DNA of 64,000 nt. It comes from a virus. Both the position numbers and the translations under genes were made by a program. Of the stretch, positions 1 to 64,000 are shown in pieces (the first letter of the stretch is position 1; every line of letters begins with the position of its first letter). The notes under the pieces are model-generated. The model was not told the DNA's origin. It searched no databases and was given only the letters and a program-made list of their open reading frames with translations. The stretch is taken from IMG/VR virus record IMGVR_UViG_3300020214_000005, positions 33,936 through 97,935 of that record. One strand, 5' to 3'.

Positions 1-31
1 ACCGGTCGCGACGCACGCGCGACGAAACCAG

Positions 32-93
32 CGAAGACGGGACCGGGGAGCGCCGCGTCCCCCGAAGACGGGACCGGGGAGCGCCGCGTCCCC
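32..93. repeat. Perfect tandem duplication of a 31-bp GC-rich unit
   Basis: Two identical 31-bp units abut (32-62 and 63-93). Each contains GGGAC and GTCCC arms that can fold back, and a GGGACCG core that resembles box B of the intergenic repeats further right. No gene is visible in 1-281 apart from the end of the minus-strand gene that stops at 282. The function is unknown; a terminator-like hairpin is possible. Confidence 0.85.
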
Positions 94-150
94 GGGATGT
101 CAGTCGACGTGCGAAAAACGCCCAGGTTACGATCGACTCGGCGCGCGCCG

Positions 151-251
151 TTCCGGAGTCCAGCGGGAGTGCGCGGAAGAAAGAAACCGTCGGGACCGCG
201 GAACGGGGCGCGCCGCGCGCGCTTGCCTTGGTATCCCGACGGTGGCGGAAG
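151..251 (+). repeat. Composite intergenic repeat E1 (boxes A-B-C)
   Basis: Box A (TTCCGGAGTCCAGCG, 151-165), box B (GGGACCGCGGAACG, 192-205) and a one-mismatch box C (GACGGTGGCGGAAG, 238-251) occur in order. Boxes A and B are imperfect reverse complements, so the element can form a stem-loop, followed by box C next to the 3' end of the minus-strand gene at 282. The same order recurs near 0.8, 1.3, 4.1 and 8.0 kb, always in this orientation. No coding is seen in 94-281. Confidence 0.75.
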
Positions 252-281
252 AGCCGGTGGCCGCCGGGGCGGCCCGGGGGG

Positions 282-707
282 TCAGAGGTACTTCGCCACC
301 GAGTTGTAGGTGCTCGCGCTCACCGTCTGATCGTCCGTGAGCCTGAGCACCCGGATCGCCTGCGAAATCTCCTCGACCTCCCGCCTGTACTCGTAATCTT
401 GGTAGGTCTCGGGGGCTTCCGGCTCCTCCGGGAGCGACCCGGCGGGCAGCAACACGACCACGTTGAACCCGATCTTGTTCCCGCGCTCCTTCGACCTGTC
501 GTAGTAGGCCAGCCTCGACGCCTCCCCGACCTCGACCTTGCCCGCCCTGACGAGCTTGACGACCGCGCGGTTGTACGCCTCGATCGCCTTGTCGTACTCG
601 GCCTGTTCCCTTCCTCTGTTCTTGTAGCGGGCGTGCCGCTCGGCAAGACCCTTCTCGAGGTGAGAAATGAGAACGCTCGTTTTCACCTTTACCCTCACTG
701 TGGACAT
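282..707 (-). CDS. Hypothetical phage protein, 141 aa
   Basis: I do not recognise this protein. I chose the ATG at 707 because GGGAGG lies a few bases upstream; the in-frame ATG further up at 734 would fall almost at the predicted transcript start. The first half is basic and helical, and the C-terminal half has an acidic, proline-rich stretch followed by another helix. It has its own promoter (733-761) with a CRP-like site behind it, and its 3' end faces composite repeat E1. GC-rich third codon positions match the rest of the left arm. It is a single-gene transcription unit, probably early. Confidence 0.7.
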   Translation of the reverse strand: MSTVRVKVKTSVLISHLEKGLAERHARYKNRGREQAEYDKAIEAYNRAVVKLVRAGKVEVGEASRLAYYDRSKERGNKIGFNVVVLLPAGSLPEEPEAPETYQDYEYRREVEEISQAIRVLRLTDDQTVSASTYNSVAKYL

Positions 708-732
708 TGCTGCCTCCCTTTTCCTGCCAACC

Positions 733-761
733 ACGCTACGGACGAACCTAGCACCTTACAA
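733..761 (-). promoter_or_regulatory. Promoter TTGTAA-N17-TAGCGT (minus strand)
   Basis: Read on the minus strand, the -35 box TTGTAA (756-761) is followed after exactly 17 bp by the -10 box TAGCGT (733-738). This is the window's recurrent promoter pattern with one change in the -35 box. It drives the gene starting at 707 and gives a leader of about 20 nt carrying a ribosome-binding site. Confidence 0.7.
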
Positions 762-771
762 CCCACAAGGG

Positions 772-787
772 TGTGATCCACGTCACG
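772..787. promoter_or_regulatory. CRP-like operator TGTGA-N6-TCACG
   Basis: The half-sites TGTGA and TCACG are separated by 6 bp. The centre (779.5) lies 46.5 bp from the outer edge of the -10 box at 733, the same distance as at the two divergent promoter pairs. The pattern matches the TGTGA-N6-TCACA consensus known for Crp/GlxR regulators of Actinobacteria. Binding is inferred; no Crp-type regulator is encoded in the window. Confidence 0.55.
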
Positions 788-833
788 CGGCGGGCCGGGG
801 GCGGCCGGGGCGGGTTGCGCGCGGGGCGCTCAG

Positions 834-886
834 CTCCGGAGTCCAGCGCGTCGGGGCGCGGCGGCGACCGGGGGCGGGACCGCGGA
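834..886 (+). repeat. Composite intergenic repeat E2 (boxes A-B, box C degenerate)
   Basis: Box A (CTCCGGAGTCCAGCG, 834-848) and the core of box B (GGGACCGCGGA, 876-886) are present. A degenerate box C-like CGGTGGCCG lies near 920. It fills the spacer between the genes at 282-707 and 934-1161, which otherwise holds only a promoter and operator. Confidence 0.6.
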
Positions 887-933
887 TTTGCCGCGGGACG
901 GCACGGCCGTACGCCGGTGGCCGCCGGGGCGCG

Positions 934-1161
934 CTATTGCTCCGGGTCCCCCAGCGCGAACTGCTCGAGGGCCGCCATCGGGTTGAGGCCCTCGGTGAAG
1001 GCGAGTTGCTCCCAGTCGACCTGCGCGTCCCCGGGCGAGTACCCGCCCCCGCGGATCGAGTCGAGCATCCCCCGGTAATAGTGGATCGCCCGCTCCAACT
1101 CGTGGGCGAGGTCCTCCAGGTCCTCCTGTTGCTTCTCGGAGAGAGGGTTGTCGTTTTCCAT
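934..1161 (-). CDS. Hypothetical acidic protein, 75 aa, leaderless
   Basis: I do not recognise the family. The start is set by the promoter: the -10 box TAGCGT ends 7 nt before an ATG at 1161, so the transcript should begin at or next to the start codon. The N-terminal half is an acidic helix beginning around residue 8 and the rest is loop-rich. The longer reading that starts upstream lies inside the promoter and is rejected. It is a monocistronic unit between repeats E2 and E3. Confidence 0.7.
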   Translation of the reverse strand: MENDNPLSEKQQEDLEDLAHELERAIHYYRGMLDSIRGGGYSPGDAQVDWEQLAFTEGLNPMAALEQFALGDPEQ

Positions 1162-1168
1162 GCCCCGA

Positions 1169-1197
1169 ACGCTATCGCCACTTCTTGCGAGTTGCAA
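1169..1197 (-). promoter_or_regulatory. Promoter TTGCAA-N17-TAGCGT (minus strand)
   Basis: The -35 box TTGCAA is at 1192-1197, then 17 bp, then TAGCGT at 1169-1174. The ATG of the downstream gene begins 7 nt after the -10 box, predicting leaderless mRNA. No CRP-like site is visible nearby. Confidence 0.75.
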
Positions 1198-1258
1198 CCA
1201 ACAAGATGCGGCCCTCGGGTAGATCCGCGCCGCGCACGCGGCGGCGACCCGCGGCGCG

Positions 1259-1377
1259 CTCCGGAGTCCAGCGCGTCGCGCGCGTCCCCGCGGAGGGTTG
1301 CGGCGCCCGTCACGGGTCGTCGGGACCGCGGAACGAAACGCGCCGCGGGGGGCTTGCGGGTGCGACGGTGGCGGATG
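1259..1377 (+). repeat. Composite intergenic repeat E3 (boxes A-B-C)
   Basis: Box A is at 1259-1273, a perfect box B (GGGACCGCGGAACG) at 1322-1335 and a perfect box C (GACGGTGGCGGATG) at 1364-1377. Box A sits in the loop of a hairpin with a 7-bp GC stem. Box C ends 5 bp from the stop codon of the minus-strand gene at 1383. Nothing else is seen between 1198 and 1382. Confidence 0.8.
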
Positions 1378-1382
1378 GGCCG

Positions 1383-1880
1383 CTAGCCCATCGAGTGGAC
1401 GATGTCCAGGATCCGCGACTCAATCGCGTCGCGGAGGTCGCCGCGACCGTCGGTCTCGACGAGCGGGTCGCCCGGGTCGTCGGCGAAACGCATCACGGAG
1501 GTCATCCGGTCCAGGCCCTCGATCACGATGCTCAGCCTGACCTTCCGCCTCCCGGGGTGGTCGGCCGGGGCGGTGTCGGGCAGGTCGCCAGGGGCGGCCC
1601 AGCCGTGGGACACCAGGACGAGGGCGCAGCCCGCGCGGACGGCCTGGGCGAAGTCGGGGTGCTCGATCCCCGCGTATGGGTCGGGCGCGCAGCCGTCGTA
1701 CGCGATGCCGCCCTCGAGTGCCCTGTACAAATGGAAGAAGCCGGACTGCCTGTCGGGCTCGACGCCGGCCTCGCGCATCTGGGCGAGGAGTGCCTCCTCG
1801 TGCGCGGGCTCGACCCTGGGCCTGACCACGTCGTGGATGATCGCCTCCACCGCGCGGGCGAAACTCGTGTCGCGCCCCAC
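1383..1880 (-). CDS. Hypothetical protein, 165 aa
   Basis: I do not recognise this protein. It starts with GTG at 1880, one base after the stop of the gene upstream, so the two are cotranscribed and probably translationally coupled. The sequence alternates helices with a hydrophobic stretch (ALVLVSHGW) around the middle, suggesting a small soluble enzyme-like fold, but no catalytic motif is evident. It is the second gene of an operon driven by the promoter at 2315-2343. Confidence 0.65.
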   Translation of the reverse strand: MGRDTSFARAVEAIIHDVVRPRVEPAHEEALLAQMREAGVEPDRQSGFFHLYRALEGGIAYDGCAPDPYAGIEHPDFAQAVRAGCALVLVSHGWAAPGDLPDTAPADHPGRRKVRLSIVIEGLDRMTSVMRFADDPGDPLVETDGRGDLRDAIESRILDIVHSMG

Positions 1881-1881
1881 C

Positions 1882-2289
1882 TCAGGCCCCCACGTGGTGC
1901 AGGCCCGCGAGCTCGTCGAAACGGGCGACGAGGTTGGGGACGTAGAGCCTGACGCGGCCCTGGTCGTGCCCCCACCAGGCGAAAACCTCCACGTTCGGGC
2001 CGTCGTGGCTGTCCCACGCGACCTCGCACCGCGGGCCCCCGCAGGTGCGCAGCACGATCACGGTGGCCCCGTGGTCGTAGCCCCTGACGTCCACCCTCAC
2101 GGAGACGTCCAGGACGGTCTCATTCACCCACAGGGAGAACGGATCCTCGCCGTGGTCGACGAGGTCGTCCATCTCGAGGGACTTCAGCGCGTCGGCCGCC
2201 CCCTCGCCCCCGGACAGGGCCGCGTCCAGGGCGCGGACCTCGTCCGCGATGTGCTGGGCGTACTCCTGGGCCTCGTTCTGTTCGTTCAT
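1882..2289 (-). CDS. Hypothetical protein, 135 aa
   Basis: I do not recognise the family. The ATG at 2289 is preceded by a GGAGGGG ribosome-binding site; the longer reading would start inside the promoter. The first 60 residues are helical and acidic, and the second half is rich in beta-type segments (VTVIVL, VEVFAWWG, VRLYVPN). It is the first gene of a two-gene operon with the 165-aa gene. It is transcribed divergently from the operon starting at 2415, sharing the CRP-like operator at 2354-2369. Confidence 0.7.
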   Translation of the reverse strand: MNEQNEAQEYAQHIADEVRALDAALSGGEGAADALKSLEMDDLVDHGEDPFSLWVNETVLDVSVRVDVRGYDHGATVIVLRTCGGPRCEVAWDSHDGPNVEVFAWWGHDQGRVRLYVPNLVARFDELAGLHHVGA

Positions 2290-2314
2290 AAACCCCTCCA
2301 TTCCTAGGCCAGGA

Positions 2315-2343
2315 ACGCTACCCGGCCGCCTTGTTGGTTGCAA
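2315..2343 (-). promoter_or_regulatory. Promoter TTGCAA-N17-TAGCGT (minus strand), divergent pair 1
   Basis: TTGCAA at 2338-2343, a 17-bp spacer and TAGCGT at 2315-2320 are read leftward. The transcript has a leader of about 20 nt with a GGAGGGG site before the ATG at 2289. The -35 box lies 10 bp from the shared operator, mirror-symmetric with the plus-strand promoter. Confidence 0.8.
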
Positions 2344-2353
2344 CCGTTAAAGG

Positions 2354-2369
2354 TGTGAAAAACGTCACA
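2354..2369. promoter_or_regulatory. CRP-like operator TGTGA-N6-TCACA between divergent promoters
   Basis: A perfect palindrome, TGTGA-AAAACG-TCACA. Its centre (2361.5) is 46.5 bp from the outer edge of both flanking -10 boxes, so one site controls both promoters symmetrically. The consensus is that of Crp/GlxR-type cAMP receptor proteins. Whether it activates or represses cannot be told from sequence; a centre near -53 is not a classical CRP class I or II position. Confidence 0.7.
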
Positions 2370-2379
2370 CACTTAAAGG

Positions 2380-2408
2380 TTGCAAGGGGCAAGGCGGGCT
2401 CGTAGCGT
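2380..2408 (+). promoter_or_regulatory. Promoter TTGCAA-N17-TAGCGT (plus strand), divergent pair 1
   Basis: TTGCAA at 2380-2385, a 17-bp spacer and TAGCGT at 2403-2408. The GTG start at 2415 lies 6 nt beyond the -10 box, so the first gene of the operon is predicted to be leaderless. Confidence 0.8.
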
Positions 2409-2414
2409 GGCGGT

Positions 2415-2687
2415 GTGCAAATCTCCACGATCACGGACAGCCTCTCCAGCAGGTACGCGGCGACCGACGAGGTCGCCGTGGCCTGGTGGGACAGGGAATG
2501 GTTCGAGCGGATGCTCGACCAGAAGCTCTCCGACGAGCAGTGGGACGCCGTGCTCCTGGCCGCCGAGAAGGTGCTGGAGTTCTCCAACCTGGGCGACTGG
2601 ATGACGGACGCCGCGGCGGACACCATCTACGAGCTCGAACGGCGGCGGATGACCGACAAGAAACCAAGGAAGAAACGGAGCAAATAG
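2415..2687 (+). CDS. Hypothetical protein, 90 aa, leaderless GTG start
   Basis: I do not recognise this protein. The GTG is placed 6 nt after the -10 box with no room for a ribosome-binding site. The sequence is helical, with tryptophan-rich segments (WWDREWF near residue 24) and a strongly basic tail ending in KKPRKKRSK, which could bind nucleic acid. It opens a four-gene operon ending at 3771, spaced from the next gene by one base. Confidence 0.7.
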   Translation: MQISTITDSLSSRYAATDEVAVAWWDREWFERMLDQKLSDEQWDAVLLAAEKVLEFSNLGDWMTDAAADTIYELERRRMTDKKPRKKRSK

Positions 2688-2688
2688 A

Positions 2689-2952
2689 ATGACCAGGAAG
2701 CGCAAGACCACCTACTACGTGTACCACGCGGGAACGGACACGCTCATCGACGCCGCCGACGGAACGTTCGTTTTCAGCGACGAGGACTTCAGCGACGAGG
2801 AGCGAGAGGCACTCGACGACAACCCGTACCTCGCCAAGGACGTGGGCGTGCGGCTCACGACGCTCATCCGCGCCTACGAGAAGCTCTGCGCCGAGGAGGC
2901 CGCCCGGGCGAAGAGGACCAGGAAGAAGAACGGGAAGAAGGGGAGGAAATAA
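2689..2952 (+). CDS. Hypothetical protein with basic ends, 87 aa
   Basis: I do not recognise the family. The start ATG follows the previous stop by one base. The first residues are basic, followed by YYVYHAG and a very acidic middle (FSDEDFSDEER), then a lysine/arginine-rich tail. The charge segregation suggests a small nucleic-acid or protein-binding factor. The stop overlaps the ATG of the next gene, so translation is coupled. Confidence 0.65.
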   Translation: MTRKRKTTYYVYHAGTDTLIDAADGTFVFSDEDFSDEEREALDDNPYLAKDVGVRLTTLIRAYEKLCAEEAARAKRTRKKNGKKGRK

Positions 2953-3500
2953 TGGGACTCGACCAATACCTCTACGCGAGGAAGCACATCTCCGGGTACG
3001 AGTTCTACGGCGAGAAGGCCAGGGCGGAGTTCGCCGCGGTGAAGGAGGCGGCCGGGATGTCCGCGGTGAAGGCCGACGGCGGGATCGGCGTCGGCCTCAA
3101 CGGCAGCGTCTCGTTGTGCGTGGCGTACTGGCGCAAGGCCAACGCCATCCACGGATGGTTCGTCAGGGAGTTCGCCCGGGACGGCGTGGACGACTGCCGC
3201 GAGATGTGGATCCCCCGCGAGGGGCTCGTCTCGCTGCGCCACGTCTGCGAGGAACTGCTCGCCGACAGGGACCCGCAGAAGGCCGCGCAACTGCTGCCGC
3301 CCACGGACGGGTTCTTCTTCGGGTCGTACGAGATCGACGACTGGTACTGGGGCGACCTCTCGCACACCGTGTCGCAGATGAACTCGGTCCTGAACGACTG
3401 GTTCTCGGCCGGCCGCAAGCCCGCGGGCCTCAGGATCGAGGCCGAGGAGACGACCGCCCCCCTGGGCGACATCGACTTCTACTACCAGGCGAGCTGGTGA
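2952..3500 (+). CDS. Conserved phage protein of unknown function (MGLDQYLYARKH family), 182 aa
   Basis: The N-terminus MGLDQYLYARKH, a central YWRKANAIHGWFV segment around residue 56 and GFFFGSYEIDDWY around residue 118 match a small protein family that I recall from many phages and some bacteria. Its function is not established, and occasional annotation as phosphoglycerate kinase has no motif support here. The conserved aromatic, histidine and acidic residues suggest a binding or enzymatic pocket. It is the third gene of the operon, overlapping the previous gene by one base. Confidence 0.8.
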   Translation: MGLDQYLYARKHISGYEFYGEKARAEFAAVKEAAGMSAVKADGGIGVGLNGSVSLCVAYWRKANAIHGWFVREFARDGVDDCREMWIPREGLVSLRHVCEELLADRDPQKAAQLLPPTDGFFFGSYEIDDWYWGDLSHTVSQMNSVLNDWFSAGRKPAGLRIEAEETTAPLGDIDFYYQASW

Positions 3501-3504
3501 CGCG

Positions 3505-3771
3505 ATGGGACGCATCTCGACCGAGGGAATGATCGAGGCCGGCGACGAGCTCGGCCTGCCCAGGCGGCAGCAGCTGCTCTGGCACCTGTCGTCCAACCAC
3601 TACCCCCCGGTCCACCCCAGCTTCGCGGGGACCGCGGAGGAGGCGATACGCCTCGCCGATCTCGGCGAGTGGGACGCCGAGGTGACGATGCCCAACGGCC
3701 TCGTGCGCACCGCGGCGTTCATAGTCGAGGGCCTCCACCTGAAGCCCTTCCTGGCCGGGGAGGAGGACTAG
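3505..3771 (+). CDS. Hypothetical protein, 88 aa
   Basis: I do not recognise this protein. It starts with ATG four bases after the preceding stop. It is acidic, with a helix around residues 8-20 and a beta-type C-terminal part (EVTMPNGLVRTAAFIVEGL). It is the last gene of the 2415-3771 operon and is followed by a convergent minus-strand gene at 3788. No clear terminator hairpin with a T-tract lies between them. Confidence 0.6.
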   Translation: MGRISTEGMIEAGDELGLPRRQQLLWHLSSNHYPPVHPSFAGTAEEAIRLADLGEWDAEVTMPNGLVRTAAFIVEGLHLKPFLAGEED

Positions 3772-3787
3772 CCGTGAGCCGGGGGCG

Positions 3788-3964
3788 TCAGAACCCCTTG
3801 GTCCGGTTCCTCCTCGCGTAGACGAAGTTGTGCAGCGAGCAGCACGGGTTGCGGTTGTACGAGTTCAGGACCACGTCGCAACCGGGCTCGGCGCACGTCC
3901 TGGGGCCGTCGCCGTACTTCCTCCTGTGCCTCCAGTCGCGGTGGTACTTCGCATCGTGTCCCAT
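3788..3964 (-). CDS. Small cysteine-rich zinc-finger protein, 58 aa
   Basis: A short minus-strand gene that is easily missed because of its length. It starts with MGHDAKYHRDWRHRRKYG and carries a likely metal-binding set C24-x4-C29, C41-C42 and H45, followed by a basic tail ending RTKGF. The spacing resembles small HNH-type or zinc-ribbon nucleic-acid-binding proteins of actinophages. A TAGGAT -10-like box lies 9 nt before the ATG, but no good -35 box is seen. The antisense reading frames lack such structure. The metal binding is inferred. Confidence 0.7.
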   Translation of the reverse strand: MGHDAKYHRDWRHRRKYGDGPRTCAEPGCDVVLNSYNRNPCCSLHNFVYARRNRTKGF

Positions 3965-4003
3965 CAGGCACCCATCCTAGCGGGAAGACGCGCCCGCGCG
4001 CCG

Positions 4004-4257
4004 TTCCGGAGTCCAGCGCGCCGCGGTAGGATGGTGGTCGCCGGCGTAGCCCAACCGGGAGAGGCGCGAGACTTAAAATCTCGAGAGTGAGAGTTCGAAC
4101 CTCTCCGCCGGCACGACGCGCGCCGTTCCCGAGTCCAGCGCGCCGGGCCGCCGACGGCGGCCGGCCGCTCGGGACCGCGGAGCGGGACGACGGGGAACGG
4201 GACCGCGGAGCCCGCCGCGGGAGCCCCGGGGGGCTCCGTATCCGACGGTGGCGGATG
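4004..4257 (+). repeat. Composite intergenic repeat E4 (two A, two B, one C box) flanking a tRNA
   Basis: Box A at 4004-4018 lies just before the tRNA and a second box A (TTCCCGAGTCCAGCG) at 4126-4140 just after it. Box B copies are at 4171-4184 and 4199-4210, and a perfect box C at 4244-4257 ends beside the stop of the gene at 4263. The tRNA therefore looks inserted into, or amplified together with, this repeat family. Confidence 0.75.
4040..4113 (+). tRNA. tRNA with anticodon UAA (Leu by codon), short variable loop
   Basis: The 7-bp acceptor arms (4040-4046 and 4106-4112) pair perfectly. The T arm is GAGAG-TTCGAAC-CTCTC and the anticodon stem is CGAGA/TCTCG around the loop CTTAAAA, giving anticodon UAA at 4074-4076. 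A73 is the discriminator and CCA is not encoded. UAA reads UUA leucine codons. A leucine tRNA should have a long variable arm, but only 5 nt (AGAGT) are present, so the charging enzyme and identity are uncertain. An ochre-suppressor reading would need the loop shifted by one base and is not supported. Confidence 0.85.
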
Positions 4258-4262
4258 ACCCG

Positions 4263-4490
4263 TCACCAATGGCGCCAGGTCCTCCCCCATCTCGGGGACG
4301 TCGAGCGCAGGTAGTCGGCCGCCCCGGGCAGCCTGCCGCCGATCACCTCGGGCAGGACCACGTGCACGAGCAGGTCCACCACCCTCACGAACCTGCACGG
4401 GGAACCGAAGCGCGTCCTGCTCACGGGGAGCAGCTCGTGGCCCCGGGCCAGCAGCAGGCGCGTGCTGACGCGGACGAAGATCCCGATCAC
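4263..4490 (-). CDS. Hypothetical protein, 75 aa, coupled to an upstream mini-ORF
   Basis: I do not recognise this protein. GTG at 4490 overlaps the stop of an 11-codon ORF (GTGA), so translation probably depends on reinitiation. Third codon positions are almost all G or C, as in neighbouring genes. The middle is hydrophobic (RVVDLLVHVVLPEVIGG), possibly membrane-associated or a hydrophobic core, and the C-terminus is tryptophan- and arginine-rich. It is driven by the promoter at 4530-4558 and ends beside box C of repeat E4. Confidence 0.6.
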   Translation of the reverse strand: MIGIFVRVSTRLLLARGHELLPVSRTRFGSPCRFVRVVDLLVHVVLPEVIGGRLPGAADYLRSTSPRWGRTWRHW

Positions 4491-4522
4491 GCCCCCGCCG
4501 ATCGCATCCGTTGGTTGTCCAT
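4487..4522 (-). CDS. Leaderless 11-residue mini-ORF (MDNQRMRSAGA)
   Basis: The ATG at 4522 lies exactly 7 nt after the -10 box TAGCGT, the same geometry as other leaderless genes of this arm. The ORF has 11 codons and its TGA overlaps the GTG of the 75-aa gene. It could be a regulatory leader peptide or the remnant of a frameshifted N-terminus. A single-base indel joining both frames is the main alternative. Confidence 0.5.
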   Translation of the reverse strand: MDNQRMRSAGA

Positions 4523-4529
4523 CCCCCGA

Positions 4530-4558
4530 ACGCTACCTGGCCGCCTTGTTGGTTGCAA
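4530..4558 (-). promoter_or_regulatory. Promoter TTGCAA-N17-TAGCGT (minus strand), divergent pair 2
   Basis: TTGCAA is at 4553-4558, TAGCGT at 4530-4535, with a 17-bp spacer. An ATG begins 7 nt downstream. The sequence from the -35 box through the spacer is nearly identical to the minus-strand promoter at 2315-2343, pointing to duplication of the whole control region. Confidence 0.8.
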
Positions 4559-4568
4559 CCCACAAGGC

Positions 4569-4584
4569 TGTGAAGAATGTCACA
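4569..4584. promoter_or_regulatory. CRP-like operator TGTGA-N6-TCACA, divergent pair 2
   Basis: TGTGA-AGAATG-TCACA is centred at 4576.5, again 46.5 bp from the outer edges of the -10 boxes on both sides. The 6-bp core differs from that of the first operator while the half-sites are kept, as expected for a protein-binding site under selection. Confidence 0.7.
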
Positions 4585-4594
4585 CACTTAAAGG

Positions 4595-4623
4595 TTGCAA
4601 GAGGCAAGGTGGGATCGTAGCGT
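4595..4623 (+). promoter_or_regulatory. Promoter TTGCAA-N17-TAGCGT (plus strand), divergent pair 2
   Basis: TTGCAA at 4595-4600, a 17-bp spacer and TAGCGT at 4618-4623. The ATG at 4631 lies 7 nt further, so the first gene of the long operon 4631-6442 should be leaderless. Confidence 0.8.
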
Positions 4624-4630
4624 GGTGGCC

Positions 4631-4870
4631 ATGGAAACAAAGTACCCAGACATAAACATCCCGATGGTCGGCGAGGACGGCAACGCCTTCTCGATCCTCG
4701 GCCGCATCAGGCGCATCATGCGACGCGCCAACCTGCCCGACTCCGAGTGGGAGGCGTTCCGCGCCGAGGCGACCTCGGGCGACTACGACAACCTGCTCGC
4801 GACCGTCATGCGATGGTTCGAGGTGGATCGCGACCTGGACGACGACCACGAAGACGAGGACTACGAATGA
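4631..4870 (+). CDS. Conserved small protein of unknown function, 79 aa, leaderless
   Basis: The start is set by the promoter (ATG 7 nt after the -10 box); a longer upstream reading would begin within the promoter. The pattern YPDI-x5-VGEDGNAFSILGRIRRIMRRA followed by SGDYDNLLATVMRWFEV matches a small protein family that I recall from actinobacteria and their phages, function unknown. It ends in a very acidic tail. The stop overlaps the ATG of the next gene (ATGA). Confidence 0.75.
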   Translation: METKYPDINIPMVGEDGNAFSILGRIRRIMRRANLPDSEWEAFRAEATSGDYDNLLATVMRWFEVDRDLDDDHEDEDYE

Positions 4871-5265
4871 GCACGAAGCTCCAGGCCGACTACGAGAAGC
4901 ACGACGCCTACGACCTGGACGAGGGCTGGGCGGCGACCCGCGAGCACGCGGAGAACGCGATCCTCATCGCGTTCGACGGCTGCCACAAGATCTACCTCGC
5001 CATGGACGAGGCCCAGGCGAGGTGGTTCCGGGACAACTACAACGGCCGGGGCTGCGACGACCGCACCTTCGCCGGCTCGCCCGACCAGATGTTCGACCAG
5101 CTCACCGAGTGGTACGAGGATTCCTGCTCGCTGCGGTTCATCCAGGCGGTCTGGAAGAACGAGGACGACCCGAACGCGGGCTTCGTTTCGCTCATCGACC
5201 AGGGCGCGGGCGACCCGAGGGACGAGTACGAGGACGACGAGGACGACGAGGACTACGATGGCTGA
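4867..5265 (+). CDS. Hypothetical acidic protein, 132 aa
   Basis: I do not recognise the family. The ATG at 4867 overlaps the preceding stop by 4 bp. The core is a mixed alpha/beta sequence rich in aromatic residues (residues 1-105), and the last 20 residues are almost entirely D and E. The acidic tail is similar in character to that of the preceding 79-aa gene product, suggesting DNA mimicry or a charge-based partner, which is speculative. It overlaps the next gene by 8 bp. Confidence 0.7.
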   Translation: MSTKLQADYEKHDAYDLDEGWAATREHAENAILIAFDGCHKIYLAMDEAQARWFRDNYNGRGCDDRTFAGSPDQMFDQLTEWYEDSCSLRFIQAVWKNEDDPNAGFVSLIDQGAGDPRDEYEDDEDDEDYDG

Positions 5266-5521
5266 CCCGGTGCTGTACCACGGCACGCCCGTGGCGTTCC
5301 CGAGCCGCACGCGCAAGGTTCACCCCACGCCGACGACGCAGGACACGGGCGGCTACCCGCCGGGTTGGCGCATCGCGCACGCGACCAGCGACATGGCCGA
5401 GGCGCGGCGATACGGCGCGGTCGTCTACGAGGTCGCATTCGACGAGCACACGCAAGAGGGGTACGGCGACACCTGCTACTTCAGCGAGCGCGGGTTCCGC
5501 ATCGTCAGGCGGGTGTCCTAG
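5258..5521 (+). CDS. Small protein with possible ADP-ribosyltransferase-like (Arr-type) features, 87 aa
   Basis: The sequence begins MADPVLYHGTPVAF, then has a WRIAHATSD-x-AEARRYG segment (residues 37-51) and VYEVAFD. The order Y-H-G-T, then a turn with 'AT-D---A--YG', then V-Y-E-V, resembles the short rifampin ADP-ribosyltransferase (Arr) class. That class is around 130-140 residues, so this protein is short, and the catalytic triad cannot be assigned with confidence. It lies in an operon of small early genes, where host-modifying enzymes are common in phages. It may equally be an unrelated fold. Confidence 0.5.
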   Translation: MADPVLYHGTPVAFPSRTRKVHPTPTTQDTGGYPPGWRIAHATSDMAEARRYGAVVYEVAFDEHTQEGYGDTCYFSERGFRIVRRVS

Positions 5522-5914
5522 GTGGGCACCCCGACCCGCGAGGAGTTCCGGGCGTTCCGCGCCCAGCGCCCCGACGCCATGGGCGTGCACGACGACATGA
5601 GGACGGAGTACGGCCCGGTGGGCCCGCTCCTCCCGGCCGTCCACGGCGCCGACGGGAGGCCGACCAAGGAGACCATCGAGGCGTACGAGAAGCTGAGGGG
5701 GGTCTGCGCGAGCCGCTCGGCGGTCGGATCGGTCTGGACCGTGTACGAGGAGACCGCGGATTCCGCGGTCACCCGGAGGGACCGCGTCTATGCGCGCAAC
5801 AAGCTCGAGCTGAACAGCCACAGCGACAGGATAAAGGTCCTCGGATGGGTCGTCACCGCCAAGGCATCGGGCCCGGTGTACCAGGTCTACCTCCTCGACA
5901 GGGACGAGCTCTGA
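5522..5914 (+). CDS. Hypothetical protein, 130 aa
   Basis: I do not recognise it. GTG at 5522 directly follows the previous stop. The N-terminal 50 residues are helical and charged; the second half contains several beta-type stretches (SVWTVYEE, IKVLGWVVTA, GPVYQVYLLD). No catalytic motif is seen. It is the fourth gene of the operon from 4631, one base before the next ATG. Confidence 0.65.
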   Translation: MGTPTREEFRAFRAQRPDAMGVHDDMRTEYGPVGPLLPAVHGADGRPTKETIEAYEKLRGVCASRSAVGSVWTVYEETADSAVTRRDRVYARNKLELNSHSDRIKVLGWVVTAKASGPVYQVYLLDRDEL

Positions 5915-5915
5915 C

Positions 5916-6350
5916 ATGACCGACTCCGACATGATCGACGCCGGGAGGGAGAACGAACTCGCGTCCCTGGTGCGGACCGTCCACGGCGAGAACGCCGTGG
6001 AGTACCTCGTCGGCGCCCTCGCGTCGGTGACGACGGGGCCCCAGCTCGACCACCTGCTCCGCCACCTGGCCGGGGCGATGACGCGGCCCCTCGCGCCGGC
6101 CGAGGCCGAGCGCCTGATCAGGGCGATATTCGACGGGGACCTCGTCGCGGACGACGGGGCGGCGACGACCGACTACCGGATCCGCGTCGCGTTCACCGCG
6201 AGCCGCCCGCTCACCAAGCACGAGATCGACTCCCTCAGGGACTCCATCGCCACCCGGGTCGGGGACCCGAGGTCCTGGCGACGACAGGAGCGCGGGACGT
6301 ACGCCGAACCAGGGTTCGGCGTGAGCGACGTCGCCGTGGACGTGCGATGA
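5916..6350 (+). CDS. Hypothetical protein with a domain shared with the 118-aa gene at 6505, 144 aa
   Basis: I do not recognise it by name. The C-terminal 60 residues (YRIRVAFTASRPLTKHEIDSLRDSI...) match the C-terminal part of the protein encoded at 6505 (YVATVSFSADRKLTAEEIDRL...) in order and spacing, so the two share a small beta-alpha-type domain. The N-terminal half is helical and different. Its stop overlaps the ATG of a 31-residue membrane peptide. Confidence 0.65.
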   Translation: MTDSDMIDAGRENELASLVRTVHGENAVEYLVGALASVTTGPQLDHLLRHLAGAMTRPLAPAEAERLIRAIFDGDLVADDGAATTDYRIRVAFTASRPLTKHEIDSLRDSIATRVGDPRSWRRQERGTYAEPGFGVSDVAVDVR

Positions 6351-6442
6351 GCAGGGTGACCGACGCGCTCGCCCGCCTGTGGGGGATCGTGACGACCGTC
6401 ACCGAGTGGGTGCTGTCGCTGGTCTGGGAGGGGATCTTCTGA
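6347..6442 (+). CDS. Membrane micropeptide, 31 aa
   Basis: The ATG overlaps the preceding stop (ATGA). The peptide starts MSRVTDALARLWGIVTTV and continues TEWVLSLVWEGIF, giving one hydrophobic or amphipathic helix long enough to span or lie on a membrane. Its stop is followed two bases later by a perfect box C repeat. Coupled translation makes expression plausible; the function is unknown. It is one of five short hydrophobic peptides in the left arm. Confidence 0.55.
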   Translation: MSRVTDALARLWGIVTTVTEWVLSLVWEGIF

Positions 6443-6443
6443 C

Positions 6444-6457
6444 GACGGTGGCGGATG
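6444..6457 (+). repeat. Solo box C repeat (GACGGTGGCGGATG)
   Basis: A perfect 14-bp copy of box C immediately after the stop of the 31-aa gene and 13 bp before the next promoter. Boxes A and B are missing here. Confidence 0.8.
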
Positions 6458-6469
6458 TGCCCTTAGGGG

Positions 6470-6498
6470 TTGCAACCGGCCAGGTCGGCCGATAGGAT
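6470..6498 (+). promoter_or_regulatory. Promoter TTGCAA-N17-TAGGAT (plus strand)
   Basis: TTGCAA at 6470-6475, a 17-bp spacer and TAGGAT at 6493-6498. The ATG at 6505 lies 6 nt beyond, predicting leaderless mRNA. No CRP-like site is present. Confidence 0.8.
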
Positions 6499-6504
6499 GT
6501 TCCA

Positions 6505-6861
6505 ATGAGAAGAAAAAAGGAGGCCCCAGTGGCCAAGAAAAACGAGAAGAACAAGAAGAGGCAGCTCTCGAGGCGCGTGAGGGACCTGGAGAACGAGTTC
6601 TCCGCCATCATGCGGGCCCTGCAGACGCACACGCAGCCGATCGTCGAGCACAAGACGCCCAACACGTACGTTGCGACCGTCTCGTTCTCGGCCGACCGCA
6701 AGCTGACGGCCGAGGAGATCGACAGGCTCGCGTTCGCCATCAGCGTGCAGGTGGAGGATCCCTCCGGCCTCGACGACGAGAAGCGCGCCGAGTTCTCCAC
6801 CGCCCAGGTGAGGACGATCATCAAGCGCACGCGCAGGCGACGACGCGCCGTCGGGAAGTAG
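6505..6861 (+). CDS. Hypothetical basic protein, 118 aa, leaderless, paralogous domain
   Basis: The promoter geometry fixes the ATG at 6505. The N-terminal 30 residues are lysine- and arginine-rich with a short coiled-coil-like helix. The C-terminal part carries the domain shared with the protein encoded at 5916 (V-x-F-[ST]-A-x-R-x-L-T-x-x-E-I-D-x-L), ending in a basic tail. It could bind nucleic acid, though no known DNA-binding motif is evident. It is the first gene of the operon 6505-7816. Confidence 0.7.
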   Translation: MRRKKEAPVAKKNEKNKKRQLSRRVRDLENEFSAIMRALQTHTQPIVEHKTPNTYVATVSFSADRKLTAEEIDRLAFAISVQVEDPSGLDDEKRAEFSTAQVRTIIKRTRRRRRAVGK

Positions 6862-6866
6862 CCGGC

Positions 6867-7382
6867 ATGGGGTACCACATCGAGGCGACGGAGATCTCCG
6901 TGCGCATCAAGACCCAGGACGAGGACGCCGCCTTCAGGGCGATCTGCGCGTTCAACGCCGAGTGCCCGCCCACGATGAAGCGTGGCGGCACCGTGGGCGA
7001 GGACGGCAAGGAGGAGAAGTGGTTCTCGTGGATGCGGGCGGACTTCTCCGAGTACGCCGACCTGCGCGAGGTCCTGCGCGAGATGGGGTTCTCGCTCGAC
7101 GCCTGGGACGGATGGATGGTCCTCACCGGGTGGCACGGCGACAAGCGCGGGCAGGAGGACCTCCTCATGGAGTCGATCGCCCGCTGGGTGGAGCCCGGCT
7201 CGTACGTCAACTGGATCGGCGAGGACTGCGCCCGGTGGCGCTGGGAATTCTCCGACGACAGGCTCTGGGTCCGCGCCGCGACGACGGGGTGGGCCACCGA
7301 GAAGTCGACCCCGACCGAGAACCACATGGCCGGCATCATCCGCGCGGAACGCTTCGCGCGGCTGGCGGCCAGGGAGGCCTGA
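6867..7382 (+). CDS. Conserved phage protein of unknown function, 171 aa
   Basis: MGYHIEATEI at the start, a central WDGWMVLTGWHGDKRGQEDLL segment (residues 78-98) and SYVNWIGEDCARWRWEF (residues 111-127) match a family that I recall from many phages with no assigned function. The conserved tryptophans and GED suggest a ligand-binding pocket. ATG follows the previous stop by five bases. Its own stop overlaps the ATG of an 18-codon gene. Confidence 0.75.
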   Translation: MGYHIEATEISVRIKTQDEDAAFRAICAFNAECPPTMKRGGTVGEDGKEEKWFSWMRADFSEYADLREVLREMGFSLDAWDGWMVLTGWHGDKRGQEDLLMESIARWVEPGSYVNWIGEDCARWRWEFSDDRLWVRAATTGWATEKSTPTENHMAGIIRAERFARLAAREA

Positions 7383-7438
7383 TGTGGACGCTGCAATTTT
7401 TCGCGTTCTGCGCGTTCGTCGTCTGGCTGTGGAGCTGA
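7382..7438 (+). CDS. 18-residue membrane micropeptide (copy 1)
   Basis: The ATG overlaps the preceding TGA (TGATG). The complete product is MWTLQFFAFCAFVVWLWS. The gene at 14343-14399 encodes MQPILFFAFCGFIVWLWS with the same overlap arrangement, so both length and sequence are conserved between two distant loci. It is a single hydrophobic segment. The start of box C overlaps its stop codon. The conservation makes a real gene likely despite the length. Confidence 0.75.
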   Translation: MWTLQFFAFCAFVVWLWS

Positions 7439-7450
7439 CGGTGGCGGATG
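7437..7450 (+). repeat. Solo box C repeat (GACGGTGGCGGATG)
   Basis: A perfect copy that begins inside the stop codon of the 18-residue gene. A TAGGGT box follows directly (7452-7457), 6 nt before the second ATG of the next gene, so a weak internal promoter may lie here although no -35 box is recognisable. Confidence 0.8.
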
Positions 7451-7460
7451 ATAGGGTGAA

Positions 7461-7697
7461 ATGATGGAGAAAACGCTGAACAAGGCAAGGACCTTCACGG
7501 CCGCGGACAAGAGGAAGCACCGCTCGGTCGTCGGAAGGGTGGGGTTCGTCGCGGTGGACGACATCTCGGTGGCCGTCAAGGTCGTCGGGGAACGCTTCAG
7601 GTACGGCAGGCTGGACCTCCAGGTCAAGCCGCTGGCCGGCAGGGGCAGCCGATGGGTCGAGTTCCACAACGTGCACCTCTCGAAGAAAGGGGAATGA
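7461..7697 (+). CDS. Hypothetical protein, 78 aa (or 77 from the second ATG)
   Basis: I do not recognise the family. Two consecutive ATGs (7461 and 7464) are possible. The second lies 6 nt after a TAGGGT -10-like box, matching leaderless genes nearby. The protein is basic with alternating beta-type segments (VGFVAVDDISVAVKVVGERF, LDLQVKPL) and a basic end, similar in style to a small nucleic-acid-binding beta domain. It overlaps the next gene by one base (TGATG). Confidence 0.6.
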   Translation: MMEKTLNKARTFTAADKRKHRSVVGRVGFVAVDDISVAVKVVGERFRYGRLDLQVKPLAGRGSRWVEFHNVHLSKKGE

Positions 7698-7816
7698 TGG
7701 AGTTCTGGATCAACGAAATCGCAATCGCCGCGATCGCCGCCCTGGCGGCGGTGGTCGTGGCGGCGAAGGCCTGCGTGCGCATATTCGCGCGCGGAGAAAA
7801 CGAAAACGACGCGTAG
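7697..7816 (+). CDS. Single-span membrane micropeptide, 39 aa
   Basis: The ATG shares its A with the preceding TGA. After MEFWINE comes an uninterrupted alanine/valine/isoleucine-rich helix of about 20 residues, then a basic cluster (KACVRIFARG) and a polar tail, which fits a membrane anchor with the basic side in the cytoplasm. It is the last gene before a strong rho-independent terminator. Confidence 0.65.
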   Translation: MEFWINEIAIAAIAALAAVVVAAKACVRIFARGENENDA

Positions 7817-7838
7817 ACCCCCTTCGCGGCCATTTCGA

Positions 7839-7873
7839 CCCCGGGTACCGAAAGGCGCCCGGGGTTCTTTTTT
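7839..7873 (+). terminator. Rho-independent terminator with GAAA tetraloop
   Basis: An 11-bp stem (CCCCGGGTACC against GGCGCCCGGGG, one mismatch and one G-T pair) is closed by GAAA and followed by TTCTTTTTT. It ends the plus-strand operon 23 bp after the stop of the 39-aa gene. Confidence 0.9.
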
Positions 7874-7921
7874 CATACCAAAACGCCCGGGCGCGGGTAC
7901 CTGCAGTCGCTGCGCGGCGCG

Positions 7922-8183
7922 CTCCTGAGTCCAGCGGGCGCCGCGCGGGGTACCGAAACGGCCGGCCGGCGCCACCCGGGTACCGAAACGCGCGCTCCTG
8001 AGTCCAGCCCCGCGATCCCCCGAAGAAACGACCCCTCGGGACCGCGAAACGGCGCGCGGGCCGGGAAACGAGCCGAAAACGGGACCGGAATTCGCCGCGC
8101 GCGAGTCGCCGGTTGTCCAGGTCTTCCGACGGTGGCGGATGAGGGGCCGGGCCGGGGGCCCTCGTCGCCGACGGTGGCGGATG
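7922..8183 (+). repeat. Composite intergenic repeat E5 (two A, one B, two C boxes, plus GGGTACCGAAA copies)
   Basis: Box A variants (CTCCTGAGTCCAGC) are at 7922-7935 and 7995-8008, a box B variant (GGGACCGCGAAACG) at 8038-8051 and perfect C boxes at 8128-8141 and 8170-8183. GGGTACCGAAA occurs at 7948 and 7978, and also in the terminator at 7843, suggesting local duplication. No gene is seen between 7817 and 8627. Confidence 0.7.
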
Positions 8184-8191
8184 GACGAGCC

Positions 8192-8465
8192 GCCGCCCGG
8201 GCAGAAAGGAGAAAAGACCCGGGCGGCGACCCTGATAGCTCGGGAAAGGGGGGTGATCACCGAGCGATGACGATTGTAGCCCGGGACGCCCGTCCCGGCC
8301 GCAACCCCCCGGAGGGCGACCAAGGTCCTTGACGAAGGGGGTCTGGGCGCGCTAGAAACGTCTGAAAAAAGTTAGTCGTGATGCCTCCCCGACCCCGTGG
8401 ACGACGGGACGGTCGGGTCGGTGGGCTGTCGTACTGGAACGACGAAGGCGTCGTTCCGATACGAC
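8192..8465 (+). other. Structured gene-free region, candidate non-coding RNA or regulatory locus
   Basis: Several strong inverted repeats follow each other. A perfect 10-bp stem (8192-8201/8218-8227) has a purine-rich 16-nt loop holding AAGGAG. A 6-bp stem GCTCGG/CCGAGC lies around 8236-8266 and an 8-bp stem CCGGGACG/CGTCCCGG around 8281-8299. A 17-bp stem with one mismatch (8428-8465) has the loop AAGG. Weak ORFs across this region have no ribosome-binding site or homologous feel. A TTGACG-N18-TAGAAA promoter-like pair lies near 8329. I cannot match it to a known RNA family. Confidence 0.4.
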
Positions 8466-8592
8466 GACGGACTCCCGCGTTGCGAGGGACGTCCGGTAAG
8501 TACAACTTGTGGTACGTACTCTCTACAAGGGGTCCGCGCGAGGCGTTCGCACGATGCGGTCGGGAGTCTGCCCCGGGGGCGGCCGATCGCCC

Positions 8593-8621
8593 TTGACCGC
8601 GCGGCCGGGGCGGTGTACGAT
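8593..8621 (+). promoter_or_regulatory. Promoter TTGACC-N17-TACGAT (plus strand)
   Basis: TTGACC at 8593-8598, a 17-bp spacer and TACGAT at 8616-8621. A GTG lies 6 nt downstream at 8628, the same leaderless geometry as elsewhere, with boxes closer to the general sigma-70 consensus. Confidence 0.7.
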
Positions 8622-8627
8622 GTCCGC

Positions 8628-9017
8628 GTGCAGGGGGTGCTATTCGTGACCGAACCGGGGCGTGGGAGAGCCGGCAAGTACGCGCGGCGCAGGAAGAAGG
8701 CCGCCGCGGCCGGCGCCGGCGACGTGATGCGCGTGTGGAACGAGTGGGTGCGCGTGCACCGGCCCGGGCAGGAGAACAGGGTCAGGCTGACCGAGGAGCG
8801 CGAGGAGAGGATCTCGTGGGCCGTGGCCACCTACGGCGCCGACGCGTGCGTCGAGGCGATAGAGGGCTGCAGGCTCAGCCCGTTCCACCAGGGCGACAAC
8901 GACCGCCGGCGCAAGTACGACGACGTGGAGCTCATACTGCGCGACGCGGCCAAGATCGAGAGGTTCCGCGAGATCGCGAGGGAGCACCGCGCGCGGCCGA
9001 GGGGCACCGACTTCTGA
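8628..9017 (+). CDS. Phage replication-type protein (C-terminal replisome-organiser-like domain), 129 aa
   Basis: GTG at 8628 follows the -10 box by 6 nt. After a basic N-terminus, residues 35-120 (VWNEWVRVHRPG..., LTEEREERISWAVATYGADACVEAIEG, SPFHQGDNDRRRKYDDVELILRDAAKIERF) match the pattern of the C-terminal domain seen in many phage replication-initiation or HTH replisome proteins. The usual N-terminal winged helix is missing, so this may be only the helicase- or DNA-interaction domain. Translation of the next gene is coupled (TGATG), and that gene resembles a helicase loader, which supports a replication role. Confidence 0.6.
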   Translation: MQGVLFVTEPGRGRAGKYARRRKKAAAAGAGDVMRVWNEWVRVHRPGQENRVRLTEEREERISWAVATYGADACVEAIEGCRLSPFHQGDNDRRRKYDDVELILRDAAKIERFREIAREHRARPRGTDF

Positions 9018-9496
9018 TGGACCGCGAGTCGGCGGGCAGGGTCGTCGTGGCCTTCTACAACGCCTGGAACGAGCGCATCCCCAAGGGGACCGACTGGGAC
9101 GAGCTGCTCTCCACCTGGGCCCGCTTCTTGTCCGACGTGAGCGTCGAGGAGGCCCGCCACGCCTACCGCCGCCTCGTGGCCCAGGACTCCAACTGGCTCC
9201 CGAGGCCCGGCACCGCGCGCCGGGTCGCGATCGCGTCGAGGGGCGGGCAGCCGCCGAGGGAGTGGGAGGCGTGGGCGCAGCTCCGCAGGATCGCCGAGGC
9301 CTCGTACGCCGGCGTCGGCTCGGGCGAGAAGCTCCACGCCGTCGTCTCCGCCACGCTCGCCTCGCTCGGCGGCAGGGACGCGCTCGAGCTCCACACGAAC
9401 GGCGACCGCGAGCTCTTCTTCCGCGCGTACCGCGAGAAGCTCGCCGACTGGGAGGCCGCCGAGTACGGGGTCCCCCCGGCGGAGGGGAGGGCGTAG
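9017..9496 (+). CDS. Putative replicative helicase loader (G39P-like), 159 aa
   Basis: The ATG overlaps the preceding TGA. The N-terminal pattern of a helix, WDELLSTWARFLSDVSVEEARHAYRRLV and then NWLPRPGTARRVA resembles phage helicase loader/inhibitor proteins of the SPP1 G39P type, where a helical domain is followed by proline-rich 'P-x-x-A-x-x-R'. The C-terminal half (residues 75-150) has the 'EWEAW...' and 'FFRAYREKLADWE' segments often found at the end of such proteins. No ATPase motif is present. The role is inferred from this resemblance and from the upstream replication-like gene. Confidence 0.5.
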   Translation: MDRESAGRVVVAFYNAWNERIPKGTDWDELLSTWARFLSDVSVEEARHAYRRLVAQDSNWLPRPGTARRVAIASRGGQPPREWEAWAQLRRIAEASYAGVGSGEKLHAVVSATLASLGGRDALELHTNGDRELFFRAYREKLADWEAAEYGVPPAEGRA

Positions 9497-9508
9497 TAGC
9501 CTCGCCCC

Positions 9509-9694
9509 GTGGCGAACGGGAGAGGCGGCAGGCCGGCCAAGAGGGCCGACGGGGACTGGGCGACGGTGACCGTGCGCGTGCCCGCCTGGTTCAAGAACCA
9601 CCTGATCGAGGTGTCCGAGGGCTACGACATGTCGATCACCGACTACGTGAAGGCCCTGGTGCTCAGGGATGCCCCGCCGCCCGACGCCTCCTAG
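9509..9694 (+). CDS. Ribbon-helix-helix (Arc/CopG-type) regulator, 61 aa
   Basis: GTG at 9509. A basic N-terminus leads into TVTVRVPAWFKNHLIEVSEGYDMSITDYVKALV, a clear ribbon-helix-helix pattern: a beta strand with alternating residues, helix, turn (GYDMS) and helix. The next gene, which starts inside its 3' end, encodes a second ribbon-helix-helix domain of the same design, so the pair arose by duplication. They are expected to bind DNA operators as dimers, possibly as heterodimers. Confidence 0.65.
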   Translation: MANGRGGRPAKRADGDWATVTVRVPAWFKNHLIEVSEGYDMSITDYVKALVLRDAPPPDAS

Positions 9695-10010
9695 GGGCGA
9701 CGACGACCCCCACCAGGTCTGCGTGCGGATCCCGGGCTGGCTGAAGGGCAGGGTGCTGGCGATCTGCGAGCGCGACGGGATCTCCGTCAACGCGTTCGTC
9801 TCCAACGCGATCCGCGAGTCCGAGAGGGCGGGCCGCGGGCTGCCGTCCCCGCCCGAGGGCCGTCCCAACCCGGGGATAGCCGAGGTGCTCGCCGCCTACG
9901 CCACCGGGGGGAGGGTCGTGAGACCCTGCGGGAGGACCAGGTGCGACCAGAGGCTGGTGCGCCTGGACGGGCGCGAGTTCTGCGACGAGTGCGGGATCAG
10001 GGTCGGATAG
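9669..10010 (+). CDS. Ribbon-helix-helix protein fused to a zinc ribbon, 113 aa
   Basis: The ATG lies 26 bp inside the previous gene, in another frame. Residues 16-53 (VCVRIPGWLKGRVLAI-CERDGISVNAFVSNAI) are a ribbon-helix-helix domain paralogous to the one just upstream. After a proline-rich linker, four cysteines (C87, C92, C105, C108) form a plausible zinc ribbon. This is an unusual fusion for a phage repressor. The last gene of the operon from 8628; it is followed by an array of terminators. Confidence 0.65.
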   Translation: MPRRPTPPRGDDDPHQVCVRIPGWLKGRVLAICERDGISVNAFVSNAIRESERAGRGLPSPPEGRPNPGIAEVLAAYATGGRVVRPCGRTRCDQRLVRLDGREFCDECGIRVG

Positions 10011-10047
10011 ATCGGCCCGCGCGCGTAGTTCTATTTTTTCTTAGCCT

Positions 10048-10194
10048 CGCATAAATTAGCCCGCGCACGCGCGGTCGCAATTTTTTTTAGCCGCGATTAT
10101 TCCCGGTCTCGCATAGATTAGCCCGCCCGCGCGCGGCCACGATTTTTTTTCGCCGCATAAATTAGCCCGCACGCGCGCGGCTACGATTTTTTTT
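10048..10194 (+). terminator. Array of three tandem terminator repeats
   Basis: Three related units begin CGCATAAATTAGCCCGC or a close variant (10048, 10110 and about 10155). Each contains a short CCGC...GCGG hairpin followed by T8. They end the plus-strand operon 8628-10010 and separate it from the convergent WhiB gene. Triplication of a terminator is unusual. On the minus strand the T-runs become A-runs, so termination is expected only for plus-strand transcripts. Confidence 0.75.
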
Positions 10195-10351
10195 CGCCGC
10201 TTCGGGCCGGCCGCTTTCCCTCCCCCGCCGATCCGGGCAGGCACGCCTGGCAAACACAAAATCCCGGCCCGGGGCTCGAACCGGCCCCGCGGCCGTTCGC
10301 GCGGGCGTTCAGGCGGCCATCCTGCGTTCGCGCGGGCGTCCCGCATCCGCG
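10195..10351. other. Gene-free GC-rich spacer with a 15-bp direct repeat
   Basis: CGTTCGCGCGGGCGT occurs twice about 33 bp apart (near 10293 and 10326). No ORF, tRNA or promoter is recognisable. A GGTTCGA stretch on the minus strand resembles a tRNA T-loop, but its flanks do not form a tRNA. Confidence 0.5.
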
Positions 10352-10717
10352 TCACTCGCCCCACATCTGGCTGAGCGTCGGCCTCGTCGGCGCGATCCCC
10401 CTGCGCTTCTGCTCGGCGGCCAGCTGCCTCGAGGTCAGGCCGGCCCACACGCCGTGCATGTCGGCGGCCGGGAACTCCAGCGCGTAGTCGAGGCACCTCG
10501 GCCGGACGGTGCAGTGCGCGCACATCTCGCGCGCCTCCTGGATGTAGCTGATGTCCTTGTGCCCCTTGGGGAACATCTTGTCCGTCTCGCCCCGGCACCT
10601 GGCGTTCTTCATCCACCCGTATCTTGGTATATCGGGCGCCCGCGGCCCGTCGGCCCGTTTCCCCCCGCCCCCGCCCGTCGGCCGCTTGCGCTCCCGGGCG
10701 TCCCTCTTCCTCGGCAT
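10352..10717 (-). CDS. WhiB-family iron-sulfur transcription regulator, 121 aa
   Basis: Four cysteines (C41, then C66-x2-C69-x5-C75) in the WhiB pattern would bind a [4Fe-4S] cluster. They are followed by HGVWAGLTSRQL, the G-[VI]-W-G-G-like turn that contacts sigma factor sigma-A in known WhiB proteins. A glycine- and basic-rich N-terminal extension precedes it, and a basic C-terminus could bind DNA. GGGAGG lies before the ATG at 10717. Phage WhiB proteins are known to redirect host transcription (for example TM4 WhiBTM4). It is the last gene of the minus-strand operon starting at 13123. Confidence 0.85.
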   Translation of the reverse strand: MPRKRDARERKRPTGGGGGKRADGPRAPDIPRYGWMKNARCRGETDKMFPKGHKDISYIQEAREMCAHCTVRPRCLDYALEFPAADMHGVWAGLTSRQLAAEQKRRGIAPTRPTLSQMWGE

Positions 10718-10767
10718 GTCGCCTCCCTGGGGGGCGAGATTACCGGATGGCTACTAACTAATTGGCG

Positions 10768-11421
10768 CTACTGCTTGCGCCTGTTTTTCCGGGGGACGTT
10801 TTTCCTGCGGCTACTTCCCGCGCGCCTCTTCTGGTGCTGGGTGGCGACGTGGAACGGCGCCCCCGTCCCCGGGTCGAACCTGCTCGCGACCGAGAGCGCC
10901 TTGAGCACCGAGTTGCGCGCCGTCAGCACCGACCTCCCCCAGCCCGTGGCCGTCAGCGCCCCCAGGGCGTAGTGCGCCCCGCTCCCGACGGCGTACAGGC
11001 CCGAGGCGTCCGAGATCCAGCTGTAGTCCCCGTCTATCGGGTAGGCCCTGCCGTTCACCGCCACTATCAGCTCGCTGTCGAACTCCGTCTTCCCCGGGTG
11101 GTCCTTGATCACGGGGGCGTACCCCGACTTCTCCAGCACCTCGCGCAGGGACGGGACGAACTCGGCCGAGACGAACCTGTCGAGCCCCTGCCCCGAGAGC
11201 GTGGGCCTGGGCGCCGGCGGGTTGAAGTTGTGCGACAGCACGTTGATCGCCCTGAGGTCGCCCGCCGCCCCGATCAGCCACGGCCCGTTCTGGACGACCT
11301 TCCTCTGGCTCTCGGCGAGGACGTGGATCTCCGCCCTGCCCTCGCCGTCGGTGACCGAGATCCGCGAGTCCCAGCCCACGATGCACCAGCCGTCGCCCTG
11401 GACGGCGACTATGGTCGTCAT
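10768..11421 (-). CDS. Proteasome-like Ntn hydrolase (HslV/20S beta-type), 217 aa
   Basis: I chose the ATG at 11421, with GGGAG upstream, because it gives M-T-T-I-V-A-V, leaving Thr2 as the N-terminal nucleophile after removal of Met. The segments GWCIVGWDSRIS, WLIGAAGD and GLYAVGSGAHYALGAL follow the N-terminal nucleophile hydrolase/proteasome beta fold, and similar proteins occur in actinophages. A basic tail (last 30 residues) is an extension beyond the catalytic domain. It may act as a phage protease, for example on host proteins or structural precursors. The role is inferred. Confidence 0.75.
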   Translation of the reverse strand: MTTIVAVQGDGWCIVGWDSRISVTDGEGRAEIHVLAESQRKVVQNGPWLIGAAGDLRAINVLSHNFNPPAPRPTLSGQGLDRFVSAEFVPSLREVLEKSGYAPVIKDHPGKTEFDSELIVAVNGRAYPIDGDYSWISDASGLYAVGSGAHYALGALTATGWGRSVLTARNSVLKALSVASRFDPGTGAPFHVATQHQKRRAGSSRRKNVPRKNRRKQ

Positions 11422-11530
11422 CGGTCGCTCCCGCGCCGGTGCCCCCTTGGCGTCGCTGGGACGGTGCCACAAGGAGGGCTTTGAGGGGTGCGTGTCTGGT
11501 CGGTGGACAAGTGCGTTCCTCGTTCCCGGC

Positions 11531-12754
11531 CTAGGACGCCTTGACGACGGGGGGCTTGGTCTTCCGCGCGTCGTACTCCCTGCCCCTGAACATGGCGTAG
11601 CCGTCGTAGATCGTGACCACCTCGTAGCTGAAGAAGTTCTTCCCCGTCTCCTCGTAGGTGACGAGCCCGACGCCCTGCTGCCAGTCCTCCACGACGGTCT
11701 TGGGGCGCCCCCAGGCGTCCACCCCGCCCTTGGTGGACGGCACCGCGCCGTCTATGCGGGCGAGCGTGCCCGGGCTGGCGGCCATGATCGTGCGGGCCCC
11801 GTCCCAGTCGTGGCGGGTCCTGTAGGCCAGCTCGATCCTGTGGATGTGCCCGTAGATCACCGAGAGCTTCTGCTCGTTGAGGTAGATGTGGGCCGTCGAG
11901 CCGCGGGAGCGGACCCTGGTTCCGTGGATGCAGGCGAGCTGGTTGTTCAGCAGGTAGCGCCCGGCCGGGTAGCCGCTCTCGAACCCCACGCCGTACTCCT
12001 CCATCCTGCAGAGCGACGGGATCGACATGTCGGGCCACGCCTTCGGGGTGTTCCCCTTGGTGATGCCGAAGGCGGCCTTGGCGTTGTCGAGGATGTAGTT
12101 GGTGAGCCTCTCCTCGTGGTTGCCGGCCAGCCACACGATCTTCGCCTTCGGCGCCGCCGACCTGAGCTCGGCGCACAGGGTCGTCGCCCTGTCGATCGAC
12201 GCCTGCGTCGTGAGCGCGAACGCCGGGCTGAGCCTGTACTTGCCGAACTCCGGCAGGTCCAGGTTGTCGCCGAGCAGGACGATCTGGTCGGGACGTATAT
12301 CGTTCACCATCGACATCATTATCGCGATAGCTTTCTCGTCGTGCGTGGGCACGAGTTCGCCGTCGATGTCCCGGAAATATCCGATCTGTATATCGGGCAC
12401 GATGATGGCGGTCTTCTTGTCCGAAGCGTTCCTCGGTTTCACCTCGGACTTTTGTATTTGCACCGGGGGGCCCGGCTTGGGCAGTTCCCACTTCGGGCCC
12501 TCCTCCCACGCGGGGGAGAACTGGATCGCCTGCAGGTCGTGCACCTGGAAGTCGCCCTCCGCGTCCTTCGTGACCTGCTGGTAGATCGAGACCTTCTTGA
12601 TCGACCCGATGTCGGATATGTCGATGCCCTTGGCGCGGATCATCTCCTCGATGGCGTTGAGGATGCGTCTCGATTTGGTGGCGTCGGCGGCCTTGTCCTT
12701 CATCCGCTTCATCCCCTCGGCCAGTCTCGCGTTGTCGGGTCTGACCTTTTTCAT
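11531..12754 (-). CDS. Calcineurin-like metallophosphoesterase, 407 aa
   Basis: The metal-binding motifs are in order: D-x-Q variant (PDIQIGYFRD, about residue 117), LLGDNLD (about 164), AGNHEE (about 214) and YGHIHR (about 303). This is the calcineurin/Mre11-type phosphoesterase set, with Q replacing the usual H in the first motif. The N-terminal 100 residues form a separate, partly helical region (DISDIGSIKKVSIYQQ) that could bind DNA or a partner. GGGAGG precedes the ATG at 12754, so the upstream ATG is not used. The substrate (DNA ends, nucleotides or phosphoproteins) cannot be told. Confidence 0.8.
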   Translation of the reverse strand: MKKVRPDNARLAEGMKRMKDKAADATKSRRILNAIEEMIRAKGIDISDIGSIKKVSIYQQVTKDAEGDFQVHDLQAIQFSPAWEEGPKWELPKPGPPVQIQKSEVKPRNASDKKTAIIVPDIQIGYFRDIDGELVPTHDEKAIAIMMSMVNDIRPDQIVLLGDNLDLPEFGKYRLSPAFALTTQASIDRATTLCAELRSAAPKAKIVWLAGNHEERLTNYILDNAKAAFGITKGNTPKAWPDMSIPSLCRMEEYGVGFESGYPAGRYLLNNQLACIHGTRVRSRGSTAHIYLNEQKLSVIYGHIHRIELAYRTRHDWDGARTIMAASPGTLARIDGAVPSTKGGVDAWGRPKTVVEDWQQGVGLVTYEETGKNFFSYEVVTIYDGYAMFRGREYDARKTKPPVVKAS

Positions 12755-12793
12755 ATTCCCTCCCATGGTTTCCTGAATGCCCCCGCGTTTTTT

Positions 12794-13123
12794 TTATTGG
12801 CCGAACTTCTCGTCCAGCCCGCACTTGTCCTCGTGGGCGCACGAGCAGACCCTCGCCCGGTAGTCGTAGACCGTCTGGCGGGCGATCCTTATCCCCGACG
12901 CCCGCATCTCGCGGATTATGTCGCTCGTGGTGGTTATCTGGTCGTTGAGCACGTCGTACAGGCACTGGCTGGTCTCGTCGTCGAGCCTCTTCAGGATCTT
13001 CGCCATCGGGCACACGAGGTGCGTGCATTCCTTCTCGGCGTTCGTCCCTATCTTTTTCAGCCTCTGGGAGAGCCTGTCTATTTTCCGGTCTATCTTCAGC
13101 GTCTTCTTCGGGTCTTTGGCCAC
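12794..13123 (-). CDS. Cysteine-containing HTH DNA-binding protein, 109 aa
   Basis: A basic coiled N-terminus (residues 1-28) leads to C33-x4-C38 and C54. A helix-turn-helix follows around residues 65-92 (TTTSDIIREMRASGIRIARQTVYDYR). The C-terminus has another cysteine cluster (CSCAHEDKCG). The paired cysteine groups could bind zinc or an iron-sulfur cluster. It is the first gene of the minus operon (HTH, phosphoesterase, Ntn hydrolase, WhiB) and is divergent from another HTH gene at 13184, so it may regulate this intergenic region. Confidence 0.6.
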   Translation of the reverse strand: MAKDPKKTLKIDRKIDRLSQRLKKIGTNAEKECTHLVCPMAKILKRLDDETSQCLYDVLNDQITTTSDIIREMRASGIRIARQTVYDYRARVCSCAHEDKCGLDEKFGQ

Positions 13124-13145
13124 ATCTCCTCCTCCGCGGCAACCT

Positions 13146-13177
13146 TATACCACGGAGGGGCGTTCGCACAATAGTAT
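13146..13177. promoter_or_regulatory. Divergent promoter region between two HTH genes
   Basis: On the plus strand a TAGTAT box (13172-13177) lies 6 nt before the GTG at 13184, the leaderless geometry seen elsewhere, but the -35 region is poor. On the minus strand TTGTGC is followed after about 16 bp by TATAAG, directed at the gene starting at 13123. The two promoters overlap, so the genes are probably regulated against each other. Confidence 0.45.
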
Positions 13178-13183
13178 AAGTCG

Positions 13184-13621
13184 GTGACCTCAGGGGAATA
13201 CAGAAAGCACTCGATAGACGACGCCCTCGCGAAGGCGATAAGGGACAGCGTGGGCGACGACGACGAGGCGCGCCGGCTCGCCCAGAAGGTCATGAAGCAG
13301 CTGGACAAGCACGGGTTGATCTACTACTCGGCCCCCGACGAGATCAGCCTGCTCAGCGCCGCCGGCCGGCTCCTCGTGGCCCTGGCCGAGACCCCCAACG
13401 CGACCCAGCGGTCCCTCGCCGTGTTCCTGGGCGTGAGCGAGGGGGCGGTCCGCAAGTCGGTCGACCAGCTCGTGGCGGCGGGCCTGGTGGCAAAGACAAA
13501 AGTCAAGAACAGGAACCTCCTCGTGATCGTCCCCAGGAAGGTCGCCGAGACGAGCGATATCAGGAGGTTCGGGGCGCTGCTCAGGGTCGCGTCGGCGGGC
13601 GGGGACGACGAGCTCTTCTGA
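13184..13621 (+). CDS. MarR-like winged-helix regulator, 145 aa
   Basis: GTG at 13184 follows a TAGTAT box by 6 nt. Residues 60-115 (RLLVALAETPNATQRSLAVFLGVSEGAVRKSVDQLVAAGLVAKTKVKNRNLLVIV) form a winged helix-turn-helix of the MarR type: HTH plus a beta-hairpin wing. An N-terminal helical region of about 50 residues may dimerise. It likely controls the divergent operon to its left and is followed closely by a small membrane protein gene. Confidence 0.75.
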   Translation: MTSGEYRKHSIDDALAKAIRDSVGDDDEARRLAQKVMKQLDKHGLIYYSAPDEISLLSAAGRLLVALAETPNATQRSLAVFLGVSEGAVRKSVDQLVAAGLVAKTKVKNRNLLVIVPRKVAETSDIRRFGALLRVASAGGDDELF

Positions 13622-13632
13622 TATCTTGGGGC

Positions 13633-13806
13633 ATGCAACTGCTCTGGTTCCTCATCGGACTGCTCGTCGGTCTCGTCCTGGATTTCTTCCTCGTCGTCTG
13701 CTTGCTCCGGCCCATCATGGCGCGCGTCGCGGAACTGGAGCGCTCGAATCTCTGTCTCCACGGGCGGATCCGGGGGGAGGTGGCGCCCGAACCGGACCAC
13801 AACTAG
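13633..13806 (+). CDS. Small membrane protein with cytoplasmic coil, 57 aa
   Basis: MQLLWFLIGLLVGLVLDFF begins one long hydrophobic helix of about 25 residues, followed by an arginine/glutamate helix (ARVAELERSN) and a polar tail. The topology is N-out or a signal anchor. It starts 11 bp after the HTH gene. Its stop codon is contiguous with the CRP-like operator at 13807. Confidence 0.65.
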   Translation: MQLLWFLIGLLVGLVLDFFLVVCLLRPIMARVAELERSNLCLHGRIRGEVAPEPDHN

Positions 13807-13822
13807 TGTGACCAAAGTCACA
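13807..13822. promoter_or_regulatory. CRP-like operator TGTGA-N6-TCACA
   Basis: TGTGA-CCAAAG-TCACA is centred at 13814.5, 77.5 bp from the end of the -10 box at 13892. This is 31 bp (about three helical turns) further than at the other sites, so the operator keeps the same face of the helix relative to the promoter. Confidence 0.65.
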
Positions 13823-13863
13823 CGATTTTTTTGGTAGTTATTTGAAAAAAATCCCCTTACGGG

Positions 13864-13892
13864 TTGCAATGCCGAACGCCGTGCCCTAGCGT
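13864..13892 (+). promoter_or_regulatory. Promoter TTGCAA-N17-TAGCGT (plus strand)
   Basis: TTGCAA at 13864-13869, a 17-bp spacer and TAGCGT at 13887-13892. Unlike most others it has a leader of about 30 nt with an AGGAGAAGAGG ribosome-binding site before the ATG at 13930. Confidence 0.8.
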
Positions 13893-13929
13893 GTCCCATA
13901 AGTTATCCAACTACATAGGAGAAGAGGAC

Positions 13930-14343
13930 ATGAAAGAGAAGCAGAAGAAACCGGCCAGCGCGATGCAGGCGGCCCGAGCGTTCGCCGACGCCAAGTCGTG
14001 CTACGACGAGGCGGTCAAGACGAAGAAGCTCGCCGAGCAGAACTTCATCGAGGCGTGCGCCAAGGAGGGCGTGGAGTTCTCGGTGATCACCAACGACGCC
14101 GGCGTTTCGTCCAAGGTGTTCGTGCGCCGCACGATCCGCACCAAGGTCATCCTGGACAAGCTGCGCAAGCTCGTCAAGCCGGCCGTGCTCAAGAAGCTCG
14201 TAGTCGAGGAGCTCGACCAGAAGCTGGTCGCCAGCGCCATCAACATGAACATACTCGACCAGGCCACGGTAGACCAGGCCAGCGAGGCCACCACCGTCGT
14301 CTCGGTCATGATCGCCGAGCTCGAGTCCAAGATCGACGCCTGA
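13930..14343 (+). CDS. Hypothetical helical protein, 137 aa
   Basis: I do not recognise the family. A strong AGGAGAAGAGG site precedes the ATG. The protein is almost entirely helical: a lysine-rich start, a heptad-like helix (residues 15-50), a short beta part (FSVITNDAGVSSKVFVRRTIRT) and a lysine/leucine-rich coil. It may bind nucleic acid or act as an assembly factor. Its TGA overlaps the ATG of the second 18-residue micropeptide, exactly as the 171-aa gene does with the first copy. Confidence 0.7.
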   Translation: MKEKQKKPASAMQAARAFADAKSCYDEAVKTKKLAEQNFIEACAKEGVEFSVITNDAGVSSKVFVRRTIRTKVILDKLRKLVKPAVLKKLVVEELDQKLVASAINMNILDQATVDQASEATTVVSVMIAELESKIDA

Positions 14344-14399
14344 TGCAGCCGATCTTGTTCTTCGCGTTCTGCGGGTTCATCGTCTGGCTGTGGAGCTGA
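14343..14399 (+). CDS. 18-residue membrane micropeptide (copy 2)
   Basis: TGATG overlap with the upstream gene. The product MQPILFFAFCGFIVWLWS differs from copy 1 (7382-7438) mainly in residues 2-5, and FFAFC-[AG]-F-[VI]-VWLWS is shared. Identical length, identical gene arrangement and different upstream genes argue for a real, duplicated micropeptide gene. It probably inserts in the membrane. The function is unknown. Confidence 0.75.
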   Translation: MQPILFFAFCGFIVWLWS

Positions 14400-14442
14400 C
14401 CGACGACCCGGCCGCTCGCAACGCGACGACGCACCAGTACGC

Positions 14443-14471
14443 TCGCCATGGGGACGATGTCCCCATGGCGA
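14443..14471. promoter_or_regulatory. Perfect 13-bp inverted repeat upstream of an XRE gene
   Basis: The arm TCGCCATGGGGAC and its exact reverse complement are separated by GAT. It lies 35 bp before the ATG of the XRE regulator, just upstream of a TAGGGT -10-like box (about 14487), so it covers the -35 region. It most likely is the regulator's own operator; a transcription attenuator is the alternative, but no T-tract follows. Confidence 0.65.
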
Positions 14472-14506
14472 ACGGGAAAACAAAACGATAGGGTCAGGAG
14501 GACCAG

Positions 14507-14731
14507 ATGAAGAGAACGATAAGCACAGTGGAGAAAGAAGTAGCCAAGCGCCTTCGCGCGGCCCGGACGAGGGCCGAGATGTCGCAGGGCAACCTCGCCG
14601 ACGCCGCGGGGATCGAGCGCAAGACCGTGAACCGGATCGAGAACGGACATTTCTCGCCCAACTTGGAAACGCTCACCCGCCTTTGCGCGGCGCTGGGCAC
14701 CAAGCTCTCGGCGTTCCTGAAAGGGATTTAA
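14507..14731 (+). CDS. XRE/Cro-family helix-turn-helix regulator, 74 aa
   Basis: Residues 13-66 (VAKRLRAARTRAEMSQGNLADAAGIERKTVNRIENG..., then PNLETLTRLCAALGTKL) are a complete Cro/C1-type five-helix domain. AGGAGGA lies before the ATG. The protein consists of the DNA-binding domain only, so it should act as a simple repressor or dimerise weakly. The 13-bp inverted repeat upstream is its likely target. Confidence 0.85.
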   Translation: MKRTISTVEKEVAKRLRAARTRAEMSQGNLADAAGIERKTVNRIENGHFSPNLETLTRLCAALGTKLSAFLKGI

Positions 14732-14796
14732 CCGAGTAGAAGAGCGGCCCCCGGGGTCTCCCTCCCTTTTCCGACCTCGGGGACCGGCTTCACTAT

Positions 14797-14812
14797 ATTA
14801 CGTCAACGTAAT
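14797..14812. promoter_or_regulatory. Palindrome ATTACGT-CA-ACGTAAT just upstream of a tRNA
   Basis: A perfect 7-bp inverted repeat with a 2-bp spacer ends 3 bp before the tRNA, in an unusually AT-rich stretch that also contains a TATATT box. It may be an operator over the tRNA promoter. No -35 box is obvious. Confidence 0.45.
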
Positions 14813-14815
14813 TCC

Positions 14816-14889
14816 GTCCTCGTAGCTCAGCCGGATAGAGCGACGGCTTCCTAAGCCGCAGGTCGCAGGTTCGACTCCTGCCGGGGACG
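14816..14889 (+). tRNA. tRNA-Arg (anticodon CCU)
   Basis: The acceptor stem GTCCTCG/CGGGGAC has one G-T pair. The D arm is GCTC...GAGC, the anticodon loop TTCCTAA gives CCU, and the T arm is GCAGG-TTCGACT-CCTGC. G73 is the discriminator and CCA is not encoded. The top pair of the anticodon stem (A27-C43) is a mismatch. CCU reads AGG, a codon used very often in the genes of this window, so the tRNA probably supports phage translation. Confidence 0.9.
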
Positions 14890-14892
14890 CAG

Positions 14893-15210
14893 TCAGTTGA
14901 CGAAGGCCTCGTTGATGGCGGCGACGACCTTGTCCGGCCCCATCGCCCCGACGATGGACGAGACCTTCCGCCCGCCGGCGAACATCAGGAGCGTGGGGAT
15001 GCTCAGCACGTTGAAGCGTCTCGCCAGCTCCGGGTTCTCGTCCACGTTGCACTTGTAGAAGGCGACGGCCCCCTCGTAGATGACCGAGATGTCCTCCAGC
15101 ATCGGGCCCATCACCTGGCACGGCCCGCACCACTCGGCCCACATGTCGACGACGACTGGGTCCCCCTGGTCGAGGATTGCGTCGAGCTCGTTGTCGCCTA
15201 TTTCCCGCAT
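14893..15210 (-). CDS. trxA: Thioredoxin, 105 aa
   Basis: Full-length thioredoxin. VVDMWAEWCGPC places the redox pair at C28 and C31, followed by the KCNVDENPELARRFNV segment and the cis-proline region SIPTLLMF. It would reduce disulfides in the cytoplasm. Phage thioredoxins are known as reductants for ribonucleotide reductase or as polymerase processivity partners; neither partner is in the window. The gene is a minus-strand singleton ending 4 bp from tRNA-Arg and is divergent from the WhiB gene at 15291. Confidence 0.9.
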   Translation of the reverse strand: MREIGDNELDAILDQGDPVVVDMWAEWCGPCQVMGPMLEDISVIYEGAVAFYKCNVDENPELARRFNVLSIPTLLMFAGGRKVSSIVGAMGPDKVVAAINEAFVN

Positions 15211-15231
15211 GAAAGAATTTTATCGCCCGGG

Positions 15232-15260
15232 TTGCCGCCCGGGGAGGATGGCCGTAGGGT
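15232..15260 (+). promoter_or_regulatory. Promoter TTGCCG-N17-TAGGGT (plus strand)
   Basis: TTGCCG at 15232-15237, a 17-bp spacer and TAGGGT at 15255-15260. A leader of about 23 nt with AAGGAG precedes the ATG of the WhiB gene at 15291. It is a weaker match to the window's promoter family. Confidence 0.65.
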
Positions 15261-15290
15261 GGACCTTACTACCTACAAGGAGTGTTTACC

Positions 15291-15524
15291 ATGATCTACA
15301 TACCAGGAGAATCTTGGCGACGCAAAGCGAAGTGCGCGACCATACCTCAGACCAACGACTTCTTCCCGGTCGGGAGGAAGCACCCGAAGATCGCGCTGCA
15401 GGCGTGCTCCGTCTGCTTGGTCCGCAAGCCCTGCCTCAAGTACGCTCTGGACAACGACATAGAGCACGGCATATGGGGCGGCAAGACCGAGAGCCAGCGA
15501 AGACGCATGAGGAAGTGCAAGTAG
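15291..15524 (+). CDS. WhiB-family iron-sulfur transcription regulator, 77 aa
   Basis: C15, C39-x2-C42-x5-C48 are the four cluster ligands, followed by HGIWGGKTESQRRR, the canonical GIWGG turn and basic helix. It is shorter than the first WhiB and lacks its N-terminal extension. The start ATG at 15291 follows AAGGAG by 8 nt; an in-frame GTG nine bases earlier overlaps the ribosome-binding site. It may redirect host RNA polymerase to this part of the genome. The helicase gene starts 9 bp after it. Confidence 0.88.
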   Translation: MIYIPGESWRRKAKCATIPQTNDFFPVGRKHPKIALQACSVCLVRKPCLKYALDNDIEHGIWGGKTESQRRRMRKCK

Positions 15525-15533
15525 GGGGCAAGC

Positions 15534-17477
15534 GTGAACCAACGTTATCTTTGGCTCGGTGACGGGGAGCTCGTGATGGATTTCCCCTACGACGCGGGCG
15601 ACGTCCAGGCGATCAAATGCATACAGGGCGCCCGCTGGGACAAGCTCGGCAAGGTCTGGAGGCTCCCTGCCACGAGCATCCGCGAGGCCAGGCATTTCGC
15701 CTCGTCGCGGGGTTTCAGGATAGACCCGGCGGTTCTGAAGTTCGATGCCCCCGCCCGGCTCCACGACCCAGCAGGGATCACCTGCACGGCCTCCTGGATC
15801 TACGTGGACTTTTCGTGGGACGAGGTGAAGGTCCGCCAGGTCAAGAAGATCCCGGGCGTCACGTGGAACTCGAAGACCAAGGCTTGGAAGGTGCCGAAGA
15901 CGTCGGCCATGGAGGTGATCGGATTCGCAGAGTCCTTCAAGATGGGGGTTCCCGACGACCTCCGCGAGTACGCGGAACGCCGCAAGCTCGAGAGCAAGAC
16001 CATGACGGAGGCGTCCAGGGCGGAGTCCGCAGACATCAAGGTGGACGACATCAACGGCAACCTCCTGCCGTACCAGCTGGCGGGCGTCAGCTACGCCTTC
16101 AATGCCCGTCGCTGCTTCATCGCCGACGACATGGGCCTCGGCAAGACCCTCCAGGCGATAGCGACCCTCGAGTACGCCGAGCAGAACGGGTCGTCCCCGT
16201 TCCCGGTGGTGGTCGTCTGCCCGCCGAACCTGGTCCTCAACTGGAAGGCGGAGTACGCGAAATGGGCTCCGCACCGGTCGGTCGCCGTGGTGACCGACAG
16301 GAAGAACCTCCCCGAGGACGAGCACGACGTGCTCATTGTGGGGTATTCGAACATCGACCACTGGGCCAAATTCCTGAACGACTACAAGAGCCTCGTGTGC
16401 GACGAGTCGCACTACCTCAAGACCAAGGACGCGCAACGGACCAAGGCGGCGACGAGGATCGCCAAGCGGGTCGGCACGGGAATAGTCCTTTGCCTCACTG
16501 GCACCCCTGTCACCAACAGGCCGATGGAGTACGCGAGCCAGCTCGGCATAATCGGGCGGCTCGACGAGTTCGGCGGCGAGTGGGGTTTCTACCGCCGCTA
16601 CTGCGCGGCCTTCAAGGACAAGTTCGGCCACTGGATTCTCAGCGGCGCGTCCAACCTGGAAGAGCTGAACGACAGGCTCCGCTCGTCCTGCTACATCAGG
16701 AGGACCAAGGACCAGGTGCTCGCCGAGCTCCCTGACGTCGTGCACGACATGTACCACGTGGGCATGTCGGAGAAGCACGCCAAGGAGTACGTCAAGGCCG
16801 AGGACGACATCGTGGAGTACCTCGTGGCGCGGGCGAGGAAGATCGCCGAAGATCTCGGCACGTCCCCGGGGTCGGCCGCCGTCATGGCCAGAATGAAGAC
16901 CGAGTCGCACCTGCATCTTGTGAAGATATCCGTGCTCCGCAGGCTGGCGGCCAAGGCGAAGATGGAGGCGATCAAGGAGTGGGTGCAGGCGAACATCGAC
17001 GCCGGGGAGAAGGTCGTGATCGCGGCCCACCACAGGGACATCGTGGACGAGCTGGCCCTGCATTTTGGTGGTCTCAAGATTCAGGGGGGAATGAAGGTGG
17101 AGGAGGTCGAGGATGCCAAGAAGAAATTCCAGACCCTCCCGATTGAGGATGCCCCTGCGATCGTCCTGTCCATCCAGGCGGCGAAGACTGGCCACACCCT
17201 CACGGCGGCGCAGAAGGTCCTCTTCGTGGAGCTTCCGTGGACGCCGGCCGACGTGGATCAGCTCTACTCCCGCTGCCACAGGCTCGGCCAGAAGGGGTCC
17301 GTGATGGTCACCTACTCCATCGCCGACGGAACGGTGGACGAGAAGATCTACGGCCTGATCGAGTCAAAGCGGGATGTCGTCAACGCCGCAGTCGACGGAA
17401 TCTACGAGGACCTCGAGAGGGAAAACGCCGAGCAGCTCATGCTCTCCCTGCTCGACAGGGGTTTGAAAAGTAGGTAA
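15534..17477 (+). CDS. SNF2-family DNA helicase, SMARCAL1-like, 647 aa
   Basis: GTG at 15534. The N-terminal 140 residues contain two copies of a HARP-like unit (residues about 15-60 and 85-130: 'F-x-Y/W... V...K..pG..W......W.vP'), as in SMARCAL1-type annealing helicases. The ATPase core has DDMGLGKT (about 198), DESH (about 290), LTGTPVTNRPME (about 321) and, in the C-terminal lobe, CHRLGQKGSVMVTY-SIADGTVDEKIY (about 581). It is a complete SF2/SNF2 motor. It likely acts on replication forks or displaced phage DNA. It is cotranscribed with the WhiB gene and ends 28 bp before the tmRNA. Confidence 0.9.
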   Translation: MNQRYLWLGDGELVMDFPYDAGDVQAIKCIQGARWDKLGKVWRLPATSIREARHFASSRGFRIDPAVLKFDAPARLHDPAGITCTASWIYVDFSWDEVKVRQVKKIPGVTWNSKTKAWKVPKTSAMEVIGFAESFKMGVPDDLREYAERRKLESKTMTEASRAESADIKVDDINGNLLPYQLAGVSYAFNARRCFIADDMGLGKTLQAIATLEYAEQNGSSPFPVVVVCPPNLVLNWKAEYAKWAPHRSVAVVTDRKNLPEDEHDVLIVGYSNIDHWAKFLNDYKSLVCDESHYLKTKDAQRTKAATRIAKRVGTGIVLCLTGTPVTNRPMEYASQLGIIGRLDEFGGEWGFYRRYCAAFKDKFGHWILSGASNLEELNDRLRSSCYIRRTKDQVLAELPDVVHDMYHVGMSEKHAKEYVKAEDDIVEYLVARARKIAEDLGTSPGSAAVMARMKTESHLHLVKISVLRRLAAKAKMEAIKEWVQANIDAGEKVVIAAHHRDIVDELALHFGGLKIQGGMKVEEVEDAKKKFQTLPIEDAPAIVLSIQAAKTGHTLTAAQKVLFVELPWTPADVDQLYSRCHRLGQKGSVMVTYSIADGTVDEKIYGLIESKRDVVNAAVDGIYEDLERENAEQLMLSLLDRGLKSR

Positions 17478-17505
17478 TCGGTGTACACTGGTCCTGCAAT
17501 CCCAA

Positions 17506-17885
17506 GGGGCTGACAGGTTTCGACGATCGGTCTGTCCGGAGAGGATGCGACCCGAGTTGCTCAGACTCGTTAAACAGGGCAAAAAAATAACTGCCAACAA
17601 GCAGTTCGCTCTCGCCGCCTAATCGGGCGACAGGGGAGCAACCGTGAGCCGCAAGGTCGCACGGGGCCGATCCACCGCAGCCCGGCAACAGAAGCGGGGA
17701 TGACGACGGGAAAGGCCGTTGACCTCGGGGAACGAAAGCCCGACGACCTCTCGGAAAGACGAGACGCGGCCTGGGCGACTAGGCGGCCGACCCGTCGGCG
17801 GCGGAGCGACAACGTCACAACGGGGATGGTCGTAGCAGTCTCCTCGGTATCCGCTCGGACGGGGGTTCGATTCCCCCCAGCTCCA
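17506..17885 (+). ncRNA. ssrA: Transfer-messenger RNA (tmRNA)
   Basis: The 5' end GGGGCTG pairs with CAGCTCC at the 3' end (17878-17884), followed by discriminator A. The 3' T arm GGGGG-TTCGATT-CCCCC is typical. The internal reading frame ends ...KKITANKQFALAA before TAA at 17620, and the ALAA tail is the classic ClpXP degradation tag. The resume codon is probably GGC at 17578-17580. CCA is not encoded. It would rescue ribosomes stalled on broken phage or host mRNA. Some actinophages are known to carry tmRNA genes. Confidence 0.93.
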
Positions 17886-17907
17886 CTCTCGGGACCGCCC
17901 GGTGCCG

Positions 17908-18768
17908 TCAGCCGCCGCTAGGCGGATACCCCGAAACGGCGCCGGCGCCGCCGGTCAAAACTTCGACGCCCGTCCCGGTTACCAGCACCGTGTGCTCGAA
18001 CTGCGCCGTTCGTTTCCCGTCGGCGGTCACGGCCGTCCAGCCGTCGTCCCACATCCTGTGCCGCCAAGTGCCGAGGGTGATCATCGGCTCGATCGTGAAG
18101 GTCATGCCCGGCCGCATCCGCAGGTGGCTGTAAGGGTCGAAGAAATGCGGCACCTGGATGTCGGTGTGGAACTGCTCGCCGATGCCGTGGCCCACGAACG
18201 CGCGCACCACGCCGAGTTTGTGGGCCTTGGCGTGGTCTTCGATCGCCCGACCGATGTCGCTCAGCGGTCGCCCCGGCCTCACCGCCCCGATGCCGCGCCA
18301 GGCGCACTCCTCGGTCACGCGGATCAGATCGCGGCTCTCGGCGTCGATCTCGCCGACGGCGAATGTCGCGTTCGTGTCGCCGTGCACCCCGCCGACGAAG
18401 CACGTCACGTCCAAGTTGACGATGTCGCCCTCGGCCAGCTTGCGCGAGTCGGGTATGCCGTGGCAGATCACCTCGTTCACCGAGGTGCAGACGCTCTTCG
18501 GGTAGCCCATATAGTTCAACGGGCTGGGGTACGCGTTGTGCGCGATGCACAACTCGTGCACGACCTTGTCGATCTCGTCCGTCGTCACGCCGGGTTCCAC
18601 CGCTTGTCCGGCCAGGCGCAAGACTTCCGCCGCCGTCGCGCCTGCGTGTCGCATGCGCTCGATGATCTCTGGCGACTTGACCGCCGGTTCGTTCCATCTC
18701 ACCACTTCGCCCGAGTCGGCGTACGGTGGGCGGGCGATCGTGCTCGGCACGTCGCGCCGCGGGCTCAC
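17908..18768 (-). CDS. map: Type I methionine aminopeptidase, 286 aa
   Basis: Removes initiator methionine from nascent proteins. The metal ligands are in the usual order: NLDVTCFVGGVHGDTNATF (two Asp), VGHGIGEQFH (His), FTIEPM (Glu) and QFEHTVLVT (Glu). The substrate histidine is in EVICHGIP. The extended N-terminus (RRDVPSTIARPPYADSG) is that of the actinobacterial subtype (MetAP1c). It starts with GTG at 18768, overlapping the 92-aa gene by 4 bp. A MetAP in a phage is uncommon. It could be a recent host acquisition, or serve the very large amount of phage protein being made. Confidence 0.93.
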   Translation of the reverse strand: MSPRRDVPSTIARPPYADSGEVVRWNEPAVKSPEIIERMRHAGATAAEVLRLAGQAVEPGVTTDEIDKVVHELCIAHNAYPSPLNYMGYPKSVCTSVNEVICHGIPDSRKLAEGDIVNLDVTCFVGGVHGDTNATFAVGEIDAESRDLIRVTEECAWRGIGAVRPGRPLSDIGRAIEDHAKAHKLGVVRAFVGHGIGEQFHTDIQVPHFFDPYSHLRMRPGMTFTIEPMITLGTWRHRMWDDGWTAVTADGKRTAQFEHTVLVTGTGVEVLTGGAGAVSGYPPSGG

Positions 18769-19043
18769 GATGAGACGCGGTTACCGTCTCGTGGTGGTAT
18801 CTTGCCGTCCAGTAGGTGGGCGAGGATGAATTTGACGTGGGCGTTTCCGTCCTCGTCGACTGCCGTCACCTCGGCCTGGGTCAGCTCAATCAATCCCCTT
18901 GCGATGTCGCCGCAACGATCGAACCATTCCGATTGGTCCGTGTCCTCGGCCTCGGGGTCAAAGGACATCTCAAATATGGCGTCTTGGAACTGGTCAATTA
19001 CGTACAATCGCGCCTTCTCGGGCGTCATCGGTCCTGTGGTCAT
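18765..19043 (-). CDS. Hypothetical acidic protein, 92 aa, coupled to methionine aminopeptidase
   Basis: I do not recognise it. It starts with MTTGPMTPEKARLYVIDQFQDAIFE and is acidic and helical. Its stop overlaps the GTG of the aminopeptidase gene (GTGA), so the two are translated together. A 6-bp hairpin ATAGCC-TTCA-GGCTAT lies at its start (about 19042-19057), possibly an operator. It is divergent from the SSB gene. Confidence 0.6.
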   Translation of the reverse strand: MTTGPMTPEKARLYVIDQFQDAIFEMSFDPEAEDTDQSEWFDRCGDIARGLIELTQAEVTAVDEDGNAHVKFILAHLLDGKIPPRDGNRVSS

Positions 19044-19071
19044 AGCCTTCAGGCTATCACGAAACTACCTC

Positions 19072-19100
19072 TTGACGACAACCACCCCCCGTGATATGCT
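19072..19100 (+). promoter_or_regulatory. Promoter TTGACG-N17-TATGCT (plus strand)
   Basis: TTGACG at 19072-19077, a 17-bp spacer and TATGCT at 19095-19100. A leader of about 33 nt with GAGGA precedes the SSB start. The boxes follow the general vegetative consensus rather than the TTGCAA/TAGCGT type of the left arm. Confidence 0.7.
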
Positions 19101-19139
19101 GCAAGTGGCGAATTCAACCGACACGAGGAGGATATTGAC

Positions 19140-19610
19140 ATGTCACTAGCGCCTGTAACAATCACCGGAAATCTCACTGCCGATCCGGAGGTGAGGTACT
19201 TCGATTCGGGAACATCAAAGCTCCAGTTCTCGGTCGCAGTGAACAACTACTGGACCGACGCCAAGGGCGAGAAGCAAGAAAAGACATCGTTCTTCAACGT
19301 CGTCGCTTGGAGAAACCTTGCGGAGGACGCAGCCAACATTCTCGCCAAGGGATTGCGGGTCACCGTCACTGGCCGTCTCGAGCAGGAAAGCTGGGACGAC
19401 AAGGAGACCGGCAAGAAGCGTTCAACCGTCCACATTCTGGCCGACGAGATCGGCGTTTCGGTCCGCTCGATCGAGAAATTCGATCGCAAGCAGCGTCCGC
19501 AGGGCGATGGCAACGGCAAGGAACAAGCACGTCCGAGGCCACAGGCTAAGCAACCCGCCCGGGTTGGCGGCGGGAACCCCGACGCCTTCAACGGCGAAGA
19601 ACCCTTCTGA
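19140..19610 (+). CDS. ssb: Single-stranded DNA-binding protein, 156 aa
   Basis: The OB-fold starts with PVTITGNLTADPEVRYFDSG, and continues with FFNVVAWRNLAEDAANILAKGLRVTVTGRLEQESWDDKETG. It then has a basic, proline-rich linker and the acidic tip NGEEPF, which matches the conserved D-D-x-P-F-type tip that recruits replication and repair proteins. It would coat phage ssDNA during replication. GAGGA precedes the ATG. Its stop overlaps the probable CTG start of the methyltransferase. Confidence 0.92.
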   Translation: MSLAPVTITGNLTADPEVRYFDSGTSKLQFSVAVNNYWTDAKGEKQEKTSFFNVVAWRNLAEDAANILAKGLRVTVTGRLEQESWDDKETGKKRSTVHILADEIGVSVRSIEKFDRKQRPQGDGNGKEQARPRPQAKQPARVGGGNPDAFNGEEPF

Positions 19611-21142
19611 CCCTAACTTTCGGCAGTCTTTTCGCCGGCGTCGGTGGCTTCGATCTTGGCTTCGAGGCCGCCGGTTGGCGTTGCCAATGGCAAGCGGAAT
19701 GGGACGAGCAGTGCCAGCGGATTTTACGCAAGCACTGGCCCAACACCCCCAAGTATTATGATGTGAAAGACGTTGACGGAAGGCTCCTGGAGCCGGTGGA
19801 CGCGATCAATTTCGGTTCGCCGTGCCAGGATCTTTCCGTCGCCGGTAAGAGGGCCGGCCTAACTGGTTCTCGTTCTAATTTGTTTCACGAGGCAATGCGG
19901 ATTATCAGGGAGATGCGCGATGCAACAAACGGAACTTTTCCAAGGCTCGCAATATGGGAGAACGTCCCAGGGGCCCTCAACTCCAACAAGGGAGCTGACT
20001 TCGGGGTCGTCCTCGACGAAATGGCTCTCGCAGGGGCTGTGGCTATCGAGTGGGCAGTCCTGGATGCGCAATACTTCGGAATCCCCCAGCGACGGCGCCG
20101 CGTTTTCGTGTGTGCTCTCTTCGATTCTGGCGCCGCAGAACGAAGTTCCTTCCCGATATTATCTGTCTGCGAGGGCGTGCGCAGGAATTCTCAGAAGGGC
20201 AATAAGAAGAAACAAGACCCTGCCTCCGCGCTTGAAGGCGGCGCTGCAGGCGGTGGTGGACAAGGACCCGGACCGGGACAGGGACAACTCGAGTTCGGAG
20301 TGAATGAGGAGCAGGACTCCACGGCGTTCAGGATGCGCGGCTTCGGCGACTACACATCGGACGGGACGGTCTCCGCGATCAAGGCGCGCGATCACAAGGA
20401 CGCTACCGATCTGATCGTGTCCGAACCGGAACCGTTCACTGCTACGAGTTTCGCCAAGTACGTCGAGGGAGTGGGAACTCTCCGGGCTGCCGGTGGGGAC
20501 CTCGGCGGGGGCAGCGAAACGCTTCTTGCCTACGAAGATCCGGACACCATGGTGTTCCACCCGCACCGTCAGGACGGAGTGAGAATGCAGGGCGACACGA
20601 TCAACACGCTCACCGCCTTCATGGGGACCGGGGGCCTCAACACCCCGATGGTCGCCCAGGCGATCGGTTTCTCCCACACCCAGTGCCTCGATGCCCAGCC
20701 CTCGGAGGTGGCTTTCCCCACGCTGAGGACGGGCGGGGCGGGTCACGCCGTCGCCCACGCCGACATGAACGACGGACTGGCCATGACATTGAGATCTGGC
20801 GGGGACGGAGGGGTGCCCTCGTCCCGCGGGGAGAACCTAGTCATTGAGCCGGACCGACCGATCGCCTACGACGAGTACAACGACAGGCTCGTCGACGGCG
20901 ACGTGCATCACTCCCTTCGGGCCGGGACCAAGCAGTCGAGCGGCGTCATCCAGAACATGGTCGTGAGGAGGTTGATGCCGTCGGAGTGCGAGGCCCTAAT
21001 GGGCTGGCCGAAAGACCACACTAGGTACACCGACGACGGCAAGGAACTCAGCGACACCCATCGGTACAAGCAATGCGGTAACGGGGTGGCGGCGCCGGTG
21101 GCCGAATGGATCGCACGAAAATATGCGGTCATTTTTGAATAG
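19607..21142 (+). CDS. DNA (cytosine-5) methyltransferase with a probable CTG start, about 511 aa
   Basis: The first ATG or GTG in frame (GTG at 19763) would remove motif I, yet the frame upstream reads LTFGSLFAGVGGFDLGFEAAGW, a perfect SAM-binding motif I, and is open back to the end of the SSB gene. The only initiation codon that keeps it is CTG at 19607, overlapping the SSB stop (CTGA). Motif IV has GSPCQDLSVAGK (catalytic Cys about residue 71) and motif VI has WENVPGAL. After QRRRRVFV comes a long target-recognition region (about residues 190-455), and motifs IX-X (SECEALMGWP, YKQCGNGVAAPVAEWIA) close the fold. It likely protects phage DNA from restriction. Confidence 0.85.
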   Translation: MTLTFGSLFAGVGGFDLGFEAAGWRCQWQAEWDEQCQRILRKHWPNTPKYYDVKDVDGRLLEPVDAINFGSPCQDLSVAGKRAGLTGSRSNLFHEAMRIIREMRDATNGTFPRLAIWENVPGALNSNKGADFGVVLDEMALAGAVAIEWAVLDAQYFGIPQRRRRVFVCALFDSGAAERSSFPILSVCEGVRRNSQKGNKKKQDPASALEGGAAGGGGQGPGPGQGQLEFGVNEEQDSTAFRMRGFGDYTSDGTVSAIKARDHKDATDLIVSEPEPFTATSFAKYVEGVGTLRAAGGDLGGGSETLLAYEDPDTMVFHPHRQDGVRMQGDTINTLTAFMGTGGLNTPMVAQAIGFSHTQCLDAQPSEVAFPTLRTGGAGHAVAHADMNDGLAMTLRSGGDGGVPSSRGENLVIEPDRPIAYDEYNDRLVDGDVHHSLRAGTKQSSGVIQNMVVRRLMPSECEALMGWPKDHTRYTDDGKELSDTHRYKQCGNGVAAPVAEWIARKYAVIFE

Positions 21143-21767
21143 GTTCAACCCAGCGCCCCTCAAGACATGGAACGACTCGGCGGCCAACGCCCTGTTGATG
21201 TTTCTCCCCGGCGACCACGGCCAGTACATTTGCGAGCCGTTCCCCCTGCCGCACTACTTCCCGATGTTGAAACACGACTCCGACCTCATGGGCAGACTCG
21301 GCAGGCTGAGGATGTCGGTGGACTATCTCATCGCCCACCAATTCGAGGAAGACGGAAGCATCAAGGCGTCCAGCGTTGCGGCCGACGGCGTCATCCAGTC
21401 CTGGCGGCAGATCGGTTTTTACGGTAGGGAGTTCGGCACCGTGGCGTGTCCGTTCTCCCCCCTGGATTTCAAGAGCGTGGCCAAACACGTCCACCACGTG
21501 CTCGTGCGCAAGCAGACGGACTACGGGCACGAGAACATCAGGAGGTTCGGGAGAATCGGATTGATCGTTCGCATGCACGACAAGGTGGCGAGACTTGAGA
21601 ACTTGGTAGCCCGCGGGGCGATCGACGACCCGCGCAACGAGTCCATCTTCGACAACGTCGTGGATGTGATGGGTTACTCGGCGATAGGCATCATGTGGGA
21701 GTCGGACAGTTTCCTTCTGCCCCTCAGGGAGGACGCTCAGTCTCGGCTGGAGGTCTTGCCGCTGTAG
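21123..21767 (+). CDS. Protein with C-terminal DUF1599/Nmad1-like domain, 214 aa
   Basis: The C-terminal half (residues 120-200: HHVLVRKQTDYGHENIRRFGRIGLIVRMHDKVARLENL..., then SIFDNVVDVMGYSAIGI) matches the DUF1599 or nucleotide-modification-associated domain 1 pattern, in which the DYG and R-x-x-DK-x-x-R-x-x-N-L motifs are typical. Such proteins accompany hypermodified phage DNA or nucleotide metabolism. The N-terminal half is not recognised. It overlaps the methyltransferase gene by 20 bp, which fits a DNA-modification role, and ends convergent with the late block (31-bp overlap). Confidence 0.7.
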   Translation: MRSFLNRFNPAPLKTWNDSAANALLMFLPGDHGQYICEPFPLPHYFPMLKHDSDLMGRLGRLRMSVDYLIAHQFEEDGSIKASSVAADGVIQSWRQIGFYGREFGTVACPFSPLDFKSVAKHVHHVLVRKQTDYGHENIRRFGRIGLIVRMHDKVARLENLVARGAIDDPRNESIFDNVVDVMGYSAIGIMWESDSFLLPLREDAQSRLEVLPL

Positions 21768-21949
21768 ATGTCGTAGACGGTGGCTATCCCGAGGGCGTTT
21801 TGCCAATCAAACTTGGGAAGTTCGCCCAGCGGTTTTTCGTTTTTGTCCCGCGGACGGGCGAGCCGGACCACGAGCGTCTCGAGCTCCGAGATTCTGCGCT
21901 CCATTTCCTCGAACCTCTCGTCGATGTCAATCCTGTCGTTGTCTTTCAT
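21737..21949 (-). CDS. Small coiled-coil protein, 70 aa
   Basis: The ATG at 21949 overlaps the nuclease stop (ATGA). Residues 5-38 form an acidic coiled coil (RFEEMERRISELETLVVRLAR), followed by a loop-rich C-terminus containing LPKFDWQNALGIATVYDIYSG. It is the last gene of the minus-strand late block; its 3' end overlaps the convergent plus-strand gene. It could be a small structural or scaffold factor. The family is not recognised. Confidence 0.6.
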   Translation of the reverse strand: MKDNDRIDIDERFEEMERRISELETLVVRLARPRDKNEKPLGELPKFDWQNALGIATVYDIYSGKTSSRD

Positions 21950-22347
21950 TTGTGTTTGAATTCCACCCAGGTCTTGTCGCCGACGCCATAGTACTCCCGT
22001 GCGTAACCGGACTGGATGATGTCCTTGTTGAGGCATGCCGTCGTCGGATCGTCGATCTCGTCGGACGAGTAGATATTGGCGAGGATTCGCCCGTACTTGT
22101 CGTTCTTGTCCGGGATCGTGTTGACGAAAACCCAGTCATGATTGGTCAGCCAGTCCAAAGTAAACGACTTCGCCTTCAATCCGAGCTCTTTTTCCTTGAG
22201 GTCTTTTGTCCGCGACTCTGGTGCGTTGACACCGAACAAGCGGACGCGGATCTTATGGTGGATATTGAAACCAAGGTCGATCATCAGGTCCAGGGTGTCG
22301 CCATCCACGACGTTGAGCACCTTGGCTCCGTACCAGAACCTTTGCAT
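21946..22347 (-). CDS. Staphylococcal-nuclease-like endonuclease, 133 aa
   Basis: The SNase signature is in order: KVLNVVDGDTLDLMIDLGF (residues 9-27, calcium-binding aspartates), VRLFGVNAPESR (catalytic Arg36 and Glu44) and DKYGRILANIY (second catalytic arginine, about residue 85). The length is that of a single SNase domain without a signal peptide, so it probably acts in the cytoplasm or in the virion on DNA or RNA. It is translationally coupled to the 597-aa gene upstream (TAATG). Confidence 0.9.
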   Translation of the reverse strand: MQRFWYGAKVLNVVDGDTLDLMIDLGFNIHHKIRVRLFGVNAPESRTKDLKEKELGLKAKSFTLDWLTNHDWVFVNTIPDKNDKYGRILANIYSSDEIDDPTTACLNKDIIQSGYAREYYGVGDKTWVEFKHK

Positions 22348-24140
22348 CAGTTACTCCCGAAATTTCTTCCGGGACCCCTTTGGCGACCTCGGTTCGGATT
22401 ATTCGGCGTCCTAGTTATCGGTTGCATACGAGACGGAGGATTCTTTGGCACGTTGCGACCCGGAATTTCGCGAGGATTTACGGTCGCCGGTCTTGGTCGT
22501 GGGTTGTCGTCGGTCGGCATTCTTCTCGGGTAAGTGGGCTCTTGTCGCGGTCTCATTGGTCTCATTGGTCTCCGTGGGGCGGACGGCCCTCGTTCAAACC
22601 CTCGTCCGCCCCTCCCGCCATCCCCCCTGCGGGGCGGGTTCGGGTACCTGTCGGCGGGTCTCGGGTTGCCCGTCGCAGCCGATGGTCCTGGCGGACCGGA
22701 CGGCCCTGGTTCAAACCCTCGTCCGCCCCTCCCGCCATCCCCCCTGCGGGGCGGGTTCGGGTACCTGTCAGCCGGTCTCGGGTTGCGCGTCGCCGGGGAA
22801 GGTCCCTCGGGCGTCTGACCGGGCGGGTACTTTTTCGGCGGGGGGTTGGGGTACCTGTCGGCCGGCTTGGGATTTTTGGTCGCCGCGGATGGGGGTTCTG
22901 GCTTCTGTCCCGGCGGATATTTCTTCTGCGGGTCAGGGTACCTGTCGGCCGGCTTGGGATTGGTGGTCGCCGGAGAACGGACCCTCCCTCTTTCGATTCG
23001 ATTCTCCTCCTCGAGTCCTGCCATGTACGTCATCTTGTCGTACGCAGCGCGAGCCTTCGCGCGGGCGTCCCTCTCCTTCTGCGAGCGGTCCTGCACCTTC
23101 GGGTTGCGCTTGATGCCCTGTCTCCTTAGTTCCGAGCGGACGAACTTCCTGCGATCCATTTCGTACTTGTTGTTGCTCTGCCTCTTGTACGGGGCGCGCT
23201 GCTCCTGCGGGGTCCCCTCGAAAATAATTCCGTCCATGTCGTGGTCGATCGCCTCGTCGGCCGGTCCCATGGAGCCCGAGCCGATCGCGGCGCCGAGAGC
23301 CTTGACCGACGGGCGGACGGCGACGGACTTCGTCTCGGTGATCGGGCCTCCCGTCACCCACGCGCGGCAGGTCCTCTTCGACGCGCACTTGAAGTCGAAC
23401 GCCTCGCAGTAGCCGAGCCCGCCGGCCGCGTCGATCGCGTCCCACTCGTCCTTCCGCGTGGGACCGGTCACGCCCTTCTGTATGCACGATTTCATCTCGG
23501 GCGTGACGATGAACATCGAGCAGTTGCCGCACATCTGCTTGCGGGCCTGGTCTGGGGCGACAGCCCACTCCGTGGCGAGCTTCTTGTAGAAGGCGTCGTT
23601 GGGCTCGTCGGGGTTGAGGGGCCCGTACGTGGCCGTCTTGATGGCCTTCGTCCTGTTCTTCAGGTTGGTGGCGATGTCTCTCGTGGCTTTCGGGCAGTTC
23701 CCGGAATTGGCGGGTTCCTCCTTGATCTTCATCCTGCGCTTCCCGACGTTGGTGGGCATGACGGGCATCTGAGCGGCCGGGTCGTAGACGCCCTTCACCA
23801 CGCCGTCTGGGATCACGGCGAACCTGCACTTGCCGCCGTCCTCGACCTTCTGGGCGATTATCTTGCAGACCCCGTTCCCCGCGTACAGGGCGCAGTTTGC
23901 GCACTTGACGCCGATGTGCGCGACGACGTTGTCCTTGGCCGGCTCGTAGCCCGCCCATATCCCGGTCTCGTCCTCGTTGAACTTGCCGTACTTCTTGGCG
24001 ATGGCGATGAGGGCATCGGCGAGCTCCTGCTCCTCGGCGGCTAGCTTGGGCTTGACCTGCGCCGGCTTTTCTGGCTCGTCCTGAACGACCATTACGATCT
24101 CGCCTGAAACAAGCCTGCCGAGAATGTCGTTGATGTCCAA
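22347..24140 (-). CDS. Cysteine-motif and proline-rich repeat protein of the head region, about 597 aa
   Basis: I take TTG at 24140 as start because GGGAG lies 5 nt before it; a TTG at 24152 or an internal ATG are alternatives. Residues about 75-105 hold a CANC-x10-C-x14-C motif. Residues about 195-265 hold a second cysteine set (CGNC..., GYCEAF, C-x5-C-RAW), both types I recall from head-associated proteins of environmental phages. Around 290 is D-H-D-M-D-G-I-I-F-E-G-T-P, related to the motif of the giant proteins. The C-terminal third is tandem NPKPADRYPNP-type repeats and ends basic. It lies next to the capsid gene, so it is likely a capsid decoration, internal or maturation-associated protein. 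Confidence 0.6.
   Translation of the reverse strand: MDINDILGRLVSGEIVMVVQDEPEKPAQVKPKLAAEEQELADALIAIAKKYGKFNEDETGIWAGYEPAKDNVVAHIGVKCANCALYAGNGVCKIIAQKVEDGGKCRFAVIPDGVVKGVYDPAAQMPVMPTNVGKRRMKIKEEPANSGNCPKATRDIATNLKNRTKAIKTATYGPLNPDEPNDAFYKKLATEWAVAPDQARKQMCGNCSMFIVTPEMKSCIQKGVTGPTRKDEWDAIDAAGGLGYCEAFDFKCASKRTCRAWVTGGPITETKSVAVRPSVKALGAAIGSGSMGPADEAIDHDMDGIIFEGTPQEQRAPYKRQSNNKYEMDRRKFVRSELRRQGIKRNPKVQDRSQKERDARAKARAAYDKMTYMAGLEEENRIERGRVRSPATTNPKPADRYPDPQKKYPPGQKPEPPSAATKNPKPADRYPNPPPKKYPPGQTPEGPSPATRNPRPADRYPNPPRRGDGGRGGRGFEPGPSGPPGPSAATGNPRPADRYPNPPRRGDGGRGGRGFERGPSAPRRPMRPMRPRQEPTYPRRMPTDDNPRPRPATVNPREIPGRNVPKNPPSRMQPITRTPNNPNRGRQRGPGRNFGSN
22581..22814. repeat. 117-bp tandem repeat within the 597-aa gene
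   Basis: Two near-identical 117-bp copies (22581-22697 and 22698-22814) encode a 39-residue unit beginning NPRPADRYPNPPRRGDGG. Shorter, more diverged copies of NPKPADRYP continue to about 22970. The period is a multiple of three, so the reading frame is kept and the copy number can vary. Confidence 0.85.
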
Positions 24141-24221
24141 GAAATCTCCCAAAAGATGGTAGTTAGATTATTGCACGTCTACGATGAAATAAACATAACC
24201 CATGTTCGCCGTGAAAGGCAA

Positions 24222-24264
24222 CGCCCCCGTCCCTGCCGAATGTTCCTCGGCCGAGACGGGGGCG
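24222..24264 (-). promoter_or_regulatory. Hairpin between capsid gene and downstream gene
   Basis: A perfect 10-bp stem (CGCCCCCGTC/GACGGGGGCG) has a structured inner loop. On the minus strand it follows the capsid stop by about 25 nt and has no clear T-tract. It may be a partial terminator or RNA-stabilising hairpin that keeps capsid mRNA in excess. Confidence 0.6.
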
Positions 24265-24289
24265 ACGCTTATTCCTGCGTTAGTTCGGA

Positions 24290-25624
24290 TCAGGCTGGTG
24301 CGCTGTTGAAGGTAACCTTCACGAAGGCTTCCGGCCTCTTGACCGCCAGCGCCAGGCGCTGCTCGGCCAGGATGACGATCGCGTTGCGGACGAAGAAGTC
24401 CGAGTGCTGTTCGCTGACTCGGATGCTTGCCTGCTCGCGGTCGTATAGCTGGGCGCCGGTTCCGAACGCACCGACGAGGGCGGTGCCCTCGGCGATTGCC
24501 GGTGACTCGACAACCGAGGTCCTCCACAGCCTCGGCTGACCGCCGAGAGCCACGGAAACCGCGACTAGGTACTGACCGTTGTCATCTTTCGAGAGTTCGA
24601 TCTTCTCCCAGTCGCTCGGGTGCATGACCACGCCGGTCGGCTCGTAGTAGGCAAGGAACGACAGGGTCAGGGCGCGACGAATCGCGTCTCCCCTATTGTC
24701 CCCGGTCTGACCAGACGACCAGTTGTAGGTCTGGATTCCCGCCGTCTGAAGGACGCCCCTCAGGTTCTCGCCCGACCCGCTGCCGTTGAGGATTTGCGAG
24801 TCCTCAAGGAGACGCAAACCGTACATGAGCTCGTTGTCGATGATGCTGCGGAGCTGCGGTTCGTCGGCCAGCACGTTGCGGTGCGCGGCTTCCCAGTGGG
24901 CAAGCGTGCGGACCGAAGCGGCTTCGGCGACGAACTGGAGGCTCGACTGCGGCTTGGCAGCGAACACGTCCGGGTTCGGAGTCGTGTCTCGCTGTGCCAC
25001 CGCAGCAGCGGCGTTTGTTGCCGTCGTTCCCGGCGTTGTGTAGCCGAGGTGACGGAAGTACTCGATCACGGCCGCAGTGGTCGTGCGCGACGGGAACAGG
25101 TCCCTGACGCGCTTCGTCCTCGTCGGCTGGGTGACCATCGGGTCGCGCTGCACGGTTCCGAAGTTCGCCGTCGCACCGTTGGCAAGGTTGCCCGTCGGCA
25201 TCGCCGAGAACACGTCCTTGACACCGTACTCGGTGAGCGAACCGGTGTACTGCCATGGTGAGGCCATGTTGGCACCGTTGCGTCCCCCGTTGAGGGCCTT
25301 GAACTCCGGTGAGTCGACGAACTGTTGTCCGATCGACCTCGGGGCTTGCTGAACTGGTGCGATGACCGCTGCTTGGGCGGCTATCGATGCATCGGCCGGG
25401 GATGAACCCCAGTCCTTCACCTGGTTGAGCGACTCGAGACCCTCAATGAGTCCCTTGATCTCGCGGATGTCGGACATGTTCTTGTCGAAGGCCGACTTCT
25501 GCTCGGTCGTAACGACGACCGTTCCGTTGTCAACGCGGAATGAGTCCGCGATCTCTTTGTTTTGCTGCATCTTTTCGCGGAGTGCTGACTGCAACTCGCG
25601 GAGCCTGCTCGTGTCTTCCGACAT
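24290..25624 (-). CDS. HK97-family major capsid protein, 444 aa
   Basis: Residues 1-75 form an acidic coiled delta/scaffold-like region (SRLRELQSALREKMQQNKEIA..., KGLIEGLESLN). The shell domain follows, with the RTKRVRDLFP N-arm, a long helix with LADEPQLRSIIDNELMYGLRLLEDSQILNGSGSGENLRGVL, GVVMHPSDWEKIELSKDDNGQYL and QASIRVSEQHSDFFVRNAIVILAEQRLALAVKRPEAFV, all typical of the HK97 capsid (phage_capsid) family. AGGAGG precedes the ATG. The prohead protease that would remove the delta domain is not in the window. A hairpin follows the gene. In 25625-25749 upstream I see no convincing promoter. Confidence 0.93.
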   Translation of the reverse strand: MSEDTSRLRELQSALREKMQQNKEIADSFRVDNGTVVVTTEQKSAFDKNMSDIREIKGLIEGLESLNQVKDWGSSPADASIAAQAAVIAPVQQAPRSIGQQFVDSPEFKALNGGRNGANMASPWQYTGSLTEYGVKDVFSAMPTGNLANGATANFGTVQRDPMVTQPTRTKRVRDLFPSRTTTAAVIEYFRHLGYTTPGTTATNAAAAVAQRDTTPNPDVFAAKPQSSLQFVAEAASVRTLAHWEAAHRNVLADEPQLRSIIDNELMYGLRLLEDSQILNGSGSGENLRGVLQTAGIQTYNWSSGQTGDNRGDAIRRALTLSFLAYYEPTGVVMHPSDWEKIELSKDDNGQYLVAVSVALGGQPRLWRTSVVESPAIAEGTALVGAFGTGAQLYDREQASIRVSEQHSDFFVRNAIVILAEQRLALAVKRPEAFVKVTFNSAPA

Positions 25625-25749
25625 GATTTTGCCTCCTGGGCATTATTGTTGTTGCTGTTCTACTAGACAGCGCTAGGTGAGCACCCGCTGCTTGCGTCTG
25701 GATTCAAAGTTAGCAGAATACTAAACGCCGTAGTGTAAGTAGCGTATTT

Positions 25750-25956
25750 TTATGTGGCTATGTCTATGCCGTAACCGTGGCTACGCATGTCTGCGTAGAT
25801 GTCCTTCAATTTGTCAAGCATTTTGCGATTTTCTGGGGTGTCGGCAAGTCCGTAATGGGACAGGGGTTGGTCCAGACACGCCGCGAGTTGCAGCGCCTCA
25901 AAGGCGTTCAGGCCTGCGCCGGCCCTCGGTCGATCGGAAATCCTGTCGTCGCTCAT
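25750..25956 (-). CDS. Hypothetical protein, 68 aa
   Basis: GGGAGG precedes the ATG at 25956, which is 2 bp after the stop of the 4972-aa gene. The product is helical (FEALQLAACLDQPL..., NRKMLDKLKDIYADMRSHG). It lies directly before the capsid gene, so it could be a small capsid assembly or decoration factor. I do not recognise the family. Confidence 0.6.
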   Translation of the reverse strand: MSDDRISDRPRAGAGLNAFEALQLAACLDQPLSHYGLADTPENRKMLDKLKDIYADMRSHGYGIDIAT

Positions 25957-25958
25957 CC

Positions 25959-28900
25959 CTACCTCCCAGAGAACGGAATAGTTATCGTTTGCGTCTTGCG
26001 CACCTCAATTTTACTGCCATCGGGGGCTGTCCTGTCCTTGTACAAGTATCTTAACAGGTAGGGGTGCTTTATCTGGAGGATCTGCGGCGCACCCAGCTGC
26101 CCGAGGAGCATCTGTCCGACGAGGAGGGGTTTCGTCGGGTCCTTCTCCGAGTCCCAGATGTACAACTCGTCGAACAATTGCCTCTCAATGATGATGGGAA
26201 GTATCTGCTGGAGGTTCCACTGGATCTGTTCAACTATCCCTTCCGGCACGTGACGCCCGAACTGATCTTCCCTGTTCAGCACCCTTTTTTGGATGACTGG
26301 CAACGGTGCGAAGAAGTAGTGGCCGACGATGTTGTATCCCTTCTTGCGCCAGTCAACCAGGTCCTGGAACCCGTCGTTGAACTGTCCGCTGGTGTCGTAC
26401 ACGAGGTCAAGCCCCTCCTCCGTGGCGGCCCTCGCCATCACGGCTGCCACCTGCCGCGACTCTCGGTGCACCAGGCCGGACGCGCTCTCCAGCCTGCGCG
26501 CGTACCAGAGCCTCGTCTCGGGCATCATTATTTTTGCGTCGTCCGGATCCGCCACGATGGCGCTGTCGTAGTTCGGTATGCCCGCCAAACCCATGTTCCT
26601 CGCCGTGGACTTCCCGGTCCCTGATCCTCCCCCGAGTATGTAGGCGGTCGGTCTCTGCTGGTCGTTGGGAATGTCGCCCCTCCTCGCCCGCTCGAGACTC
26701 AACTCCACGTACGGCCTCCATAACTGCTCCACCCGGTCCTTGTCGCCCCAGGCCGCAAACAGGTCGTCCCCGCCCCTCGAGGTGCCCACCCTGTAGAACC
26801 CTGCGGTGTCGCTGCCCTTTTCGAGGTGACTCGGCGGCATCTTGCTTTGCACCGACAGGAGACCGAGCTCGCGTGGCAGCGAATCATCTATGGGTTTGTC
26901 CGACATGCCCGCCTCGGCGCCCGGTCCGAATCTCCAGGTGGATGCGGCGACCCTGTTGCCCCACGGCATCAACGGGTGGGGCATCTTGTTCGATCCAAGG
27001 AACAGCTTCCTCCCCGTGGCCCTGCGGATGTCGTTTATCTGGGCGATCATCTTCTGGTTCCTCACCCTCGCCGCCCGCGCAAGCATCCCGAGTCTTCTGT
27101 TGATCGACAGACTCAGGTCGCCGTACGGATCCGACGACGGATCGTTCTGCAGGTTTGCGACCGCCCTTCGTATCCACTCGGCATGGCCGAAGGCGAGCCT
27201 GTGCTGGCCCGCGGCTATCTCGGAGAGAGGAACCCAGCGAGCTCCCGACGCATCCGAGGCGGCGACGAGTTGCGTGTCCCAGGGGACGACGAACATTCCG
27301 GCGCCGACCCTCACCCCGTTGACGAACCTCGGGTCCCAGTCTGGGGCTTCCATGGCGCCGAGGTAATCCGCCTGCAGGGCGTTCTCAAGGGAAACCCCCA
27401 CCTCTTCGAAGGTCTCGCGGGTCGCGGTCGTCATGAGGTCCTCGCCATCGTCCTTCAATCCGCCGACGAGCGCCAAGGCATTCCTGTACGGGCCGCTCTT
27501 GCGCGTGATCATCGCTATCTCCGCCGTGCGAAGATCCAAGTCCCTCATCCTTATCATCACGGAGTCGGCCCCCTCGACGTAGATCGCGTCCTTGTTGAAG
27601 GACCAATTGCTGGTGCTCCAGTTGATGTCGTCTTCGGTGTAGTCAAGGTTGTGAAAGATGTTGAACGGCGATCCCATGGATATGTTGTCGGCGACCTTTC
27701 GCAGTTCCGATTCGCTCATATCGACGTCCCCGTAGACCCCCTCGAAGTAACGCCTCTGATCGACTTCTTCGGAGCGAGCGAAGTTCCCGACGATGGGCTC
27801 GATCATGTCGGCGAAGTTCCTCGCCATCCCCGCCTCGGCGTCGTCGGTCTCGTCCGGCATGTGCTCGTCGTTGTCGAAGTACAGGCGCATGCTTGACTTC
27901 AGTTTCGTGAGTCGCGTTTGTTCCGAGTTGTCGGTCACCATCGCGTCCGCCCTGTCCATGGCGTGCCTTATCGCCCCCAGGAGGTCCGCCGGTTCCTGGC
28001 CGTTGTCACCGAAAATGAGACGAGAGTTCGTTGGGCGCACGGCGTCCGCCGAGAACGGGGATTCCCCTCCCCTGAAGTCCACGGGGGAGATTTCATTGCT
28101 CGCCGCCATCAGTGAGTAGATGTCCATTAGGCGCTCGACCTCGTCGACCAGCTCCCCGTCGGTGGCCGTCCCCACGGCGACCGATATGCGTCGGTCCGAG
28201 TTAAACCACATCCCGTTCGCGAGGAGTTTGTTTCGCTTGAGGTCGTCACTTCTGTCCGTAGAGTTTGTTCTGGCGCGACTTGGCGACATTCCCGCCTCCG
28301 GACTCAACGGCATTCCGCTCAAAACCCTTGCCGTAGCAATTGTCGCCTCGATGACGTCCGGGCTTATGTTCTTTGATCGAAGCGCCTGTTTCACGCCGTC
28401 GTCGTTTTCGTTGCCCCTGAGCCTGTCGTTGAGAATCGCCAGGATCAGGTCGCCGAGGTCAATGAATTCGTTGCCTCTTTGCGAGGAGGCCTTGAGTGCG
28501 CCGATCAGCGCCCGGTGTGCGGCCTTCGTCCATTTGGTGGGTTTCGGGGAGGGACCGTCCTTCGGGGTGGTCACGCCTTGGAGGGCGTTGATCATGTTCT
28601 CTACCGAGATGTTCAGTCTTCTCAGGGCCGTCAAGTACGTACCAGTTTCGGGGTGGGTCATCACATATCTCCAGGCCCCCAACAGGAGGTGTCCTGCGTT
28701 TACATCGGGCGACCCCGACTTCGCCGCGTCCTCGTAGGCTTCCACGATTGAGAAAACTGTGTCGTTGGTGAACCGGGCCATCACCATTCTGGTCAGTGCG
28801 GACATGCCCGCCTCCGCGCCGGTTCCTCTGTCGCCTCTGTCGTAGGTCAGCTCGGGGAATCCGTTGGCGTCCAGCCATTCGTTGAAGGTTAAGAGCTTCG

Positions 28901-31900
28901 CGAATCTCTCGTCGTCGCTTAGCAGCGAGTCCTTGATCGGGTCTATCATCTCCCTCTTGTACCTCGGCAGCAAAATCCTCCGTTTGCGCGCCCGCTCGGT
29001 CGCAAGTATGAAGGGCTCCATCTCCCTGACGGCCTCGCCGAGCGTCTTGACCGACCCGTAGATGCCGCTCCGTATGTGCTGCTCGAAAAGGGTGCCCAAA
29101 GTATCCTGGGCCTCGGCGTAGTACCTGTTGTACCGGGTTAGGAATTCGCTCTGCTCGGGGGTGAGCTGACGAACATCGTCGGCGCCGTCGGCACCCGTGT
29201 GCCGTGCGATAATTCCCAAGAAAGTGACCCAACCGTCCTGGTCGTCGTGAATCTTTTCTACGACAGTCTGGCCGAATTCCAAATCACCGAACAGGGAATG
29301 GACGTGCGCGCGGGCGACCTCCTCCGCCAGCTTAAGGTGCGTCTCGTCGTTGATGGATCCGCTCTCTCGCAGGGTGTTCAGGAGTTGCTCTATGACATAC
29401 ATTTGTGTCTGGAAATCGGTCTGTCGCATCCCAATCCCAACCCTCATAGTGTCCAAGCCATTCTTGAACGCGGCGACCTGCCTGTATCCGATTTCCATGT
29501 TGGATCGGTGGGTCTGCAGGATGCCCTTGATCAGCGGTATCATGAAATTGTTTCTAAAATCGTTAGACTCAGGCCCGTCGGGTCTGCTCAGGATTGTGTG
29601 GGCCAAAGTCAGGTGCGGTTTTCCCCCGAACATTGTGATCACTTCGAGCGGTGACGTGATAAACATTTCTTTCATCGCATTGATTGACTCCGAGAAACTC
29701 TTGCCCGTGACGGGGTAGATGTCGTCCATTCGGTCCAGGTCCAGCCACGGGAAGATATTCTTCAGCTGACGAAGGACGGCGTCTTTCGTCACCGTTCCCG
29801 CTGGGATCCCTTTGATGATGGGCCCGATCCACTCGTCGAAGCGGTCCAGTTCGGCGACTGGGTAGCCCATTCCCAGAAGCCGTCCAAAAGCCCTTTTGAG
29901 CAACTGGCTCGGTTTCTCCTCGACGAGCGCGGCATCCTCGAAGGCAATCATCGACGAAACGTAGTCCGCGAACTCCTCGGGGTGCATCTCCAGTATCTGA
30001 TCGTCCCCGAGTTCACCGTAGGCGGATGCGGTCTCCCACCAGTACTTCCCCGGGGTCTCGTCTATCACGCGCTGCAATTCTCGTAACGATTCTCTTTCGG
30101 CGGCGAGTGCTTCGGGGGTGAGCGCTGAGCTCGCCGCGCCCGGCTCCGTGATCGGGTTTGTCTCATCGTTCCAGCCCGGCAGGTAAGGATTGCCATCCGG
30201 CCCGGAGTAGACGATGTTTGGTCCGTACATCGACCAGTACCCGTACGAGTCGACCCTTGGTCTCGCAAACCTGAACCAGTCGGTGTCGTTGTCGCCAAAA
30301 GGGTCAGACGACGTGGTGAGGGGCGTATGGAAGGGCGAGATCTTCCTCTTGTCTCGCGCGGCGATTGATTGGACAGCCTTCCTGTAGATGCTCGTGGCGA
30401 GCACGTCGGCGAGGATCCTCGCCAGAATCTTCGTCGACTCGATCATTTGCGTGGCTTGGCGCGCGGCCTCGCCACCCGACGATGGGTACAAACTGGACCA
30501 GGCCTCGGTCGGCAGTGCCTCCATCAAGAGCAGTCCTGGTTGCTCGGCCACCTCCTGCAAGGCCTTGAACAAGGAGTCGAAGGTGAAGGCGAACACTTGG
30601 TCATCCATCTCCCTCGTCGGGATGTAGAGCGGATCGCCCAGCATTCTCTCGGAGCCCGGCTCCTCGGGGATGTTAGGGGAGGCAGTGATATACGGGTTTT
30701 TCGGCATGATACTTCCGAACGCGTCCACCATCGGTTCAACCGCCGTGTACATGCCGTAGACCCAGTTGGCCATCATGATTTGCCTCGGCGTGAGGTTGTC
30801 GACTATCTTCTTGGCCTCGGCATTTCCCTCCAGCACTGAGCCGAGCAGGAGATTGGAGAACATGGGGACGCCTTGCAACAACGGTAAGTCGGTATTTGAT
30901 CCCGCTTCCCATGCCATCGTCCCCTCCGTCGTCGATGGCGCTATTTGGTCACTCGGCTGGTCAATGGTCCCTGTCGGGGTTGCCCCGAACTTGCTTCGCA
31001 GCAGGTTCCTTTCGTCCGTCGCCGCCATCATCGGGATGAGCAGGCGCATTACTTTCTCGTCGCCCGGTTCGAACATCGGTGGAGCGTCGACCAGGTTCGG
31101 GTTTCGCATGATCTGCTTCATCTGCCATAGCTTGAGGCGCAGTTCATCATTGACGTCCTCGGGAATTTCCGGCGCGGGGAGAATGCCCGATGCTACGCCT
31201 TCAATCAGGGTGTCTGTCCCAACTTCGACTGATTCGGAGGAGATGCGGTCCGAATCAGGGGAAAGTCGCCTGAACCATTTGTCGTAAATCGCCTGGAGCA
31301 TTCCCCTCAGCATCGGCATGATGCCTCTGTAGAGGCCGGTTCCAAGGAATTCTCCTCGTATCACCGATGGAACGGTGTCGAAGCCGAACAGGGGGAACGT
31401 TGAGTTCTCCTGACGCGTGGCTATATCGAAGTTCCTGAATCTCTTGGCCCGCATTTTCCCGGCATCGCCCTGCGCAACATCGCCAAGCATCCCAATGTCC
31501 ACATCTTCGGAAGCCAAGTCGTCGAGGTGATCACGAGTTGAGCCGAAAATTGCGTCGTGGGTGGTCTCGTCGCCCGTCGTGTTATCGAGGTATCCGCCCT
31601 CCAGCGCGAATGACGTCCAGAGGGATATCACCCGACCCAGCATCTGCATTCTTTCCGGGTCCTTCGCTTCGCCATCCACGCCCAAAGACGCAGGCGAGCC
31701 GGGGTTGATGAAGGGATCGGCAACGATGGCTGGTGGCATCTGAAGTTCCGGGTCCACGGAAGTGCCGTCCGCGCGAGTCGGCCTGTCCTCTCTCCAGTTG
31801 GCCGACGGGCCGTCCGACATCGGGGTGTTGTCGGGCAACCTGCGATTTGCCATTCCTGCCTCGGCCCCGCCATACGAGTCGTACGCATCGTCCATCCGCG

Positions 31901-34900
31901 CTGACCCGCGGGCCGATGCGAGTATCGAGTCGAGAGTCTTCGCGCCGATTCCGTATTTCTTCATCAGCGCTCGTTTTGAGACGCCCGACGAAAAATCGGC
32001 CATCACTGCATCCCCGTTTTTCGCTATCCACTTCGGTGACCCGACCACTTCGGGCAGTAGTCCTTGCTTTCTGAGTTCGTGCAGGGAGTTTCGGACGGTG
32101 TTCGGGTTGAACCCGGTGGCGTCGATTATGTCCTGTTCCCTGAACCCCGACGCGGCGAGGATCTCCACGACGCCCTTCCTGCTTCGTGGCGCGATCGACG
32201 AGGCGAAAGCCGCTGCGTCCTCCTGGGTTATTTCCTCCAGCCCGATCTGGTCGTAGAAGCGATCGATCGTTCCGTCGTTGAGCAGCTCGGACACCTTGTC
32301 GGCCACGAACTGGCCGTTGGGCATCTCCGCCGCCGCCGCGAACGGGTCTGATCCTTCGTTGATGGCGGCTACGACCTCTCCGGAACGGTCCCAGGTCGAG
32401 GCGAGCCAATAGAAATTGCCGGCGTCGGCGTCCGACTGTGGGATGTCAGATGGCCACACCTCGGAGGCGGTCCTGCCGAAGGCCCGTGCCAAGCGCTCGG
32501 CTTCCGTCGGGGAAACGGCGGCGCCGTCCCTTCTGAACTCGGCGATCACCTCGAGGGGGGCGCCAAGGAACCGGCTCAACGCCCTGTCGGACATCTGCGA
32601 AATCCCCGGCACGACGGACGCGAGCGCGGATATCTGGTTCTGGCCGTTGCGGACCATGTCGGCCCTCTCGAGGCCCCGGGAAGCGTAAATCGGACTTCTG
32701 CCGTTTGCCGTGATCAGTTGCCCACCGAAGGCACCCGTGGTGGTGTCGTTCCCCGAAATCATCCTGGCCAAGGCAGGGTACGGCCCGTCCATTGATCCGA
32801 AATCCTCTATCTGTTTCTGCAGCTTGGACAATTCGTCGTTGACGCCCATCCTGCCGAGGGAGTTGAATGCCTCCTCCGAACCCAGCCACGTCTGCCTGTC
32901 GCGGAACGTCATGAAGTTCCAGTCGAAGGGCAGGGGGTTGTGCATGTCCGACAGGATCCTCCTCGGGGGCGCCGAGGCGGAGATGAGCTGGGCCACGTCG
33001 TCCGACACGCCGAAGGCCACCGGGATGGAACGCGGATTCAGTCTCATCAAATTGTTGAGCGATATCGCCGAGTTCAGCTTTTGCGTCGCCCGGTCGGATG
33101 ATCCCTTCGGGGTGAAAATCGAATCGAGATACAGCGGACCGAGGTTCCTGAGCTCGGGGAATCGGTTGTCCGTCATTCGGCGAACCGATGCCTCGCTGTA
33201 GGCCCCGGACAAACCCGATGCGTACGATTGGGCCATCCTCAGGATGTTGCTGGTTTTGCTGAGCAGGGTCTCCGTCGCTATGGCGTCCGAGACGTCTTCT
33301 GGCTCCACGCCGAACAGGCGGGCCGTCGCCGACACCGGGTTGAAAATCGCGAAGTATTTGGCGTTGCGGATTGCCTCGGCGTACATCACGAGGGCGGCGT
33401 CTATGTCCGCCTCCTTGACTCCGTTGGCCTGCATGGCGTCGGCGATCCCGTCGACCATGACGTCCTCGATTATTCGCTTGGTCAGGCTGGGCAGGGAGTT
33501 GATGGCCAGCTCCGAGAAGCGCTTGTAACGAGCACCCATGATTTTCCTTGTCGTCGCGTCGGCCTCGGCGTCCGCGATCATCATCAGGACGGCCGTGCTC
33601 TTGGCCTGCTCGATTTCGGCAGGGCTGCCGAAGCGCATCTGCGGAACGACCCTGTCTGGTTTGCCACGGCGAAGGGTCGCCATCGCCGTCCTTATGTCCG
33701 GGATGCGTTCCATCTCGTCGACGTTGACCCTCGAGAGGATTTCGTTTACTTTGGCTATCTCGGCGGCGAGTCTTTTTTCCTTCGTGGAGAGGAGGACCCT
33801 CTTGTCTGGGATTTGGATCCTTTCCGTTCCGACGATCCCGAATCTGGTGCGACCGACCGACATGCCACCAGCGGGTTCGTCCGACAGGCCCGACGGGTCA
33901 TCGGCGAGGTGCGAAAGGGCGTTGTTCACTCCTCTGACCAGTCTCATGCCCGCCTCGGCGTCCCTGCCGGTTAGTTTGGCCGCCGCGCGGATCTCTTCAA
34001 TTCGCTCTTCTATCTCCCCTCGTTCGATTTCGTTGATGGCCCTCGCCCTCGCGGACGCCTCAGTTTCACGGCTAAGATCCGCGATCAGGTTCGTGGCCTG
34101 GTAGATCGCTGGTTGTATCGTGAAATAAAACTTTTGAATTTCATCGACGGCCTGCTGCGGCGTGATCTCGCCACGCGCGGACTGCCTGAAGAGCTGGTCT
34201 CGATGCCGGTTGTACGAGTCGAGTAGCACCCCCCAGGCGGAGTAGGTGGCTTGTATCCTGGCCCTGATTCTGTCCTGGTAGTTGACGCTTAACATTTTCC
34301 AGTGCTGCTCGAGGTGGCGCAAGCGCTGGTCTAGCCTGTGTATTTCGCCCCGGATGCCGCCCGTCGAGTTCAAGGCGATGTCGTTGAGCACGTTGTTGAT
34401 TTTCGTGAGGGCGACGGAATTGAAGCGGGCCTTTGCCGCTGCCTGGGCCGCGGAGTACAGGGATTTGAACTGTGCGTCCGAAATGTTGTTATCCCTCGCC
34501 CACTTCCTCAATCCCGTCAGAATGGCGTCGGGGTGGAAATTGTCCCCGTCCGTGGTCTTCGCGACCGCGGCGATCTCGTATTCGTCCATGAGATTTCCCG
34601 ATGTGAACATGCCCCACCAGGACTGTCTCGCGACATCGCTGGCCTTGGCCGAGGAGTTGGCGATCTTCTTCTGCTTTGCCAACTTGTCTTTCGAGATGCC
34701 GAGATTGGCGATCGTGTTGGGGTCAGGGTAGCTCTCTAGGCTCGGGAACGGGCTTACGATGTCCGGGTCTGGGCCCAGGTCTTCCACGTCCTGCAAGAGT
34801 CGCGGCTGTTGCTTATGGAGGGGGTAGTCCGATCCGATTTTGAGGAACTGATCGGCGACTTCTCGGACCACCTTGTCGAGGTCCATGGAACCCGGGTCAC

Positions 34901-37900
34901 TCATCACCTCTTCTGTGATGAAAAAACCGTACTTGCTCGGATCCTTCTCGTAGTGCTGGCCTCCGAGGATCCGCGAATACCTGTTCGCCTGTGAGAGCCA
35001 ATCATGGAAGCTCGGGAACAGTCTCTTGTGTTGATCGATCGACTTACCGATGGCCTTGACTGCTGGGTGCTCCGACGGGTCCCCGGTAAATTCCCCTGCT
35101 TGGTCCTGCCGGATGGAGTTGTTCGGCTGACCTGGGTCGTAGTTTAGTTTGTAGTTCAGGAGATCGTCCCCGACACTCATTTGGAAGTCGTCCCGGGTTA
35201 TGTTGAACGAGTAACGAACCGGATCACGACCGTGTCTGATGTCCTCGATTGGGAACATGTCCTCGCCCAGCGTCATGTGGAGCAGCAGGTACTCCTTCAG
35301 CGCGGCGAGGAAGAAGTTCGCTCTTGCTTTGTTCTGGTCGTCCCTAACGACGTATGGGCCGTCGGGGAAGTCGAATGGCGCGTTGGGCATCCGCCTGATC
35401 AAATCAAGCGTCGCGTTCTGGAGCGCCTGGAAGATGAGCTGCGAGGCAGAGTATGAGCCGTCCTTCCTCTGACGGATCGCAATTTCGTCAGGGACGTCTC
35501 CCTCCTGCGCGCGGAAGAAGGCGGCCAACGCCTTCATCGCGTAGTCGTTCTCCTCGGGCACCGAGATCCGTGGAACGGTTGTGTCCCCGCTCGTGTAGTC
35601 GCCGCTTCTTATGAGGTCATAATCGTCTTTGCCGAACAGCGCGACAGCGGTTTCTTCGGGCAGGTCCAAATTTTCGTTGTTTCCCTGTTGGTCGCCGAGA
35701 GCCATCCCGGCCTCGGCACCGATACCCATGTACCTGTTAAAGTTCGCCTCGGAATCCGGTAACGCCCCCGATCGGAATTCGCCCCAAGACAAGACCTCCC
35801 CATCGGTTTCCGCCTCGGCGATCCTCCGGGCCCGCGCCGCCGCCCCGTACTCGGCGGGATCGTCGAAGGTTTCCGAGCCACCGGAGAAGAAATAATCGAT
35901 TATCTCGCTGTAATGCTGGCGTTCCTGCGGCGTAAGCAAGGACGGTTCGAGGATCTTCTCGCCGAAAGCCCCAGCTAGGGCCTCGTCCGTCCTCGAGAGA
36001 ACGTCGTCAAAGGTCCTCTTGGAGCCCTCCGTTCCGAAGGTCAGCATCATCATGCGCCTTCCTAAATTGTCGATCTTGGCCCTCGTTTGGGCAATCGGGC
36101 CCTGTTCGAGCCTTGCCTCGTAAGCTTGCCTGTCCATCCTCTGCAGGATTGACGGGATGATGTAGTTGTCTCTCAGTCGCTCGAGTTGTGCGTCTGACAG
36201 CGCTCCGATAATTTTCGCGGCGGAATCGGGAGATCCGTCATAGGTTCGCAGGAGTTCCGCAAGATTCGGCATCGCCGCTTGGCCATCCGCGGGTTCGGTG
36301 ACGACTTGGACCATCTCGTAGCCTCTTCCCTCCTTCGGGAAACGGTCAATGACGTCGCGGGCCATTCGCCGGCCCCCGTCCCGTTGCGACCGAAGAACAC
36401 CGATCGCCTTGGCCCGTAGTGAGGTCAGCCTTTCTGCGTCGGCGATCTTCGGCGGCAACAGGGGGACGATGAAGGTTCCCTGCGAGTTTCTGCCCATTTC
36501 CCACAACACATTTACGAGGGAGGCCACATTCTCCTCATTCGGCTCCATTTTCGCGAGAGCCCGTGAGACGGCACTATCGTCTTTGGCAAGGATCGCCGAG
36601 ACCAGGTCCCTGACAGGCACCGACACAGATTCGTCACCGAGGACACGTCTAACCTGGTCCCCGAAGAACCTATTTTCCGCGGGCTCGCGATCCGCCAACT
36701 GCCTCACGCCGAGCAACTTTCTCGCGACGGTGGCGAACGATATCGCCCGCAACTCGTTCTCGGTCAGTTCTTTTGCCTCGGGCGTCAGGATTTGAGCGGC
36801 CGACAGGGACGTGAGTTGTGCGTCGTTGAGCGAGGCGACGAAGGCAACGAGGGACTCCGAATCAAGCGGGGTTATGGCGTCGGCCATGGCCAGTTGAGCC
36901 ATGTGCACCGGGGTCGGTATGTATTCGCCGCGGACGCCGGACATGCGATCCGATGTCTTGGGTGCAGGAGTCTCCCCGGTGATGAGCTCGATCAACCGGC
37001 CCCTGTCCAAGGCCAGAGCCTGTAGCGCCGCCCTGGCTTTGGCCTTAACCGGGGAAACCGCATCGATGTCCGACGGTGTCACTGTTAATTCGCCCTCGGC
37101 CGGCAGTAGGTCTTCCCACAAATTGACGTTGAGGTTCTGGAGCAGTTCCGCATCGGTGAAATTTTCCGCGGACTCCGCCATAAGCTCGGGTTCGTCCAAC
37201 GCCATTGTCATTTTCGCGGCGTTGTACATGACGGCGTAGGGTGAGTTCAATCCACCTTCGGTCATATCCAATCTCGCCTGCGAGACAAAATCGGCCACAC
37301 TCTTCCACATTTCATTTATTTGTGAATCCGACAGTCTGTCTATGTAGGGCTCCAATCCCCCCATTTGCGACGCCGCCGACCGCATGTAAAAAGGCGAGCG
37401 CTGGTCGGTGACGCCCCGCGTGATGAAATCAAGGAAACCGCCGGGTTCCGCCATCCCCAGCAACCTTCGTCGTCGCACCTCCACCGCACGCATCGCGTAG
37501 TCGCCCTCGTCGCTGAGGGTTGCCACCCTGCTCAGCTCCCTAGCTCGGCGTTCGGCGACGACCCTCCCCCTGATCCCGTCCATCGTGGGACCGACCATGC
37601 CTGCCTCGGCCCCGTCCACCGGCTTGGGCAGGTCGATCATGTCGTAAAAGTCCGGGAATCTCCCGGTGACCTTGTTCCTGATCGCCGAGTCCGTCAGGTA
37701 GGAGTTTCCCATCAGTTGCTCGGAGATGTCGGCGCCGCTTGCCAACCCGTTTTTTGCGCTGAGGGAGCGAACCAGGCTATGGAAATCAGCGCTGTCCCTC
37801 ACGCCCATCAGCCTTTTCAGGTTCGAAACAACTTTTTCGGTTTTGTCCCCCGCACCGACGCCAACCTCGTCCAAAACTATGTCAAGAATGTCGTCGATGG

Positions 37901-40877
37901 ACTCGACGGCATCGGTTGAGACACCAGCAAAGGGGTTCCTGAAGACGGGCGGTTGGCCCCCGGATGCGGCGGGGAAGGTCGTGTCGGCCACGTCCTTGAG
38001 TCCGTCGACGTCGGCAAACGGGATGTTGGCTCCCGCCGCCCTAACCTTCTCCCTCCAGGAGTCCAAATCGTCGGGGTTGTAGGCGGCGTTCGGGTTCTCC
38101 AACGAGCGCACGAGCCGCAAAACCTCGTCGTAGAGCATAACGGTGTCCGCGTCGGACACGCGCTTCCTGGCAGGCGGCGGAGCAACGGACGGTTCTGGTG
38201 CCACCCCCGGTTCCATGGTCGGCTCTATCTGATCGTCCGGCCCGGCGCCCATGCCGGCCTCCGGTTGCCTGTCGCCGGCGATGATCCTGCGGGCCAGTCT
38301 GCCGACGGTTCGCGAGGGGATGTCGCCGGTTCTCAGGAAGAACTGCGTGTTTTCGTCGTCCATGTTGTAGGAAATTTCCTCGAGCGCGTCTGTGAACATG
38401 CTCGCAAGACGCGGACGCTTGCTCTCGTCGGGCAAATCCTCAACTATCTTGTTCATCATCTCGGCGAGGTCTTCGTAGAATGCCGCGATCGTTTCCTGAT
38501 CGAATTTGAATTGTTCGGCGGTGGCCAGGAAGGTCTCCGCTATGTCCACCACCGGACCCTCTGGATCGTTTTCGATCCTGCCCAACAAGTCGTCTGGCAA
38601 GGCGTCGTCCAGGAGCTCGCTCGTCCTCGACATCAGCTTCCTTTGCATGCGCATCCTCGGCGTGCCCCCGATCGCGGGGCGTAAAGAGCCCGGTTCATCC
38701 GCCAAAGATTCCCTGATGTCCTGTCGCACAAGTCTCGCGGCGTCCATTCCCGCCTCGCCGCCGCTGGACACCTCCGGGAATATTCCCCTCTTGTGCGAGG
38801 TCACCGAGCGCGGAACCGAGTATCCAGGAAGGACGGTGAGGCTCCACAGGGCGACCTCGTCCATGATGTTCATGACGCTGTCCTCCTCGGCTGGCGTCGG
38901 GGCAATCTTGGCCGCTGCCGACAGAACCACGCCGATGGATTTCAGGAGCCCCATCTTTTTGCCGGGGTCGAAGATTGACTCGAGGTTCATCGGATCAAAC
39001 TCGTCAAGAGCCAGGTCCATGTCGTCCCTGCTCCTCCAGCCCTCGCTGGCGTAGTCATCCAACCTCAGGGAGCCAAACTCTATTTTTTCCTTGAAAACGT
39101 CAATTAGTTCCGCCGCCTCATCGAGGAGTTCGGGGTAGGCGAAGTCGACAAATCTAGCCAAATTGGCTGAATTTGCCGCCGGCGCACCGTAGCGGATCTT
39201 GTAGCGCTGAATCGAGTCGCGGATTTTGTTCGCTATCGGCGACCAGTCCCCGCTCTTCCTGCGACGCTTCGGGTAGTTCCTGCCGTAACGGAAGGAGAAG
39301 TTGCCCATCGCGGCCATAGCCTCGTCCCCCGAAACCATCGCCTCGGACACTCGGGCCACCGCCTTGCGGGACGCACTCCATGTGGAATCGTTCTCCGTGG
39401 CGTTGGCTATCAGGTCCCTCGCGACCATGAGCAACTTGTTGCCTGATCTGGCTGTGGACACGGATCCGTCGTATGCCGCGGACAATCTGTCCCGGTTCGC
39501 CCCGACCAGCGACGAAAAAATCGCCGCCGTCTCCGAGGCGTTGCTACCGACGAGTTCGTCGACAGCGTTCATCAACTCGGGGGAGTCCGAACCGTTGGCT
39601 ATGGCGGACAGGTGGTAATCCTTCGCCCTCAAAAGATGGACCGCCACCTCGAACGGGTCGTGGTCTATTCTCGTCGCCCAGGAACCGACCGGCCTCAGTT
39701 TTTTCTTGGCCGATCTCGCCGCCGTTATCATGACACGCGGATTCACCGCCAGAAAATCCTCAACCGATTCGGGGGACATCCCGAGGATCGCTCTCGCCAC
39801 CCTGGGCAACCTGCCCTCCTCCACGAGGGCCACCAGTTGGGCAACGTACGGGGAGCCCGTTGGGGCGACAAAATTCCGCAAACTCGATTGGTTGCTTAGT
39901 GCCTGGTGGAGGAGCGATGCGTTGAGCGAACCGAGTCCGTCGGCTCCGCCCGCCGCTATCAGTCTTGCCGCCGCGCCGTCTGAGCTCGTCGGAGCGCTGA
40001 TCCTTGACGCGTCAAACACGTCGAGAATGCCGGTCGGTATGCCGATCAGGTCCAATCGGTTTCGTGTGATCAGGTCTTCGTCCACCAAATCCCGTGGGGT
40101 CTTTTGGGGCTTTCTCGTGTCGGGCTCACCGAAGCCCGTGGCGGCCCTCACCCTCCTGATGACTTCGTCAATGGGTACCGCGCGCGCGGCGTCCGATGGC
40201 GACGGGCCGGCAATCGTTTCCGCGTCGGGAACGTTGATTACCTGGTCCCTCACCCTCCCCGTGCGCCGTCTGATGCTTGGTCGTCTTACCGTTGGGCCAA
40301 TCTCGAGTGAGGACGGTCTGGGCATGCGCTCCATCGTCCGTCTCGGTTTCCCGCCCGGTATTTCGGCAGATGGAAGGTTGGGGCTGTCGGGCACGAGGGA
40401 TTGTATAAGGTTCGACCCCGGGGTCGGGTCGGGGATCCCCCGCCCCATGTTGATCATCGGCAGACCCTCCAGGACCAGGCCGTCGAGGTCGGCGTCGATG
40501 GCGGTGAATGGGTTGAGGTTGACATTCCCGTCGACGAACCCGACGGTCGCCCCAAGCGCCTTTGTCTTGACGTCGTCAGGGAAGGCCGCCTTCACCATCC
40601 TTCTGCGTCGCCTTCTCGACGAAACGTCCTGTCCGGTCACCTTCCTGTAATCCGACTCGTTGCTGCACGGCATCCAGACCGTTCCGCCGGTCGTGGAGCT
40701 GTACTGACGTATCCCTATGCAACCCAGCATCCGGGCTCGGGCGCGGGCCGATTCCTTGTCAACGTATGCGTCAAAATTGTCCGGACGGACCTGCCGCGGA
40801 CCGAAAGAGAAACCCTTGGTCTCCATTTCGTCCTGCGAAATGGGGCAACAATCGCCCTGCTCGGTTGAATCGTCCAT
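25959..40877 (-). CDS. Giant polyvalent head-region polyprotein, 4972 aa, with ten EAGM junctions
   Basis: The N-terminus has a CCP motif (residues 10-12), a Cys motif (M-L-G-C...W-M-P-C, about 46-75) and a D-x-D-x-D-G...N-M-G-R-G-I-P-D-P-T-P segment (about 126-150). Ten [A/P/G]-E-A-G-M sites follow, with Met at 711, 876, 1094, 1725, 2311, 3009, 4025, 4197, 4351 and 4658. Slice 2311-3008 ends in two or three helix-turn-helix motifs (about 2890-3000), 4025-4196 is a Clp-N repeat domain, 4351-4657 is a Nudix hydrolase (box at about 4471-4493) and 4658-4972 is a zeta-toxin-type kinase (GGGSGTGKST at 4749-4758). The other slices are helical and unrecognised. The domain mix fits phage 'polyvalent proteins' injected with DNA. 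Cleavage at the junctions is inferred. Confidence 0.85.
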   Translation of the reverse strand: MDDSTEQGDCCPISQDEMETKGFSFGPRQVRPDNFDAYVDKESARARARMLGCIGIRQYSSTTGGTVWMPCSNESDYRKVTGQDVSSRRRRRRMVKAAFPDDVKTKALGATVGFVDGNVNLNPFTAIDADLDGLVLEGLPMINMGRGIPDPTPGSNLIQSLVPDSPNLPSAEIPGGKPRRTMERMPRPSSLEIGPTVRRPSIRRRTGRVRDQVINVPDAETIAGPSPSDAARAVPIDEVIRRVRAATGFGEPDTRKPQKTPRDLVDEDLITRNRLDLIGIPTGILDVFDASRISAPTSSDGAAARLIAAGGADGLGSLNASLLHQALSNQSSLRNFVAPTGSPYVAQLVALVEEGRLPRVARAILGMSPESVEDFLAVNPRVMITAARSAKKKLRPVGSWATRIDHDPFEVAVHLLRAKDYHLSAIANGSDSPELMNAVDELVGSNASETAAIFSSLVGANRDRLSAAYDGSVSTARSGNKLLMVARDLIANATENDSTWSASRKAVARVSEAMVSGDEAMAAMGNFSFRYGRNYPKRRRKSGDWSPIANKIRDSIQRYKIRYGAPAANSANLARFVDFAYPELLDEAAELIDVFKEKIEFGSLRLDDYASEGWRSRDDMDLALDEFDPMNLESIFDPGKKMGLLKSIGVVLSAAAKIAPTPAEEDSVMNIMDEVALWSLTVLPGYSVPRSVTSHKRGIFPEVSSGGEAGMDAARLVRQDIRESLADEPGSLRPAIGGTPRMRMQRKLMSRTSELLDDALPDDLLGRIENDPEGPVVDIAETFLATAEQFKFDQETIAAFYEDLAEMMNKIVEDLPDESKRPRLASMFTDALEEISYNMDDENTQFFLRTGDIPSRTVGRLARRIIAGDRQPEAGMGAGPDDQIEPTMEPGVAPEPSVAPPPARKRVSDADTVMLYDEVLRLVRSLENPNAAYNPDDLDSWREKVRAAGANIPFADVDGLKDVADTTFPAASGGQPPVFRNPFAGVSTDAVESIDDILDIVLDEVGVGAGDKTEKVVSNLKRLMGVRDSADFHSLVRSLSAKNGLASGADISEQLMGNSYLTDSAIRNKVTGRFPDFYDMIDLPKPVDGAEAGMVGPTMDGIRGRVVAERRARELSRVATLSDEGDYAMRAVEVRRRRLLGMAEPGGFLDFITRGVTDQRSPFYMRSAASQMGGLEPYIDRLSDSQINEMWKSVADFVSQARLDMTEGGLNSPYAVMYNAAKMTMALDEPELMAESAENFTDAELLQNLNVNLWEDLLPAEGELTVTPSDIDAVSPVKAKARAALQALALDRGRLIELITGETPAPKTSDRMSGVRGEYIPTPVHMAQLAMADAITPLDSESLVAFVASLNDAQLTSLSAAQILTPEAKELTENELRAISFATVARKLLGVRQLADREPAENRFFGDQVRRVLGDESVSVPVRDLVSAILAKDDSAVSRALAKMEPNEENVASLVNVLWEMGRNSQGTFIVPLLPPKIADAERLTSLRAKAIGVLRSQRDGGRRMARDVIDRFPKEGRGYEMVQVVTEPADGQAAMPNLAELLRTYDGSPDSAAKIIGALSDAQLERLRDNYIIPSILQRMDRQAYEARLEQGPIAQTRAKIDNLGRRMMMLTFGTEGSKRTFDDVLSRTDEALAGAFGEKILEPSLLTPQERQHYSEIIDYFFSGGSETFDDPAEYGAAARARRIAEAETDGEVLSWGEFRSGALPDSEANFNRYMGIGAEAGMALGDQQGNNENLDLPEETAVALFGKDDYDLIRSGDYTSGDTTVPRISVPEENDYAMKALAAFFRAQEGDVPDEIAIRQRKDGSYSASQLIFQALQNATLDLIRRMPNAPFDFPDGPYVVRDDQNKARANFFLAALKEYLLLHMTLGEDMFPIEDIRHGRDPVRYSFNITRDDFQMSVGDDLLNYKLNYDPGQPNNSIRQDQAGEFTGDPSEHPAVKAIGKSIDQHKRLFPSFHDWLSQANRYSRILGGQHYEKDPSKYGFFITEEVMSDPGSMDLDKVVREVADQFLKIGSDYPLHKQQPRLLQDVEDLGPDPDIVSPFPSLESYPDPNTIANLGISKDKLAKQKKIANSSAKASDVARQSWWGMFTSGNLMDEYEIAAVAKTTDGDNFHPDAILTGLRKWARDNNISDAQFKSLYSAAQAAAKARFNSVALTKINNVLNDIALNSTGGIRGEIHRLDQRLRHLEQHWKMLSVNYQDRIRARIQATYSAWGVLLDSYNRHRDQLFRQSARGEITPQQAVDEIQKFYFTIQPAIYQATNLIADLSRETEASARARAINEIERGEIEERIEEIRAAAKLTGRDAEAGMRLVRGVNNALSHLADDPSGLSDEPAGGMSVGRTRFGIVGTERIQIPDKRVLLSTKEKRLAAEIAKVNEILSRVNVDEMERIPDIRTAMATLRRGKPDRVVPQMRFGSPAEIEQAKSTAVLMMIADAEADATTRKIMGARYKRFSELAINSLPSLTKRIIEDVMVDGIADAMQANGVKEADIDAALVMYAEAIRNAKYFAIFNPVSATARLFGVEPEDVSDAIATETLLSKTSNILRMAQSYASGLSGAYSEASVRRMTDNRFPELRNLGPLYLDSIFTPKGSSDRATQKLNSAISLNNLMRLNPRSIPVAFGVSDDVAQLISASAPPRRILSDMHNPLPFDWNFMTFRDRQTWLGSEEAFNSLGRMGVNDELSKLQKQIEDFGSMDGPYPALARMISGNDTTTGAFGGQLITANGRSPIYASRGLERADMVRNGQNQISALASVVPGISQMSDRALSRFLGAPLEVIAEFRRDGAAVSPTEAERLARAFGRTASEVWPSDIPQSDADAGNFYWLASTWDRSGEVVAAINEGSDPFAAAAEMPNGQFVADKVSELLNDGTIDRFYDQIGLEEITQEDAAAFASSIAPRSRKGVVEILAASGFREQDIIDATGFNPNTVRNSLHELRKQGLLPEVVGSPKWIAKNGDAVMADFSSGVSKRALMKKYGIGAKTLDSILASARGSARMDDAYDSYGGAEAGMANRRLPDNTPMSDGPSANWREDRPTRADGTSVDPELQMPPAIVADPFINPGSPASLGVDGEAKDPERMQMLGRVISLWTSFALEGGYLDNTTGDETTHDAIFGSTRDHLDDLASEDVDIGMLGDVAQGDAGKMRAKRFRNFDIATRQENSTFPLFGFDTVPSVIRGEFLGTGLYRGIMPMLRGMLQAIYDKWFRRLSPDSDRISSESVEVGTDTLIEGVASGILPAPEIPEDVNDELRLKLWQMKQIMRNPNLVDAPPMFEPGDEKVMRLLIPMMAATDERNLLRSKFGATPTGTIDQPSDQIAPSTTEGTMAWEAGSNTDLPLLQGVPMFSNLLLGSVLEGNAEAKKIVDNLTPRQIMMANWVYGMYTAVEPMVDAFGSIMPKNPYITASPNIPEEPGSERMLGDPLYIPTREMDDQVFAFTFDSLFKALQEVAEQPGLLLMEALPTEAWSSLYPSSGGEAARQATQMIESTKILARILADVLATSIYRKAVQSIAARDKRKISPFHTPLTTSSDPFGDNDTDWFRFARPRVDSYGYWSMYGPNIVYSGPDGNPYLPGWNDETNPITEPGAASSALTPEALAAERESLRELQRVIDETPGKYWWETASAYGELGDDQILEMHPEEFADYVSSMIAFEDAALVEEKPSQLLKRAFGRLLGMGYPVAELDRFDEWIGPIIKGIPAGTVTKDAVLRQLKNIFPWLDLDRMDDIYPVTGKSFSESINAMKEMFITSPLEVITMFGGKPHLTLAHTILSRPDGPESNDFRNNFMIPLIKGILQTHRSNMEIGYRQVAAFKNGLDTMRVGIGMRQTDFQTQMYVIEQLLNTLRESGSINDETHLKLAEEVARAHVHSLFGDLEFGQTVVEKIHDDQDGWVTFLGIIARHTGADGADDVRQLTPEQSEFLTRYNRYYAEAQDTLGTLFEQHIRSGIYGSVKTLGEAVREMEPFILATERARKRRILLPRYKREMIDPIKDSLLSDDERFAKLLTFNEWLDANGFPELTYDRGDRGTGAEAGMSALTRMVMARFTNDTVFSIVEAYEDAAKSGSPDVNAGHLLLGAWRYVMTHPETGTYLTALRRLNISVENMINALQGVTTPKDGPSPKPTKWTKAAHRALIGALKASSQRGNEFIDLGDLILAILNDRLRGNENDDGVKQALRSKNISPDVIEATIATARVLSGMPLSPEAGMSPSRARTNSTDRSDDLKRNKLLANGMWFNSDRRISVAVGTATDGELVDEVERLMDIYSLMAASNEISPVDFRGGESPFSADAVRPTNSRLIFGDNGQEPADLLGAIRHAMDRADAMVTDNSEQTRLTKLKSSMRLYFDNDEHMPDETDDAEAGMARNFADMIEPIVGNFARSEEVDQRRYFEGVYGDVDMSESELRKVADNISMGSPFNIFHNLDYTEDDINWSTSNWSFNKDAIYVEGADSVMIRMRDLDLRTAEIAMITRKSGPYRNALALVGGLKDDGEDLMTTATRETFEEVGVSLENALQADYLGAMEAPDWDPRFVNGVRVGAGMFVVPWDTQLVAASDASGARWVPLSEIAAGQHRLAFGHAEWIRRAVANLQNDPSSDPYGDLSLSINRRLGMLARAARVRNQKMIAQINDIRRATGRKLFLGSNKMPHPLMPWGNRVAASTWRFGPGAEAGMSDKPIDDSLPRELGLLSVQSKMPPSHLEKGSDTAGFYRVGTSRGGDDLFAAWGDKDRVEQLWRPYVELSLERARRGDIPNDQQRPTAYILGGGSGTGKSTARNMGLAGIPNYDSAIVADPDDAKIMMPETRLWYARRLESASGLVHRESRQVAAVMARAATEEGLDLVYDTSGQFNDGFQDLVDWRKKGYNIVGHYFFAPLPVIQKRVLNREDQFGRHVPEGIVEQIQWNLQQILPIIIERQLFDELYIWDSEKDPTKPLLVGQMLLGQLGAPQILQIKHPYLLRYLYKDRTAPDGSKIEVRKTQTITIPFSGR

Positions 40878-40950
40878 TTTTCCCGTTCACTCGCGCTCTG
40901 GGCGCGCTTTTAGTACCGATAAGAATACCCCAACAGGAGCATTCGCAGAG

Positions 40951-41901
40951 TTAGTCGGCCAAAAACCGGGATGTTGTCAATACTTGTTTGACTTCGGTCG
41001 CAATTTTTTGGTAGCGCGAGGCTTGGGATTTCGAGGTGAGGCCAAGATTCGGGGTCGAGACGATCTCGGATGGACCCCGTTCGGTCAGTTTTTCCCATCT
41101 TTTGCCCCTCTTGCGGCGCCTGCTCCGCGGTCCCCTGCCATCCATCTCGGAAAATCTTTCCATCACGAGGGTCTTCTTCACGATGATCGGAAAATCTGAT
41201 TTCACGAGATTCTTTCTCGCCTGCGCGGCCGCGTCGGTGTTCGCGACGAACTGGCGACCGCGTTTGCCGCCCTGGACCTTCTTCCTGTTCGTCGCGGCCC
41301 TCTGGGCGGGCGTGAGCCTCGACCAAACCTTGGCTGGCAGGTAGCGTCTGGTTCCTCCCTGGCGGATTGCTGGCTTGCCGTCGGACGTGGTCCATTTCTC
41401 CTCGGCCCACTTTGATAGAGAGCGTTGTCTCTTGTTCTTCTTGCCCCTGTAGCCACCGCCGCGTTTCTTATACTCCCGGGTCACCAGCTGGGCTTTCCGG
41501 GCCGACCATTGCCCCGGTTTGCCCCCTTGCGAGCTGGTCATGATTCGCTTCTTGATGCTCTCCCTCATCGCCGGCTTGGTGTAGTTGTCGGCGGATTTGT
41601 TTTCTCCGAACTCGGGGGGCTTCACGTCGAAGGGTTTCACGCCCCTCTTTTTCCTACCGTTCATGTCGACGTTCACGGCGGGTCCGCCGATCGGGCCGTT
41701 GCCTGAGTGCACGTCTTTCTCGTTCCTATTCAGCCAGTCGTCGTCCTCGGCCGCCGACGATAGACGATTCAAGGTCTCGGCGTCGGCGCATGGGAGCCAG
41801 TTCCCCGAGTCGTCCTGGTGCGCACCCCTGCATCCCATGTATCGAGCTATCTTCAGCGCATCGTCCCTGGACGCCCCCTTCTTCACACCAAACCACCCCA
41901 C
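40951..41901 (-). CDS. DUF5872-like basic protein with shared N-terminal Cys motif, 316 aa
   Basis: GTG at 41901. Residues 10-50 (RDDALKIARYMGCRGAHQ...GNWLPCADAETLNRLS) repeat the Cys motif found at the N-terminus of the 4972-aa protein. Residues about 110-135 have SSQGGKPGQWSARKAQL followed by YKKRGGGY. About 150-205 (SKWAEEKWTTSDGKPA..., RRYLPAKVWSRLTPAQRAATNRKK) match the DUF5872 pattern known from giant viruses and phages. The remainder is strongly basic, suggesting a DNA-binding internal head protein. It overlaps the previous gene by 19 bp and precedes the 4972-aa gene. Confidence 0.75.
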   Translation of the reverse strand: MGWFGVKKGASRDDALKIARYMGCRGAHQDDSGNWLPCADAETLNRLSSAAEDDDWLNRNEKDVHSGNGPIGGPAVNVDMNGRKKRGVKPFDVKPPEFGENKSADNYTKPAMRESIKKRIMTSSQGGKPGQWSARKAQLVTREYKKRGGGYRGKKNKRQRSLSKWAEEKWTTSDGKPAIRQGGTRRYLPAKVWSRLTPAQRAATNRKKVQGGKRGRQFVANTDAAAQARKNLVKSDFPIIVKKTLVMERFSEMDGRGPRSRRRKRGKRWEKLTERGPSEIVSTPNLGLTSKSQASRYQKIATEVKQVLTTSRFLAD

Positions 41902-42308
41902 GGCAACTGCTCATCGGCGAACATCACCCATTCCTTGGCGAACCGGTTGTAATCGCTAGCCGTTTGAGACTTCACGGACTCTTCAGATAGGCCCGCGTCC
42001 CTGTACCCGCGGGCGATGACCTCCCGAGCAGCCTCCTCCGGCGAGTAGCCCAGGGACCTCCAGGCGCGAGCCTCAACGAGTTCTTCGGAGTACGCCTGAA
42101 GGACGGCATCAAAGGAGTCGTAGGGTTTGTTCTTTTTCACGAATTCGTCGAATTCCTTCGAGAGCACCAACACGAAGTCGTTCTCCTTAGCGTTCGTGGG
42201 GATGCTGAAGGGCGGGAATCTTGCGTCTTCGGCGACGGACTTGAAATCGTCCAGCACTTCGTGCATCTCGGCCTCGGTCATGTGGTTTGTTTTGAATCTG
42301 TCGCTCAT
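41883..42308 (-). CDS. Hypothetical helical protein, 141 aa
   Basis: The ATG overlaps the stop of the 1869-aa gene by 4 bp. The product is helical and acidic, with RSLGYSPEEAAREVIARGYRDAG in the second half. No known domain is seen. Tight overlaps on both sides show it belongs to the late operon, probably as a structural or assembly factor. Confidence 0.6.
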   Translation of the reverse strand: MSDRFKTNHMTEAEMHEVLDDFKSVAEDARFPPFSIPTNAKENDFVLVLSKEFDEFVKKNKPYDSFDAVLQAYSEELVEARAWRSLGYSPEEAAREVIARGYRDAGLSEESVKSQTASDYNRFAKEWVMFADEQLPWGGLV

Positions 42309-45300
42309 GTTTCGTCCTGCGCCGTCGTTCCAAAATCAGGGTCGTCGATCCATCTTTGGTAGTATGGGTTCCAGACCTTGGACGGGTCGTCTGGTTTACG
42401 AATCTGCGGGTTGCGTATGAGAGAATATATCTCCGCCTCGGCGGCCTGTGTGACCGGTTTGTGTAGCATCACCAACGCGGTTCTGTTGAGAACCATAATG
42501 TGGTCACCGATCACGGATGGCCTAAATAAGGCGACCGGGTTCTGGGTCATAGGAAGGTCACCGCCGGATTGATACACATCCACGCCGAACAGCATCCCCA
42601 TAGTCACCTCGTCGTTCCAGAACGATAGGATCTCCTGCGCGCTGACGAGGTTCGCCAGTCTTTCGTTCCATGGCACCTTCCCCTCGGCTTTCAGTTTTGC
42701 CATCTCCATGGATTTCAAAACTTCCAGTTGAACCATCCACCCGAAAATTTGCATTCTCGTGGCCCTCCACCACTGCTTGCCGTACAGTGGATCGGCCTGG
42801 GCGTCCACTCTGGCCCCCCGTTCAGAGTCCCAACTGAACTCGTTGTCGTTTCTCGAGAACAGGTCCTCGGAGATCGTCAGCAGGATCTTGGCCAGGTCGC
42901 GTATGGCCTCGGGATCCGCCGTGTCAACTTGCGGGATGGTGATGCCTTTTGCTCTGGCGTGCGATTCTAGTGTCGCGCCCCCGATTTGGCCTCGGTGGGC
43001 ACCGACGCTCTTTTTGCCGTAGGGCACGAAATAACCGTGGGCCGTGAGGGACCGGTTTGATCTGTAGAACGGGTTGGCCATGTTATCGTGCGACCAGTCG
43101 GGGTCGTTGTCGGCGTCGAGGTCTATCGGCATGGTTTTCTCGATGCCCGAAAAGTGGGTTATTGCGCTGAAGAAGGCCCCGTACATCTCTAAGAGCTGCC
43201 CGTGAATGGCGCTCATCCTGTCTTTATTCTCTATCCGAGTGGTGCGAGGAATCAATGCGAGGACGATGTCCCCGGAAGGGTCTCTCCCCCCGTAGTTCAA
43301 CATGCCCGCTCTTCGCGCAAAGTTGATTCCGGACCCCCCGTGTTCGCCACCCTCACCGACGATGTATAACGGTCCTTTTATGAGTTCCGCGGCCATCTGG
43401 TTCGTCGTCATGGGCGGTTTAGCCATTGCGATCCCCCTGCGCATCTCTACGAAGTTCATCACCCACTGATCGCCGCTGACTGGAGGGACGGTGACTTCTT
43501 TCAGCATTGTTGATCCGGCGAGCAGCTCGAATTCATCTTCGGTAACCAATATTGGCCGCCCCTTGGCCCCCGTCGCCCAATATATGGCGTTGTGGAGGGC
43601 GTTCCTCTGGGGGTTGCCCATATGATGGCGCCCGAGGACCTCCTGAAGCGGCCTTTGTGTCTCTGGGTCTTTCAATTCTTCCACCGCCATGTTTATCAAA
43701 GCGAGGGTGCTGATCGCTTCTTCGCTCAATTCAGCTAGCTCGATCGGGTCGTCCGACGTCAGCGTTCGGGGAATGTGCGGGAGGAAGCCCAGGGTGGTGT
43801 GACGCTCGACCATGCCCAAAATTTCATCTACCCCTCGAGGCGGGAGCGGGGTGCCGTCGAGGTTGACTGGCGGAATTAGTAGGCTCTCCTCCAGGCCTGC
43901 CACGTTTCTCAAACCCGACTGGACCGCGCGCTTTCGCAGGCGCCCCATCTCGTTCACCACCCTTGCTGTCCCGGCGCTTTTTTGTCGCACCGAGTCCTCG
44001 ACCTTGTGCATATTGTTCTCGAATATGTCGGCAAGAATGGTCTCCAGCGATTCCAGCATCTCGCCCGCGAGGATGAACTCCCTGCGCGGTCTCGGGCTCC
44101 TGCTTGCCGCCCCTTTGACGTTCCTCCATTTATTGAGGGCGTCCCGGCGCCTCTCCCTCGCTTGGTCGTAGGCGTTTCGCACCGCTTCAAAGGCCGCGAA
44201 CCAGTCGTTGGGGTGGTCCGTCGACAGGGCCTTGTTGACGGCTAGCGCTATCTCCTGTACTTGGGTGAGGTTGTCGCGGTAAGCCAGATGCTTCATGGAA
44301 AAGTTGTCGGGGTGCCTCCAGAGCACGACCATCTTGCGGACCCGTGGTTTCGCATCAGCTGCCATTCCCGGGATCAACGTTTGGAAATCGTCCGAAGGGT
44401 CTTCCGCCGCGAAGATGCTGCTCAGAATAGCGGAGCGGTAGTAGCGATTAAAATCGTATCCCTTGAGATGCTCGGGGAGCAAGCTAGTATCAGGGATGTT
44501 CATCCCCTCCCGGGCATTGGTTGCGTTGGCCCGTGGCGATCGTGCCTGGGTTGCGCGCGATTGAAATTCGAGGAAATTCGCTGGCCTGCCCGCCGCCACG
44601 TAGCCCACGGCGATGTCCGGCCTTCCTATGTAGTTGAGGTAGCTCTCTATGGGGTCAGAGCCCTCAGGGATGTCGACGACGTCGAGCATTTGAAGCTTTT
44701 GTTTTTCGCCTTGGGGGATCGCGTTGTTCAGTGTCGATGTGTTCAGCAGAAGCAGGGCGGCTTGACGAAAGCTGTTCGTGGACTTGCCTGGCAAGACCCC
44801 GGGGGCGTAGTAAATCTTCGTCCCGAGAAGGTCCTTTGCTAGCTCTTCGTCAATGTTGAATACCCTGGCCAGCACCTCGGTCACTGTTAATTTTTGGGGT
44901 CCTTCGTCGGATAGCCCGTACTTTCTCCCCGTGTCGTCTTTTGACGGCGTTATGGATGGGTAGCTCACGAGGTCTGGCAATTTTTTCGATGACTGCACCG
45001 GTCCCAGCGCGTCGGCGATGGAGATCTGGCTGTTAATCGAGATCGGCACCTGCGAGTAATCCGTCAGGTAGTTGCCCGTAACGGGGTCCCTGTAGAGCCC
45101 GAGGCTGGGTTCAAAGACGTAGAACACGTCGTCTATCAGCAGCGAGTTGGTAAGGTCGTACTGGTTCGGCCTGCCGAACGACGACAGGGGCTTCGTTTCC
45201 TGCGTTCCGTCTTCCAGCGTCGTCGTGACGACTCGGTTGGTGGCGTCCACGACCACGGAGACGGGCGTCTTGGTTGCCTCGCCGAAGTCTCCGAGCCTGC

Positions 45301-47914
45301 TCTGTACCGGCGACAATCCGATGGGGACGTTCCCTTTCGGGGGGGACGGAGACGAAGTGGGTTGTTGGGGCGGCGTCGGGGCGACGGGCGTGGCGGTGAC
45401 CCTGGGCGTCCTTGACTTCCTTGGTTTCGGTTTGCTGGTCTTGGAGACCTGCGGGACCAACCCGACGTTCGCCTCCGACAGGATCTTGTCTCGCGCGGGG
45501 ATGGTGAGGGCCGACCACAAGGGTTCCATCGAAGGGCCGACCTGCCCCCGGGTTCCATAGACCACGGGCGCGGCCGAGGTAACTAGCTCGTCCAGCACGA
45601 TCAGGTTGTGTGCGTACTGCTGGATCTTGGCCGCATCATCCGGGGCGAGGTTCAAGATGCGGGTCGCGAGCACGTCCTCCGTCATGGGCGTGTCCCCCGC
45701 GATGTTGAGTTTGCTCCGCAGATAATCTGCGATGCCATGCCTCAGCCTATGGGCGCTTTCGATGATCGCCTGCTGCTCCAGCGCCGTGTACTCCGTTATC
45801 TTTTTCAAGTCGGCCGGTTTTTCGGGCGTGAACACGAGTCGACGAGGTTGGATCTTGCTGAGCGGCAGCAGGAGGGATGTCATCGATCCCCGCTCGCGCC
45901 ACTTCGGATTGATGACCGTCCGCTCCCCGATGGCGCCCTGGGTCCTCCGGTGACTGGCGTCCCTCATGTCTCTTCTCTGGATCTCCGCCGCCCGCGACAC
46001 GACCGACCTGTTCCTGTCGTCAATCATCCGCCAAGCAGAGGACTGCTTCGCTGGGTCCGTGGACGAGAGGATGTCGTCTATGGCGAGCAGGGCCGTGACG
46101 TCCGGGTACAGGTTGGCACCGCCTTCCGTCAGGAAATAGTGGCCGTCGGCCACCGCGTTGGCCACCGACTCGGGCGTGACGACCCCGTCGACTCGGTAGT
46201 CCGGGTCGCCGGGGAGTTCGGGCGTCATGATTTCGTTTATGCTCGCGACGAGTTGGTCCCGGCGAGACCTGAGTTGCCCGACCAAACTTGACTGCTCGGC
46301 GGGCGTGAAGTCGGACCACTCTATTTCGTCCTCGGCGAATCTGCTGTTGAAGGGCCGGCGCGCGCCATTGGGTTCCGTCGCCCTGAGCGCGTCGATCGCC
46401 GACAGGAGGTTTCGCTTCGACGCATCGTCCATCAGCCACGGGTCGCCGACGACACCACTTGGCGCATCGGCGGGGGTGGGCGGAACGGGGACATCGTCCA
46501 TGTCCGCGGTCTCCGCGGCGTCGGATCGGCCCAAACCTCTTGAGATTCGTGAAAGACGAGCCGAGAGCCTGTCGAGTATGCGCTCCCCGTCCTTGCGGGG
46601 ATTTTTCCCGTGACCGGATCTTTGGCCGCCGCTGGAGCCCCGGGCGATGTCGGCCTCGGTTCTTTGCTCGGCCGCACGGACGATCGGGGATGTCTCCGGT
46701 GACTCGCCCCTCTCGTTTCGCATCGCCGCCATCGGTCCATCGCCGAACGGACGCGAGACGAGGTTGCCTGCCTGTGCGAGGCGGGATTCGCCCTCGAGGA
46801 TCCGCCTGTTTTCCCTCCTAGTCCTTGGCCGGTCCCCGATGAAGGAGGATTGCGTCGCTGGCTTTATGCTGTCGGCCAAGTCGGACAGCCGCCTCCTGAG
46901 CCTGCTGGCTCCCGCGGCGTTTTGCGAGGCATTGGGAATTAGGCGGTTCAAGTCGTTGGTGGCCGCTGCCAGCGCGTTGATCCTCTCGGCTTCGGCGTTC
47001 CGTCTGGTCATCCTCGACACCCTGGACGGTTTGTTGAGTATGTTGGCCATCCCACCGCCGAATGACCTCACCCCGCGGATCATCTCGCCCATCCCCAGCG
47101 GGGTCGGATCAAGGATTCCCCGTCCCATGTTGATCCACGGGATTCCCTCGTAGATCAGCGTGTCGGAGTCGGCGTCCCTCACGATGTGGGGCGGGGGCAG
47201 GTTCACCAGACCGATCGGCGCCGATTTCTCGAAGTAACCGATCCTGTCGAGGAAGACGAAGGCGTTCGTCTTTATCTTCCTGTCGAACCTCTCGAGGACG
47301 TTGGTCAGATCCATCGCCGGCCTGGGCATCGCCCTCCAGCGACCGTCGAACACGGTTGCCTTCGAGCCCTTGACGCACGTGATGAACGATGCGAAATTTT
47401 TGTTCCTGGTGAATTGCCTCGCTTTGAATTCGACGGCGTCCTTTTTGATCTGCACGTCGAACATGCTTATGCCGACGTCCGACATCAGCCAGGTCTGTAT
47501 CGGTTCCGATTCGGGTTCCTGTTCCTCCACGGGTTCCGGGGGGAGCGCCTCGGTGTCTCCGGTCTCCGCCGATTTGGACTCGATGTCCGGGAACTCGATG
47601 CTCACCGGCGCGTTCGGGGCATCGCCTTCTATCAGTGCGATCAGATGTTTCGCGGTCGTGGGACCGAACAGGGAGTATCTCGCCATCAGGTTCTCCCTGC
47701 TGAGGGGGACGAACTCGGTCATCCTGAGGGACGGGTCGAGGGACAGACGTATCTGGTCCAACGATTTGGCGCCCGCGTTCACCCAGCCCGCCCAGTCCTT
47801 GCCCTGCTTGACCGAGCCGTGGGCAGTCATTCTCCCCTCGTCAAGAACGACGACGGCGAAGGTGGTGTTCGTGTCGCAGTCGTTGACCGTGGAGAAGAAA
47901 GTTTCAGACCCCAT
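42305..47914 (-). CDS. Giant head-region protein, 1869 aa, with shared GRGI-DPTP motif
   Basis: Residues about 243-272 (DADSDTLIYEGIPWINMGRG then ILDPTP) repeat the motif seen in the 918- and 4972-aa proteins. An acidic proline-rich linker lies around 120-140, and a longer proline/serine/threonine-rich linker (KTSKPKPRKSRTPRVTATPVAP) around 815-850. The rest is helical with several globular regions; the C-terminal 500 residues look like one folded domain with many aromatic residues. I cannot assign enzymatic activity. Only one degenerate junction (AREGM) is visible, so this protein is probably not cut like its neighbours. It overlaps the genes on both sides. Confidence 0.7.
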   Translation of the reverse strand: MGSETFFSTVNDCDTNTTFAVVVLDEGRMTAHGSVKQGKDWAGWVNAGAKSLDQIRLSLDPSLRMTEFVPLSRENLMARYSLFGPTTAKHLIALIEGDAPNAPVSIEFPDIESKSAETGDTEALPPEPVEEQEPESEPIQTWLMSDVGISMFDVQIKKDAVEFKARQFTRNKNFASFITCVKGSKATVFDGRWRAMPRPAMDLTNVLERFDRKIKTNAFVFLDRIGYFEKSAPIGLVNLPPPHIVRDADSDTLIYEGIPWINMGRGILDPTPLGMGEMIRGVRSFGGGMANILNKPSRVSRMTRRNAEAERINALAAATNDLNRLIPNASQNAAGASRLRRRLSDLADSIKPATQSSFIGDRPRTRRENRRILEGESRLAQAGNLVSRPFGDGPMAAMRNERGESPETSPIVRAAEQRTEADIARGSSGGQRSGHGKNPRKDGERILDRLSARLSRISRGLGRSDAAETADMDDVPVPPTPADAPSGVVGDPWLMDDASKRNLLSAIDALRATEPNGARRPFNSRFAEDEIEWSDFTPAEQSSLVGQLRSRRDQLVASINEIMTPELPGDPDYRVDGVVTPESVANAVADGHYFLTEGGANLYPDVTALLAIDDILSSTDPAKQSSAWRMIDDRNRSVVSRAAEIQRRDMRDASHRRTQGAIGERTVINPKWRERGSMTSLLLPLSKIQPRRLVFTPEKPADLKKITEYTALEQQAIIESAHRLRHGIADYLRSKLNIAGDTPMTEDVLATRILNLAPDDAAKIQQYAHNLIVLDELVTSAAPVVYGTRGQVGPSMEPLWSALTIPARDKILSEANVGLVPQVSKTSKPKPRKSRTPRVTATPVAPTPPQQPTSSPSPPKGNVPIGLSPVQSRLGDFGEATKTPVSVVVDATNRVVTTTLEDGTQETKPLSSFGRPNQYDLTNSLLIDDVFYVFEPSLGLYRDPVTGNYLTDYSQVPISINSQISIADALGPVQSSKKLPDLVSYPSITPSKDDTGRKYGLSDEGPQKLTVTEVLARVFNIDEELAKDLLGTKIYYAPGVLPGKSTNSFRQAALLLLNTSTLNNAIPQGEKQKLQMLDVVDIPEGSDPIESYLNYIGRPDIAVGYVAAGRPANFLEFQSRATQARSPRANATNAREGMNIPDTSLLPEHLKGYDFNRYYRSAILSSIFAAEDPSDDFQTLIPGMAADAKPRVRKMVVLWRHPDNFSMKHLAYRDNLTQVQEIALAVNKALSTDHPNDWFAAFEAVRNAYDQARERRRDALNKWRNVKGAASRSPRPRREFILAGEMLESLETILADIFENNMHKVEDSVRQKSAGTARVVNEMGRLRKRAVQSGLRNVAGLEESLLIPPVNLDGTPLPPRGVDEILGMVERHTTLGFLPHIPRTLTSDDPIELAELSEEAISTLALINMAVEELKDPETQRPLQEVLGRHHMGNPQRNALHNAIYWATGAKGRPILVTEDEFELLAGSTMLKEVTVPPVSGDQWVMNFVEMRRGIAMAKPPMTTNQMAAELIKGPLYIVGEGGEHGGSGINFARRAGMLNYGGRDPSGDIVLALIPRTTRIENKDRMSAIHGQLLEMYGAFFSAITHFSGIEKTMPIDLDADNDPDWSHDNMANPFYRSNRSLTAHGYFVPYGKKSVGAHRGQIGGATLESHARAKGITIPQVDTADPEAIRDLAKILLTISEDLFSRNDNEFSWDSERGARVDAQADPLYGKQWWRATRMQIFGWMVQLEVLKSMEMAKLKAEGKVPWNERLANLVSAQEILSFWNDEVTMGMLFGVDVYQSGGDLPMTQNPVALFRPSVIGDHIMVLNRTALVMLHKPVTQAAEAEIYSLIRNPQIRKPDDPSKVWNPYYQRWIDDPDFGTTAQDET

Positions 47915-49997
47915 TGATGACGTTCCTGATGAACTTCAGGGATCCGGAGAGTAACCTCACCCTGTTGTCGTAGATTACCGAGACTATTTCCATGTGGCGG
48001 CGCTCTGCCTCCGAGAGTTTCCCGTCTATCGCCATGCGCCTGTAGAATTCTGCCATATCGAACTGCCGTGCTCGCTCAAGTATTTCCTCCAGCAACGCCT
48101 CCGCGCGCCTTCTCTGCTCCTTGCGCAGGCGCATGAAGAACGCTCTGTACATTGAGTTTTCCAGCTCGTTGAGGACGGCGGTTTTGGGCATGTTGATTCT
48201 CTGCTCCAGCTCGTTCCTCGTCAGGCCTGCGCCACCGGATGACGCGACCGGCCCCGCAAAGGTCCTTTTCTGGGACGAGTCTCCGACGGTGAACAGGTTG
48301 GACGGGTTCCTTTCCCTCACGTCCGTGAGCATGTCGGCGATCATCAACCTGACCATGTCCTCGGGGTCGGCCAGGTCCATCCCCGTGCTCCTGGCGAATC
48401 GCCCGAGGGATTCGGAGTCATTGGGGTACGAGACTATATAGGGTCTCCGCGAGCCCGAACCGGTGAACCAGACCTCTGGCGACAATGCCCCCAACTGGGA
48501 CTGCACCTCGGCGGCGACCATGACACCTATGTGCTCGTTGGCGAGAGTGGGCGTCACGGCCGTCAGCAGGTCGTCGCCGAGTCTGTAGCGGGTCATGCGG
48601 TTGTTCAGTCGCCTGCTCTCCGAAAGAGGACTCAGGTCAAGGGCGGGAATCCGCAACTCGGGCGCGATGTTGCCGATCTGGCCCCCTTGGTTCAGCATGT
48701 TCACTGCCATGCGGAGATCGTCGATCATCCCGGCCTCGTCCTCGATCTGGGTGGGCCGAGAGGACATTTGGCGCGGAGCCTTCTCGAGCGCGAACGCGTC
48801 GCGGTACCAGCGACGCATCTGGCGTTGTTTTTTCGTTCTCGGATCCATGACGGTGATCATGTCGTTCGGCCCGCGGAGATCACCGAAAGATTGCTCGTAG
48901 GCGACAGGGCCGTCCATCTCCGCGGCAATGTGCTCTATTCTTGCTCCTGCGTCGGATCCGTTCTGCATGTGCTCGGCCTCGGCCACGAGCCTGCCGAGTT
49001 TTCGTCTCTCCCCGTTGCTCAGGTTGCGGGTCTTCCTCAGGGTGAGCGTGCCGCCGTTCGGCAAAACGTAAACGAGGGCATTTATCCCGCTGTTTGAGAA
49101 CATCCCCAGTTCGTTTCCGCCTATCTGCGCCGGCTTGGCCACGTACAGGACGTACGCGGCCCCGTCCATGTTCCTATTGTCTGGCACGGTCCTGAGAACG
49201 GTCGGCGACACGAGGGGGCTGAGGACGACGCCATCCCGCCTGACCAGCCTCGCCACCGGTCTGGAAAAGTCCGTCATTTCCGACGACACGTTTTTTATCG
49301 CCGATTTGTACAACCCGAAATTTGGGGAACCGACCTTAGGGATCTCGATTTCGGGTTTCCTGATCACGGAGACCTGGCCCATTTCCCCGATCGGCTTTAC
49401 GGGGACGCCCGAAATGTTCAATTCGCGCGGGAGACTCGGGGAGCGCAACTCCAGCGTCTGCGAGGCGCCCGTCAGGATCGAAACGGCGAGGGCGAACAGT
49501 TTTTTGCCGCACGTTGAGTAGTACTTGTCGGTGAATTGTCCGCCGAACTGGAACCCTTCCGGGCAACGGAATCCCCTGTCGGGTTTCGGAAACGACGCCG
49601 CGGCGGCCCTCGCTAGCGGGTTTTGGACGATCGATGACACGGGCGAGCCGCCCCCGGGCGTCAAGGCCGACCACATCGCCGACCTGCCTGGGCTCCTCAC
49701 CGTGGACATGTTGCCGGGCATGGCGACGGCGACCGCCGACTGAAGCGCCCTGCCCACCGGGTTGGACGACCCGACGAGGCCGACCTTGAACTTGATTCTG
49801 TGGTCGTAGATCGCGCCGTCGGGGCCGACCTTGGCCATCTGGTAGCACTTGAAGTCGACCGCATTCTGCTTGCTGGTCGCGACGGACAAGGGCAAGGTGT
49901 AGACGTTGTCCCTCGACACGGCGATGGACGGCAGTATCGTCCTGACCATCGTCCCTTTTCGGGGACAACATTCCGTCGTTTCGGTCACGTCAGACAT
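47904..49997 (-). CDS. Head-region protein with RC-FTD-CG motif and one EAGM site, 697 aa
   Basis: I chose ATG at 49997 (GGAGATG upstream, overlapping the previous stop). The N-terminus SDVTETTECCP resembles that of the 4972-aa protein. Residues about 141-165 hold FRCPEGFQFGGQFTDKYYSTCGKKLF, written here as R-C-P-x-G-F-Q-F-G-G-Q-F-T-D and S-T-C-G, a motif I recall from actinophage structural proteins and partly shared with the 2828-aa protein. A D-E-A-G-M junction lies at Met424. The C-terminal 100 residues are helical. No enzyme motif is recognised. Confidence 0.65.
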   Translation of the reverse strand: MSDVTETTECCPRKGTMVRTILPSIAVSRDNVYTLPLSVATSKQNAVDFKCYQMAKVGPDGAIYDHRIKFKVGLVGSSNPVGRALQSAVAVAMPGNMSTVRSPGRSAMWSALTPGGGSPVSSIVQNPLARAAAASFPKPDRGFRCPEGFQFGGQFTDKYYSTCGKKLFALAVSILTGASQTLELRSPSLPRELNISGVPVKPIGEMGQVSVIRKPEIEIPKVGSPNFGLYKSAIKNVSSEMTDFSRPVARLVRRDGVVLSPLVSPTVLRTVPDNRNMDGAAYVLYVAKPAQIGGNELGMFSNSGINALVYVLPNGGTLTLRKTRNLSNGERRKLGRLVAEAEHMQNGSDAGARIEHIAAEMDGPVAYEQSFGDLRGPNDMITVMDPRTKKQRQMRRWYRDAFALEKAPRQMSSRPTQIEDEAGMIDDLRMAVNMLNQGGQIGNIAPELRIPALDLSPLSESRRLNNRMTRYRLGDDLLTAVTPTLANEHIGVMVAAEVQSQLGALSPEVWFTGSGSRRPYIVSYPNDSESLGRFARSTGMDLADPEDMVRLMIADMLTDVRERNPSNLFTVGDSSQKRTFAGPVASSGGAGLTRNELEQRINMPKTAVLNELENSMYRAFFMRLRKEQRRRAEALLEEILERARQFDMAEFYRRMAIDGKLSEAERRHMEIVSVIYDNRVRLLSGSLKFIRNVINGV

Positions 49998-50565
49998 CCG
50001 CGTCGAACATCTCCCAGTTGCTGTCATCGCAGATGAACGCCACGAACTTGGCTTCCATTTTCACGAAATCATCCATGACCTCCCATGCGTGATCCCAGTC
50101 GTCGTCGGTCACGACCGGAACGAACGGCTCGTACGCAGGGGCGGAGTCGATGCCGCCGCTTGACCGCAGGTCCTTCTTCTTCGCCACCCTGCGGGTCAGC
50201 TTCCTGAGCCGATCGTCGAAATCCGAGTCGCTCCAGATTGACCCGCTCACGACCCCGCGCAGCTTCCTCCTGCAGTTCTTCATCCCGGGGTGATGGCAAC
50301 CCTCGTTGGGCCACAGGCCGGTCGTCTCGTGGTGCAGCCAGGCGCAGATGTTGTTCAGCGGGTAGAGCTCGGGGTGGTCCGCGAGTATCACCCTGCACCT
50401 CCGGAAACCACCGGGCTTTTTCATGATCGGACGCCAGTAACGGAGCAACCTCTCGAGGTTGCCCCTTCTGGGCCCGTAGCCCCTCAAGATATCGCCCGTC
50501 ACCACCTCCTGCGGCAGCAGGCCGCCGAGCGGGTCGAGTTTTATGTCTATTTTGTCATTCGGCAT
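49990..50565 (-). CDS. Conserved actinophage structural-region protein, 191 aa
   Basis: The core (residues 30-120: RRGNLERLLRYWRPIMKKPGGFRRC, HPELYPLNNICAWLHHETTGLWPNEG, HHPGMKNCRRKLR) matches a family that I recall from actinophage head regions, function unknown. The HH and C/H-rich segment (C74, H78, H79, C90, H91, H92, C97) could bind metal. The C-terminus is acidic. It overlaps neighbours by 11 bp upstream and 8 bp downstream. Confidence 0.7.
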   Translation of the reverse strand: MPNDKIDIKLDPLGGLLPQEVVTGDILRGYGPRRGNLERLLRYWRPIMKKPGGFRRCRVILADHPELYPLNNICAWLHHETTGLWPNEGCHHPGMKNCRRKLRGVVSGSIWSDSDFDDRLRKLTRRVAKKKDLRSSGGIDSAPAYEPFVPVVTDDDWDHAWEVMDDFVKMEAKFVAFICDDSNWEMFDADV

Positions 50566-50944
50566 CGTTCAACATCCTCCGGATTTTGTGACTGATTTTT
50601 TCGAGCTCAGCGACCTCCCCGTCAGTCGAGACGCGGGCCGCCTCGGCCCTGTCCGCGTGGGTTTTCGCGATTATCGGTATGGCTATTGTCATCAGCAGCT
50701 CCTGCTGTTCGGGGGTGTCTCCGTTTTGTATCGAACGCGCGAGAGTTGATTCAAGGGCCCTTTGGAAGCGTGATTTCGTGTAGGGCGGGAAGAAACGATC
50801 TGCCCTCTTCTCGAGCATCTTCATGACGCTCGCGGTCGCTTCGGCGTTGCTTGGCATCCCTATGAAAGCCCTGAGTTCGGCCCGGCTCATCGATTCGATC
50901 TTCCGTCTCAATTCAATAGCTTTTTTGTCTTCTTCGTAGTCCAT
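50555..50944 (-). CDS. Hypothetical helical protein, 129 aa
   Basis: Entirely helical with charged heptads (DYEEDKKAIELRRKIESMSRAELRAFIG at the start and VAELEKISHKIRRML at the end). The start is 5 bp after the stop of the 918-aa gene. It could be a scaffold or coiled-coil partner. The family is not recognised. Confidence 0.6.
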   Translation of the reverse strand: MDYEEDKKAIELRRKIESMSRAELRAFIGMPSNAEATASVMKMLEKRADRFFPPYTKSRFQRALESTLARSIQNGDTPEQQELLMTIAIPIIAKTHADRAEAARVSTDGEVAELEKISHKIRRMLNDAE

Positions 50945-50949
50945 TGTGT

Positions 50950-53706
50950 TCAGCCTCCTGCGCTGGTTCTGTTCATGACCGACCTGGCCCAGGCGATCAT
51001 CTCGGCGTGCAGTCTTTCCACGGCACGCCTTTCTTTCTCATTCAATTTTCGCATAAATTTCTCCATTTTCATCAGCATAACTGGATGTAATTCCGCATAG
51101 GTTTCCGAATTGCTGGCCAACTGGAACTTTGGCAGGAAGTTATGGTTGTCGTAGTCCGCTGGACCTGCGTAATCCGTGATTTTGGACACCGCCGACTGGA
51201 CGAGCCTGATTTCGTCATCCGTAAGGTTTTTCCAGCCGTTGCTACCCTGGACGGCGTACCACCTGTTCACCACCTGGGCGAGCATTGTTGTGTCGTTGCT
51301 CGTTGCGTCCTTCAGGTACTCGGTCGGGCTGAACGCCCCGTTTTGGTCAAACCAGGGACGGTTGTGATGCCGCCCGTAAACTTCCATGAATTCCTTGACG
51401 ACTGCTGGATTCTCTGAGATCAGGTTTGTCATCAGGATTCTGCCCCCGTCTATGTTGACTTGTTTGATCATCTCCTGGGTGACATTGTTGACGAACCAGT
51501 CGTTTGCGTAATCGAAACCCTTGATTTTGTTTTGCGCATCGGCATAAGCGTTGCGGGAGTTGGAGATGTAGGCGTAGAGCCCGTTGGTGTGCTTGCTGTG
51601 CGCAGCCACAACCGCCGAGACCAACGCCACGGCGCGCTGGGCCGGTTTTGGCAATCTGTCTATTTTTTTGTAGGCGCCCTTGATCATTGGTTCTATACTC
51701 TCCGTGTAGAACCTGTATTGATCCATGTCGCTCAGTTTCGTGATACTGGCGATGCTTTTCTCCCCGATCTGCCTCAACCGATCCATGGCCTCCTGGGCCG
51801 TTCGCAGCAATTTTTCGGGCTGGTAGAGCAGATCGCGCCGGATGATGCCCGAGTTGATTATCTCGCCAGTCGTTTTTTCGAGTCTCTTCGGACTCACCGC
51901 CGGCCCATGTTGGCTGTCGTCGGCGAATCCCTTGTAATACAGGTTGACCAACCTTTGTCTGTCCGAATCTCCGATCCCCGCGGTCAGGATGGAGTCAATC
52001 AGCGGGTCCAACTCGGAAAGCTCGTCCTTTATGTCATTGGCGATAGCTAGAGCAATCGGAAAATCCCCTAATTCGGACTTGGCGCGAATCATTTCCAAGA
52101 CCGTTGATTTGACGAAATCGCGAGACACCATCTCCGAGAGATCGTCCCTGATCGGATGGTCCATTCCCAATCGCAGGGATGCCAGGGTGTACAGATCCCG
52201 ATCCTCCTCGTATTGACTGTTTATCCCGGTCGACGCCTTAGACATCGCCTGTTTGTACCCAGGGGAATTCTTGTAATCACCGATGAAATCGAGCCCGTGC
52301 CCAAACTCATGTGTGGTCACCACGAGCGACGCGGCCTTATTCGTATGGGAGTACACCTCGGCCATTCGTTGCTCGAGGGATCGGATCGATTGAAGGGCGT
52401 TCTCGTTCGGCACCTGCGAGTTGGCGCTCCTCATCTGCGCTATCTTTCCTTCTAGGTCTTCCATTTCCTGGATGCCGCCCACTATTACCGACATTGCCAC
52501 GGAATCCAGAAGCGGTTGGGTCGTCTCGCCGGTCTGATCCAACACGTTCTGCCAGAAATCGAGAAGTTGTTTTTTCATTTCCATCATATCGCCCGGCGGG
52601 TTCGCGATCTTGCCGTACGCCTTGTTGGGGTCCTGTCGCAAAACTTGCAGCGACAGGTTGAGCATCCCGGAGGGGATAAGCCTCATCAGGGCGCCTTTTT
52701 GGCCTTCGCTCTTGTAGATCGGTAGCATTATGGCTATCGGTATTCGCGCGCCGCTGGTGACCCTGCCTCCTAGTATATCCATCGCAAACTGACTCATGTC
52801 CTTGGCGCCCGAGACCGCCTCTTGGGGCATAGATAGACCTGCCAACCGCGTTTGACGCTCGTTTCGGGAGTCCTGCGATATGAGGTAATAGGTAGGCAAC
52901 GCCGCGCTGCGGCCCCCGGCGTGATCACTTTCCGTCGCTTCGTCTGGGGGGTTTGTCGCCGCGACGAGGAGATGGACATCCCTGAAGGCTTCGGGATATT
53001 CGAGAACGTTCGCGGCCACGCCGTAGTAGACGCCGTAGTCGTAGCTGGACATCGGGGTACTGTCCCCCGAGAACCGCGGGCTCACTGCGCTGAGTTCGGG
53101 TTGCATCTGGGAGGCGAAATACGGGATATCTAGTTTGAAGTTGCTGCTTCCGGACTCTCTTGAGTTGACCAAATTCTCCAGTCTCTTCAGGCTGTCGGTC
53201 GCATCCCTCAAAGTTTTCGGTTTCGTCCCCAGTACCGCGTCGACACGGGTTTCGACCTCCTCGACGGAGGCGAAAATTTCGTCCATCAACATAATGTTCT
53301 CGGGCCTGGAAAAGATTCTCGAGCTGTACATGGCCGCCATCGGCCCGTCTGCGTGGCTCATTGTCATCAATGGGCTCGGCCGCATCGCGCTCATTCGTTT
53401 CGGGGTTCCGAGCTCGGCTTGCGCCTCCCGTCTCAGCCTCCTGTTGAGGGGTTGGAAATTCCCCGGAGTTGGGTCGATGATCCCTCGTCCCCTGTTGATC
53501 CACGGGATTCCCTCGTAGACGTAGGGGTCAAGGTCGGCGTTCCTCACGAGGTGGGGCGGGAGGAGGGGTTTAGCGCCGATGGGTCGCAAGATCTTGGTCC
53601 TCACGGTCTCCGTCAGCTGCGTCACGGACGACAGGGCGGCATCGGTCTTGTCGTCGACGAACGAGTCGCGACCCCTGCGCCTGGAACCTATCTTTCTACG
53701 AGTCAT
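50950..53706 (-). CDS. Zincin-like metallopeptidase-domain protein, 918 aa, with GRGI-DPTP motif
   Basis: Residues about 53-82 (NADLDPYVYEGIPWINRGRG then IIDPTP) carry the motif shared with the 1869- and 4972-aa proteins. The active-site-like motif HEFGHGLDF lies at 466-474, within a long helical region as in gluzincin or MuF-associated zincin domains; a third metal ligand downstream is not assigned. The C-terminal 250 residues are helical and contain no recognised domain. Such peptidases in phage polyvalent proteins are thought to process proteins in the infected cell or in the head. It overlaps the 69-aa gene by 4 bp. Confidence 0.7.
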   Translation of the reverse strand: MTRRKIGSRRRGRDSFVDDKTDAALSSVTQLTETVRTKILRPIGAKPLLPPHLVRNADLDPYVYEGIPWINRGRGIIDPTPGNFQPLNRRLRREAQAELGTPKRMSAMRPSPLMTMSHADGPMAAMYSSRIFSRPENIMLMDEIFASVEEVETRVDAVLGTKPKTLRDATDSLKRLENLVNSRESGSSNFKLDIPYFASQMQPELSAVSPRFSGDSTPMSSYDYGVYYGVAANVLEYPEAFRDVHLLVAATNPPDEATESDHAGGRSAALPTYYLISQDSRNERQTRLAGLSMPQEAVSGAKDMSQFAMDILGGRVTSGARIPIAIMLPIYKSEGQKGALMRLIPSGMLNLSLQVLRQDPNKAYGKIANPPGDMMEMKKQLLDFWQNVLDQTGETTQPLLDSVAMSVIVGGIQEMEDLEGKIAQMRSANSQVPNENALQSIRSLEQRMAEVYSHTNKAASLVVTTHEFGHGLDFIGDYKNSPGYKQAMSKASTGINSQYEEDRDLYTLASLRLGMDHPIRDDLSEMVSRDFVKSTVLEMIRAKSELGDFPIALAIANDIKDELSELDPLIDSILTAGIGDSDRQRLVNLYYKGFADDSQHGPAVSPKRLEKTTGEIINSGIIRRDLLYQPEKLLRTAQEAMDRLRQIGEKSIASITKLSDMDQYRFYTESIEPMIKGAYKKIDRLPKPAQRAVALVSAVVAAHSKHTNGLYAYISNSRNAYADAQNKIKGFDYANDWFVNNVTQEMIKQVNIDGGRILMTNLISENPAVVKEFMEVYGRHHNRPWFDQNGAFSPTEYLKDATSNDTTMLAQVVNRWYAVQGSNGWKNLTDDEIRLVQSAVSKITDYAGPADYDNHNFLPKFQLASNSETYAELHPVMLMKMEKFMRKLNEKERRAVERLHAEMIAWARSVMNRTSAGG

Positions 53707-53912
53707 CGGCTATTCCAGATTTCGCGCCATTCTTCCAGATTGTCGTCGTTTATGATCGTCGGCTTCTGTTCGGGTTCGTTGACCTGCAACCAACCCCACT
53801 CGTACGGCTCGAGGGAGGAGTTCCGCACCACAACCTTGTACCACGTCGTCTGGCCGTCCTCGGACATGATGTAAAAATGGCCTCGGTCTGTAACGAAAAC
53901 GCGCTCACGCAT
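53703..53912 (-). CDS. Hypothetical small protein, 69 aa
   Basis: Begins MRERVFVTDRGHFYIMSEDG and is rich in beta-type segments and aromatic residues (TTWYKVVVRN, EWGWLQVN), suggesting a small beta-barrel or SH3-like fold, for example a capsid decoration or adaptor. It starts 14 bp after the 2828-aa gene and overlaps the 918-aa gene by 4 bp. The family is not recognised. Confidence 0.6.
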   Translation of the reverse strand: MRERVFVTDRGHFYIMSEDGQTTWYKVVVRNSSLEPYEWGWLQVNEPEQKPTIINDDNLEEWREIWNSR

Positions 53913-53926
53913 GGTCTTGGGTCCCC

Positions 53927-56900
53927 TTATTGCCGGACGGAATCCCAGTCAAGTTTCAATGCTGGCACTTTGCCCAACATTCTCTCCAGCCTAGCAAAAT
54001 GCTCCTTCGCTTCCGGTGTCAGGTTCCGCACCGCCACGTCAACGGACCCGTCCGGAATTATCCGTTCCAGCATTTCCATCATCTCCTCGACTTGCTGGAG
54101 TTGTTTCACGCTGAGCGCCTCGCGGAAACGCTCGGCGTAGAGGGTCAGAACGCGGGCCTCGGCGACGGCCTCAAAGATGTTCGTCTGCCCGTACTTCGAC
54201 GACCTGCCCAGAACCCGCATGACGTCGTCGGTCGGCACGCCAAGCGTCGAGGCGAACTTGGAGTCGTAACCAAGCACCTGATCCATGATCCGCTTGTGCG
54301 TGGCCAGGAACTCTTCCGGCGTTTGCCCCTCCAGCACCTCCGTCACGATCTTTCTCACGTCCTCGGGCCCGAGGAACTTCGTTTCGTCCGAATTGTCGTC
54401 CAACGCGAGGAAGAAACTCCCCACTTTTTCGGGCATTTTGTTCCTTGCGATTATCGACCGTTTCTGGTCCTCTGTCAGGTTCTCGGGAAACGTGCCCGCA
54501 AACGGATTGGCCGCCGTGTCGTCGTATGTCTGCAGCGCGTCCACCATCCTGCTGAAATTGTCTGCCGATACGTTCTTTCTTGTGGATCCCGCCGTTCCCA
54601 TGGTCTCCATTAGTCGTTCTCGCATGCTTTCGCCAGTAAAACCGCCACCTTCTTTTCGGCGTTGGTCCCGAACTTGATTCAACCTGTAGAGGCGCTCGAC
54701 TATCTCGTTCATGGAGTGGTCGAGGGGCGGAGCGAGGTGGACCCAACTGATGTCGTGGGTTTTCTGCGACTCTTGTACGTCAACCCACTCCTCGGGTGTC
54801 GCTTCGATAACTGAAGCGTGAGTTTCCAAGTTCGCTGGGTCTCGTAAGGGATTCGTCTTGGCGAATGTCTCCCGAACGTCGTCCCAGGTTGCATCCTGCG
54901 GAAAATTGTGTCTCCGGGCGATCTCCGTTCCCATCAGGCTTTTGTCAAGGCGGCCGTCCAGCTGCTCCGACAACGGAGGCGCGTCCCGTCCGACCTGCAA
55001 CCCGAGGCTCGAGTACCACGTTTTGTAGTGCTCCAAGTGCGCGTACTCGTGCACGCCGAGCCCGAAGTGATAATCGTCGGCGCCGGCGAAGCGGATAACT
55101 TCAGACAGACCCTGCCCCTTGGACAACGGGCCTTCGTCGGATCCGAAGAACAAACTCGAGTCGAAGGCCAATATGGTGGGATTCAGCGTTACGACGAGCT
55201 TGACCTTGCCGTCTCGACCGAGTTCCGTTTGCGCATATCCGGCAAACTTTCTCCAATCCGACTTGTCGTTAATGTGCATTCTGATGGTCGTGGCCCGCCT
55301 CAGTGACGGGTCCTTCTCCAGTGCCGGCTCGGCCCCAGCCAAAACATCGAGGAACCCCTGCGCCATCGCCTCCCTGACCTCCCTCCTTCCCTCCTCGGTC
55401 TGGGCCAGCTCGAGGGCCGCCAGTTTGGCCGCCCCCTTCATGTGGTTGAGTTCCCTGTCCTCGAAACTGTCATTCGGGTCGGGAATCTGATCTTCTTTGC
55501 CGTCTTGTTCGGCGGTCCTCAGGAAGTAGTCCATGGCTTGGTCCAGTTGCTCGCTGAACGTCATGGGCGTGCCACCGGGCCACGACCATCCGCTCTCGCG
55601 CGCGACGCCCATGTTGTCCATGAGCTCGTCCGCATAGGACTCAACTGGCTCGCCGTGCCTGCCCGGTGCGTACTTCTCGACGAGGGCCTTTCTCTGCTGG
55701 GCGATCGATGCGGTGAGCGCGTCGGAATCCGCAGTCACTTGCGTCAATGTCTGCGAGTCCCTTGCCGAAAATGGCGGCGGCATCGCCATGACGGTCTTTG
55801 CGTCGGCATCCGTGTCCCTTTTGAGCGCCGGACCGTTACGCCTCTCCATTTCTGCGTTTACTGCGTCCGCGCGGGACATCGCCCTCCCCGCCTCCGCCAT
55901 GCCGGCCTCTGGGCCGAGACCAGGTTTGTCCCTTCGCCCCGGCGGAACCAGGTCCCTCCTGTAGTGCACGACCGCTCCGTCCTCGGCGAACAGCCTGTCC
56001 GCGCTCTCGAAGTTGACGAGATCTTTGGCGGTGGCGCGAGTCTCGAATTTGCCGTCCCCGCCCTTTCTGTAGAGCGAACCGATCCTCTGCCTCTCCTCCG
56101 TGGAGAAGATCTCCGGCCTGTCCCGGAGCGCCCTGTCGATCACGCCGATGAAGTTCTGCTTGGACTTTTCGTCTTGCCACGTGAACCCGTTTCTGGCCCA
56201 GTGGGTTGCCCCCGTCTGGAAGACCATGTCCGGCATCTCCGGGTTGTCGGAGTCAGGCAACGACGACGAGGTGCCCTTCAGCGTGATGCTCCTTGCCCCG
56301 ATCGCCTTGTAAATGTTCTCGTTGCGGGCGTTGAACTCGCTGGCGAGACCCATGCCCCGGTATTTATCATAGACGACGATATCGGCGTGCTCTATCTCGA
56401 TGTCGCCGTGACTGTTTACGTTGACGAAGTTCGTGGCGTGCCCGTAGAGGACTTTGCCGTCAGGCGAAGTGAGTTCCATGGGTATTTCTATCCTCAATCC
56501 ACCGTTGCGGTTGGCGGTCACATGCGACGGGGAATTCCTCACCCTGATGCGCACGTCGCGCACGCCGGCATTTTCCCTGTCCAACCGGAAATTTCCCGAG
56601 AAAAGCTTGTTCATCGCCCAATAGATGGCGGCCCTCTCCTCGTAGATGGCGTTCTTCTCCGCCGGGGTCTGGCCACGCCGATGACGCGCGCCACGGGCAG
56701 CGTTCGCGAGACTGCGTCGCGCTTCGTCTATCTCGTCTCGCTTCGTCGAGACGACGTCCGCGTGTTTGCGCACTAATCTGCCGTAAGTGCTTCCCCCTTC
56801 TCGGCGTGCTCCAGCCATGCCAGCCTCGGCCTGGGAATCTAAATCCCTTTCATTTCTTCGCAACGCCCTATCCAGCAAAAAGCTCGCTCGCTGTTTGCTT

Positions 56901-59900
56901 ATTTTCAATTCGTCAGCAATATCCTGGACTTTTCCACCATTGGCCCGTATTTCCAAGATCCGGTTATCGCGATCATCAAGTTTTCCAATATTTTGAAGTT
57001 TTCGCCGCTCCGGCGTTTTATCGGCCATCAACCATGCGTCTCCAAAAATCTCCATGGGGTTAGCACCAAGGGCCGAAACAACAAGCCTGTCGGCGTCGAA
57101 CGGCTCAATCGACGCGTCTGGTTCGTGCATCTTGTCAATAATTTCCCTGGTAACCCCCAAAACCGATGCCTGTTCATCTCGATTTTTGCGGCGCAATCTG
57201 TCAAAATTCAAAATTTCCTGCGCTTTAAGTGCTCCGCCCTTTTTAATTTTATTTGACGTAAACCAGTTATTTCTGGCCGGCAACTTTTCGTTCGGTACCT
57301 CGCCCTGCGGCAGGCCCATTCCGGCCTCTGCGACGTCGCCGCGCGGTCTCCCTATTCGCCGACCCACCTCGCGCGCCCTCCCCCTAGCCGAATCGACGAT
57401 CCCCTCGCCCATTTCGGCGAGCCTTCTTCTGTTTTCGGGGGTGTTGATTCGCTCGTTGAAAAGATCCGCCGCTTCCGAGAAAGCCCTACCGAGTTGTCTC
57501 CTTGCTCCGTCCGGAAGGCCGTCCGGGGCTATTCTGTCGACGGCCGCCATGGCCCTGCGCGCTTGTTCGGCGTCTATCTTCCCTCGCTTGAGCAATTCGT
57601 CTATCGTGAATTCGGCGAGATCCCTTCCGCCTCTTCTCGCCGCCTCCACCGCGACGTAGGTAGCCGCGCCGGCGGGCCCCCCGGCGCTGAACGCCGTTGC
57701 CAATCCGAGGCCTATTTTAACTTTTTCCTTGGTTTCCTCGTCCGCCCCGGTTCTTTTCAAAATCTTGTCAAGCAACTTGGCCAGGGCGCGGTCCCTCAGC
57801 GTTCCCCTTGTCACCCTTCCGACGGTGCGAGACCTGTCGCCGCTTGCCATCCCCGCCTCCGCGCCGATCCCGGGACGATCCTGACGGCGCCATTCCTCGT
57901 TGAACCGATTGGACTCCCGCCTGATGATTTCTTGGTCCCGGCGAGACAATCTTCCCAACATCCCGGCATCCGCGCTGCCGACCATCCCGCGATCCCTGTA
58001 TCCGTCTCTTCGGGCGTCGTAATAACCGTCTCCGTCGTCCACCGAAATGAGTATCTCGTCACCGCTATCGTTGACCATTCTGTGGAACCTGCCACCGCCC
58101 CGGTTTCTCTTCCTCGGTCCTGTCTGCCGTCCGCTCCCCTGCCCGTCGTCGCCCAATCTGCCGATGGGCCTGCTGATCTGCTGGAATTGCTCTCTCTCCA
58201 GAGCTTCAATGAGATCGTCCGGTCGGTCGTCTTCTCCGGCCTTCCTCGCTCGCTCGTACCAAACGTTCTTGAACGTCACCACCCTCCCGTCCTTGTAGGT
58301 GACCCTGAGATCGCCGTTTTTCGGATCGTAGATAATCACTCGCGCTAGATCAGAATTTTTGGTGTCCACGAGCATCAGATGCGCTGCGGCTGTGCGCGGT
58401 GGATTGTCCGGATCGTCCGGGCGCGCCGCCGTCGGTTTGCGCTTGGATGCGCGGTCGGTGGGGACGAAGCCGTGGAGCTTCAGATCCGCCATGGCCTCGC
58501 GGTTTCTTCGGTTAACGTAGACGGTCTCTCCGGTTTCCTTATTGGTCATCCGAATCTGTCCGTCCGCCGAACTACCGTCGAGGAACTGCATGTTCCTCTC
58601 CTCCATCTCGGTGGACGAACCTTGGTGCGCCCCTTCGGGGCCGAGCGCCGGCGGTTCGTTTTTCGATATGCGCTCCTCCAATTCCCTGGATTCGCGCGAC
58701 AACCGATTGTTTTCCGCGTCCGCCTCGTTCAAATCTTCGTAGGCCACCCTGTACTCCGCCCACGCGGCCGGGTCGCCGTCCCCGCCCCTGTCCGGGTCGG
58801 ATCCGGTCCGTCTCGCTCGCCTGAGGGCGTCGTCGTGGCGAGTTTCGGCTTCCGACACTCGGGCCCGGCTTCGGGGAAGTTCCTGCGTGCGGATTTCAGT
58901 CACGCGTAGCCGGTCCCTTTCCCTACCGGGTGGTATTTCCGAAGATTCGGGGGCTTCAGGGACCGTCGCCACCGGTACGGCGGACTCGTCGTCGTCGAAT
59001 AGTTCGCGCATCCTTCTTCCCTTGTCGGCGTCGGCTCTTCGTCTTTCCGGAGAGACTCGATCGGCGTCGGTTTCGGGTCTGACCGTCGGCTCGACGAGAT
59101 CGTCGTCGGTCTTGGGTCTGACTGGTCTCTTTACTCCCGTGCCGGTGACCCTTGGGGGAGCCTCGGGTTTTGGTCCGTCAACATCCTCAATAACAACTTC
59201 TCGTCCACGCCTGCCAGTGCCCGGGACGTCCGGCCCCACGCCCGAACCCCTCAACCTGCCCGCATCCGGAGCCGGTGGGACGTCGCCCGGGACGTCCGGG
59301 TCGTCGGCCCTCGGGACGGTCGGAATCGTTGGTCCGGTGCCGGGGCCCAGGAGGATCGGAGGCCTGCCGATCGCGGCTCCCCCGCCGCCACCCGGGGCTC
59401 CCCCGCCGCCACCCGGGGCTCCCCCGTCAAACGGCCCAAAACCCTGGTTTGATCCCCGCGGCGCTTTTTTCCCGTAGAGCCGGTACACCTCGTCCTGCCC
59501 GACGTACCTCGCGACCAAGGTCATAAACGTGTTTTCATCAAGGTTGTGCGAGTTCCTTTCCGTGTCGGCGAGGAACTCCCGGATCTCGGCGAGCGCCCCC
59601 TGTTTGTTCAGGTGGCTCCTCAGCTCGGCGGCGAATTCGTAGTCGTTCTCTCCCGCGTACGTCCCGCCGATGAACCCGTGAAGCATATTCGAGACGAGGT
59701 TGTCGAGGCGCGCCTGGCCGAATGGGGTGTCAACATCGCCCGGCACGAGACTCCTCGGATGCACAGGCTGATTCGTAGCACCGGATAAGGGTCCCAGCCT
59801 GCCATCTATTAAGTTGAACGGTGTCGTATCCCGCCTACCGGTGAGCGGGTTGTACGGAAACTCAAAACGTCCCTCGTCCTTGTTCCATCGTCCCAGCGGC

Positions 59901-62413
59901 GTGTCCAGGAAGTCCCTCCAGAAATTGAGTAACGGAATTCCGTGTTCATCCGTGTAGCCCCGTATCGCCAGCTCTTCCCGGATCTGCTCGAGCATTTTTG
60001 CCTGCGCTTCTTTGCTGAGGCGTTGGCCGCCGTGGCGTGGCGCCTCGTTTGCAAGCCATCTGGCGAAGGCCGATTCAACCTGCGAGTCGAACTGGATGTT
60101 GAACATGTAGAACTCCCACAGCGCCTTCTTCTTTTCGTAGGGAGTCTTCAACGCAGCGGGGTCCAATACTTGCTGTAGTTTCTCGATCTGCTGCCCGAGG
60201 TAGGACACGGGGCGATAACCAAAGATCTCTCCGCTCGCGTCCTTTTCCGCGAGCCGGACGTAGTCTCTCCCGAGGTCGATTCGGTCTATCCACGACCCCG
60301 ACGCCGGGTCGAATCTCTGGCGCGACAGCCTCTCCTTCCATTCGGCTTCTCCGTACCCCGCGGAGGAGGAAAAATACCCGAGCTTATTTCCCAGCCTCTG
60401 CGCGAAATCGTCTATGTGGCTCAACTCGTGATCGGCTGTGTGCATTAGGAAGGCTTCCCTTTTGGGGTCCATGCCGAGATGGTCGAAGCTGAATCCTGTG
60501 AGACTGTCCTTCTGGTATTGGCTGTCGGCGAACCACTTCGGGTCGATGGTGATGGTCGCCATGAACGGCACGCTGTCTCCTGAGTTAAGCAACCACAAGG
60601 GAGTCGCTCCGTTAAGGTGGTCTAGAGGCTCCGATCCGGGATTATAGGGAAACGGGGTCATGTCGTCGAGGTGCGGGCGTTCGACGAAGCCTTCGTCGCC
60701 GAAGAAGCCGGTCACGGCCGTGATCACGGACGCATCCTTGAGATTTGAGTCGGGGGCCGCCGACCTGTCGCGCCAATGCTTGATCCGTATAAACGTCGGG
60801 ATCACCTCAGCGAAGCGCTTCTTGTGCTCGGGGTTGTCGGTTCCGTCCGGCAGCTTCGCTGGGCCGCCCGTGTTCAGCATGCCTTCCGCCGTCATGAGCA
60901 TATACTCGGCGAGTCGTTCCGCCGCTTCTTTCCGTAACCTTTCCTTCGCCCTGTCCGACTTCTGGTCGAACATCAAGCCATTATTCTCCGGGGCGTGGAC
61001 TATCTGCTCGACGATCGCCTCGAAGAGGGTCAGGTCATCCCTTATTGCGCCGTTGACGACCGCGGTGTCGGCCCCGCCCATGAAACTTCCGATGGGCCTG
61101 CGGTAAGCGTCCACCAGTGCGTTGCCCTGCGCGTCCTTGAAGGAACCCGTCCATCCATGGTGTCTAACGAACTGGTCAATTTGCTCCCCGGGGTGCGGCG
61201 CCCTTCCCGTTCGCAACTCGAAGTCTGCGGCCCATCGCTTGTGTTCGTCGGACCCAATGAACTCTTCGAACATTCTCCGTATTTTCTTTGCTCTCTCGGT
61301 TGCCCTTTTTTCCCGCTCTCTTTGCTTGTTCCTCGACACCAACGAACGCAGGCCGATAAATCCGAATCGCTCCGAGCGTCTGGCCGCTATCGTGTCGATC
61401 ATGCCCGCGGCCGGGTCGAGGTCGTTGGGTCTGTCGGCCTCGTAGTGCGGTGTGTGCCCGCCCCTCACGCCGGTCAACCTAGCCCTCAGCCTCTCGGCAA
61501 GGCTCGGGCGCGAGCCCGGCACGTCGGGGCCGTCCGCGGCGTCGGCGAGTTTCTCCCTCGCCCCCTCGGCCCTACCGACGATCTCGTCGACCGGACCCGG
61601 CACATCAACCACGCCCCGGACCGCCCCCACGACGTTCCCCAGTATGTTGGCTCCCGGCACGTCGCAACCCGTCCCGAAGATATCGGTGAACCTGTTGGCA
61701 TTGGGGCCCGACCCGCAACGAATCTTGTTCAGCTCGTCCTTCCACAGACCCCTGGCCCTGAGGATGGCGTCCATGACGTTCCTCGCCATGTCCCTAATCT
61801 CCCTGCCGAGGATTCCCTTCTGCTCGAAAGGGGGCATGCTCTTCGTCTCGGGCTCCGGGGCGAAGGCAAGCGCGGGGTTTACCTCGGGCACACCCAACGC
61901 TCTCAGCCCTGCGTCGACCACTTGCTCTACCCCGTACTCATCCTGAGAGTACGAGTCGTCGTTTATGTTTTTCTCGCACAGCGTCACGCTTCCGTAACCC
62001 GGCATCATCGGCGGGAGGGGGTCCCCGACCTCGTACGACGCCGCCCAGTCGAGGAATTTTTTCGGGATGAACGGGAGCATCCGCGCGAACGGCTCGTCTG
62101 GTAAATCCTCCCCGGGTGGTTCGGGCTCGGCGACGGGGGATCTCGATTGCTTGGGTTTCAGCGCCTTGGTCATCGCAAACGACGCCGACCCGCCCTTGGC
62201 GGCGACCGCCGTGAGTCGCGCGTCGGCCCAGGCCGAGTTGTGCCCGGACCCGTACGTGCCCGATCCGACGTCCCTGCTGCCGTCGAGGAACATGCGGTTC
62301 CTGGCGTGATCCACGAACGCGATACGCCCGTCCTTCAGGGCATACACGAACGTCGTTCCGTGTTTTGCGACCATTTTTGCGTTGAGCGGAACGTTGAACG
62401 GGGTTGGCGACAT
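53927..62413 (-). CDS. Giant polyvalent head-region polyprotein, 2828 aa, with two zincins, KTSC, HTH and GNAT modules
   Basis: ATG at 62413 follows AAGGGCAG; the longer frame lies upstream of it and is read as 5' leader. Residues about 228-250 hold R-C-x-S-G...R-F-T-D...G-T-G-C. Zincin 1 has HELSH at about 661. A glycine/proline linker lies around 1000-1020 and a KTSC-like segment around 1350-1390. Junction methionines are at 338 (AAGM), 1485 (DAGM), 1522, 1699, 1866 and 2172 (EAGM). Slice 1522-1698 has a hydrophobic Gly/Ala stretch, 1699-1865 two helix-turn-helix motifs, 1866-2171 a GNAT-like acetyltransferase (KYRGMGLASEF) and 2172-2828 zincin 2 (HEYAH at about 2455). It probably acts inside the head or after injection. 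Confidence 0.85.
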   Translation of the reverse strand: MSPTPFNVPLNAKMVAKHGTTFVYALKDGRIAFVDHARNRMFLDGSRDVGSGTYGSGHNSAWADARLTAVAAKGGSASFAMTKALKPKQSRSPVAEPEPPGEDLPDEPFARMLPFIPKKFLDWAASYEVGDPLPPMMPGYGSVTLCEKNINDDSYSQDEYGVEQVVDAGLRALGVPEVNPALAFAPEPETKSMPPFEQKGILGREIRDMARNVMDAILRARGLWKDELNKIRCGSGPNANRFTDIFGTGCDVPGANILGNVVGAVRGVVDVPGPVDEIVGRAEGAREKLADAADGPDVPGSRPSLAERLRARLTGVRGGHTPHYEADRPNDLDPAAGMIDTIAARRSERFGFIGLRSLVSRNKQREREKRATERAKKIRRMFEEFIGSDEHKRWAADFELRTGRAPHPGEQIDQFVRHHGWTGSFKDAQGNALVDAYRRPIGSFMGGADTAVVNGAIRDDLTLFEAIVEQIVHAPENNGLMFDQKSDRAKERLRKEAAERLAEYMLMTAEGMLNTGGPAKLPDGTDNPEHKKRFAEVIPTFIRIKHWRDRSAAPDSNLKDASVITAVTGFFGDEGFVERPHLDDMTPFPYNPGSEPLDHLNGATPLWLLNSGDSVPFMATITIDPKWFADSQYQKDSLTGFSFDHLGMDPKREAFLMHTADHELSHIDDFAQRLGNKLGYFSSSAGYGEAEWKERLSRQRFDPASGSWIDRIDLGRDYVRLAEKDASGEIFGYRPVSYLGQQIEKLQQVLDPAALKTPYEKKKALWEFYMFNIQFDSQVESAFARWLANEAPRHGGQRLSKEAQAKMLEQIREELAIRGYTDEHGIPLLNFWRDFLDTPLGRWNKDEGRFEFPYNPLTGRRDTTPFNLIDGRLGPLSGATNQPVHPRSLVPGDVDTPFGQARLDNLVSNMLHGFIGGTYAGENDYEFAAELRSHLNKQGALAEIREFLADTERNSHNLDENTFMTLVARYVGQDEVYRLYGKKAPRGSNQGFGPFDGGAPGGGGGAPGGGGGAAIGRPPILLGPGTGPTIPTVPRADDPDVPGDVPPAPDAGRLRGSGVGPDVPGTGRRGREVVIEDVDGPKPEAPPRVTGTGVKRPVRPKTDDDLVEPTVRPETDADRVSPERRRADADKGRRMRELFDDDESAVPVATVPEAPESSEIPPGRERDRLRVTEIRTQELPRSRARVSEAETRHDDALRRARRTGSDPDRGGDGDPAAWAEYRVAYEDLNEADAENNRLSRESRELEERISKNEPPALGPEGAHQGSSTEMEERNMQFLDGSSADGQIRMTNKETGETVYVNRRNREAMADLKLHGFVPTDRASKRKPTAARPDDPDNPPRTAAAHLMLVDTKNSDLARVIIYDPKNGDLRVTYKDGRVVTFKNVWYERARKAGEDDRPDDLIEALEREQFQQISRPIGRLGDDGQGSGRQTGPRKRNRGGGRFHRMVNDSGDEILISVDDGDGYYDARRDGYRDRGMVGSADAGMLGRLSRRDQEIIRRESNRFNEEWRRQDRPGIGAEAGMASGDRSRTVGRVTRGTLRDRALAKLLDKILKRTGADEETKEKVKIGLGLATAFSAGGPAGAATYVAVEAARRGGRDLAEFTIDELLKRGKIDAEQARRAMAAVDRIAPDGLPDGARRQLGRAFSEAADLFNERINTPENRRRLAEMGEGIVDSARGRAREVGRRIGRPRGDVAEAGMGLPQGEVPNEKLPARNNWFTSNKIKKGGALKAQEILNFDRLRRKNRDEQASVLGVTREIIDKMHEPDASIEPFDADRLVVSALGANPMEIFGDAWLMADKTPERRKLQNIGKLDDRDNRILEIRANGGKVQDIADELKISKQRASFLLDRALRRNERDLDSQAEAGMAGARREGGSTYGRLVRKHADVVSTKRDEIDEARRSLANAARGARHRRGQTPAEKNAIYEERAAIYWAMNKLFSGNFRLDRENAGVRDVRIRVRNSPSHVTANRNGGLRIEIPMELTSPDGKVLYGHATNFVNVNSHGDIEIEHADIVVYDKYRGMGLASEFNARNENIYKAIGARSITLKGTSSSLPDSDNPEMPDMVFQTGATHWARNGFTWQDEKSKQNFIGVIDRALRDRPEIFSTEERQRIGSLYRKGGDGKFETRATAKDLVNFESADRLFAEDGAVVHYRRDLVPPGRRDKPGLGPEAGMAEAGRAMSRADAVNAEMERRNGPALKRDTDADAKTVMAMPPPFSARDSQTLTQVTADSDALTASIAQQRKALVEKYAPGRHGEPVESYADELMDNMGVARESGWSWPGGTPMTFSEQLDQAMDYFLRTAEQDGKEDQIPDPNDSFEDRELNHMKGAAKLAALELAQTEEGRREVREAMAQGFLDVLAGAEPALEKDPSLRRATTIRMHINDKSDWRKFAGYAQTELGRDGKVKLVVTLNPTILAFDSSLFFGSDEGPLSKGQGLSEVIRFAGADDYHFGLGVHEYAHLEHYKTWYSSLGLQVGRDAPPLSEQLDGRLDKSLMGTEIARRHNFPQDATWDDVRETFAKTNPLRDPANLETHASVIEATPEEWVDVQESQKTHDISWVHLAPPLDHSMNEIVERLYRLNQVRDQRRKEGGGFTGESMRERLMETMGTAGSTRKNVSADNFSRMVDALQTYDDTAANPFAGTFPENLTEDQKRSIIARNKMPEKVGSFFLALDDNSDETKFLGPEDVRKIVTEVLEGQTPEEFLATHKRIMDQVLGYDSKFASTLGVPTDDVMRVLGRSSKYGQTNIFEAVAEARVLTLYAERFREALSVKQLQQVEEMMEMLERIIPDGSVDVAVRNLTPEAKEHFARLERMLGKVPALKLDWDSVRQ

Positions 62414-62463
62414 CTGCCCTTGATCCTCTATTCCCGGGGGCGGGATTTGACAATTACAAAACA

Positions 62464-62492
62464 ATTATAGACGTATAGTTGTTAGCTATCAG
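62464..62492 (-). promoter_or_regulatory. Late-type promoter CTGATA-N17-TATAAT
   Basis: On the minus strand a perfect TATAAT (62464-62469) is preceded after 17 bp by CTGATA (62487-62492), in the most AT-rich stretch of the right half. Transcription would start about 44 nt before the ATG of the 2828-aa gene. The boxes differ from the left-arm promoter family, as expected for another expression class. Confidence 0.55.
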
Positions 62493-62685
62493 TATCGTCG
62501 TCGCCCCCTGCGGCGTGGTTCCTTGCGCTCCGGATTTCCTCCCACTCCGTCTGGGCCTCGGCGAGGAACCCGTCGTCGTCGGCGGTCGCGAAGGACGCGA
62601 GCGCCGACCCTACGGCCTCCAGGGACGACCCGGGTTCGACCACCACGAGTATGGGCCTGGTGTCGGCGGCGTCGTTGCGTCTCAT
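62482..62685 (-). CDS. Hypothetical acidic protein, 67 aa
   Basis: The ATG overlaps the stop of the zincin gene by 4 bp. The sequence is a beta-type start (RPILVVVEPG) followed by an acidic helix and a tail ending GGDDDTDS. Its 3' end covers the promoter of the 2828-aa gene. The family is not recognised. Confidence 0.55.
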   Translation of the reverse strand: MRRNDAADTRPILVVVEPGSSLEAVGSALASFATADDDGFLAEAQTEWEEIRSARNHAAGGDDDTDS

Positions 62686-64000
62686 GCGTCCCCCCCGAAG
62701 AGTATCTTGCTTTCCCCGCCGTACGGCCAGTACTCCCTCGGCACGAGGAAATCGTGGACGGTCATCAGTTGCATCACGGGGACGTACTGGGTCAGGGAAA
62801 CGTTGAACCGCCGCGAAGAATTCCTGAACTGGTTCCGTATGAGTTCCTCGATCCTCAGCTCGTCGGCCGTCGACACCCCCACGAATTCGGGGAAGACCTG
62901 GCCCAGCAACCTTGCCCTGGCGTCGGGCGAGGCGAGCATCTCCTGCAACCTGTCATAGATCGCCCTCGCGACCGACTCGAACAGCTCGCTGCTGTAATTG
63001 TCGAGCGTGGACGACTTGTTCTTCGTGTCCGCGCCCAGCCCCTCCAGCAGGATCTTCGACGCGAACATGCCGAGCTGGTAGTCTTGGTTGAACGCCCACT
63101 GCAAGTGCCCGTGGTAGGAGTCGATCAGATCGGCCGGACCCCTGAACGCTACGTACTCCCCGTGCCTGGTGAAACCCTGGCCCAGGTAGTGGTGGAAGAA
63201 CTCGTGCAGGCCGAAATCCTCCTCCTCGCGGAGGCCCTCGGATTCGTCGTCGTACTTGCGCCCCCGGCTTATCGGCGAGTACCTCGAGGAGAACGCCTTC
63301 ACGCCCAGCCTCGCCGCGTGACCCAGCACGCTCCCCGGTTGCACCGTGGCGACTTTGAACCTTGATGCTTTCGTCCAGTGTTCGTTGACAACGAAAGCCA
63401 CCTCTGCGTCCGTCAGGCCAGCCTCCCTCATCAAGTCGTAGGCGGTTTGCGCCCACTTCTTCGTCAGCTCGCCGTGTCGCCTGGCGTGGTCCAACACTAT
63501 TTCCGCCTGCTTCCTGACCATGGGGGCGAACCTTCTGGAGATGTCGTCGTCTTCCCTGATTATGATGCTCTCGAAGTGCGAGGTGTTCCCCCAGGACCTG
63601 TCCTGGTAGATCACGCCAGGTATCTTCTCCTCGGCGGGGGAGAAGGCCAGCCCCGATCTGACCTGCTCCGGCAACGCGTCGATCACGGCCTTGAGGAAGT
63701 TGGAATCGCCCTCGAAGTAGCTGAACGGGTCGAGGTGCAAGGGGATGCCGATCTGCGAGGTGTCCCACAGTTTCTGGGGCAATTTTGGGCCCCCGAGTAT
63801 GACATTATGTGGGGCGAGTGACGCGGATCTGAACAGGATTGCCTCGTTTACCTGGTCCGCGTTGAGGACGGAGTCGGAAAGGTACTCGGCCCTCGCCCTG
63901 ATCAGGGCGTTGACCGCGTAGGCAGTCAGCAACTCGTCGGCCGTCGGGAATGTGCCGGATATTGCGTCGGCGACGGCCTTCGGGCCGATCAGCTCGTCGG
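62682..64000 (-). CDS. Zincin-domain protein, partial (N-terminus beyond the window)
   Basis: The reading frame is open to the right edge of the window, so at least 439 residues are seen and the true start lies outside. The motif HEFFHHYLGQGF (coded near 63183-63209) is a HEXXH metallopeptidase-type site. C-terminal of it are helices with the DSYHGHLQWAFNQDY segment, whose additional histidine may be a third ligand. It resembles the other late zincin modules and lies first in the visible late block. No EAGM junction is seen in the visible part. Confidence 0.65.
   Translation of the reverse strand, partial: DELIGPKAVADAISGTFPTADELLTAYAVNALIRARAEYLSDSVLNADQVNEAILFRSASLAPHNVILGGPKLPQKLWDTSQIGIPLHLDPFSYFEGDSNFLKAVIDALPEQVRSGLAFSPAEEKIPGVIYQDRSWGNTSHFESIIIREDDDISRRFAPMVRKQAEIVLDHARRHGELTKKWAQTAYDLMREAGLTDAEVAFVVNEHWTKASRFKVATVQPGSVLGHAARLGVKAFSSRYSPISRGRKYDDESEGLREEEDFGLHEFFHHYLGQGFTRHGEYVAFRGPADLIDSYHGHLQWAFNQDYQLGMFASKILLEGLGADTKNKSSTLDNYSSELFESVARAIYDRLQEMLASPDARARLLGQVFPEFVGVSTADELRIEELIRNQFRNSSRRFNVSLTQYVPVMQLMTVHDFLVPREYWPYGGESKILFGGDA

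What the first reader, a model, noticed from the sequence alone, without database searches (positions are those of the whole stretch)
53927..62413. The same junction word separates DNA-binding, acetyltransferase and peptidase modules in a second giant protein
In the 2828-residue protein, junction methionines at 1522, 1699, 1866 and 2172 (E-A-G-M), plus variants at 338 (A-A-G-M) and 1485 (D-A-G-M), bound a Gly/Ala-rich hydrophobic slice, a double-HTH slice, a GNAT slice and a zincin slice. A further D-E-A-G-M occurs in the 697-residue protein (Met424). The junction is therefore a property of the late module, not of one gene, as expected if one trans-acting protease or one gene-fusion mechanism serves all.
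Basis: partly seen in the sequence, partly recalled or inferred. Interest (0 to 1): 0.92.

Follow-up and report, generated by a model that had tools for sequence, protein, structure and literature searches.

The report
Phage polyproteins with lineage-specific cut sites
A freshwater phage strings dozens of likely injected enzymes together in proteins up to about 5,000 residues long, and its relatives carry the same chains with a different short word at the same joints, which is best explained by a phage-encoded capsid protease cutting the chains apart at a site each lineage has rewritten everywhere at once.

Summary
One item fails: DEAGM in the 697-residue protein is ordinary conserved sequence, because orthologs in other lineages do not carry their own word there.

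The new evidence is comparative. Relatives found through the major capsid protein have different words in the same kind of proteins: PTASM, ISGRM, GPxGKM, GLTGAM, (G/R)LSSG. The words sit at the same junctions in orthologous giants (8 of 8 for PTASM against 0.14 expected). Different codons encode them. In fold models they lie in low-confidence linkers between folded domains. They coincide with ends of shuffled modules.

Best explanation: packaged effector polyproteins processed by this protease, whose specificity co-evolved with its sites. No cleavage has been shown; the scissile bond is unknown.

The parts
53927..62464 (-). 2845-aa (2828 from ATG) giant head-module protein; likely effector polyprotein
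   Evidence: near-identical copies in independent assemblies L001/L002
61400..61411 (-). AAGM word, M355; aligned AGM word in G003 and G004
57959..57970 (-). DAGM word, M1502; no counterpart found in G003/G004, weak
57848..57859 (-). EAGM word, M1539; G003 has SAGM at the homologous slice start
57317..57328 (-). EAGM word, M1716; in pLDDT<50 segment
56816..56827 (-). EAGM word, M1883; SAGM in G003 and G004 at the same junction; pLDDT<50
55898..55909 (-). EAGM word, M2189; pLDDT<50
57329..57847 (-). Ala/Gly-rich hydrophobic slice, 85.5% identical to a slice in G003, alignment starting 4 aa from the word in both
56828..57316 (-). helical, HTH-like slice (Sigma70_r4 weak hit)
55910..56815 (-). 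GNAT acetyltransferase-like slice
53930..55897 (-). probable zincin slice (HEYAHLEHY); model poor
25959..40877 (-). 4972-aa giant polyprotein with 10 EAGM plus variants
39306..39317 (-). MAAM word, M524; AAM/PVAAM/PSGAM in relatives
38745..38756 (-). EAGM word, M711; PTGAM in G005
38250..38261 (-). EAGM word, M876; PVGSM in G013
37596..37607 (-). EAGM word, M1094; GPVGRM, ISGRM, ITGKM in relatives
35703..35714 (-). EAGM word, M1725; ITASM in G005
33945..33956 (-). EAGM at M2311; not matched in any relative, probably not a site
33861..33872 (-).
31851..31862 (-). EAGM word, M3009; TASM in G005, PSGAM in G013
28803..28814 (-). EAGM word, M4025; pLDDT<50
28287..28298 (-). EAGM word, M4197; pLDDT<50
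27825..27836 (-). EAGM word, M4351; pLDDT<50
26904..26915 (-). EAGM word, M4658; pLDDT<50
28299..28802 (-). slice with the ClpC N-terminal-domain fold (Foldseek TM 0.82 to ClpC1 NTD)
26916..27824 (-). NUDIX slice (its internal AGM at M4528 is structural, not a word)
25962..26903 (-). Zeta-toxin-like kinase slice
40416..40496 (-). shared N-terminal signature DADLDG..LEGLP..NMGRGIPDPTPG in the 4972-aa protein
47096..47176 (-). same signature in the 1869-aa protein
53461..53541 (-). same signature in the 918-aa protein
24290..25624 (-). HK97-type major capsid protein; conserved NGANM at residues 116-120 (nt 25265-25279) may be its maturation site (inference)

Best explanation
[quoted passage not shown] The released modules are then carried in the capsid and probably delivered with the DNA. 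In each lineage the protease recognises a different word (xAGM here, PTASM, ISGxM, GPxGxM, LSSG elsewhere), and all sites have been rewritten in concert while the junctions stayed in place. Shown by computation: word enrichment, orthologous junctions, position in linkers, protein-level selection, module boundaries, and the protease domain in the same reading frame as the first polyprotein. Inferred: cleavage itself, the scissile bond (most likely small-x-Met followed by Ser/Ala/Gly, by analogy with AXE|S in SPN3US), packaging, and delivery.
For: Words are enriched in head-module giants, are not among the top words of the rest of the genome, and have different letters per lineage: EAGM 18 (0.33 expected), PTASM 7 (0.01), ISGRM 12-13 (0.01), GLSSG 19 (0.02). 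They fall at the same aligned junctions: G005 8 of 8, G004 12 of 17, G003 11 of 16, G013 5 of 9, four distant ISGxM/VSGxM viruses 2-3 each, against means of 0.04-0.33 expected. Codons vary: PTASM 7 distinct DNA words of 7, ISGRM 12 of 12. All 7 words inside the two AF2 models lie in pLDDT<50 segments; in the better model only 18% of residues do. Ends of 218 cross-lineage alignments lie within 10 aa of a word 19.7% of the time against 5.7%. Peptidase_S78 lies inside the first giant of G003, G004, G007, G012, G015, G016 and of this virus (L162, 100% identical over 2875 bp of overlap). Word classes change the minimum number of times on the S78 tree (4; shuffled mean 9.8). SPN3US is a precedent for small-x-P1 with Ser at P1' (PMC10052503).
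Against: No proteomics exists and no cleavage is shown. The capsid protein's conserved NGANM does not change with the word class and is present even in LSSG lineages, so the protease's classical substrate does not show the same covariation. The tree correlation would arise with any vertically inherited gene. LSSG words lack Met, so one scissile rule does not fit all lineages. 40 of 70 loci with long ORFs show none of the five tested word classes at the chosen threshold, and a further scan found no convincing word in most of them. Two EAGM copies (M2311 of the 4972-aa protein, M434 of the 707-aa protein) look like chance.
Confidence: 0.8

Rival explanations
1. The polyproteins are cut at the words by their own zincin domains, as proposed for polyvalent proteins by Iyer et al. 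2017, not by the prohead protease.
For: Several HExxH-bearing modules lie in the giants; Iyer et al. propose embedded metallopeptidases that self-process (PMC5512222).
Against: The zincin slice of the 2845-aa protein found no homolog at 1e-8 in the relatives searched, while words and the S78 domain persist; a variable module is a poor candidate for a shared processing enzyme.
Confidence: 0.1
2. EAGM is an embedded Shine-Dalgarno plus start codon (GAGGCNGGNATG) giving internal translation starts, or a scar of fused genes.
For: In this virus EAGM uses GAG in 21 of 22 cases against a 63% background, and Ser/Ala/Gly follows Met as after many start codons.
Against: In G004 the same word uses GAA 12 to GAG 6; PTASM words carry no purine-rich motif; LSSG words have no Met; words at one junction differ between lineages.
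Confidence: 0.05
3. The words are short binding motifs for packaging or for a chaperone, not cut sites.
For: Concerted lineage-specific change would also fit a co-evolving binding partner.
Against: They recur many times per chain, in linkers and at module ends; one tag per chain would do, and a separate N-terminal signature shared by five giants is a better packaging-signal candidate.
Confidence: 0.05

Closest known systems
Polyvalent proteins of phages and conjugative elements (Iyer et al. 2017, PMC5512222)
   Same: Giant multidomain effector chains, in phages often near virion genes, with zincin, GNAT and kinase domains; likened there to RNA-virus polyproteins
   Different: Lineage-specific junction words are not mentioned in the parts read; processing is ascribed mainly to embedded zincins, and the assemblin-like protease, when present, is always C-terminal, whereas here S78 is N-terminal
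SPN3US prohead protease gp245 processing of head and ejection proteins (PMC10052503)
   Same: One phage protease cuts many head and ejected proteins at a short P3-x-P1 motif (AXE, Ser preferred at P1'); 14 sites in 9 substrates
   Different: There it removes propeptides; here it would divide 2,000-5,000-aa chains into many modules, and the motif is rewritten between lineages
S78 head maturation protease plus scaffold (Gordonia phage GMA6 Orf19, Brevibacterium phage Cantare gp13)
   Same: S78 domain in Cantare gp13; scaffold C-terminal domain of GMA6 Orf19 homologous to the 661-aa protein
   Different: In this virus the protease is fused to a giant polyprotein and the scaffold part is a separate 661-aa protein
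Phage P1 DarA/DdrB head-packaged, processed anti-restriction proteins
   Same: Head proteins processed before packaging (as reviewed in PMC5512222)
   Different: Single processing events are described, not serial words

Membership tests
Polyvalent proteins | Several biochemically different domains in one chain, encoded beside virion genes | tested here: met
   NUDIX, Zeta-like, ClpC-N-like and GNAT modules in giants adjacent to the capsid gene
Polyvalent proteins | Delivered into the host with the DNA | not testable with these tools
   needs virion proteomics and ejection assays
Peptidase_S78 prohead protease | Pfam PF04586 above its cut-off, in the head module | tested here: met
   41.4 bits (cut-off 21), residues 27-178 of the L162 reading frame; 13 of 19 records
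Peptidase_S78 prohead protease | Cleaves capsid protein and scaffold | not testable with these tools
   conserved NGANM in the capsid protein is only a candidate site
Protease-processed polyprotein | Repeated cleavage motif confined to linkers at conserved junctions | tested here: met
Protease-processed polyprotein | Demonstrated products ending at the motif | not testable with these tools
   needs N-terminomics
T4/phiKZ-type prohead protease (Peptidase_S77) | S77 domain in the genome | tested here: inconclusive
   No S77 hit in the truncated contig, and the control genomes did not ring either

The most novel reading that the evidence does not exclude
A tailed-phage polyprotein system in which a cis-encoded capsid protease and all of its cut sites, spread over several giant ORFs, have switched specificity in concert at least four times among relatives, while the junction positions stayed fixed.
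Probability: 0.7. Interest if true: 0.88.

Novelty: new variant of a known kind. Interest (0 to 1): 0.78.

Why it matters
It would give a sequence-only way to cut otherwise unreadable giant phage proteins into their functional units, opening a large stock of probable injected effectors of freshwater phages (ClpC-N-like, NUDIX, kinase, GNAT, zincin). It also provides a natural series of proteases whose specificity has been rewritten together with all of their sites, which makes protease-site co-evolution directly testable, and it extends the viral polyprotein strategy to tailed phages with a named, testable protease.

Tried and rejected
Peptidase_S77 search of the own contig: no hit, but the contig is incomplete and the control silent. 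Nucleotide-level explanations (SD plus ATG, DNA repeats): rejected by codon diversity and by G004 codon use. Word as a conserved fusion scar: rejected because letters differ at one junction. DEAGM of the 697-residue protein as a junction: rejected. AGM at M4528 of the 4972-aa protein: inside the NUDIX domain and conserved across word classes, rejected. EAGM at M2311: no counterpart in any relative, probably chance. Capsid protein as the covarying substrate: NGANM is nearly invariant, so uninformative. Matches to the 2845- and 1869-aa proteins in isolated phages: none. AF2 of the zincin slice: unreliable. Literature searches for lineage-specific phage polyprotein cut sites: nothing found in the held library.

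Full report
What is there. The window is the last 64 kb of a 97.9-kb viral contig. Near-identical copies occur in two sister assemblies, both of which run on to the right of the window. The major capsid protein is 24290-25624 and is 43-46% identical to those of Brevibacterium phage Cantare and Gordonia phages such as GMA6, with the giants upstream of it in transcription order. In those isolates the corresponding place between portal and capsid gene holds the protease, in GMA6 an ADP-ribosyltransferase, and proteins of about 1,000 aa.

More than chance. In the head-module proteins of the virus EAGM is the most over-represented 4-mer, 21 against 0.31 expected, or 21 against 0.28 in shuffles. In the 2845-aa protein alone [DE]AGM is 5 against 0.11. 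Residues around the words are poor in hydrophobics (3% in the five residues starting at the word against 26% overall) and rich in R, G and D; the residue after Met is A, S or G in 17 of 22 cases.

Relatives have other words. Eighty loci were fetched with the capsid protein and fourteen records read whole or nearly whole. Without supervision, leading enriched words of the head giants are EAGM in G004, PTASM in G005, ISGRM in G010 and G011, GLSSG in G012 and R(L/F)SSG in G007; G003 uses D/S/NAGM, G013 GP(V/I)GKM and G017 GLTGAM. In a few records (G008, G015, G016, G017) simple repeats outrank the word. None of the words is among the top words of the rest of the same genomes, though in LSSG lineages the long minus-strand protein that looks like a tail tape measure also carries one or two.

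Same junctions, different letters. In an alignment of the 4972-aa protein with eight orthologs, words coincide far above chance: 8 of 8 in G005, 12 of 17 in G004, 11 of 16 in G003, 5 of 9 in G013, 2 to 3 in the more distant four, with null means of 0.04 to 0.33. At own M2339 nine viruses read AGGM, NAGM, DAGM, TASM, PVGSM, ISGFM, ISGYM, ITGFM and VSGMM (G013 offset by a few residues). This test also cleans the list: EAGM at M2311 and AGM at M4528 are not sites, and DEAGM in the 707-aa protein is ordinary sequence.

Protein-level selection. PTASM is written with 7 different DNA words in 7 places and ISGRM with 12 in 12. The own virus favours GAG in EAGM, which looks like an embedded Shine-Dalgarno, but G004 uses GAA 12 times and GAG 6 times for the same word, PTASM has no such motif and LSSG has no Met.

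Linkers and modules. AF2 of residues 3990-4972 of the 4972-aa protein gives mean pLDDT 75.8, with the four words in segments below 50. Its domains match ClpC1 N-domain, NUDIX and Zeta/AvrRxo1-type kinase folds (Pfam NUDIX and Zeta_toxin); the assignment of the ClpC-N match to residues 4026-4193 rests on its size, its helical make-up and the order of the other two domains. AF2 of residues 1700-2845 of the 2845-aa protein has its three words in low segments and a GNAT-like slice, but the last third is not usable. Across lineages, alignment ends fall within 10 aa of a word 3.5 times more often than expected, and some slices, such as NUDIX and Zeta, are adjacent in one lineage and apart in another.

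The protease. Pfam Peptidase_S78 lies within the first giant of six relatives and in proteins of about 560-900 aa in others. The first giant of this virus is cut by its contig end at 3796 aa, but contig L162 overlaps it with 100% identity over 2875 bp and adds 1076 aa in the same frame, with S78 at residues 27-178 and three more EAGM. The C-terminal part of GMA6's protease-scaffold protein corresponds to a separate 661-aa protein here. On a tree of S78 domains the word classes change four times, the minimum, against 9.8 in shuffles; this would hold for any vertically inherited gene and is only consistent evidence.

Mechanism. A polyprotein with its own capsid protease, cut in linkers in the prohead, accounts for the enrichment, the junction positions, the linker placement, the lineage-specific letters and the protease location. 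Scissile bond, timing, packaging and delivery are inferred. By analogy with AXE|S of SPN3US (PMC10052503) the cut may follow Met, with a small residue at P3 and P1'; the LSSG lineages do not fit that rule, and the invariant NGANM of the capsid protein is unexplained if the protease specificity really moves. Five own giants share an N-terminal signature D-D-D..EG.P..GRG..DPTP that could be the packaging signal. Loci in which no word was found may be partial, may use words not looked for, or may not use this system.

Known or new. Polyvalent proteins were described in 2017 and likened to RNA-virus polyproteins (PMC5512222); prohead proteases with short motifs are known. Serial lineage-specific words with concerted rewriting, and an S78 protease at the head of the polyprotein, were not found in the searches made, which do not cover most subscription journals.

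Noticed in passing
window 28299-28802 (4972-aa protein, residues 4026-4193): A slice with the fold of the ClpC N-terminal domain (TM 0.82 to ClpC1 NTD): a possible injected decoy or adaptor for the host Clp protease.
   Followed up: partly
window 40416-40496, 47096-47176, 53461-53541; L002 3301-9783; L162 frame residue 536: Five giants share an N-terminal signature DADLD..(L/Y)EG.P..N.GRG..DPTP with a DxDxD calcium-loop look; candidate packaging signal.
   Followed up: partly
   Followed up: no
window 17506-17886: tmRNA gene with tag ANKQFALAA, plus two tRNA genes elsewhere in the window.
   Followed up: no
G000 contig 17500-31000 (L005) and 1-3600 (L004): Long stretches without coding-like third-position bias and, at the contig start, low-complexity repeats; possible chimeric or unusual non-coding region.
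   Followed up: no
G007, G012, G015, G016 minus-strand ORFs of 1490-1693 aa: Proteins that look like tail tape measures carry one or two LSSG words in the LSSG lineages, so the tail may be processed as well.
   Followed up: no
G004 4580-aa giant, residues 3020-3126 (own ortholog in L003): DnaQ-like exonuclease module (Pfam RNase_T, just under cut-off) in the protease-bearing giant.
   Followed up: no
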